DNA from: Sulfurimonadaceae bacterium
GTDB lineage: Bacteria > Campylobacterota > Campylobacteria > Campylobacterales > Sulfurimonadaceae
Direction: 5' to 3'
DNA: 47,969 nucleotides
Assembly: GCA_028683835.1 (NCBI GenBank)
Contig: JAQUHB010000017.1
Span: 1 to 47,969 of the forward strand
Notes under the pieces: model-generated
Databases searched by the model: none
Told to the model about the DNA's origin: nothing
Seen by the model: only the letters and a program-made list of their open reading frames with translations
Position numbers and translations under genes: made by a program
Part shown: positions 1 to 47,969 of the stretch, piece by piece
How the letters are laid out: every line of letters starts with the position of its first letter
Numbering within the stretch: position 1 is the stretch's first letter

Positions 1-1539
1 TTTTTTTAATTCAACTTGTTTTGTACTCTCATCGGATTTTAGTTTTTCAATATTTGAGCTTATACTAACCAATAAAATATCCATACTACTTGATAAATTT
101 TGATAAGATAAAGGTAAAAAATCAACTATTTTTTCTTTTTTAGATAAAGAAGAAAGCAAGTCAGTTTTTAATCGATTGAATAGTTTATGAAAACTTGTTA
201 TCGCCTGACAAATAGATATGTTTTCACTATTTATTACTGTACTTTTAAATAACTGTTTCAGATCTTGATTCATTGGTAAATTTAGATTTATTTGCTCAAT
301 GTTTTTTATTAGAATATCAATAAGCGTACTTGCTTCTGCAAGCTTCATTTCTGATTCATTGTTAAGATACTCACTATATGCTTTTATAATATCTACTGCA
401 TCTGATTGTAATGGTTGTCGACAATAAATGCAAACTTCGTTTGAATCTTCAACTTCTTGCGAATAATTAGAAGCACTTTTAATAAATGATTTCCAATTTG
501 CAGAATCAGTTGAAGGTAGTGTTTTTAATACTTCAATTTGTTTTTTAAACTCATTGCTTTCAAAAGTAAATTTTTCGTATGATTCCAAAATATTTTTAGC
601 TTCTTCTGCAAAAGTGCTTATCTTCTTTGATGTTTCTTCTATTGATTTTTTGATTGCATTGATTTCACTATATTTTGTCGTTTCGATTTTAATTTTATCT
701 TGAATATTCTGCTGAGAAAAATTTTGATATTGGATTTTGAAGTCTTCTAATTTTTTATTATCTTCATCTACAAATTCAAATCTACTTTGTACTTCATTTT
801 CTTGTGCAGTACTTAAATAGCTTTGCTCAAAAAGACCTTTGTTGTGCAACAAAAACTTAGCCGAATCAATTCTAGGTTTCTCATTTTTTATACTTTGTAT
901 TTCACCAGATAATTTTGTTTTCAATCCATCAATAGTCTCAATGATGTATGAGAATAAGTTTAATCCAAATGGTTCTACTAATGTAGAATCAATTTCTCTT
1001 TTATTTAATAATCCACTTAAGTATGAAGAATCAAAAACTCTTACTACATTAAACGGAGATATGGCTCTTGAAGTATTGTTCCAGTTTAATTGATTGGAAT
1101 TTGACCCTATTGAATAATCAATATCTACACTTATTGGTTGTGCTGCATCAAGATATATATTTGGTAAAATATCTTTTTTTTCATTACCACCAGCAATTTC
1201 ATTTAATATTCTAAAATAGCTACTTTTTCCTGAGCCATTTAATCCAAATAAAACATTACAATTTTCACTAAAAATTATTGATTGTTGATTCTTTAGTGCA
1301 TTAATTCCACTATTATGTATCAGTTTCTTTACTATTAATTTGTCTGTATTATTTGTAACTTGAGTTGTATTAGTTAATTCACTTTCTTCTGCTTCATTTT
1401 TTAATAATTTATATATACCGTTAAGCTTCTCTTCTAATATATTCCCATTTGAATTTATAGCTTCATCAATTAAACTTTTTAACCATAAAGGTTGCGATGT
1501 TTTGAATTCATTAAGATAATCTTTAGCATGTGCTTTCAT
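1..1539 (-). CDS. AAA/SMC-like ATPase with CxxC hook, RloC-like (3' end cut off by window)
   Basis: The 513 codons visible from ATG at 1539 stay open to position 1, so the C-terminus lies outside the window. Walker A (GLNGSGKSS) is at residues 99-107. It is followed by a segment (VVRVFDSSYL) typical of AAA_13/RecF-like heads, then a long helical region. A CIYC motif at C370-C373 sits inside the predicted coiled coil, as in Rad50 or RloC zinc hooks. The start is 2 nt after the hsdS stop, so it is probably co-transcribed with hsdM and hsdS. RloC and PrrC anticodon nucleases are AAA_13 proteins encoded inside type I restriction loci. The context fits RloC, but the nuclease domain would be C-terminal and cannot be seen. 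Other restriction-linked ATPases remain possible. Confidence 0.8.
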   Translation of the reverse strand, partial: MKAHAKDYLNEFKTSQPLWLKSLIDEAINSNGNILEEKLNGIYKLLKNEAEESELTNTTQVTNNTDKLIVKKLIHNSGINALKNQQSIIFSENCNVLFGLNGSGKSSYFRILNEIAGGNEKKDILPNIYLDAAQPISVDIDYSIGSNSNQLNWNNTSRAISPFNVVRVFDSSYLSGLLNKREIDSTLVEPFGLNLFSYIIETIDGLKTKLSGEIQSIKNEKPRIDSAKFLLHNKGLFEQSYLSTAQENEVQSRFEFVDEDNKKLEDFKIQYQNFSQQNIQDKIKIETTKYSEINAIKKSIEETSKKISTFAEEAKNILESYEKFTFESNEFKKQIEVLKTLPSTDSANWKSFIKSASNYSQEVEDSNEVCIYCRQPLQSDAVDIIKAYSEYLNNESEMKLAEASTLIDILIKNIEQINLNLPMNQDLKQLFKSTVINSENISICQAITSFHKLFNRLKTDLLSSLSKKEKIVDFLPLSYQNLSSSMDILLVSISSNIEKLKSDESTKQVELKK

Positions 1540-1541
1540 GT

Positions 1542-2702
1542 TTACCCCTCAATAGTTGCAATTTTTGAAAGTAAAATCGTTTTGAAGGTCTCCAAATATT
1601 CATTATTTTTGTTTTTATTTTCCAAATTTAGTTCTATTGTTTTAATATAATTGTTAAATTTTTTTTGTAATTTTTCGGGTGGTTGTAATACAATAACTCG
1701 ATTTAAATCTTCAATTGTAATTTGAGATTGTGCGGAACCACTATCAAGCTGTCTAAGGTTTTGATTCTTTAAATAGTAATAAACAAAATATTTATCCATC
1801 TCACTATGGTTAATTTCAACTACAATACTCAAGTTTGTAATATATGCTTTTGGTGGTGATAATTTGACTTCACCTGTTCCACTAACTCCTCTGCATAAAA
1901 CTAATATTTGAGATTCTTCATACATGTAAGAAGAATAATATCCCCGAATACCATAGCCAGAGAAGATAGGATATCCTTTTTCCAAAAACTTACTTGAATC
2001 AAGCATTTTCCCATATTTTAGATTAGAAATATTCTTAATAGAAATACTACTCCATCCAACTGGTATCTCCATCTCCAACTCTTCGCAATAAACCATCTCG
2101 CCACCATTTGATTTATATGGTTTACCATTTTCATCAGGAAATTCAAAATTTACAAACCACTCTTTATAGATACTTTGAGCGGTGTCTTCTAGCTTTTGAT
2201 TTAGTTGTTCATTGAGTTTGATTCTGTCTGTGATGGTGTGGTACTCTTTTACAAGCTCTTTTTGTTTCTTGATTGATGGAACTGGAAGTTCAATTTCACA
2301 CATCTCTTCCCACCCAAAAGCTTCTCTTGTACTACCGTGAGACATATATCTAGCATATCTGTCAAACTCTTCTCTTCTAAACCACATCATGAGATATTCT
2401 GCTAATAGTTTATCTGTGTTGATAATTTCAAAAGCTGTATAAGATGTAGAAACTATCGCTTCATCATCTTCAAGCAGTGCTACAGAGATTTTATCTCCAT
2501 TTCTTGATGTTACTGGTCCGTAAGCAAATTGACCTTTTTTGATTATTTTATAGGTTGTCATATCTGTGCCAATAATATTGGCAATGGATGGAATAAACTT
2601 TTTTGTAATACTTACACCCAAGAGATTATCAACTGCTAAATCATTATTTTTAATATTGACTTGCTGAATAAATTGACCAATTTTTTTATAGTTTGATCTC
2701 AT
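1542..2702 (-). CDS. hsdS: Type I restriction-modification specificity subunit HsdS
   Basis: This subunit sets DNA recognition in the HsdR2M2S complex. The 386-residue protein has the two-half layout of the family: a first target-recognition domain (about 1-140) and a conserved helix (about 145-185, with QLNQKLEDTAQSIYKEWF). A second recognition domain with WSSISIKNISNLKYGKML follows from about 217, and then a second conserved helix (about 345-386). Its start overlaps the end of hsdM by 17 nt, so the two are translationally coupled. The length is typical of HsdS. The recognition sequence cannot be predicted. The family assignment is firm. Confidence 0.93.
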   Translation of the reverse strand: MRSNYKKIGQFIQQVNIKNNDLAVDNLLGVSITKKFIPSIANIIGTDMTTYKIIKKGQFAYGPVTSRNGDKISVALLEDDEAIVSTSYTAFEIINTDKLLAEYLMMWFRREEFDRYARYMSHGSTREAFGWEEMCEIELPVPSIKKQKELVKEYHTITDRIKLNEQLNQKLEDTAQSIYKEWFVNFEFPDENGKPYKSNGGEMVYCEELEMEIPVGWSSISIKNISNLKYGKMLDSSKFLEKGYPIFSGYGIRGYYSSYMYEESQILVLCRGVSGTGEVKLSPPKAYITNLSIVVEINHSEMDKYFVYYYLKNQNLRQLDSGSAQSQITIEDLNRVIVLQPPEKLQKKFNNYIKTIELNLENKNKNNEYLETFKTILLSKIATIEG

Positions 2703-4245
2703 AACCCAACTCTTTAAAAACTGTCAATAACTCTTTTTTTGATTGTTCTTCCTCTTTTAAAAGCTCTGCAAATTCACCTTGAAGTGTTTGCATCTTTGTA
2801 TCGAAATCTATATTTTCATCTCTGTTTACAAACTCGATGTATTTACTAGGAACGAGTGAATAGTCTTTTGCTCTCACTTCGTCTATTGTGACGCTTTTAC
2901 AGTATTCCGGTATATCTTTGTAAGCCTCTTTATCACTTTGCCAAACGTGATAAGTATTTGTAACTTCTTCTACTGTTTCATCGTCAAACTGAACAAACTT
3001 CTTCTCAAACGGTACACCTTTTTGTCTCAAATCCATAAAGAGTATTTCATTGGTTCTTTCTCTGTGGGTTTTTGTTTTGCCATTTTGCTCAAAAGTTCTT
3101 AGTTTCTTATTCGCATTGAGTATCCAAAGCGTTACACTGATGTCAGTTGTATAAAAAAGATTTCTAGGTAAGATAACGATCGTTTCCACTAAATCATTTT
3201 CTATCAGTTTTGCTCTAATTTTGTACTCTTCACCGCCACCGCTTAATGCACCGTTTGCCAAGATGAATCCTGCTACACCATTTTGAGAGAGTTTTGATAC
3301 CATGTTTAGTATCCATCCGTAGTTGGCGTTTGATGTCGGCGGAACATCATATCCTGCCCATCTCGCATCATCTAGTAGTTCGTTTACACCTCTCCAATCC
3401 TTTTGATTAAAAGGAGGATTTGCCATGATAAAGTCGGCTTTTAAATCTTTGTGTTGGTCTTTTGCAAAGGTATCGGTAGGTACATCGCCGAGGTTTGCAG
3501 ATATTCCCCTGATGGCTAAGTTCATTTTGGCAAGTTTGTAGGTAGTCGCCGTGTACTCTTGACCGTAAACTGAGATATCTTTTTTGTTTCCATTGTGAGC
3601 ATCTATAAACTTCACAGACTGCACAAACATACCGCCACTACCGCAAGCAGGATCGTAAATCTTGCCTTTATACGGTTCTATCATGGTTGCTATGAGATTG
3701 ACTATAGATTTGGGAGTATAGAACTCTCCTTTTCCTTTTCCCTCTGCAATAGCAAAATTACTCAAAAAGTATTCATACACACGACCGACGATATCATGTC
3801 CTTTATCCTCTATGGTGTTAATGTTGTTGATAGTATCTATAAGAGATGAGAGCTTACTTACGTCCAATCCCAGTCTTGAGAAGTAGTTATCAGGTAGTGC
3901 GCCTTTTAGAGAAGGATTGTTTTTTTCAATCGTTGCTAAAGCCGTATCTATTTTGAGCGCTATATCATCTTGTTTTGCTTGTTGCTTGATATACGACCAT
4001 CTTGATTCTTTTGGAAGATAAAAAACATTTTCCATAGTATAAAACTCTACCATATCGATAAATGCTTCTTTTCCCTCTGATAGTAGCTTTTCTCTCCGCT
4101 CTTCGAATGTATCACTGACAAACTTTAAAAAGATAAGTCCTAAAACAATATGTTTATACTCGCTAGATTCAACAGAGCCTCTGAGTTTGTTTGCAGTGTC
4201 CCAAAGAGTCTCTTCCATAGATTTTTGATTTTTTTCTTTTGCCAT
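2686..4245 (-). CDS. hsdM: Type I restriction-modification DNA methyltransferase HsdM
   Basis: N6-adenine methyltransferase subunit of a type I restriction system. The N-terminal helical HsdM_N domain covers about residues 8-140. The SAM-binding motif DPACGSGG is at 198-205 and the catalytic NPPF motif at 276-279, both intact, so an active enzyme is expected. The 519 residues match the usual family length. It is the first gene of the visible operon, followed by hsdS with a 17-nt overlap. A probable AAAGG ribosome site lies about 12 nt upstream of ATG 4245. The 180 nt upstream, before the next gene's stop, are A+T rich and must hold the promoter. hsdR is not in the window. Confidence 0.95.
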   Translation of the reverse strand: MAKEKNQKSMEETLWDTANKLRGSVESSEYKHIVLGLIFLKFVSDTFEERREKLLSEGKEAFIDMVEFYTMENVFYLPKESRWSYIKQQAKQDDIALKIDTALATIEKNNPSLKGALPDNYFSRLGLDVSKLSSLIDTINNINTIEDKGHDIVGRVYEYFLSNFAIAEGKGKGEFYTPKSIVNLIATMIEPYKGKIYDPACGSGGMFVQSVKFIDAHNGNKKDISVYGQEYTATTYKLAKMNLAIRGISANLGDVPTDTFAKDQHKDLKADFIMANPPFNQKDWRGVNELLDDARWAGYDVPPTSNANYGWILNMVSKLSQNGVAGFILANGALSGGGEEYKIRAKLIENDLVETIVILPRNLFYTTDISVTLWILNANKKLRTFEQNGKTKTHRERTNEILFMDLRQKGVPFEKKFVQFDDETVEEVTNTYHVWQSDKEAYKDIPEYCKSVTIDEVRAKDYSLVPSKYIEFVNRDENIDFDTKMQTLQGEFAELLKEEEQSKKELLTVFKELGYEIKL

Positions 4246-4425
4246 TATGCAGTGTGACCTTTTAGTTAACAGATTTTATTAAGAATTAATTTTTATTTAT
4301 TATATCGCATTTATATCGCGAGTCACTTAGTTTGGAATGTATTTCACTTTTTATGCACTACATAATGGCAAAATATAGGAGAATCGATCTTTAGTATGTA
4401 ATTTTTTCTCCACTGTTTAGATATT

Positions 4426-5001
4426 CTAACTTCTAGGTCTCCCAAGTTTCTTTTTAGTCTTAGAGATAGTACCACGAGTAAAAGCTCTATCTTTATTATT
4501 CTTTTTTATTGGTTCAATATCCTGTTCCTCTTTACACAGATAGTTTATGACTTTTTCATCAAGTATCTGTCTCTTCTCAACATCACGATGATCAAGCATA
4601 CCAATACCTTTGTGTCTGTAATCGCTTAGGTTGCAATTGTGGTAAGTGCCCTGATTGTTTGTAAGATGCTTCCAATACTCGCCTATCTGCTTCCCTTTAA
4701 TCACATCGTTTTGTACTTTTTGACCATCATAAATAAATATAGCATGAAAATGAATTCCTCTCTCATCACCGTGTTCACGTTTACATACATATCCGACCTG
4801 ATCTTTGAAGATAGTAGGTTTTGTTCTGCGGTTATTCAGCATGTGCTCAAAATCTTCATTTGCTTTCTCAAGCGTCATGGTTTTACTAGTTGCTTGTGTA
4901 TAGCCAAATTCAACACGTATGATATTAAGCTTGGAATACTGCTCGCTTAATGCGTCAATATAGCTCTTAGCACTCTGCAGTCGTTTGTTTCTTTTGCTCA
5001 T
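4426..5001 (-). CDS. YagK/YfjJ-type (inovirus Gp2 family) protein with HUH motif
   Basis: This 191-residue protein has the features of the YagK/YfjJ C-terminal domain family, also called inovirus Gp2. It has a GIHFHAIF segment with an HUH-like pair (H84, H86) and a later NYLCKEEQ motif offering a possible nucleophile Tyr154 with Lys157. The tail is Arg/Lys rich and ends in GRPR, which is characteristic of the family. These proteins occur in prophages and integrated elements and are thought to take part in rolling-circle-type replication. That role is by homology of motif, not shown here. The GGAGAA ribosome site is 6 nt before ATG 5001. It has no coding neighbours of its own element, so it may be a relict. 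Confidence 0.8.
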   Translation of the reverse strand: MSKRNKRLQSAKSYIDALSEQYSKLNIIRVEFGYTQATSKTMTLEKANEDFEHMLNNRRTKPTIFKDQVGYVCKREHGDERGIHFHAIFIYDGQKVQNDVIKGKQIGEYWKHLTNNQGTYHNCNLSDYRHKGIGMLDHRDVEKRQILDEKVINYLCKEEQDIEPIKKNNKDRAFTRGTISKTKKKLGRPRS

Positions 5002-5469
5002 TTATGTTCTCCGTAAGTATCTATTTCAATGAATAGATGTATACAAAATTTATATTACGTTTGATCTCTTGAAAAGAGTATGTATTAGAGAGTGATGCTA
5101 GCTTGAGTACCAGTAATAAGTTTATTTTATCAAAGTGTGTAGAGATTATTTGAGATATCTCTACACTATATACTCGTACATAGCTGGTATACCCTTGTGA
5201 CTGTTATATTCTTTATTTCTTCTATTTACTTTATCTCTTAAATCTATTTTATATAATAATATTTATTACCTAAATTAGCTAGAACTTGAATTGCCGACCC
5301 AACTCGGTATACAGAAAATAAGAAGTATGGAAGTTGTCGGATGATTGGATTTTATGAGGATATACAGAGTTAGGAATTTGCAAAGAAAAAAAATAGAGAA
5401 TCTACAGCTACCAATGTAGCTATAGATTATTAATAATTACAGATTTCATCTATACTAGATGAAATGATT
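5002..5469. other. 468-nt intergenic region with several inverted repeats
   Basis: No convincing coding sequence is present. A palindrome ATCTATT/AATAGAT (5019-5038) lies just upstream of the ribosome site of the Gp2-family gene and could be its operator. A nested structure spans 5108-5189: outer arms TACCAG/CTGGTA, and inner arms GTGTAGAGAT (5137-5146) and ATCTCTACAC (5157-5166) with a 10-nt loop. It has no T-run, so it is not a terminator. It could be an origin-like site for the adjacent HUH protein, which is inference. Two terminator hairpins for the gene at 5470-5751 occupy the right end. Confidence 0.6.
5386..5465 (-). terminator. Tandem intrinsic terminator hairpins
   Basis: Reading the minus strand after the stop of the 5470-5751 gene, the first hairpin has perfect 9-bp arms (5443-5465, arms ATTTCATCT/AGATGAAAT). 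The second has 12-bp arms with one mismatch (5399-5428, AATCTA-AGCTAC against GTAGCT-TAGATT). The second is followed by an eight-T run (5386-5393), which gives a canonical rho-independent terminator. Confidence 0.75.
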
Positions 5470-5751
5470 TTAATTTTTGATCTGTAGAGAGTTACAATCC
5501 AAAGTCCATTTATCTTTTATTTTTCCTTTGATCTGAACGTTTGTAGCACTCTCATTGAGACTGCTTAACTTGTTGACAATATTTGCATTGTCCCACTCGT
5601 AACAAAGTTGATAAACACCTTTTTTTGTTTGAATACCATAACCTCCGCCAGCTTCGTCATGTGTGCTGATAATTTGTCCTGTAATTGTTATCTCTTTGCC
5701 TATTAATGTGGACACTGCAAAGAGTAGACTGATAAATAAAACTTTTTTCAT
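5470..5751 (-). CDS. Small exported protein, OB-fold-like, unknown function
   Basis: A 93-residue protein with a clear Sec signal peptide (MKKVLFISLLFAVSTLIG, cleavage about residue 18). The mature part is short and beta-rich (ITITGQIISTHDEAGGGYGI, then VQIKGKIKDKW). The pattern of G-x-I-strand repeats resembles small periplasmic OB-fold proteins such as the YgiW/BOF group, but the match is only by eye. Two cysteines (in QLCYEW and LDCNSL) may form a disulfide. It probably forms a unit with the upstream exported protein on the same strand, 61 nt away. The role is unknown. Confidence 0.7.
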   Translation of the reverse strand: MKKVLFISLLFAVSTLIGKEITITGQIISTHDEAGGGYGIQTKKGVYQLCYEWDNANIVNKLSSLNESATNVQIKGKIKDKWTLDCNSLQIKN

Positions 5752-5812
5752 ATTGATCCTTCGTTTTGTATATTCAACATTTGAATTTCAATGTTGTTCT
5801 ATTGTATTTTTT

Positions 5813-6850
5813 TTATTCTGCTTGCTGGCAATATTGGCTTGGAGCTGGCAACATAGGATCTGGGAGACATTCTCTTTTTTGAATATAAACTGGTCCAATA
5901 ATAAACTTATTAACCAAGAAAGTATTTGCATTGCTTCTTTGGATAACCAAATGTACTCCATGCTGTGTAATGCGGTCTCCGACACCTAGAGAATAAACCA
6001 TTTTATGAGCTTTTGCTATCCATGCATTACAAATTCCCCGTACTTTTTTATTCTCTTTTAACCATAAAGCCTGTTGTGCTTGAGCATCTTTTTGAGCTTT
6101 AGCCTGAGCTTGAGCTGCTTTTAGATTGTTTTCTTTTTCCTTCTGCCTATTGTCATATCCGCTATAAGCATCTTTAAGATATCGCACATAAGATTCTGTA
6201 CTAAAATTAGGGTATGCGTCATACCATAAATAATTATTGCCAGAATTATCTTTTACAGAAGAGAGAGGAGAACGTAACAAGCCATCCATAAGCGTATCTG
6301 GAAATGTCATCTTTTGAGCTGTAAGCATATTTGCATAATACACTTTTGCTTCAGGATCGTGTTGATTATTATCAAATATTTTTTGTAAATTTTTTACCTC
6401 AGTATCATGAACATTAATATCCTGCTGCATCTCTTGAAATAGTTGAATTCTATTTTTAAATTTAGAATCAATACTATCCAACGTATCATTATCTCTTACA
6501 TAATATTTTTTGTAAAATTGAAATCTCAAAGATTCAATTTGTTCAATTTTTGGAATAATATTTTGTTTAAAATTTTGCTCTAAATCAAGCGTTTTTTGTT
6601 GCTCCTTCATCTGTTGTTTCTTTTTATATGCTTCTTCGTCGGCTAAACTATTGAATGTCGGTGTAGTTTGTTCTTGTGTTTCTGATATAGTTTCTTGAGC
6701 TTGGACACTACTATTGTTTGAATTTTGTTGTCCTTTTTGAACCTGATTCATAACATTCTGTAATTCATCTAAAAAACCAGCATTGGCATTTACGCTGATA
6801 AGTCCAATAACGCAAAAAGACAAAGTCGAATTCCTAATTATTTTTAACAT
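5813..6850 (-). CDS. Exported coiled-coil protein of unknown function
   Basis: 345 residues. The signal peptide (to about residue 24, ending VNANA) is followed by a Gln/Asn/Ser/Thr-rich linker (about 30-80) and a long charged, helical, probably coiled-coil region (about 80-265). A compact C-terminal domain (about 270-345) contains three cysteines and an ILV-rich strand pattern (VGDRITQHGVHLVIQRS). An AAGGAT ribosome site precedes ATG 6850. The small exported protein at 5470 follows on the same strand. I do not recognise a family. Placement in the periplasm or outer envelope is inferred from the signal peptide. Confidence 0.75.
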   Translation of the reverse strand: MLKIIRNSTLSFCVIGLISVNANAGFLDELQNVMNQVQKGQQNSNNSSVQAQETISETQEQTTPTFNSLADEEAYKKKQQMKEQQKTLDLEQNFKQNIIPKIEQIESLRFQFYKKYYVRDNDTLDSIDSKFKNRIQLFQEMQQDINVHDTEVKNLQKIFDNNQHDPEAKVYYANMLTAQKMTFPDTLMDGLLRSPLSSVKDNSGNNYLWYDAYPNFSTESYVRYLKDAYSGYDNRQKEKENNLKAAQAQAKAQKDAQAQQALWLKENKKVRGICNAWIAKAHKMVYSLGVGDRITQHGVHLVIQRSNANTFLVNKFIIGPVYIQKRECLPDPMLPAPSQYCQQAE

Positions 6851-6920
6851 TTGTATCCTTTATATTGCTGTTTGCAAAGTATTTTTATGTGTAGCATTCT
6901 TTCCATTGTAATTAAAATCT

Positions 6921-6954
6921 TCAAAAAACAGAGTCATGAATATAGCTCTGTTTT
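6921..6954 (-). terminator. Intrinsic terminator downstream of the 6970-7605 gene
   Basis: Arms AAAACAGAG (6925-6933) and CTCTGTTTT (6946-6954) are perfect, with a 12-nt loop and a T-run on the minus strand. The unit 6970-7605 therefore ends here and is transcribed apart from the exported proteins below. Confidence 0.75.
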
Positions 6955-6969
6955 GAAAGGTTTAATTTA

Positions 6970-7605
6970 CTAAAGCACCATCAAGTTGAATTTATCCTCA
7001 TCTTCATACTTACCATAGCCTACTGGTTGTTTATCTTTAAAATAATTTGACAATTCCCCTTCATTCTTTTTTATTAAATTCATAAGATCATAATTAGATG
7101 CAGCATTCATCGTACTTAAATCTTCCGTATTACTTGGACTCCAATTTGCGCCATATGCTTTTTTTCTTATCTCAGTAGCCCAGTCAGAATCATTGAACTG
7201 TAATTCAATCACTTTTGCACATTGTTCAAGTTTATCTGTTGTATTTGCATTTTTAACAGCAAATTCAAGTGCTTTTCTTGCATTTTCCATATATTTAGCT
7301 TGTTCATGAATATAGAATATTTCAAGTTCTATTATTTGTCTATGATAAAATACCATACTATGATAAGTAGCTTCTATAAATTCCATAGCAACCTCATTAC
7401 CTTTAGCTTCCAGATTACCTTCTTTCTCCTCATCAGATTGAATATATTTTAAATTATAATAAAGATTTTTTGCATCTACAAAGAGAGCTATATTCTGCAT
7501 AATCTCACTGTAATCCAATGTGTTATATATCATATTTTCTGCTAATTCAATTAGACCTTGAGTACTTATACCTTCCATTTGCAAATCTATATTTTTTTCT
7601 TCCAT
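6970..7605 (-). CDS. Unknown cytoplasmic helical protein, part of the WYL-operator regulon
   Basis: ATG 7605 was chosen because a GGAG ribosome site sits 6 nt upstream. An in-frame ATG at 7617 contains that site and lacks one of its own. The 211-residue product has no signal peptide or membrane segment and is acidic and mostly helical (for example FYHRQIIELEIFYIHEQAKYM). I recognise no domain. A copy of the WYL-cassette operator stands 200 nt upstream and a terminator follows, so it is a single-gene unit probably under the same regulator. The long leader contains no supported ORF. Confidence 0.75.
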   Translation of the reverse strand: MEEKNIDLQMEGISTQGLIELAENMIYNTLDYSEIMQNIALFVDAKNLYYNLKYIQSDEEKEGNLEAKGNEVAMEFIEATYHSMVFYHRQIIELEIFYIHEQAKYMENARKALEFAVKNANTTDKLEQCAKVIELQFNDSDWATEIRKKAYGANWSPSNTEDLSTMNAASNYDLMNLIKKNEGELSNYFKDKQPVGYGKYEDEDKFNLMVL

Positions 7606-7804
7606 CTTAATCTCCATTACATTTCTTATTTTTAATTAAATCGCAACTCTTAAAAAATTTCGCAAACACTTAAGATAGAGTTTGTGGATTTTTTAGAGAG
7701 TGAAACACCTTTTATATAAATTGAAGTAAATCCTACTATACGCGATTACATCTTTCTATATAAACTTCTTTTATCTAATAACAAGCAAAGTTTATAATGT
7801 GTCG

Positions 7805-7824
7805 ATGACAGGTTATGTCGTTTT
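7805..7824 (-). promoter_or_regulatory. WYL-cassette operator, copy 1
   Basis: The plus-strand sequence is ATGACAGGTTATGTCGTTTT, with a GACA-N5-TGTC palindrome centred at 7813. It is identical over all 20 bases to copy 2 and differs by one base from copy 3. It lies between the terminator of the 8053-11243 unit and the gene starting at 7605, 208 nt from that start. The proposed binder is the WYL regulator encoded at 12802-13695, by inference from repetition and position. Confidence 0.75.
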
Positions 7825-7869
7825 AAAATTGATTTTTAAAAAATGGAGATTTTTTATAGAGAGTTGAAG

Positions 7870-7908
7870 ATAAAAAGAGCTAGAGGCATATCCTAGTGGA
7901 TAGCCTCT
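7870..7908 (-). terminator. Intrinsic terminator after the 8053-9534 gene
   Basis: Hairpin AGAGGC-TATCC / GGATA-GCCTCT (7882-7908) has one bulged base and a 4-nt loop. On the minus strand it is followed by a run of five T (7872-7876). It closes the long minus-strand unit and separates it from operator copy 1. Confidence 0.75.
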
Positions 7909-8052
7909 TGAACTGTAATTATCCCCTATGAGAAGTACAAATAAATTGTACCTAAAATAACTCAAATTGCTAGTTGTTTTTACTATTCATCAGAGAGCTT
8001 TAAAAAGCAATCAATTGAATAAGCAGTAATAAACAATATAAGACTAAGAACT

Positions 8053-9534
8053 TTATCGAAGCATTGTTTGTAAATCTTTTGCTAAATATTCATCAACAGC
8101 TTGAACATTTATATGTCCACTTTTATGCCAAACATATACCTCTTTTAAACCAAGTTGACCAAATCTAACCCATGCTAACAAATTAGTTCTTCCAAGTAAT
8201 GTAACTATATCTGCTCCATTTCCTGACCGTATACAAGCATCAGTTCCATCAATAAGACATAAGACACCATGTCCAACCAACAACATTCTTCTTACCTCAT
8301 GAACATCGGCAGACGGAATTGAATCTTTCCAATCTTTTTTATGATAAAAATGTACTTTCATTGTGTACATAAATCTTATCAGCAGTTCGTTTATCATAAC
8401 GGGAATAGCCATAGCCATACCGTGTCTAAAATCATACCCTTGCTCAAATACTTTGGTTGTTATAGTGGCAAATGTTTGTCTATCTTTTCCAAACGCACCA
8501 AAATCCATTAATTGTAATAAATTATAAAAAGGAATCGGAACTCCGCTACCTCTCCCTTGAGCTCCTGAACTACCTACCCAATCTGACATAATATGACCAA
8601 ACCAATTAGCAAAGCCACAAAATATTTTAGCTATAAAGTTGCCACCTTTTAGTTCAAAATTTTCTGTATCTATTGTAATTATTTGCCCATTATTTATAAA
8701 TGTAGATGTATTTGTAAACTGATTTAAAATAGAAAAGAAAAGCCCTATAATATCTGGTGAATGTCCTAGACTTTTTAAGTGGTGATTGGACATAGATAAA
8801 TTTTTTATTACTCCACCAGTTCCTTTTTTACCATTAGTAGTAGCTTGGTCGTAATTAATTTTAAATTTTTTTTCTAAAAAACCTATCGCACTAGCTGTTG
8901 TATTACTGCCCTTTGTAACTGCTTTTTCTTTGTTCCATCCTAAAAATTCAGCAAATTTTTCTGTTATTTTATTTGCTTGTTCATCTGCTATATTTCCTAG
9001 TTTACTATCCCCTGGAGCACCGACAAATAAAATATCTACTAATCCAGAAACAACACCACAAGTCCCTGCTATCATATAATCATATTTATCGCAATCTGCA
9101 TTTTTAAAAGTAAAATCTTCTTGAATTCTTTTTTCTAACTCTATCTTTTGAGATGTTGCCATAAGTTTTTCAAAAGGATCTTTATCGAAATCTATATTAT
9201 TTTTAAAAGCATATTTTTTCGCTAATCCTACATATTCATTCCAACTAATATCATCATCAATATCAAGTTTTTCAAGCTCTGATAAATAAGATATTTTTGA
9301 AGCTGTTTTCATTACATGTAGATTTTTATAATCTTCGTTGTAGACTATTTCATTATTGGAAGTGATTAAATTCTCCATATGTAAAAGCATCTTGTCAAGT
9401 TGTTCTTCATTTTCTTTTTGCTCTTGATTGATTGCTGATATGGCATTGCCAACTTGTGATACTTTGTCTTCTACTTGATTTAATTGATGTTTTTGTACTA
9501 ATAAAACTGAAGCTTTTTCATCTTGCTTATTCAT
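8053..9534 (-). CDS. Conserved-looking membrane-associated protein of unknown function, possibly YdjM-like hydrolase core
   Basis: 493 residues. An N-terminal charged coiled coil (about 10-65) and linker precede a glycine-rich hydrophobic core (about 150-470). The core has several possible membrane segments, at about 154-172, 262-276, 373-392 and 450-465. Histidines and acids cluster as NHHLKSLGHSPD (250-261) and GHIMSD (313-318), after GLVDILF (164-170). This spacing recalls YdjM/DUF457 membrane-bound metal-dependent hydrolases, but the likeness is by eye only. ATG 9534 overlaps the upstream stop by 4 nt (ATGA) and has AAGGA 8 nt before it, so the protein is translationally coupled to the PH/TerB-like protein and probably acts with it. 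No established function. Confidence 0.75.
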   Translation of the reverse strand: MNKQDEKASVLLVQKHQLNQVEDKVSQVGNAISAINQEQKENEEQLDKMLLHMENLITSNNEIVYNEDYKNLHVMKTASKISYLSELEKLDIDDDISWNEYVGLAKKYAFKNNIDFDKDPFEKLMATSQKIELEKRIQEDFTFKNADCDKYDYMIAGTCGVVSGLVDILFVGAPGDSKLGNIADEQANKITEKFAEFLGWNKEKAVTKGSNTTASAIGFLEKKFKINYDQATTNGKKGTGGVIKNLSMSNHHLKSLGHSPDIIGLFFSILNQFTNTSTFINNGQIITIDTENFELKGGNFIAKIFCGFANWFGHIMSDWVGSSGAQGRGSGVPIPFYNLLQLMDFGAFGKDRQTFATITTKVFEQGYDFRHGMAMAIPVMINELLIRFMYTMKVHFYHKKDWKDSIPSADVHEVRRMLLVGHGVLCLIDGTDACIRSGNGADIVTLLGRTNLLAWVRFGQLGLKEVYVWHKSGHINVQAVDEYLAKDLQTMLR

Positions 9535-11243
9535 CCAAAGAATCCTTTAATTTTTTTAAATCCTTCAGAAGTAGCGTCACCAATAGAATCCATATATTCA
9601 GAAGATTTGTTTTTAACTGTATTTTCTATTTCTCTCATTTTCACAATCCCTTCTGAAGTAACCTCGCTAACAGAATTTGCACGTACAGAAGATTTATTTT
9701 CAGTCATATTTTCTACTCTTAAATACTCTATAGATTCGAAGATTTGTGATAATTTATCTAAAGTATCAGTAGTCAAATTTTCTTTTAATGTATATTTATT
9801 TGGTTCTTTTAAATTTTCTTCATAATTTTCGATGATAAAATCAAAAATTACTTGTTGCTCAGGTTTTGAAGTTAAGCTTTTTATTTTTTGAATATCTATC
9901 ACATCAGGACATTTTAATTGGGCTAAAGTTCTGTCATAAGCATTTGATTTATTATCAACTGCTTGTAATGCACCTTGAAAACTGGACATTATTGATAGTA
10001 GCTTCTGTATTTTTTCACCTTGTTCATTATGTTCAGTAATAACCTCATTAAGCTTTTCTACAATAAAATTCATATCATCTATAATTAACGATATAGTTCT
10101 TTGACTTTGTTTTATTACATCTTGGAGCAAAATTTCACGTTTTTTATATTTATCTAGTTCATTGTCTCCAGAAAAATATCTAACGCCCTTATACGTGGCT
10201 ACGCTCAACAAACTTAATCCGGCTATGCCAGGAAGTAATAAAACTGACAAGCCTCCGGATATGTATAAAACAGGCTTTGGAATTCCTAAAGATTCTGCTT
10301 TTGCTGATAGTGCTTTCAATTGTGTATCGACCATGTCATCTGTAAGATTTTCTTTTAGAATTTTATGATCCAGTTTAACAGTTTCAATTGTAAATTCAAT
10401 CTCTTTATTAGTTAACTCCCAAACAGAAGTATTTTGATATAAAAATTTAAAATTACTGCACTCTTTATCATTTGTAGTGCTTAAGTATATATTTATTAAA
10501 TCTTTTATCAGAAACAACTTTATGGATTTAAAATCACTAATTTCACAATGAGTTTTTATGATTAATATTAAATTCTCTGTATGTTCAATGACATTTACAA
10601 TATCTGAAATATAGTTTTTTATTTCAAATCTTGATTCTTTAGAAAATTCTAGTCGTGTCATTAATAGAAATATTTCTGCTAATTCATTTTGATTAATGTT
10701 TTTATCATCGAAATAAGCCATATTAATGATAATTTTCACATAAGCTATTTTGATAATTTCAGACATTTCTATAAATTCATGAAGTTCAAGTGAACCTTGA
10801 TTCTCTTCATAAAAATTATCAAAATCTTTAATGATTTTATTGAGGATATTTGAAAACTCTTGATAGTTAAATGTCCCTAGAGCCTTTAAGATATATTCTT
10901 TACTGTTCATCATTATCAAGATATAGTGTTCTGTGCTTTCTTTTCCACTATTACTAACGGTTGTGTCTTTTTTATACTCAATACTAGTTATATCCTTATA
11001 AGGAAATTCTATTAATTCTCCATTATTATAAAGTATCTTTTCGCCTGTAAATACAAGCCCCTCTTTTGCACTACCGAGTAATGTAGTATCATATATAGCC
11101 AATATTGATTTGTGAAAGCTTTCACAATGAAATGCTTTAATTGCATTCTTTAATTTGCCATTCGGAATATTAGGAAAAATATACAAATCATTTTTAGCAA
11201 TCTTCTGTATATTTTCTTTTATAAATAAATTAACATTTTTCAT
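9531..11243 (-). CDS. Multidomain protein: PH-like, TerB-like, hydrophobic hairpin, coiled coil
   Basis: 570 residues. The N-terminal segment (about 35-140) has the pattern of bacterial PH domains (LLGSAKEGLVFTGEKILYNN, then FPYKDITSIEY). Residues about 160-300 are helical, with an acidic turn DDKNINQNELAEI resembling TerB-like domains. A Gly/Leu-rich hydrophobic hairpin (326-350) could insert in a membrane. A coiled coil (about 365-430) follows. The C-terminus carries a duplicated unit of about 25 residues (NKSS...TSEG..K, at 516-540 and 545-567). RBS GAGGT precedes ATG 11243. The 290-nt gap upstream suggests it may have its own promoter. PH and TerB-like assignments are tentative. Confidence 0.75.
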   Translation of the reverse strand: MKNVNLFIKENIQKIAKNDLYIFPNIPNGKLKNAIKAFHCESFHKSILAIYDTTLLGSAKEGLVFTGEKILYNNGELIEFPYKDITSIEYKKDTTVSNSGKESTEHYILIMMNSKEYILKALGTFNYQEFSNILNKIIKDFDNFYEENQGSLELHEFIEMSEIIKIAYVKIIINMAYFDDKNINQNELAEIFLLMTRLEFSKESRFEIKNYISDIVNVIEHTENLILIIKTHCEISDFKSIKLFLIKDLINIYLSTTNDKECSNFKFLYQNTSVWELTNKEIEFTIETVKLDHKILKENLTDDMVDTQLKALSAKAESLGIPKPVLYISGGLSVLLLPGIAGLSLLSVATYKGVRYFSGDNELDKYKKREILLQDVIKQSQRTISLIIDDMNFIVEKLNEVITEHNEQGEKIQKLLSIMSSFQGALQAVDNKSNAYDRTLAQLKCPDVIDIQKIKSLTSKPEQQVIFDFIIENYEENLKEPNKYTLKENLTTDTLDKLSQIFESIEYLRVENMTENKSSVRANSVSEVTSEGIVKMREIENTVKNKSSEYMDSIGDATSEGFKKIKGFFG

Positions 11244-11360
11244 ATAACCTCATTTCTATATTTTATTTAAATATTACATATTATAACAAAAATTACTAGT
11301 TCAAAAGCAGATTTGAAAATTGCCAAGTTCATAAGAAAAACTCATAATGGAGGGATTCTT

Positions 11361-11489
11361 ATGAAAGAGAAAATAATTTTTTGTTTAGTGGATAATTTAT
11401 TAAAGATAATGTACATGCAAAGATTTGTACACATAGATATTTTCATAGAAACTATTAAAATAGCGTACATCAATTTTATATGGATATGA
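11361..11489 (+). CDS. Possible 42-residue small protein on the opposite strand
   Basis: ATG 11361 has a GGAGGG site 6 nt upstream, a far better Shine-Dalgarno than chance would usually give here. The frame is open for 42 codons to TGA 11487-11489 and encodes a hydrophobic/basic peptide (MKEKIIFCLVDNLLKIMYMQ and on). It lies in the 290-nt gap between two minus-strand cassette genes. A perfect 9-bp inverted repeat, TGGATATGA/TCATATCCA (11481-11505), starts at its last codons but has no T-run. No family is recognised. It may be spurious. Confidence 0.3.
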   Translation: MKEKIIFCLVDNLLKIMYMQRFVHIDIFIETIKIAYINFIWI

Positions 11490-11533
11490 AGCGCTATCAT
11501 ATCCAAGTGATTACAGCCACTTATCGACCATAG

Positions 11534-11896
11534 TTATATGATGATCCCAACTAGTTTTGCGTATGTTGCAGGAATACTAAGTTTTCTATCTATAAAATAA
11601 AGTGCTAGTACAGTATTAACCCATTCTCTGGAGGTTACAATCTCACCAAGTTCTATAAAGCCTTCATTGTTTTCTGTACTGATTTTATACTCTTTGATTT
11701 CAATCTTTAAAGGTTCTACTTCACCTTTTAACATCACTTCCATCTCTATTGTTTTATTATTTGAATCTAACCGAAATTTCAACATCTCTCCTTTTATATC
11801 TTTAATATAGTGATTCAGCGCTTTTTGTGCAACAAATGAAACACTGTTATCTTTCACACTTCCAAATGTATCAGATATTTTTTTTACTAATTCCAT
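11534..11896 (-). CDS. Unknown 120-residue protein of the WYL cassette
   Basis: The protein has an N-terminal helical stretch (VKKISDTFGSVKDNSVSFVAQKALNHYI) and a beta-rich middle with alternating residues (MLKFRLDSNNKTIEMEVMLKG, about 38-58). It ends in a more hydrophobic helix (EWVNTVLALYFIDRKLSIPATYAKLVGIII). There is no signal peptide. RBS AAGGAAAG lies 3 nt before ATG 11896, and the zinc-ribbon gene ends 9 nt upstream, so the two are in one operon. I do not recognise the family. The amphipathic strand block might bind lipid or a hydrophobic partner, which is speculation. Confidence 0.7.
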   Translation of the reverse strand: MELVKKISDTFGSVKDNSVSFVAQKALNHYIKDIKGEMLKFRLDSNNKTIEMEVMLKGEVEPLKIEIKEYKISTENNEGFIELGEIVTSREWVNTVLALYFIDRKLSIPATYAKLVGIII

Positions 11897-11905
11897 CTTC
11901 TTTCC

Positions 11906-12094
11906 TTATTTATTAAAATCAAGCAATTTATCAAAAAATGACAACTCTACTTTCTTCATTTCTGTTTTACATTTTGGACAGATATTATTAAGTTCTTTAA
12001 AATCTGTCGAATCCAGACAGTCACTTTTTAATTTAACAATTCTGCTGTATCCGCATGTTGGGCATTTATATTTGAATGGTGGGGGCTTAATCAT
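11906..12094 (-). CDS. Small zinc-ribbon protein
   Basis: 62 residues with two CxxC knuckles (C11-C14 in CPTCGYS and C39-C42 in CPKCKTE) spaced as in rubredoxin-like zinc ribbons, so one structural zinc is expected. It lies 53 nt after the 199-residue gene and 9 nt before the 120-residue gene, in the same operon. Similar small ribbons serve as adaptors or nucleic-acid binders. No specific role can be assigned. Confidence 0.75.
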   Translation of the reverse strand: MIKPPPFKYKCPTCGYSRIVKLKSDCLDSTDFKELNNICPKCKTEMKKVELSFFDKLLDFNK

Positions 12095-12147
12095 TTTTTG
12101 CCTACTTTTTTTTAATTTTGTAACGCATAGTGAGTTTAAAAGGATAT

Positions 12148-12747
12148 TTAAGAGATTATGTCTTTTCCAATTTTCTCAAAAATTCTTTTTAGTGTTCTAT
12201 TTATTGTCACACTATCAAAGCTTATAGGTAACTGGATTATGTCATATATTCTATCGTTTAATAAGATAATATGTTGCAAACAATTTCTTTCTTTTTCGCT
12301 ATAAGTGCTGTAATCATTTGATCTTGCAAGAAGAGTATCAAGGCTATCGAGTTTCATATTCAAATGTTCTTGAGCTTTTTGTAGAATGACAATAAACTCT
12401 CCAATTTTTTTACTATTTTCATCTGTTAGAGCAAGTTGATTGTATTTATCATCATCTGATTCAAATGAAGGAAATTCGATAGTTCTTCCAATATTTGTTA
12501 TCTCACTGAGAGCAAGATTGACCTCTTTTAGAGTCGTTACATGTAAAGAGTACTTTACGCTTTCATACTCTTCTAATATATTTTTTGGATTCTCATTATG
12601 ATGTTGAAATTTATCAATTAGATCAACAAAAATATTCTTTCGAGTAAGCTTGCAAAGATCAAATTGACCATTATTTTCATCACAGTATCTTTTAAGTCCA
12701 TATCCTGCCGTTGCCAGTGCTACTCCACCGAGTACAAGTCGTAACAT
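12148..12747 (-). CDS. Unknown protein with N-terminal membrane anchor, first gene behind operator copy 2
   Basis: 199 residues. One N-terminal hydrophobic segment (about 3-18, LRLVLGGVALATAGYG) ends in a Lys-Arg stop, so a cytoplasmic, membrane-tethered, all-helical domain is likely (about 40-199). It is rich in Leu/Ile heptads and has two to three possible coiled-coil helices. RBS TAGGAG lies 6 nt before ATG 12747. Operator copy 2 is centred 55 nt upstream, so this gene opens a unit continuing through the zinc ribbon and the 120-residue protein. I recognise no family. Confidence 0.75.
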   Translation of the reverse strand: MLRLVLGGVALATAGYGLKRYCDENNGQFDLCKLTRKNIFVDLIDKFQHHNENPKNILEEYESVKYSLHVTTLKEVNLALSEITNIGRTIEFPSFESDDDKYNQLALTDENSKKIGEFIVILQKAQEHLNMKLDSLDTLLARSNDYSTYSEKERNCLQHIILLNDRIYDIIQLPISFDSVTINRTLKRIFEKIGKDIIS

Positions 12748-12793
12748 TTTCCACTCCTAATTTTTATTTATATTAGAAGCTTATCGGTGCCAT

Positions 12794-12813
12794 ATGACAG
12801 GTTATGTCGTTTT
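12794..12813 (-). promoter_or_regulatory. WYL-cassette operator, copy 2
   Basis: ATGACAGGTTATGTCGTTTT on the plus strand, identical to copy 1. The palindrome centre (12802) falls on the stop codon of the WYL regulator gene and lies 55 nt before ATG 12747. A -10-like TATAAA follows 22 nt after the palindrome on the minus strand, so the site would overlap the -35 region. Confidence 0.8.
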
Positions 12814-13695
12814 TAAATATTCTTGTAGCGTTTTGTTTAGCTTTTCTTGTAAATAGCTTGGAGATGTGATTTTTATATAGGGAAGCCAATATTTGACAAT
12901 ATTTATGATCTCATCATCGTAAGAGACTTTTGTAGAGAGTATGAGCTTATCTTCTGTTTGTTCGATGATCTTTTTATTTGGAAGAACTTCTTTACGCAAA
13001 AAATACTCTTTTGCACTGTTATCGATTGCAAGTGTCACTTCTATAGTAGTTTGAGAAAACCAATTGATCTCATTTTTATCTATCATTTTTACAAACTCGT
13101 CATTAGGAACAAACTTCTTATCTTCAAGAGCTTTAAGATTTGAGATCTTATTGAACGTGTAGGTCTTTAATACGCCGTCTTCATCTGCTGCAAGATACCA
13201 AATACCATTATTACTTACTAGCTTATAGGGATTAACTTCTCTTTGTTTTTCATTATATTGAAATTCAATACACCAATGATGTAAGATAGCGGCACTGACA
13301 TTTTCAAATTCATCTGTTTTATGGTGTAGACTCTCAAAACTTTGGTTTCTAACCAAATATGCTTTGTTGATTTTGCTATTGAGGATATCCGTTATAAAAC
13401 CATTATTTAATGATGGGTACAGAGATTTGATGCCACTGATTACTGCAAAATTTTTGATATCTTCAAAGTTGAGTTTACCAAGAGCATAACTGTCTAAAAA
13501 ATAATAGTCTTGCTCTCTTACAATAGGCAAAAATTGTAGTCTCTCATTGAGATCTCTTTGTATAGTTCTCTTATTGACATTGAATTCCACTACCAGATCA
13601 TCAACGGTAAATCTTTCTCCACCATTAAATTTTGTAAGTATCAAGGCTAGTCTATTAGCTATTTTGTCATGCGATTCTTTTGCACTGCTGCTCAT
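12802..13695 (-). CDS. WYL-domain transcriptional regulator (HTH-WYL-WCX)
   Basis: 297 residues with the standard YafY-type layout. An N-terminal winged HTH (about 16-58, with DDLVVEFNVNKRTIQRDL) is followed by a WYL domain (about 136-192, carrying the name motif W166-Y167-L168). A C-terminal WCX extension spans about 215-293. WYL proteins sense ligands such as nucleic acids or nucleotides, and several (BrxR, CapW) control anti-phage loci. Three copies of one palindrome, one upstream of this gene's unit, make it the likely binder, with autoregulation. Whether it represses or activates cannot be told. It follows a 46-residue membrane protein by 119 nt. Confidence 0.92.
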   Translation of the reverse strand: MSSSAKESHDKIANRLALILTKFNGGERFTVDDLVVEFNVNKRTIQRDLNERLQFLPIVREQDYYFLDSYALGKLNFEDIKNFAVISGIKSLYPSLNNGFITDILNSKINKAYLVRNQSFESLHHKTDEFENVSAAILHHWCIEFQYNEKQREVNPYKLVSNNGIWYLAADEDGVLKTYTFNKISNLKALEDKKFVPNDEFVKMIDKNEINWFSQTTIEVTLAIDNSAKEYFLRKEVLPNKKIIEQTEDKLILSTKVSYDDEIINIVKYWLPYIKITSPSYLQEKLNKTLQEYLKTT

Positions 13696-13814
13696 GGCAA
13701 TCTCTTTTTTATTTGGGGATTGAGGATTTTATCTGTAATGCGATGAAGTACTTATTAAAAAGCGGAGCTTGAATTTATCAAAAATCAATACTTCTACATA
13801 AAGGCAACACTACT

Positions 13815-13955
13815 TTATTGTTTTACAAATAGATCTTTAAAAAAGAAGTAGATACTAAATATAACAAAAAAAATTGTTTGAATAACTTTTACTATCGCCA
13901 AAATGCTCAATACAACTACAAGGCATAATAGAATCACCAAGATAGCATTTATCAT
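13815..13955 (-). CDS. 46-residue membrane protein, first gene behind operator copy 3
   Basis: ATG 13955 is preceded by AGGAGA with 5-nt spacing, and the frame runs 46 codons to TAA 13815. The product is almost entirely hydrophobic, with a helix at about 4-25 (AILVILLCLVVVLSILAIV) and a Phe-rich second half ending KDLFVKQ. It therefore probably forms one or two membrane spans. Operator copy 3 is centred exactly 55 nt upstream, the same spacing as copy 2 to its gene. Position and ribosome site support a real gene. The function is unknown, and candidates are a toxin-like or membrane-stress peptide. Confidence 0.65.
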   Translation of the reverse strand: MINAILVILLCLVVVLSILAIVKVIQTIFFVIFSIYFFFKDLFVKQ

Positions 13956-14086
13956 TCTTTTCTCCTATATATTTTTATAGTGATAAGTATAGAAGCAAAG
14001 AATGACAGGATATGTCGTTTTGTGTATAGTTTATGAGGGCTAACGCCCTCAGTGAGAAAAGGAAAACTTCTTATAAATATTACACG
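13956..14086. other. Promoter region of the WYL regulator unit
   Basis: 131 nt between the small membrane protein start and the DUF2958 gene stop. It holds operator copy 3 and a TATAAA-like hexamer, followed by the AGGAGA ribosome site. No terminator with a T-run was recognised for the DUF2958 gene. The phrase 'gagggctaacgccctc' (about 14035-14050) is a short hairpin that could serve. Confidence 0.5.
14002..14021 (-). promoter_or_regulatory. WYL-cassette operator, copy 3
   Basis: ATGACAGGATATGTCGTTTT on the plus strand, one base different from copies 1 and 2 and in the central spacer only, so the GACA/TGTC arms are kept. The palindrome centre (14010) is 55 nt before ATG 13955. A TATAAA-like -10 follows 23 nt after the palindrome on the minus strand. 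It probably gives autoregulation of the WYL regulator. Confidence 0.78.
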
Positions 14087-14398
14087 TTATTCTCGCTCAT
14101 CTTCTTTGATTTTGGATAATGATGTTGGCTTAAACGATAAATCTCGCTCTACTGCTACACCGAGTGAACCACGAATCGATTCTAACTCTTCAAGGGAAAA
14201 ATAGCCAAGCTCACTCTCTAATCCTTGTACATAGCCGAAACAAGTTGTTGCATCGGCTTTTGATAACTCTATAATATACCAAGTCCAGTTTGCATCTGGT
14301 GTGAAGAGTTTGATATGGCATATTGGGTCTTTTATATCTTCCGTCTCATAAAGATCAGGAAGACTGTTTAACAGTGATTGCGGAATAAGCTTACTCAT
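14087..14398 (-). CDS. DUF2958 domain protein
   Basis: 103 residues from ATG 14398, chosen because it sits 1 nt after the Rad52 stop with AGGCGG upstream. A longer reading would run deep into Rad52. The sequence shows the DUF2958 signature: LIPQSLLNSLPDLYETE, then FTPDANWTWYIIE, GYVQGLESELGYFSLEEL and VERDLSFKP. DUF2958 proteins are common on plasmids, conjugative elements and prophages and have no known biochemical role. It is the last gene of the recombination operon. Confidence 0.85.
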   Translation of the reverse strand: MSKLIPQSLLNSLPDLYETEDIKDPICHIKLFTPDANWTWYIIELSKADATTCFGYVQGLESELGYFSLEELESIRGSLGVAVERDLSFKPTSLSKIKEDERE

Positions 14399-14399
14399 C

Positions 14400-15134
14400 T
14401 TATGCCGCCTGTTGTTCGGTGATTGGCTTATACCACTGTTTGGAAGCAGCGTCCCATCTAAAACCATAAGCCTTAATACTATCTTTCTTTGCAAATATAT
14501 CATCTCCCAATACTATAAGCTTATTTCCTTTTTGCATAACACTCAGACCTATATTAAAGAGTGATGCGTAATCTTGCGATGCAGAATTGTGAATCGGTTG
14601 TGTTTGTGGTACAGGTTGTTGGTGATTTTGTGAAGCGTTCTGATGCGAGTGTGGAGCTGGTTTATTTTCTGAAAGTTGCTTTGCATTGGTATAATCAACA
14701 TCTTTTTGTTCTGGATCATACAAAGGATTACCCAGAGAATTTCCAAACGATTTAGCAGTTCTTTTAAGAGCATCCGAAATACTAGCCTTGCTCGCCGTTT
14801 CCATGGCTTCACCTATTGTCTTTGCGATTGACACAGAGATACCGTTATCTTCGCGAATGATATAATTCTTATGGTTTGTATCCCAGATTTTTAATCTAAC
14901 TATCGCTGAAAAAGTCACAACATGATTTCCGTTTTGATTAGTTGTAGAATTTAGCATTTCAAGCTTTTTAACGAGTGTTTCCCATCCATCATATCCGAAT
15001 ATGAGATTAAGGGTATTCACAATGTCAAATGTAGGAATATAGCTAAAGACGCGTCCGGCTTTCTCTAATGTTTTAACTCTTGAACCATCTAATGGATAGC
15101 TCAAAAGTTTCTGTTGTCGATCATTGAAAAACAT
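14400..15134 (-). CDS. Rad52/Rad22-type single-strand annealing protein
   Basis: 244 residues. Residues 1-140 match the Rad52 annealing core, with a GYDGWET motif (47-53) and the family-defining KASISDALKRTAKSFG (116-131), followed by NSLGNPLYD. Such proteins anneal complementary single strands in phage and plasmid recombination. The middle (150-195) is a Gln/His-rich linker, and the C-terminus (about 200-244) has YGFRWDAASKQWYK, a short domain often seen on mobile-element proteins. RBS AAGGAGAT precedes ATG 15134. It lies 15 nt after the Gp157-like gene and 1 nt before DUF2958. The assignment is firm. Confidence 0.88.
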   Translation of the reverse strand: MFFNDRQQKLLSYPLDGSRVKTLEKAGRVFSYIPTFDIVNTLNLIFGYDGWETLVKKLEMLNSTTNQNGNHVVTFSAIVRLKIWDTNHKNYIIREDNGISVSIAKTIGEAMETASKASISDALKRTAKSFGNSLGNPLYDPEQKDVDYTNAKQLSENKPAPHSHQNASQNHQQPVPQTQPIHNSASQDYASLFNIGLSVMQKGNKLIVLGDDIFAKKDSIKAYGFRWDAASKQWYKPITEQQAA

Positions 15135-15149
15135 AGTAATATCTCCTTT

Positions 15150-15740
15150 TTATGCCGCTTTTTGATTCTCGACTAATGAGACCAGTTCATCAGCTTGTGT
15201 GACTGTGGTGCGCTTTACATTGACTTTGATCTTTGCGGGAGTGGTGATAATCTTAGACTCAATTGCAACATATTGATCTAGCTCCTCCATTCCCTCAATA
15301 CTCATCATCGCTAGCTCAATTGCGGCGATATCAGGTTCATATTTGATATAGCCTAAGCCCATCACTGCCTTTTCATCAAGTATTTTCAAAGAAAGCTTAG
15401 TTTTTGAGGTTTGAGGTGCTAGTGTAAGAGAGCTGATGATATTGCCATCTATTCTATCTATGCCGTTACTTTCAAATATGGAAGCAATGATCTCTTTGGA
15501 TAATTCAAAAGCTTCTGATAGTCTCTTTTTTAGAGATTGTAGTTCTTGTATATCTTTTGAAAGCGTTTCTATCTTTGTTTGTATCTCTAAAATTGAGAGT
15601 CCAACGAAGTCTGCTCTTTGGTGATAAGGCTTAGTGGTGTCTTGCAAAATTGAGCGGATGTAATCCATAAAGTACTCAGGAGAGCTCTCTTTTGAAATGC
15701 GTTCCATCTGTGATTGCAGTCTTGTGTTTACGAGTTTCAT
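15150..15740 (-). CDS. Gp157-like phage protein (coiled coil)
   Basis: 196 residues. A helical N-terminus is followed by a strong coiled coil (about 48-90, IQTKIETLSKDIQELQSLKKRL). The beta-rich tail, SSLTLAPQTSKTKLSL and KIKVNVKRTTVTQADEL, resembles siphovirus Gp157 family proteins, which lie next to phage annealing proteins and have been linked to resisting host nucleases. Position just before Rad52 fits this. RBS AAGGAG precedes ATG 15740. The similarity is by pattern only, so the name is moderate. Confidence 0.6.
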   Translation of the reverse strand: MKLVNTRLQSQMERISKESSPEYFMDYIRSILQDTTKPYHQRADFVGLSILEIQTKIETLSKDIQELQSLKKRLSEAFELSKEIIASIFESNGIDRIDGNIISSLTLAPQTSKTKLSLKILDEKAVMGLGYIKYEPDIAAIELAMMSIEGMEELDQYVAIESKIITTPAKIKVNVKRTTVTQADELVSLVENQKAA

Positions 15741-15750
15741 GTTTTTCTCC

Positions 15751-16575
15751 TTATGCCGCTAACGCCATTGCAGGCGTTGGCGGTTGTTTTATATTTGATA
15801 TCTGTTTTGCTATGTTCCATAGTTGTTTATTTAACTTCAGATTGGCATCAATGGCAGTTATAGGCTTGGATCTGAACGATTTCCCTGTATCAAGGTTATA
15901 ACCTTTAACTCCGCCTCTAATGACGGCTTCTTGTACGCGGTTAAATACACTCCAAAGAGTTGCATCATCATCCTCTTGTCTATGAACCTGTAATAGATCC
16001 CTTGCCTGAACTTTGTGGATATCCCTAAATCTGATATCTATTGCAGCATTTGCAATAGCATGTTGTTCAATGGGTGAGAGCTCTATCGTTTTGAAGCGAT
16101 CTATTTCCTCTTGCATACGAGGAATATGTGATGTGACTTCATCAATTGCCATATTGATTTTAGAGAGGTTAAATCCAGAATGGATAATGGAGTGATGAGC
16201 GAAAGTATGTGATGGAACTAAAAGCATATTGGAGCAGACTATACGCCAACATGCCAGATCAACAATAAATGAAGATGTCCTATTATGGGAGTTTGTTAAA
16301 ACAATGTCTGCATACTCTTGGTTGGCATCTGGTCTTAGCAGATTTTCAATGCTTCTAAACTGAATGATATGTTTTTGATAGCCCTGATTATCGGTATTAC
16401 GCACTTTACTCTGACTCGCCATAATAGGATAGTATCCCGCATTTCTAAATGTATCTAGTATCGAATATGTAGGTACAAACGCGTATCTGTCTGAAACGCC
16501 TTCTATTGGTGTATCTGCAAAGATGGATGGTGCCGCAGCTTTGAGCTGGGCATCTGTTAATGGTATTTTTGACAT
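15751..16575 (-). CDS. DUF932 phage/plasmid-like protein
   Basis: 274 residues. The sequence follows the DUF932 (phage/plasmid-like, TIGR03299-related) pattern, with SDRYAFVPTYSILDTFRNAGY and SNMLLVPSHTFAHHSI. Later come RARDLLQVHRQEDDDATLWS and the ending NIAKQISNIKQPPTPAMALAA. Proteins of this family are found in prophages and plasmids near recombination functions, and their molecular role is unknown. RBS AGGAG lies before ATG 16575. The small upstream gene stops 2 nt before it and the Gp157-like gene follows 10 nt after. Confidence 0.82.
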   Translation of the reverse strand: MSKIPLTDAQLKAAAPSIFADTPIEGVSDRYAFVPTYSILDTFRNAGYYPIMASQSKVRNTDNQGYQKHIIQFRSIENLLRPDANQEYADIVLTNSHNRTSSFIVDLACWRIVCSNMLLVPSHTFAHHSIIHSGFNLSKINMAIDEVTSHIPRMQEEIDRFKTIELSPIEQHAIANAAIDIRFRDIHKVQARDLLQVHRQEDDDATLWSVFNRVQEAVIRGGVKGYNLDTGKSFRSKPITAIDANLKLNKQLWNIAKQISNIKQPPTPAMALAA

Positions 16576-16577
16576 GC

Positions 16578-16724
16578 TTATTTCTCCTGTTGTCGTAAAT
16601 GATCTGTATTAGAGAACTTCCACCATCTTTTATGTTTTTTCTTCATTTTTGAGGTGGATTCATAAGTGCTAGCTACTGCTGTAGCGACTAAGATTGCGAC
16701 TGTTATACATTGGGCTGGGGTCAT
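16578..16724 (-). CDS. Small single-span membrane protein
   Basis: 48 residues from ATG 16724, with an AAAGGAAA ribosome site. A longer reading from 16814 would cover the divergent promoter and lacks a ribosome site. It has one hydrophobic segment (about 4-20, AQCITVAILVATAVAST) followed by a strongly basic tail (KMKKKHKRWWK). It is the first gene of the recombination operon. The function is unknown. Small basic membrane peptides are common at the head of mobile-element operons. Confidence 0.6.
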   Translation of the reverse strand: MTPAQCITVAILVATAVASTYESTSKMKKKHKRWWKFSNTDHLRQQEK

Positions 16725-16758
16725 TGGGTATTTCCTTTGTGTTAGATTGGTTTTGATC

Positions 16759-16834
16759 GTTTGAATAATATGTGAGTGAAAAAGGTTTGAAATAAATTTT
16801 TTTGAACAATCCATTCGTTTGAAAAAGATTCAAA
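16759..16834. promoter_or_regulatory. Repeated GTTTGAA boxes in the divergent promoter
   Basis: Three GTTTGAA copies (16759, 16785, 16817) plus a related TTTGAAC (16801) lie between the minus-strand recombination operon and the plus-strand HTH gene. The last copy forms a palindrome TTTGAA-N5-TTCAAA (16818-16834) just upstream of the ribosome site of the HTH gene. This arrangement suggests binding sites for that HTH protein or a relative, by inference. Confidence 0.45.
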
Positions 16835-16849
16835 TAAGGAAAATGAACG

Positions 16850-17065
16850 ATGAAAACAGATTTTGAAAAACTGATTCCGAGTGGCGTGCTGTTTAGCTTG
16901 AAAGATGTGGAAAATATGGGAATTATAAAGGTCAATATGGCAAAAAAGTTAATCGCTAAGAGAATGATCGAGTATGTGAAGATCGGGAGTAAGCTTCATA
17001 TCTCTAGAGGCGAGCTATTACGATACCTCGAAGAGAATACGAAGGCTAGAATGTGTACTATATGA
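16850..17065 (+). CDS. Small helix-turn-helix protein, excisionase-like
   Basis: 71 residues. The core FSLKDVENMGIIKVNMAKKLIAKRMIEYVKIGSKLHISRGELLRYL (about 15-59) has the MerR/Xis-type winged-helix order of HTH_17 proteins, with recognition helix, short wing and the phrase following K-x-G-x-x-x-x-I. AAGGAAAA precedes ATG 16850. It is divergent from the recombination operon and convergent with the helicase gene, 5 nt apart. Excisionase or operon regulator are both possible. No integrase is in the window. Confidence 0.7.
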   Translation: MKTDFEKLIPSGVLFSLKDVENMGIIKVNMAKKLIAKRMIEYVKIGSKLHISRGELLRYLEENTKARMCTI

Positions 17066-17070
17066 GGATG

Positions 17071-18513
17071 TTATGTATGTTTGATTGGAAAATATTTAAC
17101 ACCATTGCTAATATGAATATTTTGTATGGCGAAGAGTTTAGGATCTATTTTTCTTAACTCTTTCATCAATCCTCTTATAGTATTAAACTCACTATCACCG
17201 TATAGAATGTTATAGTACATAAGGAGTTGAGATTGTTTTACTCTGTTTTTTTGAAAATTGGCATGTAATTCTTTATAAACTACATTATTTTTCAGTTTAT
17301 TAAAGTAGCTTATATCGTTTGCTTTAAGAGCTTTAACAAACTTTTCTAAATTACTTTCTTGAATAACAATCATTTTACTTTTATCGTCATCTTGAAAAGT
17401 CAGTTGAGCGTTCTTTGGATTTATTTTGTAAGATCGAAGAAAAAATGCAAAATTGTACAGATCTTCTTGTATCATCTGTTCAAGATGATCTACATTATGT
17501 AGGTGATTTTGTTCAAGAAAATTGGTAAGTTTTAAATCTAATTTGAATAATGTGCAGTTCTGCTGGAGATTTGTATTATCCAGTTGTAAGAGTTTTGAAG
17601 AGGTGATGAGTGTTTGTCCATGAATTTTTATCTCTTTGGAGACACTTTTATTTTTTTGCTTAAAAGTTGTAGCATTACTAGTTATTAATCCATGTAAAAA
17701 TCGATTATCTAAGCTTTCAGAGGAGAATTCATTTAGATTATAGAAAATTTTATCTTCTACAGCTTTATCTAGATCACTTGTACTTAGATCTTCTTCATAT
17801 AGCGTGATACAATATTGAGCCCCAAATAATGGTTTAATAATCTTGTCGTATAAAATATCTATTCCCGAATCTTGATCTCCTATTAAAACGAGTGCAACAG
17901 AAGATTTCTGGAGTGTTTGAATAAAAAATGCTAGCCAGTTTATAATATATTGAAATTTAGCGACATTTTCATTTGAGAGATGAAAAATATATTTGATAAT
18001 AACTGAGTCAGTTAAGTTATAAGGTATTATGTACTGCTTGATCATATACATTGTTGGAATGAAAGTATTTCTATGGTATGTCTTATAACTAGTCGAGTAA
18101 AATTCTTCCATTTTGGAAGGGTTAAATTCCTCACCAGTAATAAGTACAAGATCATGAAAATATAATATCATCTGCTGATCGGAAGGTAAATTGCGTGTTT
18201 TTTTGAAACTTATATTAAAGCGATTATGTAAAATACTTTTCATCTCTTCAAAAGAAACAGTAACTATTTTTTCAAAAGGTGAAGATCTATAGCATATCTT
18301 ACCAGTGTTATTTAGCCATACAGCCCACTCAGAACTCCATAATAGATCAAGAGCTTTGTTGGTGGGGAAGGCAAGGTCTGAATCGTTTCTTGCTTTTTGT
18401 GTTCTGCATTTATGTAAATTATTAAAATCAAAATAGGTTAGATACGCATTGTGAAGTTGTTTACAATGTTGCAAAATATGAAATAAATCTTCTTCTCTTT
18501 TGTTTATAGCCAT
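17071..18513 (-). CDS. D5-like/DUF5906 plasmid-phage helicase with altered Walker A
   Basis: 480 residues. The region about 185-330 follows the primase-associated SF3 helicase pattern (INWLAFFIQTLQKSSVALVLIG, later IIKPLFGAQYCITLY, KIFYNLNEFS, and HGQTLITSS). The P-loop, normally GxxGxGKS-like, reads GDQDSGID at 212-219, so the catalytic Lys and the Ser/Thr are missing. The Walker B-like segment with E262 persists. ATP hydrolysis is therefore doubtful. The C-terminal part (about 390-480) is a separate helical domain. ATG 18513 heads the gene. It probably belonged to the same plasmid- or phage-derived element as the Rad52 operon. No primase domain is seen N-terminally. Confidence 0.72.
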   Translation of the reverse strand: MAINKREEDLFHILQHCKQLHNAYLTYFDFNNLHKCRTQKARNDSDLAFPTNKALDLLWSSEWAVWLNNTGKICYRSSPFEKIVTVSFEEMKSILHNRFNISFKKTRNLPSDQQMILYFHDLVLITGEEFNPSKMEEFYSTSYKTYHRNTFIPTMYMIKQYIIPYNLTDSVIIKYIFHLSNENVAKFQYIINWLAFFIQTLQKSSVALVLIGDQDSGIDILYDKIIKPLFGAQYCITLYEEDLSTSDLDKAVEDKIFYNLNEFSSESLDNRFLHGLITSNATTFKQKNKSVSKEIKIHGQTLITSSKLLQLDNTNLQQNCTLFKLDLKLTNFLEQNHLHNVDHLEQMIQEDLYNFAFFLRSYKINPKNAQLTFQDDDKSKMIVIQESNLEKFVKALKANDISYFNKLKNNVVYKELHANFQKNRVKQSQLLMYYNILYGDSEFNTIRGLMKELRKIDPKLFAIQNIHISNGVKYFPIKHT

Positions 18514-19265
18514 TATTATTCTTTAGATCATTTATTTTATTATTTTAGTTGCTTTTACCTTAAATAAGTATTTTATAAAGTATCTAGACTAACTATAATA
18601 CTAAAATACCGTTATTTAAAAGTTTTTTTAAATAACTAAAAATTCTAAAGTATAAAAAATTTAAGCTATATTGCGTAAAAAAAGTATCTAAAATATTAAT
18701 TAGAACCTACATAGTTCTGTATTAGAAACTTACAAAAGAGAAGTAAAAGTTAAAGTCCTATTCCTTTAGTTTAGTGATGATTTCCTTCGTGCAAATAACA
18801 TAAGATGATAATTTTTCCAATATAGATCATATTACACAATTGATCCAAAAACTTTTGGCATTGGCAAAATTGACGTAACGGTTAATAAGGAACTTTTATA
18901 TAAAGTGGATATAAAGTGTTTTTTAGTAAAATGCGTACAAGCTAAGTGAGGGTTTCACTTAATTATGAAAATTAAAATAAATCCCTACCAAAATAAAAAA
19001 AATGTATAAAAAGTAGGGATTGAAAAAGGCTTTAGATTGCGTAATATATGGAATTTTTTCATATTTGTCATAGATATCAAAGAGATCTCTATTTAATTAA
19101 ATTGGAACTAAATATGAATGGCTATAGAACCCCTGTAATGTAACTTTTGTACAGTTTTATTATATTGTATTTAGATTTTTTTGACTTATATGGTTAGTTA
19201 ATCATTTTTTTATTAACGTTGATGTAGCTTATCCTTATATAATGCGATAAGAAGAGATTTTATAC
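18514..19265. other. 752-nt non-coding spacer between island and signalling genes
   Basis: No ORF with a ribosome site was found on either strand. It contains a perfect 10-bp inverted repeat GTTATTTAAA/TTTAAATAAC (18611-18636) and a direct repeat ATATAAAGTG (18898 and 18909). It also has a palindrome TAAGTGA-N5-TCACTTA (18943-18961) and arms AATCCCTAC (18980-18988) / GTAGGGATT (19013-19021) with a 24-nt loop. It ends with the promoter of the HD-GYP gene. It could include the element's origin or attachment region. No flanking direct repeat was identified. Confidence 0.55.
19238..19243 (+). promoter_or_regulatory. -10 box for the stressosome/HD-GYP unit
   Basis: A consensus TATAAT 23 nt upstream of ATG 19266, in a T-rich stretch without a good -35, as is usual for Campylobacterota sigma-70 promoters. 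A GTTAAT/ATTAAC inverted repeat (about 19197-19216) lies just upstream and could bind a regulator. Confidence 0.55.
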
Positions 19266-20336
19266 ATGAAAGAGTTTGCAAAAAATAGTGAAGTTCAGGT
19301 ATTAGATGCACTCGTTGCTGCGATTGAGCTTCGTGATGCATATACAAAGGGTCATTCAAAGCGTGTTGCTTATTTTGCTTCTGCACTAGCTAAAACATTG
19401 CAACTAACAGACCATGAAATTAAAGATATATATTTTGCTGGACTGGTTCATGACCTAGGAAAAATAGGTATTCCTGATGTAGTTTTACTTAAGCCTGAAC
19501 GTTTAACAGAAGCAGAATATGCTATGATCAAGGAACATAGCAATCTCTCTGCAGTTATAATTAATACTATTGATGCATGGCGTCATCTCATTCCTCTAGT
19601 TCGGCATCATCATGAAAGAATGGATGGGCAAGGTTATCCCGATGGTTTAATTGGTGAGAATATTCCGCTTGGAGCGCGCGTTTTAGCGATAGCAGATATT
19701 TATGATGCTCTTACCAGTCGCCGTGTATACCGAGAAGGTATGCCTCAGGAACAAGCAAAATGTTTACTGCAAGAGATGGCACATGATGGACATATTGATC
19801 TAAATTTAACAGAAGTATTTGTCAAAAATATACATTCATATTCTCTTCCTGAAGATTCAGATGGAATCTATTTAAAAAATCTCGAAATCGCAAGAAATAC
19901 ATTTTTTTATAAAGATTCTTTAACGTCACTTTTTAATCGCAATGCTCTATTGATTTTAATCAAAAAAGCGATTGTCAAAAAACTGCATGTGACTTTGATA
20001 AAGTTTGACATAAAAGCGTTTAAAGAGATCAATAGTAAATATGGGATTTTGCATGGAGATAAACTCTTAACCCAGATCGGAGTGTTATTAAAACAATATT
20101 CGCCATTGAGTGAAATTATCGACGTTAATAGTGGTGATATTTTTGCGTGCAGAACGATGGCAGATAATTTTTTACTTCTCTATGTAGGTGATGCAGTAGA
20201 TTATTTTGATTTTAAAGTGGACTCAATTATAAAAAATATAGAAACAAATATTAATGTCAAACTTAAGATCGCTGTGATTATTTACAATTATAGTAGTGAT
20301 CAGACCAATAGTCTTGAATGGGGATATCTGATATGA
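19266..20336 (+). CDS. HD-GYP phosphodiesterase with degenerate GGDEF domain
   Basis: 356 residues. The HD-GYP domain (about 10-195) has GHSKRV, the metal pair H62-D63 in VHDLGKIGIP, and HHERMDGQGYPDG (115-127), all intact. It should therefore hydrolyse c-di-GMP to pGpG or GMP. A second domain (about 215-345) begins like a GGDEF (YKDSLTSLFNRNAL, VTLIKFDIKAFKEINSKYG). However, the signature position reads MADNF (298-302), so it cannot be a cyclase and may be a regulatory GTP-binding or partner domain. There is no sensor domain. The next gene starts inside its stop codon, tying it to the RsbT/RsbX-like switch that probably controls it. Confidence 0.88.
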   Translation: MKEFAKNSEVQVLDALVAAIELRDAYTKGHSKRVAYFASALAKTLQLTDHEIKDIYFAGLVHDLGKIGIPDVVLLKPERLTEAEYAMIKEHSNLSAVIINTIDAWRHLIPLVRHHHERMDGQGYPDGLIGENIPLGARVLAIADIYDALTSRRVYREGMPQEQAKCLLQEMAHDGHIDLNLTEVFVKNIHSYSLPEDSDGIYLKNLEIARNTFFYKDSLTSLFNRNALLILIKKAIVKKLHVTLIKFDIKAFKEINSKYGILHGDKLLTQIGVLLKQYSPLSEIIDVNSGDIFACRTMADNFLLLYVGDAVDYFDFKVDSIIKNIETNINVKLKIAVIIYNYSSDQTNSLEWGYLI

Positions 20337-21304
20337 AACGTCTTCGTCGTTTTCCTATAACGAATAAGAGTGATCTCATTTATGCAAAGATAGAAATTGG
20401 TCATTATTTTGAAGATCCACATGAAAGAGAAATATATTTATATGCATCTATGGAGCTAGGAAGTAATATTATAAAGCACTCAGGCAGTAATGGTGAGTTA
20501 TGGTTGCTTGAGCAAAATGGATTTCTATCGATTGTGGCTTGTGATAGGGGTGTCGGCATAGGCAATATAGAACTTGCTCTTCAAGAGGGGTACTCTACCT
20601 TTATAGAGTCTTCATTAGGAATAGGGCTTAGTTCATTATGTAAATTAGACAATTATGATTTGGAAGTATTTTCTCTGACGAAGCATAATCTGCATGGCAG
20701 TGTTGTTTTCTTTGGCAAAAAAACACAACAAAAACAGACAGTATGTTTATCTATCCCCTTTGATGATAACTATAATGGAGATTTTGTCGCAAGTAAGGGA
20801 AGACTGATCGCTTTTGGAGATGTTGCCGGACATGGGCAAAAAGCTTTTAGTACAGCATTAGAAGTGATAAGTTTTTTTAATCGTCATTGCCATTCAATAT
20901 TGACAATAGAAGATTTTTTTAAATCTCTACATAATAATCTACTTGAAAATGATTTACGTGGCTGTGATCTGATTATAGCAGCTGTTGATTCTAATAAAGT
21001 TACAGTTACAGGTGTTGGAAATATAACTATGTGGATGAAAAATAATGGAGAATTTATATCAAGTTCCATAAGATCTGGGAGTGTTGGAACGCATTATTCC
21101 AAATTGACTCATCAAACCTTTGAATTGACTTTATCAAGTCCATTAATTATAACAACAGATGGAGTCTCAAAAGATTGTTTTAAAAATCTCAGTGATACAA
21201 TCAAAAAGGATAATATAAAAGCTTCATTATGTGCGGCGCTTTATTTTTGTGGCTCACTTTCAGATGATGCGTCGATTATTTATTTTAAAGCAAAGGATTT
21301 ATGA
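20333..21304 (+). CDS. RsbT-like kinase fused to RsbX/SpoIIE-type phosphatase
   Basis: 323 residues from ATG 20333, chosen because it overlaps the previous stop as ATGA. An in-frame ATG at 20318 is less likely. The N-terminus (about 1-130) is an HATPase of the RsbW/RsbT class: N-box with E41 and N45 (ELGSNIIKHSG), G1 motif DRGVGI (71-76), and GIGLS (96-100). The C-terminus (about 155-320) is a PP2C/SpoIIE phosphatase with metal ligands in DVAGHG (163-168), TTDG (274-277) and SDD (310-312). It should phosphorylate and dephosphorylate STAS partners. Fusion of both activities next to an RsbR-type protein marks a stressosome-like switch. Confidence 0.88.
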   Translation: MKRLRRFPITNKSDLIYAKIEIGHYFEDPHEREIYLYASMELGSNIIKHSGSNGELWLLEQNGFLSIVACDRGVGIGNIELALQEGYSTFIESSLGIGLSSLCKLDNYDLEVFSLTKHNLHGSVVFFGKKTQQKQTVCLSIPFDDNYNGDFVASKGRLIAFGDVAGHGQKAFSTALEVISFFNRHCHSILTIEDFFKSLHNNLLENDLRGCDLIIAAVDSNKVTVTGVGNITMWMKNNGEFISSSIRSGSVGTHYSKLTHQTFELTLSSPLIITTDGVSKDCFKNLSDTIKKDNIKASLCAALYFCGSLSDDASIIYFKAKDL

Positions 21305-22101
21305 TGCGAGATGTATTGCATGCGTTACAAAAAATAGTCAGAGAAGATCGACAATTACTTATAGATGACTGGGTTGGGTATTTTTCATCAGAAGAGCATG
21401 AGAGTGAGATGAGATATTATTCGGATTTTTTAAGTTTTTTTGATGAATGTATACAAAGTGACTTAGATCCTTTAAGTGAGGAAGCTATTGCTCTCTCAAA
21501 TTTTATGAGAAAAGTTGCAGAGATCCGTGGGGAAGAAAGATTTTATAATTTTAAAAATTCTGTTTATACTTGTTATATTAAATTTCCATTGTTTAAGAGA
21601 CTTGATGAAAGAGGAATATTTCATTATGAGGTTGCTTCTATGATGACAGCTTTTTTTGAAGCTTTAACATCGCGTCTTATTTTTAGAGTAATACAAGATA
21701 ATAACCGTATCCAACAAGCATCAGCGGCAGAACTTTCTGAAAGAGAAGCGCCAATAAGCGAGATTTGGAAAGGAATTTTACTTGTATCAATTGTCGGTAC
21801 TCTGGATTCCAATAGAGTGATTCAAATAATAGATAAAATATTGGAAACGCTAGAGAAACTTGAATCAGAACATGTGATTATTGACATTAATGCTATCTAT
21901 GATGTTAATACGGAAGTTGCAAATCAACTCAGAAAGCTTTATAGTGCAATATCCATGATGGGTTCACATGCCTATTTGACGGGCATCAGTAAAAATATTG
22001 CCAAAGCAATGACTCATTTAGAACTTTCAATCGGGGAAGTACAAACATTTCGTACTACAAGAAAAGCAGTTGAATTTATATTAAAGAAGGAAATAGATTA
22101 G
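21301..22101 (+). CDS. RsbR-type stressosome protein with STAS domain
   Basis: 266 residues. The N-terminal helical half (about 1-140) resembles the non-haem globin-like sensor of RsbR paralogues. The STAS domain (about 152-262) begins PISEIWKGILLVSIVGTLDS and carries VNTEVANQL with Thr204. That residue corresponds to the conserved phosphorylatable Thr of RsbR. ATG 21301 overlaps the upstream stop by 4 nt, and ATG 21304 is an equally good alternative behind AAAGGA. As substrate of the preceding kinase/phosphatase it would relay stress signals. No separate RsbS (STAS-only) gene is in the window, so RsbS may be elsewhere or not needed. Confidence 0.86.
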   Translation: MMRDVLHALQKIVREDRQLLIDDWVGYFSSEEHESEMRYYSDFLSFFDECIQSDLDPLSEEAIALSNFMRKVAEIRGEERFYNFKNSVYTCYIKFPLFKRLDERGIFHYEVASMMTAFFEALTSRLIFRVIQDNNRIQQASAAELSEREAPISEIWKGILLVSIVGTLDSNRVIQIIDKILETLEKLESEHVIIDINAIYDVNTEVANQLRKLYSAISMMGSHAYLTGISKNIAKAMTHLELSIGEVQTFRTTRKAVEFILKKEID

Positions 22102-22191
22102 TGAATTTATTTTATGCACAGATAGTCTTGTTTAAACACGAATTCAATTTTAGTGGCAAAAGTTGTTGAATAATTGTATTTGGATTTGCCG

Positions 22192-24387
22192 ATGAAAAAA
22201 TTATCTCTTGTAAAATTGTTATATGCGGGATTGATAACGAGTTTAATTATTGTTTTTTCTTTATCGGCTTTATCTGTGCTGGAGCATACGAGAGCGATTG
22301 AAGTTACAAAACAAATTCTTCGCCATCCGTTTGTAGTAACCAATACAGTACGAGATATCAGGGTTGATGTAAGAATGCTTTGGGAGATTACCAATAAGGC
22401 TGTTTATGAAAATATATTTGAAGAAGAATCACTTAAAAAAATAGCTGGCACTGAGGGTAAAATCAATCAGGAATTTAAACTTTTAAGAGAACGATATTTA
22501 GGTGAGCCTTCTGATATTAATAGTTTGGAAAAAACATATAAAATACTAGACAGTCAAATACACAGAGCTTTGGAAATCCGAAATATGAGTAATTCTGAAA
22601 ATGCATCAAAGTATCTCAATGATAATCATGTTGAAGAAAATTATCATCTTATGTCTGACGAAATAAATGTAATCATAAAATTTGCTATGAACAAAGCGCA
22701 AGAACTTAGCAGTAGTGCCGATGGCGAACTCAATGAAAATATTCATCAACAAATTGTGTTTTCACTTGCCATATTATCATTAGGCTTAGTATTGGGTGCT
22801 GTTTTAATAAGATTCATTAGAGGAAAATTTTATGAAATAAATTTTATTCTTAAGAATATACAACAGCATAATTTTCAAAAAATACCAATTGACAACAATG
22901 AAGTTGAGGAATTTAGACAGCTTAAAGAAGGTATCAATATTATGGTTGATAGTATAGTTCAATCAAAAAAAATTATCGAAGAAAAAAATTTAGAACTTCA
23001 AAGTACACAACAGTTCTTGGATTTTGCATTACAGGCGAGTAATGAGGGAATATGGGAATGGAATTTAAGTAGTGGAGAAATTAAGGTAAATAATATTTTT
23101 GAAAAGATGCTTGGTTATGCGGAGGGTGAGTGGAATAAAAGTGAAGAAAATATGTTAAAGCATACAAAAGTTGTAGAATTTTCTAAATCTATGGAATTAT
23201 TTGAAGCTCATCTTGAAGGATTAAGTTCCTATTATGAATCTGAATTTGAGATGAGAAAAAAATCCGGTGAATGGATTTGGATTCAATCAAGAGGAAAAGT
23301 TATCGTACGAGATGAAGATGGAAAAGCGCTGATCGCATCTGGAACTCATACTGATGTCACTTTACGAAAACACATTGAAGAGGAACTAAAAAATACATAT
23401 AAAAAACTTGAACAATCGTTAAAAACAATTCAAGATGCAGAAGAGAGTTATCGAGGTCTTTTTAATTCAGTGACGCATGCTATCTATATTCAAGATTTCA
23501 ATGGCAAGTTTATTGATGTTAATCATGGAGCTGAACTCATGTATGGATATACTCGGGATGAATTTATTGGTAAAACTCCGGGTCTTATCTCTGCTCCTGA
23601 TAAAAATGATATGCAACAACTTTCTGAACATATTAATCGTGCAATCGCAGGTGAAGCACAGCGATTTGAGTTTTGGGGCAAGAGAAAAAATGGAGAGATA
23701 TTTCCAAAGGATGTTACTATTGTAAGAGGTAAATACTTTGGAAAAGATGTCTTGATCGCAGTAAGTGTAGATATTATCAAGCAAAAACAATTAGAACAAA
23801 AATTACAAACACTTGTATCAGAAGAAATAGAAAAAAGAATTGAAAAAGAAACTCTCCTTGCACAAGAATCACTCAAAGCCATGACTGATGTACTCACCGG
23901 TATTCCAAATCGAAGAAAGTTTGATGAAACATATTTAAATGAATGCAAAAGAGCAATGAGAAGTGATATATTTTTATCATTAATAATGATTGATATTGAT
24001 TTCTTTAAAAACTATAATGATGCGTATGGTCATAGTGCCGGCGATGAATGTTTGAAAGAAGTTGCTAATCAGCTTGAGGATACAATAGGTCGAGGAAGTG
24101 ACTTTGTAAGCAGATATGGCGGTGAGGAGTTTATATTAATTCTTCCTGCTACAGATATTGAGGGAACAACTAATATTGCACAAAAACTTCAAAAAAGTAT
24201 TGAAATATTAAATATACCTCATGCTTATTCAACCGTTGCAGACCATGTTACAATCAGTCTTGGATGCAGTACAATGAAAATAAAAAAAGAAAGTGACTGT
24301 AAAAAACTTTTACTTCATGTAGATGAGATGCTATATAAAGCTAAAGCTGCAGGAAGAAATAGAGTTTTTTTTGAAAACGAAATTTAG
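22192..24387 (+). CDS. Membrane diguanylate cyclase with two PAS domains
   Basis: 731 residues from ATG 22192. A TTG at 22174 would add six residues without a ribosome site. Order: TM1 (about 10-30), periplasmic four-helix-bundle-like sensor (about 35-185), TM2 (189-207), HAMP-like linker, PAS (about 275-395), PAS (about 420-530), coiled coil, GGDEF (about 565-728). The active site is GGEEF (643-647), and an RxxD inhibitory site, RGSD (634-637), is placed five residues before it. Active c-di-GMP synthesis with product inhibition is therefore expected. It lies 90 nt after the RsbR-like gene. Confidence 0.9.
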   Translation: MKKLSLVKLLYAGLITSLIIVFSLSALSVLEHTRAIEVTKQILRHPFVVTNTVRDIRVDVRMLWEITNKAVYENIFEEESLKKIAGTEGKINQEFKLLRERYLGEPSDINSLEKTYKILDSQIHRALEIRNMSNSENASKYLNDNHVEENYHLMSDEINVIIKFAMNKAQELSSSADGELNENIHQQIVFSLAILSLGLVLGAVLIRFIRGKFYEINFILKNIQQHNFQKIPIDNNEVEEFRQLKEGINIMVDSIVQSKKIIEEKNLELQSTQQFLDFALQASNEGIWEWNLSSGEIKVNNIFEKMLGYAEGEWNKSEENMLKHTKVVEFSKSMELFEAHLEGLSSYYESEFEMRKKSGEWIWIQSRGKVIVRDEDGKALIASGTHTDVTLRKHIEEELKNTYKKLEQSLKTIQDAEESYRGLFNSVTHAIYIQDFNGKFIDVNHGAELMYGYTRDEFIGKTPGLISAPDKNDMQQLSEHINRAIAGEAQRFEFWGKRKNGEIFPKDVTIVRGKYFGKDVLIAVSVDIIKQKQLEQKLQTLVSEEIEKRIEKETLLAQESLKAMTDVLTGIPNRRKFDETYLNECKRAMRSDIFLSLIMIDIDFFKNYNDAYGHSAGDECLKEVANQLEDTIGRGSDFVSRYGGEEFILILPATDIEGTTNIAQKLQKSIEILNIPHAYSTVADHVTISLGCSTMKIKKESDCKKLLLHVDEMLYKAKAAGRNRVFFENEI

Positions 24388-24449
24388 TTTTGTAGATGAT
24401 TAGACAAAAGCAATAGGCAGTATAGGGCTATTTGAAAAAAGGAATTGTT

Positions 24450-27344
24450 ATGAATGAATTACGACTGAACAATATAATTCAGTTTAATAGAAATGGTGTT
24501 TTATTATCAAACAATACAATTGAACAGGCCTTGAGTATTATGTCAGAGGCTGCAATTAGCTCTGTTGTCATAGTAGATCAGGCGAATTATCCGATAGGAA
24601 TATTTACCGAGCATGATGCAATAAATATCATTGCCAAAAACATATCGATTTTAACACCTTTATTCGACGTGATGTCAATAGAGCTTTTTACTGTACCTGA
24701 TACTATTTATCTTCATGATGCATATATTCTCTTGAGTAATGCCGGATACCGACATCTTATTGTTACAAATGAAAAAAAAGAGTATCTTGGCATTGTCAGT
24801 GAAGGTGATTTCTTACGTCTTATGAGTCTCGAACATCTTGATAAGTTGGAGATTGTTGAAGAGGTTATGGACACAACACCTTTACTTATTGAATCAAGTT
24901 TATCTATTCAAGAAGCTGCTAAACTTATGAGTGAACGCCACTCAGATTATGCTATTGTCACTAAAGGTTTTAGTCCAATAGGCGTTATTAATGAACGTTC
25001 AATCTCACAACATTTTATGAATAAACCAGAGAATCATGAGATATTGATCGATCAATTAATTCTTGAAGGTGTTCATTTCATCTCGAAATCAATTCTGCTT
25101 CAAGAAGCTGCACAGCTTTTAACAAAACATGGCGTGCATCAGCTTATAGTTGTTGATGAACAAGAACATGTCATCGGTTTGCTTAAACGTGTCGATGTTT
25201 TAAAAGCAATTCATGGTTCTTTTTTTGAGTTTTTGATTACGACAATAGAAAAAAAGAGCGAAGCACTTGAAAAACTGATCGCACAGCAACAACTTCTGAC
25301 AGAAAAAACAAATCTTTTAAATACGGTTATTAATGCAATTCCTGACCTTGTATGGGTAAAAAACATTGAAGGTAAATATCTTACATGTAATCATATGTTT
25401 GAACATTTTTATGGCACATCTTGTTCTGGAATAACCGGAAAGAGTGATTATGATTTTGTACAGGCTGAACTTGCTGATTTTTTTCGTAAAAATGATCAAC
25501 ATGCAATAGAAGAAAAAAAACCTGTACAGAATGAAGAATATCTTATCTTTAAGGATGGCAGTTATGAGGGGACTTTTGAAACAGTTAAAACACCTGTTAA
25601 GGATACAGAGGGAAAGATTTTTGGTGTATTGGGAGTTGCACGAGATATCAGTGAACGAAAATTAAGAGAGCGGGAACTTCAAGAAAAAGATGATGAACTG
25701 CGTTTTGCTGAGGAATTGGCACATGTGGGAAGCTGGATATGGGACATAAAAAATAATATTTTTAAGGGTTCTGATGAAACACATAGAATCTTTGGAATAA
25801 AAGAATCAGAAACAATTACCTTTGATCAACTCTTATCGTTGGTTCATCCAGATGATAGAGAAATAGTACAAATTCATCTTATGAATGCATCTCAAACAGG
25901 CATATATGATAATGCTGTACGTCGAATTGTAATTGATGATAAAATCAAATGGATAGCTATTTCTGCCAATTTTTCACAAGATGAATCTGGAAACTATGTC
26001 AAAGCACAAGGGATGCTTCAAGATATTACAATACAAAAAAATTATGAATTAGAACTAGAGAGGTTGGCGAATTTTGATTCGTTAACGGGTTTGGCTAATC
26101 GCACGTATTTATTGGCACACATTAATAAACTTATTCATCGAAACAAACGTAATAAAAGTAATGCGGCTGTACTGCTTTTTGATCTTGATCATTTTAGAGA
26201 TATCAATGATAGTTTTGGACACAACATGGGAGATGAGCTCCTTATTCAAGTCGCAAAGCGTATGACCGAGCGTATGCGCCAAGAGGATCTTGTAGCACAT
26301 TTAAGCGGTGATGAGTTTGTTCTTGTTTTGGAAGAACTTCATAACAAAGAAGATGTTGCAAAAGTTGCGCTAGAGATGATCGATATGATATCTGAAGTCT
26401 ATGTGCTTTCTGATAATCTTGAAGTACGTATTGGTGTTAGTGTTGGAATTGTTCTTGTCTCTGAAGATATGATCAATGCAAATGAACTGCTTCAATTTGC
26501 AGATGCCGCATTATATAAAGCAAAAAAAGAGGGACGCAACTGTTATCGTTTTTATTCGAACAAACTTACGGTATTTGTTCAAGAACGTATCCGTTATCAA
26601 AATGAGATCTTTCATGCCTTACAAAATAATGAATTTGAGATGTATTATCAACCTCAAGTGCATATTGAAACAAACAGAATCATCGGTGCAGAAGCACTAA
26701 TACGATGGAACCATCCGACAAAGGGAGTTGTGAGCCCAACAGTTTTTATTCCAATTGCTGAAGAAAGCGGACTGATAGCTCGTATTGGAGAGTGGACATT
26801 GCAGGAATCATGCAAACAGGCTAAAAAATGGCTTGAAGCTGGGCATGACTTTCATATATCTGTCAATGTGTCTATGCATCAACTTCGTCATCATAATCTT
26901 ATAGAAGTTGTAAATGACGCATTAGATCAAAGTGGTTTTTCACCTGATAAGCTTATTTTAGAGCTTACAGAAAGTGCTATGATGAAACATGAGGATGAGT
27001 TGATTACTATGCTTCATCTGCTGCGTGCTAAAGGAATCGGAATTGCGATTGATGATTTTGGGACAGGATATTCATCATATAGCTATCTTAAACGTTTTCC
27101 AATAGATATCCTGAAAATAGATAAGAGTTTCATTGATGATATTCCTTATAAAAAAGATGCAATGGCTATTGTTAAAGCTATAATCTCGATGAGTGAAATA
27201 CTCGGATATCAGATTTTGGCAGAAGGTGTTGAATATATCGAACAAGCAGACTTTTTAAAACAAGAGAGATGCCATTATTATCAAGGATATTTAAAAAGCT
27301 GTCCGATCCCGGCTGCGGAGTTTGAACGTTTATTAGATCGGTGA
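24450..27344 (+). CDS. CBS4-PAS2-GGDEF-EAL c-di-GMP signalling protein
   Basis: 965 residues from ATG 24450 with AAGGA 7 nt before; a TTG at 24432 lacks this. Four CBS motifs (about 10-65, 75-127, 140-190, 203-256) form two Bateman modules that usually bind adenosine nucleotides. Two PAS domains (about 290-402, 415-530) follow, then GGDEF (about 535-700, signature SGDEF at 619-623) and EAL (about 715-960). The EAL domain keeps EALIRW (748-753), ELTES, DDFGTG (868-873) and AEGVE, so phosphodiesterase activity is likely. SGDEF can be active in some cyclases, so it may be bifunctional. It is soluble. Nucleotide level may thus set c-di-GMP turnover. Confidence 0.92.
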   Translation: MNELRLNNIIQFNRNGVLLSNNTIEQALSIMSEAAISSVVIVDQANYPIGIFTEHDAINIIAKNISILTPLFDVMSIELFTVPDTIYLHDAYILLSNAGYRHLIVTNEKKEYLGIVSEGDFLRLMSLEHLDKLEIVEEVMDTTPLLIESSLSIQEAAKLMSERHSDYAIVTKGFSPIGVINERSISQHFMNKPENHEILIDQLILEGVHFISKSILLQEAAQLLTKHGVHQLIVVDEQEHVIGLLKRVDVLKAIHGSFFEFLITTIEKKSEALEKLIAQQQLLTEKTNLLNTVINAIPDLVWVKNIEGKYLTCNHMFEHFYGTSCSGITGKSDYDFVQAELADFFRKNDQHAIEEKKPVQNEEYLIFKDGSYEGTFETVKTPVKDTEGKIFGVLGVARDISERKLRERELQEKDDELRFAEELAHVGSWIWDIKNNIFKGSDETHRIFGIKESETITFDQLLSLVHPDDREIVQIHLMNASQTGIYDNAVRRIVIDDKIKWIAISANFSQDESGNYVKAQGMLQDITIQKNYELELERLANFDSLTGLANRTYLLAHINKLIHRNKRNKSNAAVLLFDLDHFRDINDSFGHNMGDELLIQVAKRMTERMRQEDLVAHLSGDEFVLVLEELHNKEDVAKVALEMIDMISEVYVLSDNLEVRIGVSVGIVLVSEDMINANELLQFADAALYKAKKEGRNCYRFYSNKLTVFVQERIRYQNEIFHALQNNEFEMYYQPQVHIETNRIIGAEALIRWNHPTKGVVSPTVFIPIAEESGLIARIGEWTLQESCKQAKKWLEAGHDFHISVNVSMHQLRHHNLIEVVNDALDQSGFSPDKLILELTESAMMKHEDELITMLHLLRAKGIGIAIDDFGTGYSSYSYLKRFPIDILKIDKSFIDDIPYKKDAMAIVKAIISMSEILGYQILAEGVEYIEQADFLKQERCHYYQGYLKSCPIPAAEFERLLDR

Positions 27345-27428
27345 AAAGTAATTACAAGTTAAATTACGAATATTACGTGCTAATATGAATATTAAGAAGA
27401 TCTTGATACAAATGAATAGGGAATATGT

Positions 27429-27824
27429 ATGAAAACAATCGGGAATATTTTATGGTTTGTATTTGGCGGGTTTTTTATGGGACTTGCATGGTGGAGTATG
27501 GGTGTTTTAGCATTTATTACGATTATCGGCATCCCTTGGGCTAGAGCTTGTTTTATGATCGGAACTTTTTCATTCTTTCCATTTGGAAAAGAGGTTGTAA
27601 GCAGAAAAGAGCTGACACATAAAGATGATATAGGAACAGGTTTTCTTGGTACTATAGGAAATATTATCTGGTTTATTTTTGTTGGCATATGGCTTGCAAT
27701 CGCTCATCTTGCATTGGCTCTTACTTATTTTCTAACGATTATAGGAATTCCGTTTGGTTTACAACATTTAAAATTAGCAGAAATGGCACTCTTTCCTATT
27801 GGAAAGACTATTGTTACAAGATAA
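27429..27824 (+). CDS. yccF: YccF-family inner membrane protein
   Basis: 131 residues made of two repeats of the YccF domain (GNILWFVFGGFFMGLAWW... and GNIIWFIFVGIWLAIAHL...), each followed by TIIGIP and FPFGK- or FPIGK-type motifs. Four membrane segments are expected. The family is widespread and of unknown function. AGGGA precedes ATG 27429. It is convergent with the nuclease gene, whose stop is 5 nt away. Confidence 0.92.
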   Translation: MKTIGNILWFVFGGFFMGLAWWSMGVLAFITIIGIPWARACFMIGTFSFFPFGKEVVSRKELTHKDDIGTGFLGTIGNIIWFIFVGIWLAIAHLALALTYFLTIIGIPFGLQHLKLAEMALFPIGKTIVTR

Positions 27825-27829
27825 AAAAT

Positions 27830-28621
27830 CTACTGAGCAGATAAAGATTTCCACTGGGTTTGTTCCTCTTTAGGATCATTCAAAACCGGTAGATCCATAA
27901 TATACATTTTTGCAGTTTGGCTTATCGTAGGGAAAAGATTGATCCCTAAAATCTTTTCTAACTGTGCAATACTTATAACTTCATACTCTTTTCCATTTGC
28001 ATTTTTACTTACATAGACTGCTCCCTCGCCTACAGAAGGCACAAAGATAGCTTTAAAGAGTTTTGTAGGTACTTGTATCCCATTAACGCGTTTATAATCT
28101 TCTTTATAAAAAATAGGTCCACTTATCACATAGATCTCAATCTTATGTTTTGCAAGAGCTCTTGTAGCTTCTTCTATCTCATACCAGATTCCGACATTGT
28201 TATTATGGTTTTGAGGTACGGTGTTTGCCAGTGAAAGACACTCATGATTGGCCACTTTATCACTAAAGTCTAAACTCGGAGTCATTTCTCCCTTGTCATA
28301 GTGGATACCGATGTAATCCATAATTTCTGTTCTCTCTTTTTCACTTAAACGCGCTTCTGTATGAAAAATATTTGATCGTATCCCTTTTTTTGTGAGCATA
28401 TCTCTTGTGAGATGTTCCGCACTCCAAAGCGGCGTTTTAGAAACACTGGAATACATAAGGGCAAACCCTTTATAGCAAAGCTCCTTTGTTTTTAATTTAA
28501 GTTTGGTATTGATGATCGTTGGTGCTTGGTTATTAAGATAAATATTTGTACACGATGTAGTGGCACCAGAAAGATTACATGTAAGAATAGAGATAAAAAA
28601 TAATAACTTAAACTGTTTCAA
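27830..28621 (-). CDS. DNA/RNA non-specific endonuclease (NUC1 family) with DRGH changed to DKGE
   Basis: 263 residues beginning with TTG at 28621 (AAAGG upstream), with a signal peptide to about residue 20, so periplasmic or secreted. The family core is present: SAEHLTRDML, then DKGEMTPSLDF at 109-119 where the catalytic DRGHxxP motif should stand, and SLANTVPQNHNNNVGIWYEIE (130-150) with the metal-binding Asn and Glu. His112 of the motif is Glu (GAA), so the general base is missing. The protein may be inactive or act with altered chemistry. It is convergent with yccF. Confidence 0.85.
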   Translation of the reverse strand: MKQFKLLFFISILTCNLSGATTSCTNIYLNNQAPTIINTKLKLKTKELCYKGFALMYSSVSKTPLWSAEHLTRDMLTKKGIRSNIFHTEARLSEKERTEIMDYIGIHYDKGEMTPSLDFSDKVANHECLSLANTVPQNHNNNVGIWYEIEEATRALAKHKIEIYVISGPIFYKEDYKRVNGIQVPTKLFKAIFVPSVGEGAVYVSKNANGKEYEVISIAQLEKILGINLFPTISQTAKMYIMDLPVLNDPKEEQTQWKSLSAQ

Positions 28622-28743
28622 AAAAGTAAACCTTTGACTTGATGAATTATATTATAGCAATATTTTCAGAGTTCACGTTTGATTCACGCATGCTAGCTTA
28701 TGATTACATCAAGACAAATAAGTGAAAGCAAAAGGAAATTAAA

Positions 28744-29181
28744 ATGAGAACAAAATTGACAGTATTACTATGTGCACCATTACTGAGTATGAGCGTTTAT
28801 GCGGGAACAATCGACGGAAGCACTGTTTTTAGCAGTATGATAGGTGCAGGCGTTGGATCGGCTGTAGGATCTATGATAGGTGGCAGAAATGGAGCAATCG
28901 TAGGAGGGGGAGTCGGCGGAGTGATAGGCGCTGCAGCGGGCTCAAGAGAGAATAATTCAAGAGATGTCATATATGAAGATCATCCTCGTCCTGTTGTGGT
29001 GAGGACAACAAATGTTGTGGTTCAAGACAGATACTATAGACCTGTAACAGAAGTAGCTGTCTTTCATCCAAGAGATCGCAGATTTGATTATAGAGATAGC
29101 TATCGTTATGATCATTATAACGATAGACATTATCATGATCACGATAGATATGACGATAGATATGACAGAGATCACCGTTAA
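28744..29181 (+). CDS. Exported glycine-zipper protein with charged aromatic tail
   Basis: 145 residues. The signal peptide (to about residue 21) is followed by a glycine-zipper helix pair (about 34-68) built on GxxxG repeats (GAGVGSAVGSMIGG, then GGGVGGVIGAAAGS). This can insert in a membrane, as in YMGG-type or OmpA-linked lipoprotein-like proteins. The C-terminus (about 112-145) is unusual, almost all Asp, Tyr, Arg and His (DRYDDRYDRDHR), and might bind metal or nucleic acid. AAAGGAAA precedes ATG 28744. A TATGAT -10 candidate is about 45 nt upstream. A weak hairpin (29196-29219) follows the gene. Confidence 0.8.
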   Translation: MRTKLTVLLCAPLLSMSVYAGTIDGSTVFSSMIGAGVGSAVGSMIGGRNGAIVGGGVGGVIGAAAGSRENNSRDVIYEDHPRPVVVRTTNVVVQDRYYRPVTEVAVFHPRDRRFDYRDSYRYDHYNDRHYHDHDRYDDRYDRDHR

Positions 29182-29254
29182 GTAAATGCACTATCAGCTT
29201 ATATTTGTAATATTAAGCTAAAATCATGTCTATAAATATACTTAAGGCGTTAAT

Positions 29255-30343
29255 TTGTATGATGTGTGTGTGATTGGTGCAGGGGTAAACGGTTGTAGTA
29301 TTGCACACTTTTTAACAAAGAGTGGCAAAAAAGTAGCTCTTTTTGATAAAGATGGCATTGCCGCTGGTGGCAGTGGTGCCGCCGGTGCTTTCATCTCTCC
29401 GAAGTTTTCTAAAGGTGGAGAGCTTAAAGAACTTATAGAAAAATCATATCTTTTTTCGCTTGATTTTTATTCTCAAAATTTTCCCTCATTTTTAAAAAGG
29501 GCACCTCTTTTACACATAGCCAAAGAGGAATTTGATGCTCAAAAACTCAGAGCTTTTAAAGAAAATACGAGTTTGAAAATAACTGAAACTCCCTTACAAG
29601 TCAGCCAAATTCTAAGAGAAGAAGCACAGAAAAATGAAAATGTTTATCTGTTAAATGGCGGGGTTGTAGATGCGCAGGGTGTGTGTCGGGCTATGGCTGA
29701 GGGTACCGATTTTTTTCATTATGAAGTAAAAAATCTTGTTTGGCAAGATGGATATTATGAAGTGGGCGATATCAAAGCAAAAGAGGTCGTGTTAGCGTAT
29801 GGAGCGTATGAACCGATCATACATGAACCATATATCAATCTTCGCGGTATCTGGGGACATCGCATCGACATTCATACTTCAACACGCACAGAAGTGACGA
29901 TGCATCATCACGTTTCCATTTCAAAATGTGAAGATGGAAATATGGCAATAGGTGCGACGCATAACGTACATTATCATCCTCAAAAAAATATAGAGCCTTA
30001 TGATATCAATGAAGGAAGAGAAGAGCTTTTAAAAAAGGCAAATCTCACAATAGAACTTAAAAATGTCGAGGTTTTAAAAGATTATACGGGACTTCGCAGT
30101 GGTTCAAATGATTATCTGCCGCTTATCGGACGAATGGTTGAGAGTAAAAATAATTTCGATGAAATCAGTTACTATCCTAATCTAACTATGATAAATGGAG
30201 TAGGCGGTTATGGTTTTGTTCTCGCGCCCTACATTGCAAAACAGTTATGTGAGTTTATAATTGATGGCAAAGATGTAGATGCTTTTTTAATGCCTTTACG
30301 ATTTTACAAGAGGTATATTAAAGGGCTACAAAAAAGCAGATGA
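29255..30343 (+). CDS. FAD-dependent oxidoreductase, DAO/MnmC-C-like
   Basis: 362 residues from TTG 29255, with AAGGCG about 9 nt upstream. The dinucleotide-binding motif GAGVNG (8-13) is followed by FDKDGIAAGGSGAAGAFISP, typical of the DAO family. Near the C-terminus GLRSGSNDYLPLIG matches the FAD-binding close of the glycine oxidase / MnmC C-terminal group. Some Campylobacterota have such a stand-alone MnmC-type oxidase for tRNA wobble-uridine modification. That specific role is inference. The alpha/beta hydrolase gene starts inside its stop codon. Confidence 0.82.
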   Translation: MYDVCVIGAGVNGCSIAHFLTKSGKKVALFDKDGIAAGGSGAAGAFISPKFSKGGELKELIEKSYLFSLDFYSQNFPSFLKRAPLLHIAKEEFDAQKLRAFKENTSLKITETPLQVSQILREEAQKNENVYLLNGGVVDAQGVCRAMAEGTDFFHYEVKNLVWQDGYYEVGDIKAKEVVLAYGAYEPIIHEPYINLRGIWGHRIDIHTSTRTEVTMHHHVSISKCEDGNMAIGATHNVHYHPQKNIEPYDINEGREELLKKANLTIELKNVEVLKDYTGLRSGSNDYLPLIGRMVESKNNFDEISYYPNLTMINGVGGYGFVLAPYIAKQLCEFIIDGKDVDAFLMPLRFYKRYIKGLQKSR

Positions 30344-31101
30344 TATACATAATTTTTTTTATTTGCACTTTTTTAATCCTGATATTTTTTATTATTCAGG
30401 TGCAGTATTTTTTTGTATTTGAGCCTAAAAAACATCGAAGAGAGTTTTTGGATGAAAGATATACTCCACTTGAAATTCAAGCAGAAGATGGCACTACCTT
30501 AGAAGGGATGGAATTTACTCCAGAGCATTTTTCACACACGATTTTCTATCTTGGCGGACGCTCTCAAGATAGTGTTGCACTCATTCACCGCCTCGCCTTT
30601 GCTCTTGAAAATAATAGAATCGTAACTTTTAACTATAGAGGATATGGAAATTCACAAGGCACGCCATCTGAGCAAAATGTTTATGAAGATGCCGCCTATA
30701 TAGCCGAAAAATTAAAGGAGCGTTATGGAAACTTTAGCATTGTAGGCTTTTCTCTGGGAAGTAGTGTCGCAGCATACGTGGCATCCAAGATAAAAGTGGA
30801 AAAGCTCTTTTTGCTTGGAGGATTTGATAGTGTTTTTCATATTATTAAAAATAAAATCCCCTTACTTCCATCATTTTTGATACGCTATAAGTTTGATACA
30901 GCTTTACACGTAAGCAGTGTTGAAGCTCCAACTTATCTAGTCTCAAGTAAAGATGACAATATCGTGCCAATAAAAAATGCCAATAATTTAAAAATTAGCA
31001 TCAAAAATCTGACAGAGTTCAAAGAATTATCTAGCTACAATCACGACGAAATTTTATTTTCGCAAGAGAGCGTAAATCTGATAAAAAAGGGATTGAATTG
31101 A
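30340..31101 (+). CDS. Membrane-anchored alpha/beta hydrolase
   Basis: 253 residues. An N-terminal transmembrane anchor (about 3-25) precedes an alpha/beta hydrolase fold. The nucleophile elbow is GFSLGS with Ser138, the acid is probably Asp206 (SSKDDNIVP), and the base is His235 (YNHDEIL). This resembles BEM46/YqkD-type serine hydrolases. The substrate is unknown. ATG overlaps the FAD oxidoreductase stop (ATGA) and the hemH start TTG overlaps its own stop, so the three genes form a tightly coupled operon. Confidence 0.85.
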   Translation: MIYIIFFICTFLILIFFIIQVQYFFVFEPKKHRREFLDERYTPLEIQAEDGTTLEGMEFTPEHFSHTIFYLGGRSQDSVALIHRLAFALENNRIVTFNYRGYGNSQGTPSEQNVYEDAAYIAEKLKERYGNFSIVGFSLGSSVAAYVASKIKVEKLFLLGGFDSVFHIIKNKIPLLPSFLIRYKFDTALHVSSVEAPTYLVSSKDDNIVPIKNANNLKISIKNLTEFKELSSYNHDEILFSQESVNLIKKGLN

Positions 31102-32048
31102 AAAAAGAAGCTATCATACTACTTAATATGGGTGGACCAAACAACCTAAATGAAGTGGAACTTTTTTTAAAAAATATGTTTAGCGATCCAAATATCTTAA
31201 CGATGAAAAGCGGCTTATTAAGAGGGTTTGTAGGTGGCATGATCACCTTTTTAAGAGCAGAGTCTTCTCAAGAGATATATAGAAAGATAGGTGGAAAATC
31301 TCCTATCGTCGACTTGACAAAAGAGATCGTTTCAAAGCTTCAAGAGATAGTCGGCGATGAAGTTATAGTGGATTTCGTTATGCGTTATACACCTCCTTTC
31401 GCGCCTGAAGTTATTGAGCGACTTAAAGCAAACCATGTATCAAAGATCTATCTTATCCCAATGTATCCGCAATACTCGACGACAACGACAAAATCATCGT
31501 TAGAAGATTTTTATGAAGCTTTACATGGTAGCGATTTAGATGCGACAGTGTATGAGATCAAGCACTACTTTGAAAATGAAGATTATAATAAAGCAGTTTT
31601 AGAACGTATAAAGGAGACGATGGGTGAAGGTAAATACGAAGATTTTGATCTCATATTTTCAGCACATGGTCTGCCTCAAAAAATTATAAACGCAGGTGAT
31701 CCATACCAAACCCATATAGAAAAAAATGTCAAAATACTCAAAGAGATGCTCCTTGAACGCGGGATGGATTTTCACGAAGTTCATTTGGCATATCAGTCAA
31801 AAGTAGGGCCGATGAAATGGCTTTCCCCTTCACTTGGAGAAAAACTCGCCACGGTTAGAAACAGAGGCGTAGTTATCTATCCTCTTGCTTTTACTGTGGA
31901 TAACTCTGAGACAGATTATGAACTTTCTATCGAGTATAAAGAGATTGCAGAGGAACTTGGATTTAAAAGCTACAAGGTGTGTAAATGTGTCAACGACCAT
32001 CCACTTTTTATCGACGCGCTTGTCGAAATCTATGAAAAGATGAAGTAG
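31098..32048 (+). CDS. hemH: Ferrochelatase HemH
   Basis: Inserts Fe2+ into protoporphyrin IX, the last step of protohaem synthesis. 316 residues with the family opening LLNMGGPNNLNEVELFLKNM, the core IPMYPQYSTTT (120-130), and the active-site His190 in FSAHGLPQ. TTG 31098 is the start, since it overlaps the previous stop (TTGA) and the protein begins just there. The length is normal for bacterial enzymes. It is the third gene of the coupled operon. The HAD phosphatase follows 4 nt later. Confidence 0.96.
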   Translation: MKKEAIILLNMGGPNNLNEVELFLKNMFSDPNILTMKSGLLRGFVGGMITFLRAESSQEIYRKIGGKSPIVDLTKEIVSKLQEIVGDEVIVDFVMRYTPPFAPEVIERLKANHVSKIYLIPMYPQYSTTTTKSSLEDFYEALHGSDLDATVYEIKHYFENEDYNKAVLERIKETMGEGKYEDFDLIFSAHGLPQKIINAGDPYQTHIEKNVKILKEMLLERGMDFHEVHLAYQSKVGPMKWLSPSLGEKLATVRNRGVVIYPLAFTVDNSETDYELSIEYKEIAEELGFKSYKVCKCVNDHPLFIDALVEIYEKMK

Positions 32049-32052
32049 TGCG

Positions 32053-32694
32053 ATGAAAGTAGTTATATTTGATATGGATGGCACGCTTATAGACAGTAAA
32101 AAAGATATAACAAGTTCCATCAACTATGTCCGAAAAATAAATCATGATCTTCCTCCGCTGGATGAGCAGTTTATAGTCGATGTAATTAATATGCCGGTTC
32201 GAAATTTGCCTCAACTCTTTTATAGCACACCAATCTATCTCGAAGAGGATAGGGTGCTGTTTGAGGAACATTACTTTGAAGAGTGCGTGAAAAGTCCCTA
32301 TCTTTATGAAGGAATTGCAGAGAGTTTAGAACAACTAAAATCCTTACATGTAAAGCTTAATGTGGCTACAAACGCACCGACCATCTTTGCAAAAAGGATG
32401 TTAAAACACTTACATGTAAGCGAACTTTTTGATACTATCATCGGTGCAGACACTGCAAAAGCTTCAAAACCAGATCCTAAGATGCTGAACATAATCTTGG
32501 AAAAATACGACTTTAAGCACACCGTAAATAAGACTTGGATGGTCGGAGACAATTCTAAAGATATTGAAGCTGCGCGTAAAATCTCTATCTCCTCTATTTT
32601 TGCCGCTTGGGGATTTAGTAGTAGCGGAGAGGCGGATTTTATAGCAGAGCATCCGCTACATATTCTCGATATCGTAAAAAATCGGGTAGAATAG
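32053..32694 (+). CDS. HAD-superfamily phosphatase (phosphoglycolate phosphatase-like)
   Basis: 213 residues. HAD motif I FDMDGTLID (6-14) supplies nucleophile Asp7 and Asp9. The helical cap follows (about 15-85), motif II is NVATNA, the Lys motif is KASKPDPKM, and motif IV is MVGDNSKDIEAAR. All catalytic residues are present. The cap type is that of Gph/PGP enzymes. The substrate is not certain. It starts 4 nt after hemH and probably belongs to that operon. Confidence 0.88.
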   Translation: MKVVIFDMDGTLIDSKKDITSSINYVRKINHDLPPLDEQFIVDVINMPVRNLPQLFYSTPIYLEEDRVLFEEHYFEECVKSPYLYEGIAESLEQLKSLHVKLNVATNAPTIFAKRMLKHLHVSELFDTIIGADTAKASKPDPKMLNIILEKYDFKHTVNKTWMVGDNSKDIEAARKISISSIFAAWGFSSSGEADFIAEHPLHILDIVKNRVE

Positions 32695-32716
32695 TTTTTA
32701 AAAAAGTGGGGACTCT

Positions 32717-33937
32717 ATGTTTGAACCTGATTTGATTATTTCCTACGTTTTAATGGGATTTTTCTTTTTAAGACAGATCATGATCTTAAAACGTCCAAAT
32801 AAAATAAATTATTCTCCTTTGATTCTCGGCATCGGAGCTATCTTCGCACTTGTACATTTTATTCTCTATTTTGAGTCAGATACAATCACTCTTATACTCA
32901 AAGAATCCTCATCTTCTTTACTCGTTTCTCTTTTACTCTATGTGATGATGAATATTTTGCATCAAGCGCAAAAAAATGAGGAAGAACAGTTTCAAAGAGA
33001 ATTTTCATCCGCGATGGCTTCTAAAATTTCTCAAATGAAAGAGTACATTGGGATGCTAGAAGAGAAAATAGCGCAGATGCGAGATGATGAACATCAATCT
33101 CTTTTTGGCATCAGAGAAGATATTAAAAATGATCTCTTAGCTCAAAAGCTTATACAAGCCAATCAGGAGAAGTTCATACATCAGTTTGAGGCTCTGATGC
33201 ATCAGGAAAATGAAATACTTAAAACACTGCAACAACTGCCTGAATTAGATCAGATAATGCATAATCATATCGATATTCTTCGTATTTCGGAGCAGGATCA
33301 CTTTAATCGTATTAAAAAAGCGTTTGATCAAGCAAATGAGAATAGATGTGATATTAAAGATGAGATAGCTGATGTCAAACATGAGATAAATCTTCTTCAA
33401 TCAATTTCAAAAGATGTAGCAGAAAAGATCATCGAAGCAACTCTTGGAGAACTCTCAGGTATTATCTTGGAGTTTCAAAGACAGCTCACAACTTTACGCG
33501 CTCAAAGTGAGAGTGTTTCAACTTCACTCTCTGAGGGTGAAAGTATACTCTCCAATGCACGTTCTAAAAGTGAGATGCTGATGAAACAGATCATCCTTTC
33601 ATCGAACAATATGAAAAACCTTGTAGATAGCAGCCGTTCTCTCACAATGATTTATGAGCCGATAAAAAATCTTATAAGTGAGATACAATCTATCAAAGCT
33701 GATTATCAAGCCGCACATCAAGAACTTGGCGATTTGGCCACTTTACTCACAAGCACAGAAAAAGAACAAATAGAAGTGATGAAAGTAAAAGTAGATGAAC
33801 TCAGTAAAAAACTGATTGAAAAGATCGATATTTCGCTCCAAAAGCTACATGCTCACTATCATATTGCTTCAAATGAGGTTACAAGTACTGTCTCAGAACT
33901 TGCCAAAAAAGCAAAACTCGGGAGTTACGAAGAATAG
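32717..33937 (+). CDS. Membrane protein with long coiled coil, unknown function
   Basis: 406 residues. Three N-terminal membrane segments (about 5-25, 34-53, 60-84) are followed by a long cytoplasmic coiled-coil region (about 85-400) of charged heptads. It contains pieces such as EFSSAMASKISQMKEYIGMLEEKI and LNEQ-type repeats. The layout resembles signalling or scaffold proteins with methyl-accepting-like helices, but no known domain is recognised. It starts 22 nt after the HAD phosphatase, and a GGGGA ribosome site precedes ATG. Confidence 0.8.
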   Translation: MFEPDLIISYVLMGFFFLRQIMILKRPNKINYSPLILGIGAIFALVHFILYFESDTITLILKESSSSLLVSLLLYVMMNILHQAQKNEEEQFQREFSSAMASKISQMKEYIGMLEEKIAQMRDDEHQSLFGIREDIKNDLLAQKLIQANQEKFIHQFEALMHQENEILKTLQQLPELDQIMHNHIDILRISEQDHFNRIKKAFDQANENRCDIKDEIADVKHEINLLQSISKDVAEKIIEATLGELSGIILEFQRQLTTLRAQSESVSTSLSEGESILSNARSKSEMLMKQIILSSNNMKNLVDSSRSLTMIYEPIKNLISEIQSIKADYQAAHQELGDLATLLTSTEKEQIEVMKVKVDELSKKLIEKIDISLQKLHAHYHIASNEVTSTVSELAKKAKLGSYEE

Positions 33938-33943
33938 TAACTC
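33921..33943 (+). terminator. Weak hairpin at the end of the coiled-coil membrane protein gene
   Basis: Arms GAGTTAC (33922-33928) and GTAACTC (33937-33943) span the stop codon with an 8-nt loop. Only a short T cluster follows (cattttaat), so termination may be partial. Confidence 0.4.
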
Positions 33944-33980
33944 TCAAGATCATTTTAATAACAATTTCTGAGCTTTATAA

Positions 33981-34006
33981 ATCAATATATCTTGATATAT
34001 TATAAT
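33981..34006 (+). promoter_or_regulatory. ArsR/SmtB-type operator and -10 box
   Basis: ATCAA-N6-TTGAT (33981-33996) matches the form of known ArsR operators. It overlaps a longer palindrome AATATATC-TT-GATATATT (33984-34001). A TATAAT at 34001-34006 and another at 34015-34020 supply -10 boxes, so a bound repressor would cover the promoter of the metalloid operon. No arsR gene is in the window, so the regulator must be encoded elsewhere. Confidence 0.6.
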
Positions 34007-34039
34007 TAAACTGTTATAATTCCCAAAAAGGGATAAATA

Positions 34040-34495
34040 ATGAAACGTTTACATGTACATATCAGTGTTGGAAGTCTTCAAGAAAGTCGTCATTTTTATA
34101 CTGCATTGTTTGGCAGTGAACCTACAAAAATAAAAGATGATTATTTACAATGGATACTGGATGATCCTTATATTAATTTTGCGATCTCTTCTGGGCGTGC
34201 AGAACTTGGATTAAATCATTTAGGAATTCAAGTCGAAAGTGATGACGCACTCGAGGTCATTGAAAAAAGATTATTAGCAGCAAATATTGGCGGAGAAAAA
34301 CAGGAAGCGGCACAGTGTTGCTATGCACAAAGTAAAAAATACTGGATCGAAGATCCTCAGCATGTTATCTGGGAAAACTATCATACCTCTGAGCAGATCG
34401 AAGTATTTGGCGGAGATCATTTCACTGGAGGGGTAGGATGCTGTCAACCAAGTTTTTCTACCAATGGTAAATGGTCAAGCAAAGGAAGTTGTTGA
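34040..34495 (+). CDS. ArsI/CadI-type glyoxalase-fold protein
   Basis: 151 residues, one vicinal-oxygen-chelate (VOC) domain pair. Metal ligands fit the ArsI C-As lyase pattern: H5, H60 (LNHLGIQ) and E112 (IWENY). The vicinal Cys93-Cys94 pair is the feature that binds organoarsenicals in ArsI. A Cys-rich tail (GVGCCQ and a final Cys) adds thiol ligands. ArsI cleaves methylarsenite C-As bonds; CadI is the cadmium-induced relative. First gene behind the ArsR-like operator, followed by arsC. Function as ArsI is likely but not certain. Confidence 0.8.
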   Translation: MKRLHVHISVGSLQESRHFYTALFGSEPTKIKDDYLQWILDDPYINFAISSGRAELGLNHLGIQVESDDALEVIEKRLLAANIGGEKQEAAQCCYAQSKKYWIEDPQHVIWENYHTSEQIEVFGGDHFTGGVGCCQPSFSTNGKWSSKGSC

Positions 34496-34571
34496 TAAGT
34501 TGTCAAAATATATTCCTTAAACTTATTCGCTCTAATCTTATTCAACTATCTAAAAATGGAGATTGTAAATT

Positions 34572-34976
34572 ATGAAAAATGTTCTTATCCTTTGTACGGG
34601 CAATAGTTGCCGATCTATTATGGCTGAAGCGCTTATCAATGCTAAAATGGGAGATTGTGTTCACGCTCAAAGCTCAGGTGTGAAAGCGAGCGGTAAGGTA
34701 AACCCTTATGCTCAAGAACTTTTAATATCGAAAGGATATTGGAGAGATGAGTATCACTCCAAAGTGATTGATACTGTTCTTGATACGGCTTTTGATCTTG
34801 TTGTCACAGTGTGTGACCATGCACATGAGACTTGTCCTATGTTTCCTAAAGCTATTAAGACGATTCACGTCGCTTTTGAAGACCCAAGCGGTAAAATAGT
34901 AGATGAATATGCAAAAACACTTGATCTTATTGTAGAAAAGCTTTTACCGATTGTTAAAACTGAATTGTGTAGTTAA
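34572..34976 (+). CDS. arsC: Arsenate reductase ArsC (thioredoxin-linked, LMW-PTP fold)
   Basis: 134 residues. The P-loop CTGNSCRS (8-15) and the redox cysteines Cys81 and Cys88 (VCDHAHETCP) are those of the thioredoxin-dependent S. aureus pI258-type enzyme. Arsenate is reduced to arsenite with electrons from thioredoxin. It lies 76 nt after the ArsI-like gene and 60 nt before ccdA. The thioredoxin-like proteins downstream could supply the electrons. No arsenite permease (ArsB, Acr3 or ArsP) follows directly, which is unusual. Confidence 0.94.
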   Translation: MKNVLILCTGNSCRSIMAEALINAKMGDCVHAQSSGVKASGKVNPYAQELLISKGYWRDEYHSKVIDTVLDTAFDLVVTVCDHAHETCPMFPKAIKTIHVAFEDPSGKIVDEYAKTLDLIVEKLLPIVKTELCS

Positions 34977-35036
34977 TATGGCTAAGGGTCATATTGTTGC
35001 CACACTCATGAAAAACCTAAATGGTAGTTATCATAA

Positions 35037-35738
35037 ATGTTAGAGAATCTTTTTAGCTTACTTGATTCTCATACATACATCGCATTCTTTGCAGCGTTTA
35101 TTGCCGGAAGTATTACCGCTGTCGCTCCATGTTCACTGATCTCCGTTCCTTTATTGGTAGGAAGTTCTTTGGCGCTCAACAAAGATCTCATCGGGCGAAA
35201 AAAAGCTCTTTACACCTATGCTTTTGCTTCATTATTTGCCCTGGGTGTTGGAATCAGTTTTTCGATTCTTGGGTTTATGGTGGCAAAATTTGGTGCATTT
35301 TTTTCTATCGCACCAACGTGGGCTTATATGAGTGCAGGAGTTATGAGTCTTTTCATCGCTGCATACGCATATGGTATTATTCCCGCAATGGACAAATCAG
35401 GGATTATGAAAACCTTCATACGATTTCGACTTTTTGGTGGTTTGCTAGTGGGATTGGTGTTTGGACTCGTCAGCACTCCCTGTGCTTCTGCTCCACTAGT
35501 GGCTATTATAAGCGCAGCAGCAAATAGCAGTTACCCTTATGCTTACGCACTCATACTGACTTTTGCCCTAGGACATTCACTTCTTTTATTAGTTGCTGGT
35601 ATTTCTGTAGGATTTACTCAGAGTATAGTCTCTAGTTCAGCTATCAGACGAATATCAGATAGTATCAATACCTCTTTTGCTTTACTTTTGGTAGGATTTG
35701 GATTTTATTTTATTTATCAAGCAGTGTTACAATTTTAA
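35037..35738 (+). CDS. ccdA: CcdA/DsbD-type thiol-redox membrane protein
   Basis: 233 residues with about six membrane segments. The two conserved cysteines of the CcdA family are present: Cys32 in VAPCSL and Cys149 in STPCASAP. Together they carry reducing equivalents from cytoplasmic thioredoxin to periplasmic partners. It is followed 16 nt later by a periplasmic thioredoxin-like protein, its probable partner. Position inside a metalloid efflux operon suggests it keeps thiols for metal binding or reduction outside the membrane, by inference. Confidence 0.9.
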   Translation: MLENLFSLLDSHTYIAFFAAFIAGSITAVAPCSLISVPLLVGSSLALNKDLIGRKKALYTYAFASLFALGVGISFSILGFMVAKFGAFFSIAPTWAYMSAGVMSLFIAAYAYGIIPAMDKSGIMKTFIRFRLFGGLLVGLVFGLVSTPCASAPLVAIISAAANSSYPYAYALILTFALGHSLLLLVAGISVGFTQSIVSSSAIRRISDSINTSFALLLVGFGFYFIYQAVLQF

Positions 35739-35754
35739 ATTCAAGGAATAGAGA

Positions 35755-36138
35755 ATGAAACGATTGATTGTAGCTGGAGTTTTACTCCTTAGTACAACAA
35801 TATTTGGTGCAGATACAATGCTGAATGAAACACCTTATGAAATTGCCAAAAGCGATATAGGTAAAGGGAAAGCCGTAATGCTAGAAATTGGCTCAGATAA
35901 GTGCGGCAGTTGTCAGGATATGGGAAAAATGCTCTATCGTGTCAAAAAAAGTGCTCCTGATGCTATGATATTTTTTATCAATGTCTGGCAAGAGCGTAAA
36001 GCAATCAAAATATTAGCCATACAGATGATACCAACACAAATTATTTATGATGCTAAAGGTAAAGAGGTATATCGTCATATTGGACCATTAACCGGCGAAG
36101 AACTGGGTAAGGCTCTCACTCAATACAAAGTAAGATAA
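35755..36138 (+). CDS. Periplasmic thioredoxin-like protein (CGSC)
   Basis: 127 residues. The signal peptide (about 1-18) is followed by a thioredoxin fold with the active site CGSC (Cys50-Cys53). The later QMIPTQIIYDAKG holds the cis-Pro. The protein is SoxW/TlpA-like in type. RBS AAGGAA precedes ATG. It is sandwiched between ccdA and a second small thiol protein, and most likely receives electrons from CcdA. Confidence 0.88.
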   Translation: MKRLIVAGVLLLSTTIFGADTMLNETPYEIAKSDIGKGKAVMLEIGSDKCGSCQDMGKMLYRVKKSAPDAMIFFINVWQERKAIKILAIQMIPTQIIYDAKGKEVYRHIGPLTGEELGKALTQYKVR

Positions 36139-36148
36139 GGAAGAATTG

Positions 36149-36379
36149 ATGAAGATAGAAATCTTAGGAACAGGTTGTTCCAAATGTCGTGAACTTGAAG
36201 CAAAAGTCAAAGAAGCTGTTGCAAGAAGTGGTAAATTTGTTCAAATAGAAAAAGTTGGAGATATCATGAAAATTATGGAATACAATGTTATGAGTACTCC
36301 AGGACTCGTGATCGATGGAGTTGTAAAATCGACAGCAAAAGTACCGAGTGTAGACGAAATAATTGCGATGATAGGCTGA
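36149..36379 (+). CDS. Small thioredoxin-family protein (redox-active disulfide protein 2 type)
   Basis: 76 residues from ATG 36149, behind AAGGAAG; a TTG one codon upstream is less likely. CSKC at 10-13 gives the redox pair, and a cis-Pro occurs in MSTPGLVIDG. It has no signal peptide and is therefore cytoplasmic. Proteins of this MJ0307-like group commonly sit next to ArsP or CcdA-type genes in arsenic or mercury operons. It could be the electron donor to ArsC or to CcdA. Confidence 0.85.
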   Translation: MKIEILGTGCSKCRELEAKVKEAVARSGKFVQIEKVGDIMKIMEYNVMSTPGLVIDGVVKSTAKVPSVDEIIAMIG

Positions 36380-36383
36380 GACA

Positions 36384-37664
36384 GTGAGACTACATTCACT
36401 GATATGGCTTGCCGCTTTTAGTATTTCTGCTCACGCTATAACACTAGAAGAACTATTTACGTCACTCAAATCCTCTCCTGCAATCACTCAAGATCGACTC
36501 AGTGTTGAAGAGTCAAAAAAAGTAACAGAAGTGCTTCATGGATCACTTTATCCAAAAGTGTATGGTTTTGCTTCGATCGAGCATTATAGCAATCCTACTA
36601 ATTTACGGCCACTTCTTCCAACAGAATCTGCGGCTTTAATGTCACAAAACGGAACTTTGCCTTTTAGTAGAAATATTGGTAAAGTTGGTTTGAAAGGCTC
36701 AATACCGCTATACAATGGATCACTTTATGCCTTGATTGACGAGCTTAAAATGACCCATAAAAGTTTGCAAAGCCAAAAACATCTTGATATGCTTTCAAAA
36801 GAGGCTGAACTTGTAGATAGTGATGCTGCACTGATATATTTTGAACGTTTTACAAATGCTCTCAATTCTCAAAATACCTCAATTCAAAAAACGAAAGAGC
36901 GCATTGATGTTGGAGTCAAAAATGGACGATATGCCCAAGCAGAGAGTTTGAAGCTTCAAAATGCTCTTTCATCCTTACGCATTTCCATCGAAGACACTAC
37001 AGCGAAACGAGTCGCCTATGCGCAACAAATCAGAGCTTTGACAAATTTAGAGATCACTCAAAGTATCCCGATGAATCTCAAGGGTGCAATCACTACCTCC
37101 TCTGAAGATGTAGCATTTCTTGAACCGTTTAAACAAAAAGTTGAAGCTAAAAATTATGCATCCAAAGCTGCAGAACGATCTCTATTACCGGTAGTCACAG
37201 CAGATGCGACACTCTTTCGGGGATGGGGAGAAGCATATAATAATGGAGATCAATTTCATCAAGATTACGGTACTGTCGGCATATACGTCAATCTCCCATT
37301 ATTTGATGCAAGTAGTTACAAATCGATTGAAAAAACTCATCTAGCGGCCCTTCAAGCTCAAAGTGCATTAGAGCAAAAAAGAATCGAATTGAGTGCAAAA
37401 ATAAAAACTCTTCATAGTGATGAAAATAGCCTTATCAATTCTCTTTCCAGTGCCAAGATGCGAGTTGCATCCAGTGAAGAGCTTCTTGCAATCGGCAAAC
37501 TTGCTGTACAAAATGGTCGTCTGAGCATTGAAGAGTATCTTCGCTATGAAGATGCCTTGTTGGACGCAAAAGCGACACAAGCCGCAATTGAATGGAAATT
37601 GTGGAGAACACGGAGCGCAATTGCAATTATTTATGGCATCGATCTTGCCGACATTATGGAGTAA
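36384..37664 (+). CDS. TolC-family outer membrane efflux protein
   Basis: 426 residues from GTG 36384, 4 nt after the previous stop. A signal peptide (to about residue 18, ending SAHA) is followed by two repeats of the outer-membrane-factor helices, with long periplasmic coiled coils (about 140-215 and 345-400). The sequence YLRYEDALLDAKATQAAIEWKLWRTRSAI near the end is typical. It should form the trimeric exit duct of the RND pump whose adaptor and permease genes follow. The coding sequence ends 4 nt before the adaptor start. Confidence 0.87.
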   Translation: MRLHSLIWLAAFSISAHAITLEELFTSLKSSPAITQDRLSVEESKKVTEVLHGSLYPKVYGFASIEHYSNPTNLRPLLPTESAALMSQNGTLPFSRNIGKVGLKGSIPLYNGSLYALIDELKMTHKSLQSQKHLDMLSKEAELVDSDAALIYFERFTNALNSQNTSIQKTKERIDVGVKNGRYAQAESLKLQNALSSLRISIEDTTAKRVAYAQQIRALTNLEITQSIPMNLKGAITTSSEDVAFLEPFKQKVEAKNYASKAAERSLLPVVTADATLFRGWGEAYNNGDQFHQDYGTVGIYVNLPLFDASSYKSIEKTHLAALQAQSALEQKRIELSAKIKTLHSDENSLINSLSSAKMRVASSEELLAIGKLAVQNGRLSIEEYLRYEDALLDAKATQAAIEWKLWRTRSAIAIIYGIDLADIME

Positions 37665-37668
37665 ATTT

Positions 37669-38751
37669 ATGAAAAAGAAAATCATTTTATTGATCTTGAC
37701 TATCGCTGTAATAGCTGGTGGCGTAGTAGCAATCAAAAATAAAAAAAAGAGTCTTGCGGAACTTAAAACTCCATCAGCCGAGATGGTTACTGCTCGTCTG
37801 TTTGAACCAAAATTCAAACAGACTCAACTTACAATACAAGTTCTTGCAGAGGTAAACAGTGATCATGAGATTACTTTTACTCCTCGATTTGCAGCGATGG
37901 TGGAATCAATTGCACCGATTGGAAGCGTGTTTAAGAAAGGTTCTCTTATACTGAATCTTGACGATACAGACATAAAAACCGATTTACTCAATCTTTCTGC
38001 TGATCTAAACAGTGCTCAAAGCGATGAAGCGGCCAAACAAACACAATATGAAACTATAAATGAGATTCATCGCCGTACATTAGAACTCCTAGCAGTCGGA
38101 GGAGCTTCTAAAGAGCAATCTCAAAATGAACAAACACAGCTTGCTTCTGCTGCTGCGGCACTTCAAAGTGTCAAAAGCCGTATGTCAACCCTCAAAGCAA
38201 AAAAAATGCTTGACGAAAATCTCTTACGCTATACACGTCTCATCGCTCCGTATGATGGTATTGTCACTCAAAAAATGGTCAATACAGGTGACTTTGCTTC
38301 GATAGGCAAACCACTTCTGGTATTTTCAGGATATGATGGAAAATATTTAAAAGTAAAACTTCCCCAAGAGCAACTCTATAGTGCTCTTTTGTATAATAAT
38401 CAAAAGATCCCGCTTGAAGCTTTAGGAAGTTCACCTGATGGGTTAGCGACTTTTATTGCCCGTCCTTCTAAGATTATTGAAAACATCGGTGCAAAAATCA
38501 ACATTGATCTCATAGCATATAATGGTAATGCTACATATTTGCCTTCTGATACACTTTTACGAAATGCAGATGGTGATCAGGTGCTCGTTTTTTCTAATGG
38601 GAAAGTGACTTCTAAAAAAATAACAATTAAAACCTGCAACGCACTTGGATGTATAAGTGACGATCATCTTGAGGGATTAAAAATACTCCAAGCCTCTCCT
38701 GATGCACTTTTACGTGCGCTTAGCGGTACTACACTTACGATAGGCAATTAA
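37669..38751 (+). CDS. RND efflux periplasmic adaptor (membrane fusion protein)
   Basis: 360 residues from ATG 37669. Longer readings would overlap the TolC gene. An N-terminal membrane anchor (about 4-22) is followed by the lipoyl/barrel-sandwich half-motif (VESIAPIGSVFKKGSLILNLDD), a coiled-coil hairpin (about 100-180) and the second lipoyl half (YTRLIAPYDGIVTQKMVNTGDF). A beta-barrel region comes last. It links the TolC-like channel to the permease that starts 2 nt downstream. Confidence 0.9.
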   Translation: MKKKIILLILTIAVIAGGVVAIKNKKKSLAELKTPSAEMVTARLFEPKFKQTQLTIQVLAEVNSDHEITFTPRFAAMVESIAPIGSVFKKGSLILNLDDTDIKTDLLNLSADLNSAQSDEAAKQTQYETINEIHRRTLELLAVGGASKEQSQNEQTQLASAAAALQSVKSRMSTLKAKKMLDENLLRYTRLIAPYDGIVTQKMVNTGDFASIGKPLLVFSGYDGKYLKVKLPQEQLYSALLYNNQKIPLEALGSSPDGLATFIARPSKIIENIGAKINIDLIAYNGNATYLPSDTLLRNADGDQVLVFSNGKVTSKKITIKTCNALGCISDDHLEGLKILQASPDALLRALSGTTLTIGN

Positions 38752-38753
38752 AA

Positions 38754-41700
38754 ATGTTTGAATATTTTTTCCGACGCAGCTATCTACTATTCGCTCTTGT
38801 TGGGTTGTTTATGGTTTTTGGGATTGAGGGATTAAAAAATACCCCTAAAAATCTTTTTCCTGATTCTGAACGCCCTCAAGCGATCATCATTACCCAAATA
38901 CCTGGTGCGAGTGCGCAACTTGCTGCATCTACAGTATCTAAACCAATCGAAGAGGAGATGGCAAGACTCTCATTAACTCGTCAAATTAGCTCAACGAGTA
39001 TGAGCGGATACAGTATCGTTAAAGTCGAATTCGAATATAACAAAGGACTCTCTGCAGCCATTCAGGATGTTTCTAATGCTCTTTCCGTTGTTCGTCCAAA
39101 ACTTCCAGACAATGCTTCGCCGGCGGTTTACAGTGCAGGTTCATTTACCCAGCCGGTTGAAGTAATAGCGCTCTCACCAAAAAAAGGGAGTTCTCTTACC
39201 CTATCACAAATACGCACACTCGCTGATGGAGTTATCAAACCCAAACTTTTGGCTACAGGCAATTTTGGTAATGTCGAGGTATTCGGCGGACATAAAAGTG
39301 CCTTTAAAATAGAACTTGATCCAAATAAAATTACTGCATACGGTCTAAAAACAGATGCTGTTATCTCTACTTTGGCTGCAGTCGATAAAGATACACCGCT
39401 AGGATTTAGCAAAAGCAGTAAAAGCTTCATGACGATCACCTATTATGGTGAAAAAACTGATGTCACCGCTTTACGTGCCCTTTACGTTGCTCCTAATATT
39501 CATCTTGGGGATATTGCACAGGTAAACTGGAGTGAAGAAGAACGTTTCAGTGGTTTTATAGGAGATGGAAAAAATGCAATTGCCCTAGCGATAGAGCGCT
39601 CTCCTGGTGGTAGCGTTCTCTCCGTTAGTAATGCCGCAAGAGAACAACTCGTAAAGTTGCAAAATATCTATCCCAATATCGATTTACAAATTGTTGACAC
39701 CCAGCGTAATCTGATCGAAACAGCCAATACTAATATGCTTGAAGCACTTCGAGATGCAATTATTTTTACACTGATTGTTCTGTTGTTTTTTCTGGGTAAT
39801 CTCAGAGCCGTCTTAGCCGCAGGGCTTTCCATCCCGTTGGTATTTTTTGGAACTATCGGGATAATCTATCTCACAGGTGGAGAACTCAACATCGTCATCT
39901 ACACTGCAATTATTCTAGCGCTTGGAATGTTGGTGGATGATGCGGTTGTTGTTTTAGAAAATATTGAACGTCACCTTGAAAAGGCTGAAGATCTTTGCGA
40001 TGCAATTCAAAACGGTACAAAAGAAGTCTTAGCTCCAATCTTTGCCGGTACTATTGCTACAATAGCTATTATCGCCCCTTTGATGTTTGTAGGAGATTTT
40101 CCTCAAACGATTTATCGTCCTCTTATATCGACGTTGATTATTGCGCTAGTTTTGTCATATATACTTTCTATTACGTTTATTCCTAAACTCTCTTTTTATC
40201 TTTATCGTAACGGTCACAGCAAAAACCGCTTTGAACTATTTTTTGAACGCTTCTATGAAAAGAGTTTGGCAAAACTTATGCCAGTCTATCTAAGTGCGTT
40301 AACTTTCACACATAAAAGTGGGTTACGAAAAATTGTTGTGACAATAGCAATGGTGATTTTTCTTCTAATCAGTATGAAAACAGTTATGCCGCTCATCGGC
40401 AAAGATACAATGCCTCCAATGGATACAGGAATCATAAAAGCTTCAATCGCCTTAAGTCCAAACGAAACGACTGTAAGTGCAGAGGCAAAGTTAAAGCCAT
40501 TTTTGGTATGGCTGCATACTCAACCTGAAGTAATAAGTTCTGCGGTAAGTTTCGGTTCTGAACCGGGGGTATTATCACTCGGAAGTGGTAATCTTCCAAC
40601 CGAAGCAACCATTACTATTAACTGTATCAACCGCTTTGAACGTAAGCAAAACATTTGGCAAATAGAAGACGCAATACGTCATCATCTACGGGAAATATCC
40701 GGTATATCAAAAGTTGATGTATTTGATTTTGGAGCAACTGCTATCTCGACCATAAAAGCTCCTTTGGATATTCGTCTCAGCGCAGATGATCCCTCACTGC
40801 TTCCCTCAGCAGCTCATGATGTAAAAAAACGTCTCATGAATATCACCGGGCTCAATAGTGTTTCACAAAGCTGGGATGCCAATCAGGCTGAAGTGAAACT
40901 CTCGATCAATACAAATAAAGCGCTCAGTTACGGGATTACTCCTCTTGGAATTTTTACTCAGCTCCCACTAAGTGGTCGAATCATCGGCTATGCATCTAAT
41001 CTTACTAGCCTCAGTGCTCAGCCTTTGCAGATTTATATCAATGCATCACACCGCGCCGATGCGCAAAATCTTTCTACCCTTATGATATCAACCCCAAAAG
41101 GGATGATTCCTTTGGGAGAAATGGCACAGATCAAAATAGATCTCACCAGTTCCAAAATTGAGCGAACCAATATGCACTACACACTGGATGTAAATGGGTA
41201 CCGTGCAAAAAAAGCGGCAACTCTTCTTACAGATGATGCAAATAGACAATTGGAAGGATTGACACTAAAAGGTATAACAATATCTCAAGAAGGGGATATC
41301 GCACAATTAAATGATTCTCTGGGACGAATGCTTAAGGCCGTAGGAATGGGATTAGCTTTGTTATTTGTCGCATTAATAGCCATTTATGAGTCTGTTCGTC
41401 TTTCTGCTGTCATGATTTTAACTCTTCCATTTGCTATGATCGGTGCGGCGTGGGGAATGCTCTTGTTTGATAAACCAAGCTGTATGCCAAGTATGCTTGG
41501 TATCTTGTTATTGTTTGGAATTCTCATTAAAAACTCGATTTTGTTGATCGATTTTTACAAAGAAAAACGACATACTCATCCGCCATTTGAAAGTGCTATG
41601 GAAAGTGTTCGTTTACGATTTCGTCCAGTTATGATGACGGCATTTGGAACAATCGCCGGAATGCTCCCAATCGCATTTGAGTGGGCAGTCGGGTTGGAAC

Positions 41701-41810
41701 GTTTATCACCGCTAGCAGATGTTGCCATTGGCGGACTCATTGTTGGAACGCTTCTCACTCTCTTTTTTGTTCCGATGATGGCATACAGTGTGGATAAAGA
41801 AAGAAAATGA
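38754..41810 (+). CDS. RND efflux permease, HAE-type
   Basis: 1018 residues, the usual size. The protein has 12 membrane segments with two large periplasmic loops. The proton-relay residues are those of drug (HAE) pumps, not heavy-metal (HME) pumps: LGMLVDDAVVVLENI in TM4 with the Asp pair, and LIKNSILLIDF in TM10 with Lys. Overall similarity is to AcrB-like permeases. Together with the TolC-like and adaptor genes it makes a complete tripartite pump. Its linkage to ArsC, ArsI and CcdA suggests metalloid or thiol-conjugate export, though the substrate is not shown. Confidence 0.93.
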   Translation: MFEYFFRRSYLLFALVGLFMVFGIEGLKNTPKNLFPDSERPQAIIITQIPGASAQLAASTVSKPIEEEMARLSLTRQISSTSMSGYSIVKVEFEYNKGLSAAIQDVSNALSVVRPKLPDNASPAVYSAGSFTQPVEVIALSPKKGSSLTLSQIRTLADGVIKPKLLATGNFGNVEVFGGHKSAFKIELDPNKITAYGLKTDAVISTLAAVDKDTPLGFSKSSKSFMTITYYGEKTDVTALRALYVAPNIHLGDIAQVNWSEEERFSGFIGDGKNAIALAIERSPGGSVLSVSNAAREQLVKLQNIYPNIDLQIVDTQRNLIETANTNMLEALRDAIIFTLIVLLFFLGNLRAVLAAGLSIPLVFFGTIGIIYLTGGELNIVIYTAIILALGMLVDDAVVVLENIERHLEKAEDLCDAIQNGTKEVLAPIFAGTIATIAIIAPLMFVGDFPQTIYRPLISTLIIALVLSYILSITFIPKLSFYLYRNGHSKNRFELFFERFYEKSLAKLMPVYLSALTFTHKSGLRKIVVTIAMVIFLLISMKTVMPLIGKDTMPPMDTGIIKASIALSPNETTVSAEAKLKPFLVWLHTQPEVISSAVSFGSEPGVLSLGSGNLPTEATITINCINRFERKQNIWQIEDAIRHHLREISGISKVDVFDFGATAISTIKAPLDIRLSADDPSLLPSAAHDVKKRLMNITGLNSVSQSWDANQAEVKLSINTNKALSYGITPLGIFTQLPLSGRIIGYASNLTSLSAQPLQIYINASHRADAQNLSTLMISTPKGMIPLGEMAQIKIDLTSSKIERTNMHYTLDVNGYRAKKAATLLTDDANRQLEGLTLKGITISQEGDIAQLNDSLGRMLKAVGMGLALLFVALIAIYESVRLSAVMILTLPFAMIGAAWGMLLFDKPSCMPSMLGILLLFGILIKNSILLIDFYKEKRHTHPPFESAMESVRLRFRPVMMTAFGTIAGMLPIAFEWAVGLERLSPLADVAIGGLIVGTLLTLFFVPMMAYSVDKERK

Positions 41811-41888
41811 ATTTTGAAACTTCTCCTTACAATAGTTTGAAAGAAACACCGATACGGAAGTTTGTACAAAGCGGAAAAATATCATAAA

Positions 41889-41918
41889 CAAAAATATTTC
41901 TAGGAACTAATATTTTTG
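41889..41918. terminator. Bidirectional hairpin between the RND and P-type ATPase genes
   Basis: CAAAAATAT (41889-41897) and ATATTTTTG (41910-41918) form perfect 9-bp arms with a 12-nt loop. The A/T runs at each foot allow termination from both sides. The two genes meet tail to tail here. Confidence 0.6.
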
Positions 41919-41944
41919 ACTTGCTATACTGAGAAAATAAGAGA

Positions 41945-44467
41945 TTAAGAATAGTTATTTCTCTTTTCTCTCGTATCTATAAAATATAAAAATGCCAGCC
42001 ATACTCCACTTGCGAGTAACATAATCAAAGATGCTAAAAATGTCGAACTGCTAAATTGTGAAAACTTCATAATATTGCGAAGTAAGGGGATGAAAACTAC
42101 AGAAACGAGGATAAATCCCACGCCACCAAGCATATAGATGATCCAAGGATTTTTCTCATTTGGAACTGCTTTTATCGAATATGTCTGATTACGATTTGCT
42201 AAAATGAGAAGAAATATTGTTAAAACAAAAGTGATAAATACACTGATGCGGATCTCTGTGTCGGTGTAATGAAAATACTGTAAGAGTAGATCTCCCACGA
42301 TCAAAATAAAAGCGATACCGCCTCCTTGAATGAGTGCAAAACCGATATTTGACAGTGCAAATGGACTTGTCGCGACACCTCTAGGTGGACGCTTCATGAT
42401 ATTAGCAGCTGGCGGTTCTGATTCAAATACAAGTGAACATGCGGGATCGATCAAGAGTTGAAGAAGTACGATGTGTGCAGGCATCAGCAGTATAGGCCAT
42501 TGAAGCAGAGCAGGCAAAAGTGTGAGAATGATGATAGGCAGATGCACGGCAAATGCGAAACGCGTGGCTTTTGTGATGTTGTCATAGATACGTCGTCCTT
42601 GAGCGATGGCACCGGTGATACTTGCAAAACTGTCATTAAGTAAAACGATAGATGATGCTTCGCGGGCGACATCCGTACCTCTTTGTCCCATCGCAATCCC
42701 GATGTTTGAGGCTTTGAGTGCCGGTGCATCGTTGACGCCATCGCCCGTCATGGCGACTATCTCTCCATCATCTTGGAGTATTTTTACAAGTCTTAGTTTT
42801 TGTTCGGGTTTCATGCGCGCACAGACGGTAATAGTTTTTAAACGCTCTTTTAAAACAGCATCACTTAATGTTGCTATCTCATCTCCTAGAATGACTTGTA
42901 CATCTTTTGATAAGCCGATTTCTTCGGCTATCGCCCGTGCGGTCGCAGGATGATCACCTGTAAGCATAAGCACTTTGATGCCAGCGTCCAAGCACTCTTT
43001 TAGGGCTGTGGGCACTTCTTGGCGGATTGGATCTATAAAACCTACCAGACCAAGAAATGTAAAATCAAAATCGTGCTGACTTTTTGGCCAACTTTCTTCT
43101 TTGTTCTGTTTTTTCCACTCTCCACGGGCGACTCCAAGCACACGAAGTCCACGCTTAGCCATGATTTCTACTCTTGCTTGGATATTATCTAGTTCATCTG
43201 GAAGAAGATGACACAAATCTGCCACAGCTTCAGGTGCACCTTTAGTCGCCAATAGATAAACGAAAGGCTCTTCACTTGAAATAACCCGTGTCATAGCCAA
43301 GATTTCTGCAGATAATTCATATTCATGTTCTGGAATACTCTCATCATGGATATGTTCGGTGCCGCTAAGATGCTTATGTCCAAAAGAGTGTATCGCTTTT
43401 TCCATCGGGTCAAAGGGATCTGCGGGAGTTGCCAGCATCGCAAACTCCACAAGAGAGTGAAATTGTTCTTCGAGTTCCTCATTGGATGTGGAAGTAAATA
43501 AGCTGTTATTGACTGAGAGTTCAGCGACTTGCATAGAATTTTGCGTCAATGTCCCCGTTTTATCTACGGCAAGGACTGTAATAGTTCCAAGAGCCTCAAC
43601 AGCCGTAATATTACGGGTAAGCACATTTTTCTTTGCAATGCGCCAAGCACCCAGAGCCAAAAATACGGTGAGGATAACGGTGATCTCTTCAGGCAAAATC
43701 GCCATCGCCAAAGTGATCCCTGAGAGAATACTTTGCAGCAATGAATGTTGGTTCCATAACCAGTTGAGCAGTACAAGGATAAAGACCATCACAAAAGCTA
43801 TGATGATAAGATTTTTGATTATGCTGCGTGAAGATTGTTGTAGTCTTGAAATAGTGTCATAGGTAACACAAAGTGCTTTGCCTATATTTCCCACTTCTGT
43901 AGAGTTTCCGGTTCTCTCCACTATCGCTTGTCCACACCCCTTTGTCACAACGGTACTTGCAAAAAGTGATGCAGTTTTATCGGCTAGTTTTATGGTGGGA
44001 ACAGATTCCCCTGTGAGAAGTGATTCATCGACCCAGAGTTGCCCTTGTACTAATTTGGCATCAGCAGGTACACGGTCGCCCTCATGCAAAACAAGCAGAT
44101 CGCCTGGGACTACATCTTGAGCAGAAATACGAATCTCTTTATTATCTCGAATAACCAATGCACGGGGAGTTGAAAGGTCTCGAAGAGATTCTAAAGCGCG
44201 TTGTGTCTTATGCTGTTGCACCAAAGTAATCGCGATGACCACAAAGACAAAGAGAAGTAAAAAGATCGCTTCAGACATATCACCAAGAGCAAGATAGATG
44301 CCTCCAGCGACTAGAAGCATCAGAAACATCGGCTCACTGATAACGTCTAAAGCCATAGAAAAAACTGTTTTTTTCTGATTATGGGAAAGAAGATTTGAGC
44401 CATACTGTTGCAGTCGAGCTTTAGCCTCAGCTGCACTTAGTCCGATGTTTTTAATCTCTCCACTCAT
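41945..44467 (-). CDS. P-type cation-transporting ATPase (P2-like)
   Basis: 840 residues from ATG 44467, which has AAAGGAAA before it; a GTG 15 nt further out is less likely. Order: N-terminal region with NIGLSAAEAKARLQQYGSN, actuator domain with TGES (152-155), and TM4 with PEEI (259-262) where Ca2+ pumps have PEGL. Phosphorylation Asp follows in DKTGT (302-306), then the nucleotide domain with KGAPEA, the hinge TGDGVND, and six C-terminal TM segments. The pump should be active. The ion is unclear because the PEEI motif is not a classical Ca2+ or Mg2+ signature. It follows a haem protein gene by 53 nt. Confidence 0.9.
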   Translation of the reverse strand: MSGEIKNIGLSAAEAKARLQQYGSNLLSHNQKKTVFSMALDVISEPMFLMLLVAGGIYLALGDMSEAIFLLLFVFVVIAITLVQQHKTQRALESLRDLSTPRALVIRDNKEIRISAQDVVPGDLLVLHEGDRVPADAKLVQGQLWVDESLLTGESVPTIKLADKTASLFASTVVTKGCGQAIVERTGNSTEVGNIGKALCVTYDTISRLQQSSRSIIKNLIIIAFVMVFILVLLNWLWNQHSLLQSILSGITLAMAILPEEITVILTVFLALGAWRIAKKNVLTRNITAVEALGTITVLAVDKTGTLTQNSMQVAELSVNNSLFTSTSNEELEEQFHSLVEFAMLATPADPFDPMEKAIHSFGHKHLSGTEHIHDESIPEHEYELSAEILAMTRVISSEEPFVYLLATKGAPEAVADLCHLLPDELDNIQARVEIMAKRGLRVLGVARGEWKKQNKEESWPKSQHDFDFTFLGLVGFIDPIRQEVPTALKECLDAGIKVLMLTGDHPATARAIAEEIGLSKDVQVILGDEIATLSDAVLKERLKTITVCARMKPEQKLRLVKILQDDGEIVAMTGDGVNDAPALKASNIGIAMGQRGTDVAREASSIVLLNDSFASITGAIAQGRRIYDNITKATRFAFAVHLPIIILTLLPALLQWPILLMPAHIVLLQLLIDPACSLVFESEPPAANIMKRPPRGVATSPFALSNIGFALIQGGGIAFILIVGDLLLQYFHYTDTEIRISVFITFVLTIFLLILANRNQTYSIKAVPNEKNPWIIYMLGGVGFILVSVVFIPLLRNIMKFSQFSSSTFLASLIMLLASGVWLAFLYFIDTREKRNNYS

Positions 44468-44520
44468 GACATTTCCTTTCACATGTGAAGGCTTTTTCCA
44501 TAACTTTATTTTTATAGAAT

Positions 44521-44961
44521 TTACTCTTTATCTTTTGTTTCATTACCAAAAGTTTTTTCTAAACCATTTATTAGATCTTGCTTTTGAGTATCACTTAGTC
44601 TAGCTTCTGGATGGGTTGGAAGATAAAAGATTGGTGGCATTTCACCTTCACGCAGCTCTTTAGCAGCATCTTTTACTTTATTTTTTTTCTGTATTCCTAA
44701 CATGGAAACATTAAAATGTTCACGACCCTCTGTAACATCTCTTTCAACTAACCATGAAACAGGTGCAATACTACTATACCAAGGATATGTTGTTTGATTT
44801 GAGTGACAATTTGCACAAGTATTTTTGAAAAGTTCCTTAGTTTGAAGAGAATCCCATTGAGGTTCACTCATAACGGGAGGATTTGTATGATCTTTTCCGT
44901 ATGGAATAAATTGTATTGCTATTGCCGCCACTGCCAGTACAGCTAAAATTTTCTTTTTCAT
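44521..44961 (-). CDS. Haem-binding domain cytochrome c-like protein
   Basis: 146 residues. An N-terminal anchor or signal (about 4-20) is followed by a Haem_bd domain: CANCH (49-53) for one c-type haem, then NQTTYPWYSSIAPVSWLVERDVTEGREHFN, which is very typical of this family. A later segment EGEMPPIFYLPTHPEARLS carries the distal Met. Such proteins are periplasmic single-haem electron carriers or sensors. RBS AAGGAGAT precedes ATG 44961. It heads the unit containing the P-type ATPase. The link between the two is not known. Confidence 0.9.
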   Translation of the reverse strand: MKKKILAVLAVAAIAIQFIPYGKDHTNPPVMSEPQWDSLQTKELFKNTCANCHSNQTTYPWYSSIAPVSWLVERDVTEGREHFNVSMLGIQKKNKVKDAAKELREGEMPPIFYLPTHPEARLSDTQKQDLINGLEKTFGNETKDKE

Positions 44962-45107
44962 TATACAATCTCCTTATTTTTGATGACTCAAATTTAAATT
45001 GTCATAGATTATATCAGATAATGGATAAGTATATTTTATAAAAAATCCAATTTAGATTTACGGCAAAGATGGAATATTTAAAAATAAAAGATTAAGTTTT
45101 GTTAACA

Positions 45108-45113
45108 TATAAT
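45108..45113 (+). promoter_or_regulatory. -10 box upstream of the globin-TonB unit
   Basis: TATAAT about 70 nt upstream of ATG 45183, in the divergent region shared with the Haem_bd gene. No clear -35. A possible Fur-like stretch (about 45016-45035) is too poor to call. Confidence 0.4.
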
Positions 45114-45182
45114 TCGATATGTATTACAAAACATAACGAAAACGTAAGTCGCTTCTTTCTTTTTTGACTTTAAGAAACAAAA

Positions 45183-45818
45183 ATGTATCAAATTTTAAGA
45201 ATAGCAAGTGCAAAGTTCTCATTATATACGCTATATCATTTTATATATAAAGGATTTAAGTTGTCAGCACATGCTATTGATTATTCAAAAATAATGACTT
45301 TCACTGCTTGCGGCATGAAAGAGTTTCAAGGTGCAGTTGAGATTCCTAGACGGGCCGATGAAAGAATAGATTTCGTTTTTCCTGCGGTGATATTTCCAAG
45401 CAACAAACTCTACCTTTCTTGGGGTGAGGAAAATATTCGTAAAATGGTGACATATCATCATACGCTACTTAGAAAAAGTTCCATCGGCAATCTTTTTCCA
45501 AAAGATGATGCTAAATTTAAATTTGCAACAGCGAAGACAGCAGATTTTTTTGTAGAAGCATTGGGAGGAGGGCAAGTTTATTCATTGATTCACGGTCATC
45601 CGGCATTAAGAATGCGACATTTTGCTATGACCATTGATGAAAAAGCTAGAGAGATATGGTTGATGATGTATAAAAAAACAATCAAAGATCTTGCGATGCC
45701 AAGTGAGTTTATCAAAGAATTTTGGAATTGGATCGAGCCTCTTTCTATTCGGATGATCAATAGAAGAACAACAGTGATGGATATTCCAAGATTTTTCTAT
45801 AGTGAAATGTTTGAGTAG
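45183..45818 (+). CDS. Truncated haemoglobin, group II-like, with N-terminal extension
   Basis: 211 residues. The globin core (about 65-195) has the 2/2 pattern of group II: helix B with Tyr91, ALGGGQVYSLIHGHPALRMRH with probable proximal His146, then IDEKAREIWLMM with Trp159. The first 60 residues are an extension rich in basic and aromatic residues. ATG 45183 lacks a good ribosome site; an internal TTG 45261 has AAAGGA before it and may be the true start (185 residues). It leads the TonB and substrate-binding genes, so it may handle haem-bound ligand or nitric oxide linked to iron uptake. Fold assignment is good; role is inference. Confidence 0.75.
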   Translation: MYQILRIASAKFSLYTLYHFIYKGFKLSAHAIDYSKIMTFTACGMKEFQGAVEIPRRADERIDFVFPAVIFPSNKLYLSWGEENIRKMVTYHHTLLRKSSIGNLFPKDDAKFKFATAKTADFFVEALGGGQVYSLIHGHPALRMRHFAMTIDEKAREIWLMMYKKTIKDLAMPSEFIKEFWNWIEPLSIRMINRRTTVMDIPRFFYSEMFE

Positions 45819-45821
45819 ATC

Positions 45822-46643
45822 ATGATAAGTTTACAAAGAGAGACAGAATTGAATATTTTAAGATCTATCGTTGTATCAAAAAATATATATAGTGATGATA
45901 AGCATTTGAAATTCAAATCATTTTTACTCTCTTTAGCTTTGCATTGTACATTCTTTATTGCGGTATGGAATATTGAGCCCACAAAGATGAATAAGCCTAT
46001 CTTGCTAGATGCTCAGGAAAAAACGATTCATATCTCGTTGGCAAATATAGCTCCTTTAACTACAGTTTCACAAAAAACTGTTTCTAAAAAAAAGAGTTTG
46101 ATAGAAAAACCTAAACACCAGATACATACAAAAGAGATTGTGCAAAAGACTCCTCGAGTTGTACAAACAGTTCAAACACGGACGCCCCAGAAGAGTGAAC
46201 CACAAGTGACTTCAGTTCCATCTTCTGAGGCGTTCGCGCCTCAACAACCATCTAAAACAGAGCATGACATCAACGTTCCTAACATGGAAGCCAGCTTTTC
46301 AAAAGTTATGAATTCTCCTTCATTAAGCAAAGCCCCTCCCAAAAAAGCTCAGCAAAACGACATTGGTAAAGAGCAACTGGCACACATACGAACCATGATA
46401 GAAAATGCTTTATGTTATCCCGCAATTGCAAAAAAATTGAGATTGGAGGGTGTTGTCACGGTGTCATTTTCGTTGCGGAGTAATGGCAATGTAGAAAACA
46501 TCCAGATCGTCTCAAGCAGTGGGAGCTCTGTATTGGATAAAAAAGCTCTGCAAACTGTGGCATCACTCGATGGCGAGTATCCACATCTTGAAAAAAAGGT
46601 TGATCTGAGTCTTCCTATATCTTTTTCACTTCATAAATCATAA
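45822..46643 (+). CDS. tonB: TonB energy transducer
   Basis: 273 residues. One N-terminal span (about 32-51) carries the S-x3-H pair (Ser37, His41) needed for coupling to ExbB/ExbD. A Pro/Lys/Thr-rich periplasmic linker (about 75-190) follows, then the C-terminal TonB domain (about 195-270, YPAIAKKLRLEGVVTVSFSLRSNGNV). It starts 3 nt after the globin stop and lies 11 nt before the substrate-binding gene. It probably energises the outer-membrane receptor that begins at 47881. exbBD are not in the window. Confidence 0.92.
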   Translation: MISLQRETELNILRSIVVSKNIYSDDKHLKFKSFLLSLALHCTFFIAVWNIEPTKMNKPILLDAQEKTIHISLANIAPLTTVSQKTVSKKKSLIEKPKHQIHTKEIVQKTPRVVQTVQTRTPQKSEPQVTSVPSSEAFAPQQPSKTEHDINVPNMEASFSKVMNSPSLSKAPPKKAQQNDIGKEQLAHIRTMIENALCYPAIAKKLRLEGVVTVSFSLRSNGNVENIQIVSSSGSSVLDKKALQTVASLDGEYPHLEKKVDLSLPISFSLHKS

Positions 46644-46654
46644 GGAAAATAAAA

Positions 46655-47707
46655 ATGAATTTTTTACTTCATATGTTAGTTCTTTGTTTTATTACTGTAA
46701 ATCTTCAAGCAAAAGTTGTACTAGATACAGACAATAAACCTGTAACAGTTCCAAATAAAGTTGATAAAGTATTTGGTTCTTCACCTCCCATGAACTATCT
46801 TATCTACGCAATCGATCCAAATAAGATGATCGGTCTAAATTTTGATGCTAAAAATGGAAATAACCAAGCTACAAAAGAGTTTTTGACACCAAATTTTCTC
46901 TCTTTGCCTGTTCTTGGTTCTTTTCATGGAGGCGGTAAAAATATCAATCTCGAAACTCTTATAAAACAAAAACCTGATCTTATATTGGTTTGGCAGGATG
47001 ATATGGTAGTGGGTACTGTACAAAAAGCTATCGCTAAAACAAAAATACCAACGATCACCATACCGTTTCGTAAAATAGAGGATATGCCAAATGCTATCCG
47101 TTTTGCCGCGGATGCGCTGGGCGAGCCCATGAGAGGAAATATTCTCTCAGATTATGCGACAAAAAAGATCTTACATATAAGCAAATCAGTCAAAGGTCTC
47201 AAACCCACCCGTTATTACTACGCTGAAGGGGCAGATGGTCTTTCAACGGAGTGCGATACATCTTTTCATGTGGAAGCTTTGAACTTTGCAGGTGGGCAAA
47301 ACGTTCATAAATGTCAGCAAAGTGGACTTCTAGGACTTGAGAAGATCAACTTTGAAAAACTTCTAACCTATGATCCTGATGTTATTATCGTTCAAAGCGA
47401 GTTTACTTACCAGTCTCTTATGAACAATCCACTTTGGAAAAATTTGCGTGCTATCAAAACAGGAAATGTTCATCTTGTACCGATCACACCCTTTAACTGG
47501 GTAGATAGACCACCATCTTTTATGAGAATCGTCGGTATAGAATGGCTTGCAAATATCTTCCATCCAAAAGAGATAAAAATCGATCTTCCTCATGAGATCA
47601 AAGAGTTTTATGCTCTCTTTCTTGGTGTAAAGATAAGTGATGAAGAGGTGGCAAAGATCACAAACAGCGGTAAAACTCCGCTCTCGTGGTCTGGATGTTC
47701 TAAATAG
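46655..47707 (+). CDS. ABC transporter substrate-binding protein (iron/haem/cobalamin type)
   Basis: 350 residues. A signal peptide (to about residue 19, ending LQA) is followed by a FecB/BtuF-type two-lobe fold, with VPNKVDKVFGSSPPM near the start and VEALNFAGGQNVH. The sequence YDPDVIIVQS is the usual closing element. The C-terminal Cys near residue 348 is unusual. AAGGAAAA precedes ATG. The ligand (ferric siderophore or haem) is not decided by sequence. Placement with globin and TonB favours haem or iron. Confidence 0.88.
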   Translation: MNFLLHMLVLCFITVNLQAKVVLDTDNKPVTVPNKVDKVFGSSPPMNYLIYAIDPNKMIGLNFDAKNGNNQATKEFLTPNFLSLPVLGSFHGGGKNINLETLIKQKPDLILVWQDDMVVGTVQKAIAKTKIPTITIPFRKIEDMPNAIRFAADALGEPMRGNILSDYATKKILHISKSVKGLKPTRYYYAEGADGLSTECDTSFHVEALNFAGGQNVHKCQQSGLLGLEKINFEKLLTYDPDVIIVQSEFTYQSLMNNPLWKNLRAIKTGNVHLVPITPFNWVDRPPSFMRIVGIEWLANIFHPKEIKIDLPHEIKEFYALFLGVKISDEEVAKITNSGKTPLSWSGCSK

Positions 47708-47738
47708 CAAGTGTTAATAAATATATTCTGATGCGAAG

Positions 47739-47848
47739 GCATCAAGCTTTAGTGGCACAGCGCCCAGCGTAGCTTGGTGGGCTTTGCCCAGTAAGCGTGT
47801 CGAATCAAAAGTAGAGCATCAAGCTTTAGTGGCACAGCGCCCAGCGTA
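47739..47848. repeat. Pair of 33-nt GC-rich direct repeats
   Basis: Copies at 47739-47771 and 47816-47848 are identical over all 33 nt, beginning GCATCAAGCTTTAGTGGCAC, and are 77 nt apart start to start. Their G+C content is well above that of the flanks. Between them TGGGC-TTT-GCCCA forms a hairpin whose left arm can instead pair with CCCA in copy 1. The pair lies between the substrate-binding gene and the partial receptor gene, so it could act in the receptor leader or be a dispersed extragenic repeat. Confidence 0.7.
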
Positions 47849-47880
47849 TTAAATGAAAGAAAAAGGGGAAATAACAAAAA

Positions 47881-47969
47881 ATGAAATTACGATACTACAT
47901 GATATCTTTAGCAACTGCAACTGCAATACTGGCAAATCCGCTGAGTGTTGAGAAAATAGTTGTAAATGA
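47881..47969 (+). CDS. Start of a probable TonB-dependent receptor (cut off by window)
   Basis: ATG 47881 with an AAGGGGA ribosome site about 11-12 nt upstream. Twenty-nine codons are visible. They encode a Sec signal peptide (MKLRYYMISLATATAILANP, cleavage about residue 20) followed by LSVEKIVVN, which is how plug domains of TonB-dependent receptors often begin. The order globin, TonB, substrate-binding protein, receptor fits an iron/haem uptake unit. The identity is a guess because only the signal peptide is seen. Confidence 0.5.
   Translation, partial: MKLRYYMISLATATAILANPLSVEKIVVN

Follow-up and report, generated by a model that had tools for sequence, protein, structure and literature searches.

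Three overlapping genes in a Sulfurimonadaceae contig, encoding an HD-GYP protein, a fused RsbT/RsbX-type kinase-phosphatase (TX) and an RsbR-type STAS protein (R), raise the question of what a stressosome-like switch without RsbS would control, and through which of its proteins. Little is known of what stressosomes control outside SigB bacteria, and in Vibrio the direct output partner of the stressosome could not be caught (PMC9237108); the two-protein switch considered here has an obvious enzymatic output. For the window, that is, the whole 47,969-nucleotide stretch of DNA that was analysed, the reading preferred here, with a probability of roughly 0.55, is a reduced stressosome-type partner switch dedicated to cyclic di-GMP (c-di-GMP), in which TX released from R would control the HD-GYP protein and, where there is one, a diguanylate cyclase. 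Good support exists for the general class of mechanism, in which a STAS phospho-switch controls c-di-GMP enzymes.

The three proteins and their genomic setting

The preliminary description had named the same three overlapping genes, and coordinates, Pfam matches and hhalign comparisons agree with it (Table 1). The first product is composed of an HD-GYP domain (aa ~16–180; Pfam HD_5, E=1.5e-38), a degenerate GGDEF domain (aa ~205–345; E=2e-10) and a conserved C-terminal GYL tail. The residue set H30, H62-D63, H91, H115-H116-E117, GYP and D144 is complete, and a PDB search with the protein returned HD-GYP enzymes; by its HD, HHE and GYP metal/active-site residues it is predicted to be a c-di-GMP phosphodiesterase. 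The GGDEF half carries MADNF in place of the signature, and GG(D/E)EF is found at this position in 0/16 HD-GYP proteins compared, the catalytic motif being lost in every one. The window protein retains N256 and D265 in this half, which we take, by homology with PleD, to be guanine-contacting residues.

TX is read from a conserved Met at its ATG, the listed open reading frame opening earlier, at 20318, and places the kinase at the N-terminus (aa 1–~128) and the phosphatase behind it (aa ~132–323). The kinase half was matched to an RsbT profile by hhalign (99.35%, E=5e-20), its Pfam HATPase match lies under the cut-off (E=0.16), and a phmmer search of the PDB gave chance matches only. The phosphatase half matches Pfam SpoIIE/PP2C (E=3e-7) and the profiles of RsbX-type phosphatases (99.5%), and in the predicted structure of TX (AF2, pLDDT 85.6) it is closest to Moorella MtX (3zt9, Z 19.0), with Bacillus subtilis RsbX also matched (3w40, Z 17.2); the structural search returned phosphatase folds throughout, and the kinase half is assigned by profile-profile comparison. 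In 20/20 relatives the kinase half keeps the N-box residues E41 and N45 and the glycines of G1 and G2, and the phosphatase half its PP2C metal aspartates (D150, D163, D276 and D312). The RsbT kinase thus appears as the N-terminal half of TX, not as a separate protein, and the structure match and metal residues identify the C-terminal half as the RsbX feedback phosphatase.

R joins an all-helical N-terminal domain to a STAS domain (Pfam, E=8e-9). Its best PDB match is Vibrio vulnificus RsbR (7o0i, E=1.9e-20), it groups in a STAS tree with RsbR and not RsbS (support 80/93), and hhalign likewise gives 99.75% for RsbR against 95.75% for RsbS. Thr204, which had been proposed as the phosphosite, aligns with the first RsbR site, presumably T171 of B. 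subtilis RsbR, and 20/20 R proteins have Ser or Thr in its column. At the second RsbR site, which we take to be the T205 position, the window has Ala, and the remaining long R proteins carry Ala, Ser or Asn. With its STAS domain and predicted acceptor Thr, R has the features expected of an RsbR co-antagonist. The N-terminal domain gave an RsbRD_N match in one case of seven (E=0.04) and an hhalign match to RsbRD-type N-termini (82.6%, E=1e-6), while the full-length structural match is to Listeria RsbR (rmsd 7.9); these hint at a helical sensor domain of RsbR type, short of a firm assignment.

Table 1. Coordinates of the predicted features in the window and of selected relatives
Feature	Position	Strand	Basis or remark
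HD-GYP phosphodiesterase (predicted) with degenerate GGDEF half	19266..20336	+	356 aa; Pfam domains, residues, PDB matches
MADNF codons, in place of GGDEF signature	20157..20171	+	Alignment, 16-sequence comparison
TX: RsbT-type GHKL kinase and RsbX-type PP2C phosphatase	20333..21304	+	hhalign, conserved residues, structure match
R: all-helical N-terminal domain (aa 1–~146) and STAS	21304..22101	+	Start may be ATG 21301
Thr204 codon, predicted phospho-acceptor	21910..21912	+	Numbered from 21301; aligns with first RsbR phosphosite
PAS-PAS-GGDEF, possible fourth member	22192..24387	+	Pfam GGDEF E=7e-49; 90 bp downstream of R
CBS-PAS-GGDEF-EAL, putative member	24432..27344	+	Next on same strand; Pfam EAL E=1e-75, GGDEF E=6e-44, CBS E=2e-33
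Lone HD-GYP with degenerate GGDEF	L052:5358-6410		Tail motif and guanine-binding residues altered
STAS-only RsbR-like, TX, GGDEF-EAL	L087:4253-7284		Other genome of same family
STAS-only RsbR-like, TX, GGDEF-EAL	L088:5569-8596		Other genome of same family
STAS-only RsbR-like, TX, GGDEF-EAL	L089:4079-7112		Other genome of same family

In the window the HD-GYP and TX genes overlap by 4 bp and the TX and R genes by 1–4 bp. The PAS-PAS-GGDEF gene that follows occupies the place of a dedicated cyclase found in relatives and missing from the window, the two being alike in their GGDEF domain only; together with the CBS-PAS-GGDEF-EAL gene, it may be a recruited partner of the switch. Terminator-like sites were absent from positions 18500–24600, and promoter-like sites did not exceed the frequency seen in shuffled sequence. 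Upstream, type I restriction-modification, hypothetical and replication- or phage-like genes on the minus strand (1542–18513) form what looks like a mobile island, which stops just before the operon.

The genome (2.51 Mb in 88 contigs, estimated complete; nearest named relative a metagenome-assembled genome of 'Sulfuricurvum sp.') has STAS matches elsewhere only in two SulP transporters and one MlaE-type permease. A search of it with an Arcobacter-type RsbS query, a weak test, gave no match, nor did any free-standing HATPase of RsbT/RsbW type exceed the Pfam cut-off, under which the TX kinase half also falls. These results point, within the limits of the searches, to a genome without RsbS and without a second stressosome, in which the switch would be self-contained. 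The absence of RsbS noted in the preliminary description was borne out, and no full rsbRST cluster was found elsewhere in the genome. Neither RsbS nor a separate RsbT was detected in the operon; the profile scan used for this considers a single ORF at each place and overlooked annotated RsbS genes in some control loci, and the absence of both proteins from the operons rests mainly on the overlapping genes, which leave no room between them. A second PP2C protein of the genome (L040:3241-4878) was considered as a rival phosphatase and rejected, being fused to a Ser/Thr kinase-like domain and unrelated; its gene adjoins nitrate transporter/reductase-type genes. The genome is very rich in c-di-GMP genes, with 58 GGDEF matches in 2.5 Mb, so that some adjacency of the switch to GGDEF genes is expected by chance.

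Relatives across Campylobacterota

Searches for TX in 397 genomes of the phylum, 228 of the family and 21 of a second family yielded 22 loci, spread over 21 Campylobacterota genomes and counting the window and a second locus, L002. Genes for c-di-GMP enzymes adjoin TX in all 22, in three layouts: HD-GYP/TX with or without R and a diguanylate cyclase (15 loci), TX/R/cyclase (four) and short STAS/TX/GGDEF-EAL (three). R is present at each of the 20 loci not cut by a contig end. The HD-GYP/TX overlap is exactly 4 bp in 15/15 loci, with TX/R spacing ranging from -14 to +18; recurrence of the same order and overlap in 14 other genomes indicates that the pairing of HD-GYP with TX is not due to chance. 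In most complete HD-GYP/TX loci R comes next, followed by a cyclase of ~230–260 aa, in which GGEEF and the RxxD feedback site are complete in the five aligned. The single HD-GYP output of the preliminary description needs amending: the link to HD-GYP stands, and the second output enzyme of the relatives, as well as the downstream GGDEF genes of the window, had been missed.

L002 holds the same three overlapping genes (62–80% identity) in another genomic place, and flanking genes vary between most lineages, which indicates that the cassette is conserved and not the locus. In the second family, a site flanked by NifU-like and lutC-like genes carries TX-R-cyclase in three genomes (L019, L020, L091) and HD-GYP alone in another (L052), while the full HD-GYP/TX/R/cyclase operon of L092 adjoins the same NifU-like gene. 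As one syntenic site is found with the full set, with TX-R-cyclase or with HD-GYP alone, the four genes were probably once a single operon, and the layouts are best read as losses from that ancestor. Distance matrices of the HD-GYP, TX and R proteins correlate (r 0.92–0.94), a level reached in 0/2000 permutations. Because these associations are inherited together, the 22 loci do not amount to 22 independent events. Of the original claim that the switch is wired to HD-GYP, the stressosome-like R/T/X set without RsbS, a c-di-GMP link kept in two families and co-varying proteins are upheld.

Some loci differ in composition. In the side branch formed by L087, L088 and L089, the STAS-only R retains both Thr sites. 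An additional GGDEF gene lies directly upstream of HD-GYP (0 or -1 bp) at L017:9306-10073 and L085:4127-4933, the operon there being one c-di-GMP gene longer. In another Campylobacterota family, L029:4928-7999 has a more canonical RsbR(short)-RsbS-RsbT arrangement, behind which lies a phosphatase-histidine kinase fusion.

The cassette might instead be the non-functional remnant of a stressosome that lost RsbS and RsbT, a reading that we regard as very improbable. Its distribution is indeed patchy (TX in 15/228 family genomes and in 0/7 other genomes of the genus), and the HD-GYP copy of L092 lacks the catalytic residues that are complete in the other 15 of 16 proteins. Decay is, however, difficult to reconcile with kinase and phosphatase motifs intact in 20/20 relatives and an equally invariant Ser/Thr acceptor, or with overlapping junctions retained in two families.

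How the switch may reach its output

In the partner switch preferred here, R would use its helical N-terminal domain to sense and to sequester, and in one state unphosphorylated R would hold TX. On a signal TX would phosphorylate R at Thr204 and be released; freed TX could then bind the HD-GYP protein, and the cyclase where one is present, altering c-di-GMP turnover, and the TX phosphatase half would reset R. R would in this way stand in for RsbR and RsbS, and TX for RsbT and RsbX. Given what is known of partner switches and the complete catalytic residues, TX very likely phosphorylates R, and its phosphatase half very likely removes the phosphate again. An output on c-di-GMP is likely, from genetic linkage and from the precedents of Moorella MtT-MtG, SiaABCD, HsbRAD and BgrUVWR.

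The fixed HD-GYP/TX coupling and descent from RsbT favour TX as the protein that contacts the enzyme. R is also a candidate for this role by reason of its tight junction with the cyclase gene, overlapping or abutting in every cyclase-bearing locus, and of its slow evolution: mean identity among relatives is 57% for R, 48% for HD-GYP and 38% for TX, and the best conservation of the three is what would be expected of a protein with several partners. A precedent exists in SiaC and HsbA (PMC8457831, PMC7647112), and R, phosphorylated or not, might similarly bind the cyclase or HD-GYP protein directly, with TX only setting the phosphorylation state. This is the less likely of the two, in that R and TX are of RsbR/RsbT descent, where it is the kinase that delivers the output (RsbT to RsbU, MtT to MtG), and the fixed 4-bp coupling joins HD-GYP to TX, not to R. 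Somewhat more tentative still is a push-pull arrangement, with TX controlling HD-GYP and R the cyclase, such that one phosphorylation would flip both synthesis and breakdown and R would do the work of RsbR and RsbS. The switch is reduced to two proteins, and some operons hold both a cyclase and a phosphodiesterase, so that three or four purified proteins should suffice to decide between the kinase and the STAS protein as carrier of the signal.

On the enzyme side, the degenerate GGDEF half is a possible docking site for the switch. No RsbU_N docking domain was matched at E<=1 on the window HD-GYP protein or on the relatives' cyclases. An allosteric nucleotide site fits at least as well as docking, because the guanine-contacting Asn256 and Asp265 are both kept in 14/16 proteins, and the half may serve as docking site, nucleotide sensor or both. 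Taken further, it might sense GTP or c-di-GMP and control HD-GYP alone, TX and R being merely co-expressed and acting on a distant target. Retention of these residues where the catalytic motif is lost in all 16 would suit this possibility, which is nevertheless improbable: a close form of the half (C-terminal half at E<1e-70) is confined to genomes that have TX-R, the next best match being 5e-19. The two proteins without Asn256, those of L052 and L092, are the most diverged HD-GYP copies and both lack the GYL tail; L052 is without TX-R, and L092 still has it.

Comparison with known systems

The RsbRST(X) stressosomes of B. subtilis, Listeria and V. vulnificus share with the window an RsbR-type STAS protein, an RsbT-type kinase and an RsbX-type phosphatase. 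Unlike them, the window has neither RsbS nor a separate RsbT, its gene order is TX-R rather than R-S-T-X, and the second RsbR phosphosite is lost from its R and from other long R proteins. A pseudo-icosahedral R:S assembly is a further feature of stressosomes. Modules of rsbRSTX with c-di-GMP genes downstream are reported (PMC9237108).

The kinase-phosphatase fusion, initially singled out as the unusual part, proves to be ordinary: Sphingomonas, Paraburkholderia and Salipiger have it next to rsbRST, and equivalents occur in Deinococcus. In phyla beyond Campylobacterota, sampled via plasmid records, five Pseudomonadota/Deinococcus modules were examined, and in these the fused TX accompanies an RsbS and an RsbT that are proteins of their own; R-S-T-TX followed by an ATP-binding protein is seen in Sphingomonas aliaeris, Paraburkholderia sp. 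D15, Salipiger and D. radiodurans, the fused proteins of Pseudomonadota being annotated 'ATP-binding SpoIIE family protein phosphatase'. These modules have the same fusion adjoining RsbR but keep RsbS and a separate RsbT, and the gene that follows is for a histidine kinase-like, ATP-binding protein instead of a c-di-GMP enzyme.

A kinase/phosphatase/STAS-like trio is likewise common to SiaABCD and HptB-HsbR-HsbA-HsbD of Pseudomonas aeruginosa and to BgrUVWR of Sinorhizobium, but their parts are of other descent and their outputs are cyclases only, with no HD-GYP enzyme. SiaC is not known to be RsbR-like, and HsbR is a response regulator. TX has no HsbR-type receiver domain, its kinase domain standing at the very start, and the relatives' cyclases scored 142–172 bits against a cut-off of 290 for a SiaD-type cyclase, over the GGDEF part only. 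SiaABC, HsbRA and BgrUVW all have cyclases as their targets (PMC4976288, PMC12143880, PMC7647112), with the STAS protein itself as effector in the case of SiaC and HsbA (PMC8457831, PMC7647112).

Moorella thermoacetica also combines an RsbT-type kinase with a c-di-GMP enzyme, and its MtX is closest to the TX phosphatase half; the RsbT homologue MtT is described as acting on the diguanylate cyclase MtG in the account of Quin et al. 2012 given by PMC12143880. Moorella keeps RsbS and has an RsbU_N-GAF-GGDEF cyclase, whereas the window has a putative HD-GYP partner and no detectable RsbU_N. A literature search for HD-GYP control by an RsbTX/RsbR pair without RsbS, or for a stressosome or RsbR with HD-GYP or Sulfuricurvum, found no description. 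Partner-switch control of cyclases is already known; new here are the loss of RsbS and of a separate RsbT, TX as the sole kinase and the fixed pairing with c-di-GMP enzymes. If the proposed switch is correct, HD-GYP enzymes would join the known partner-switch targets.
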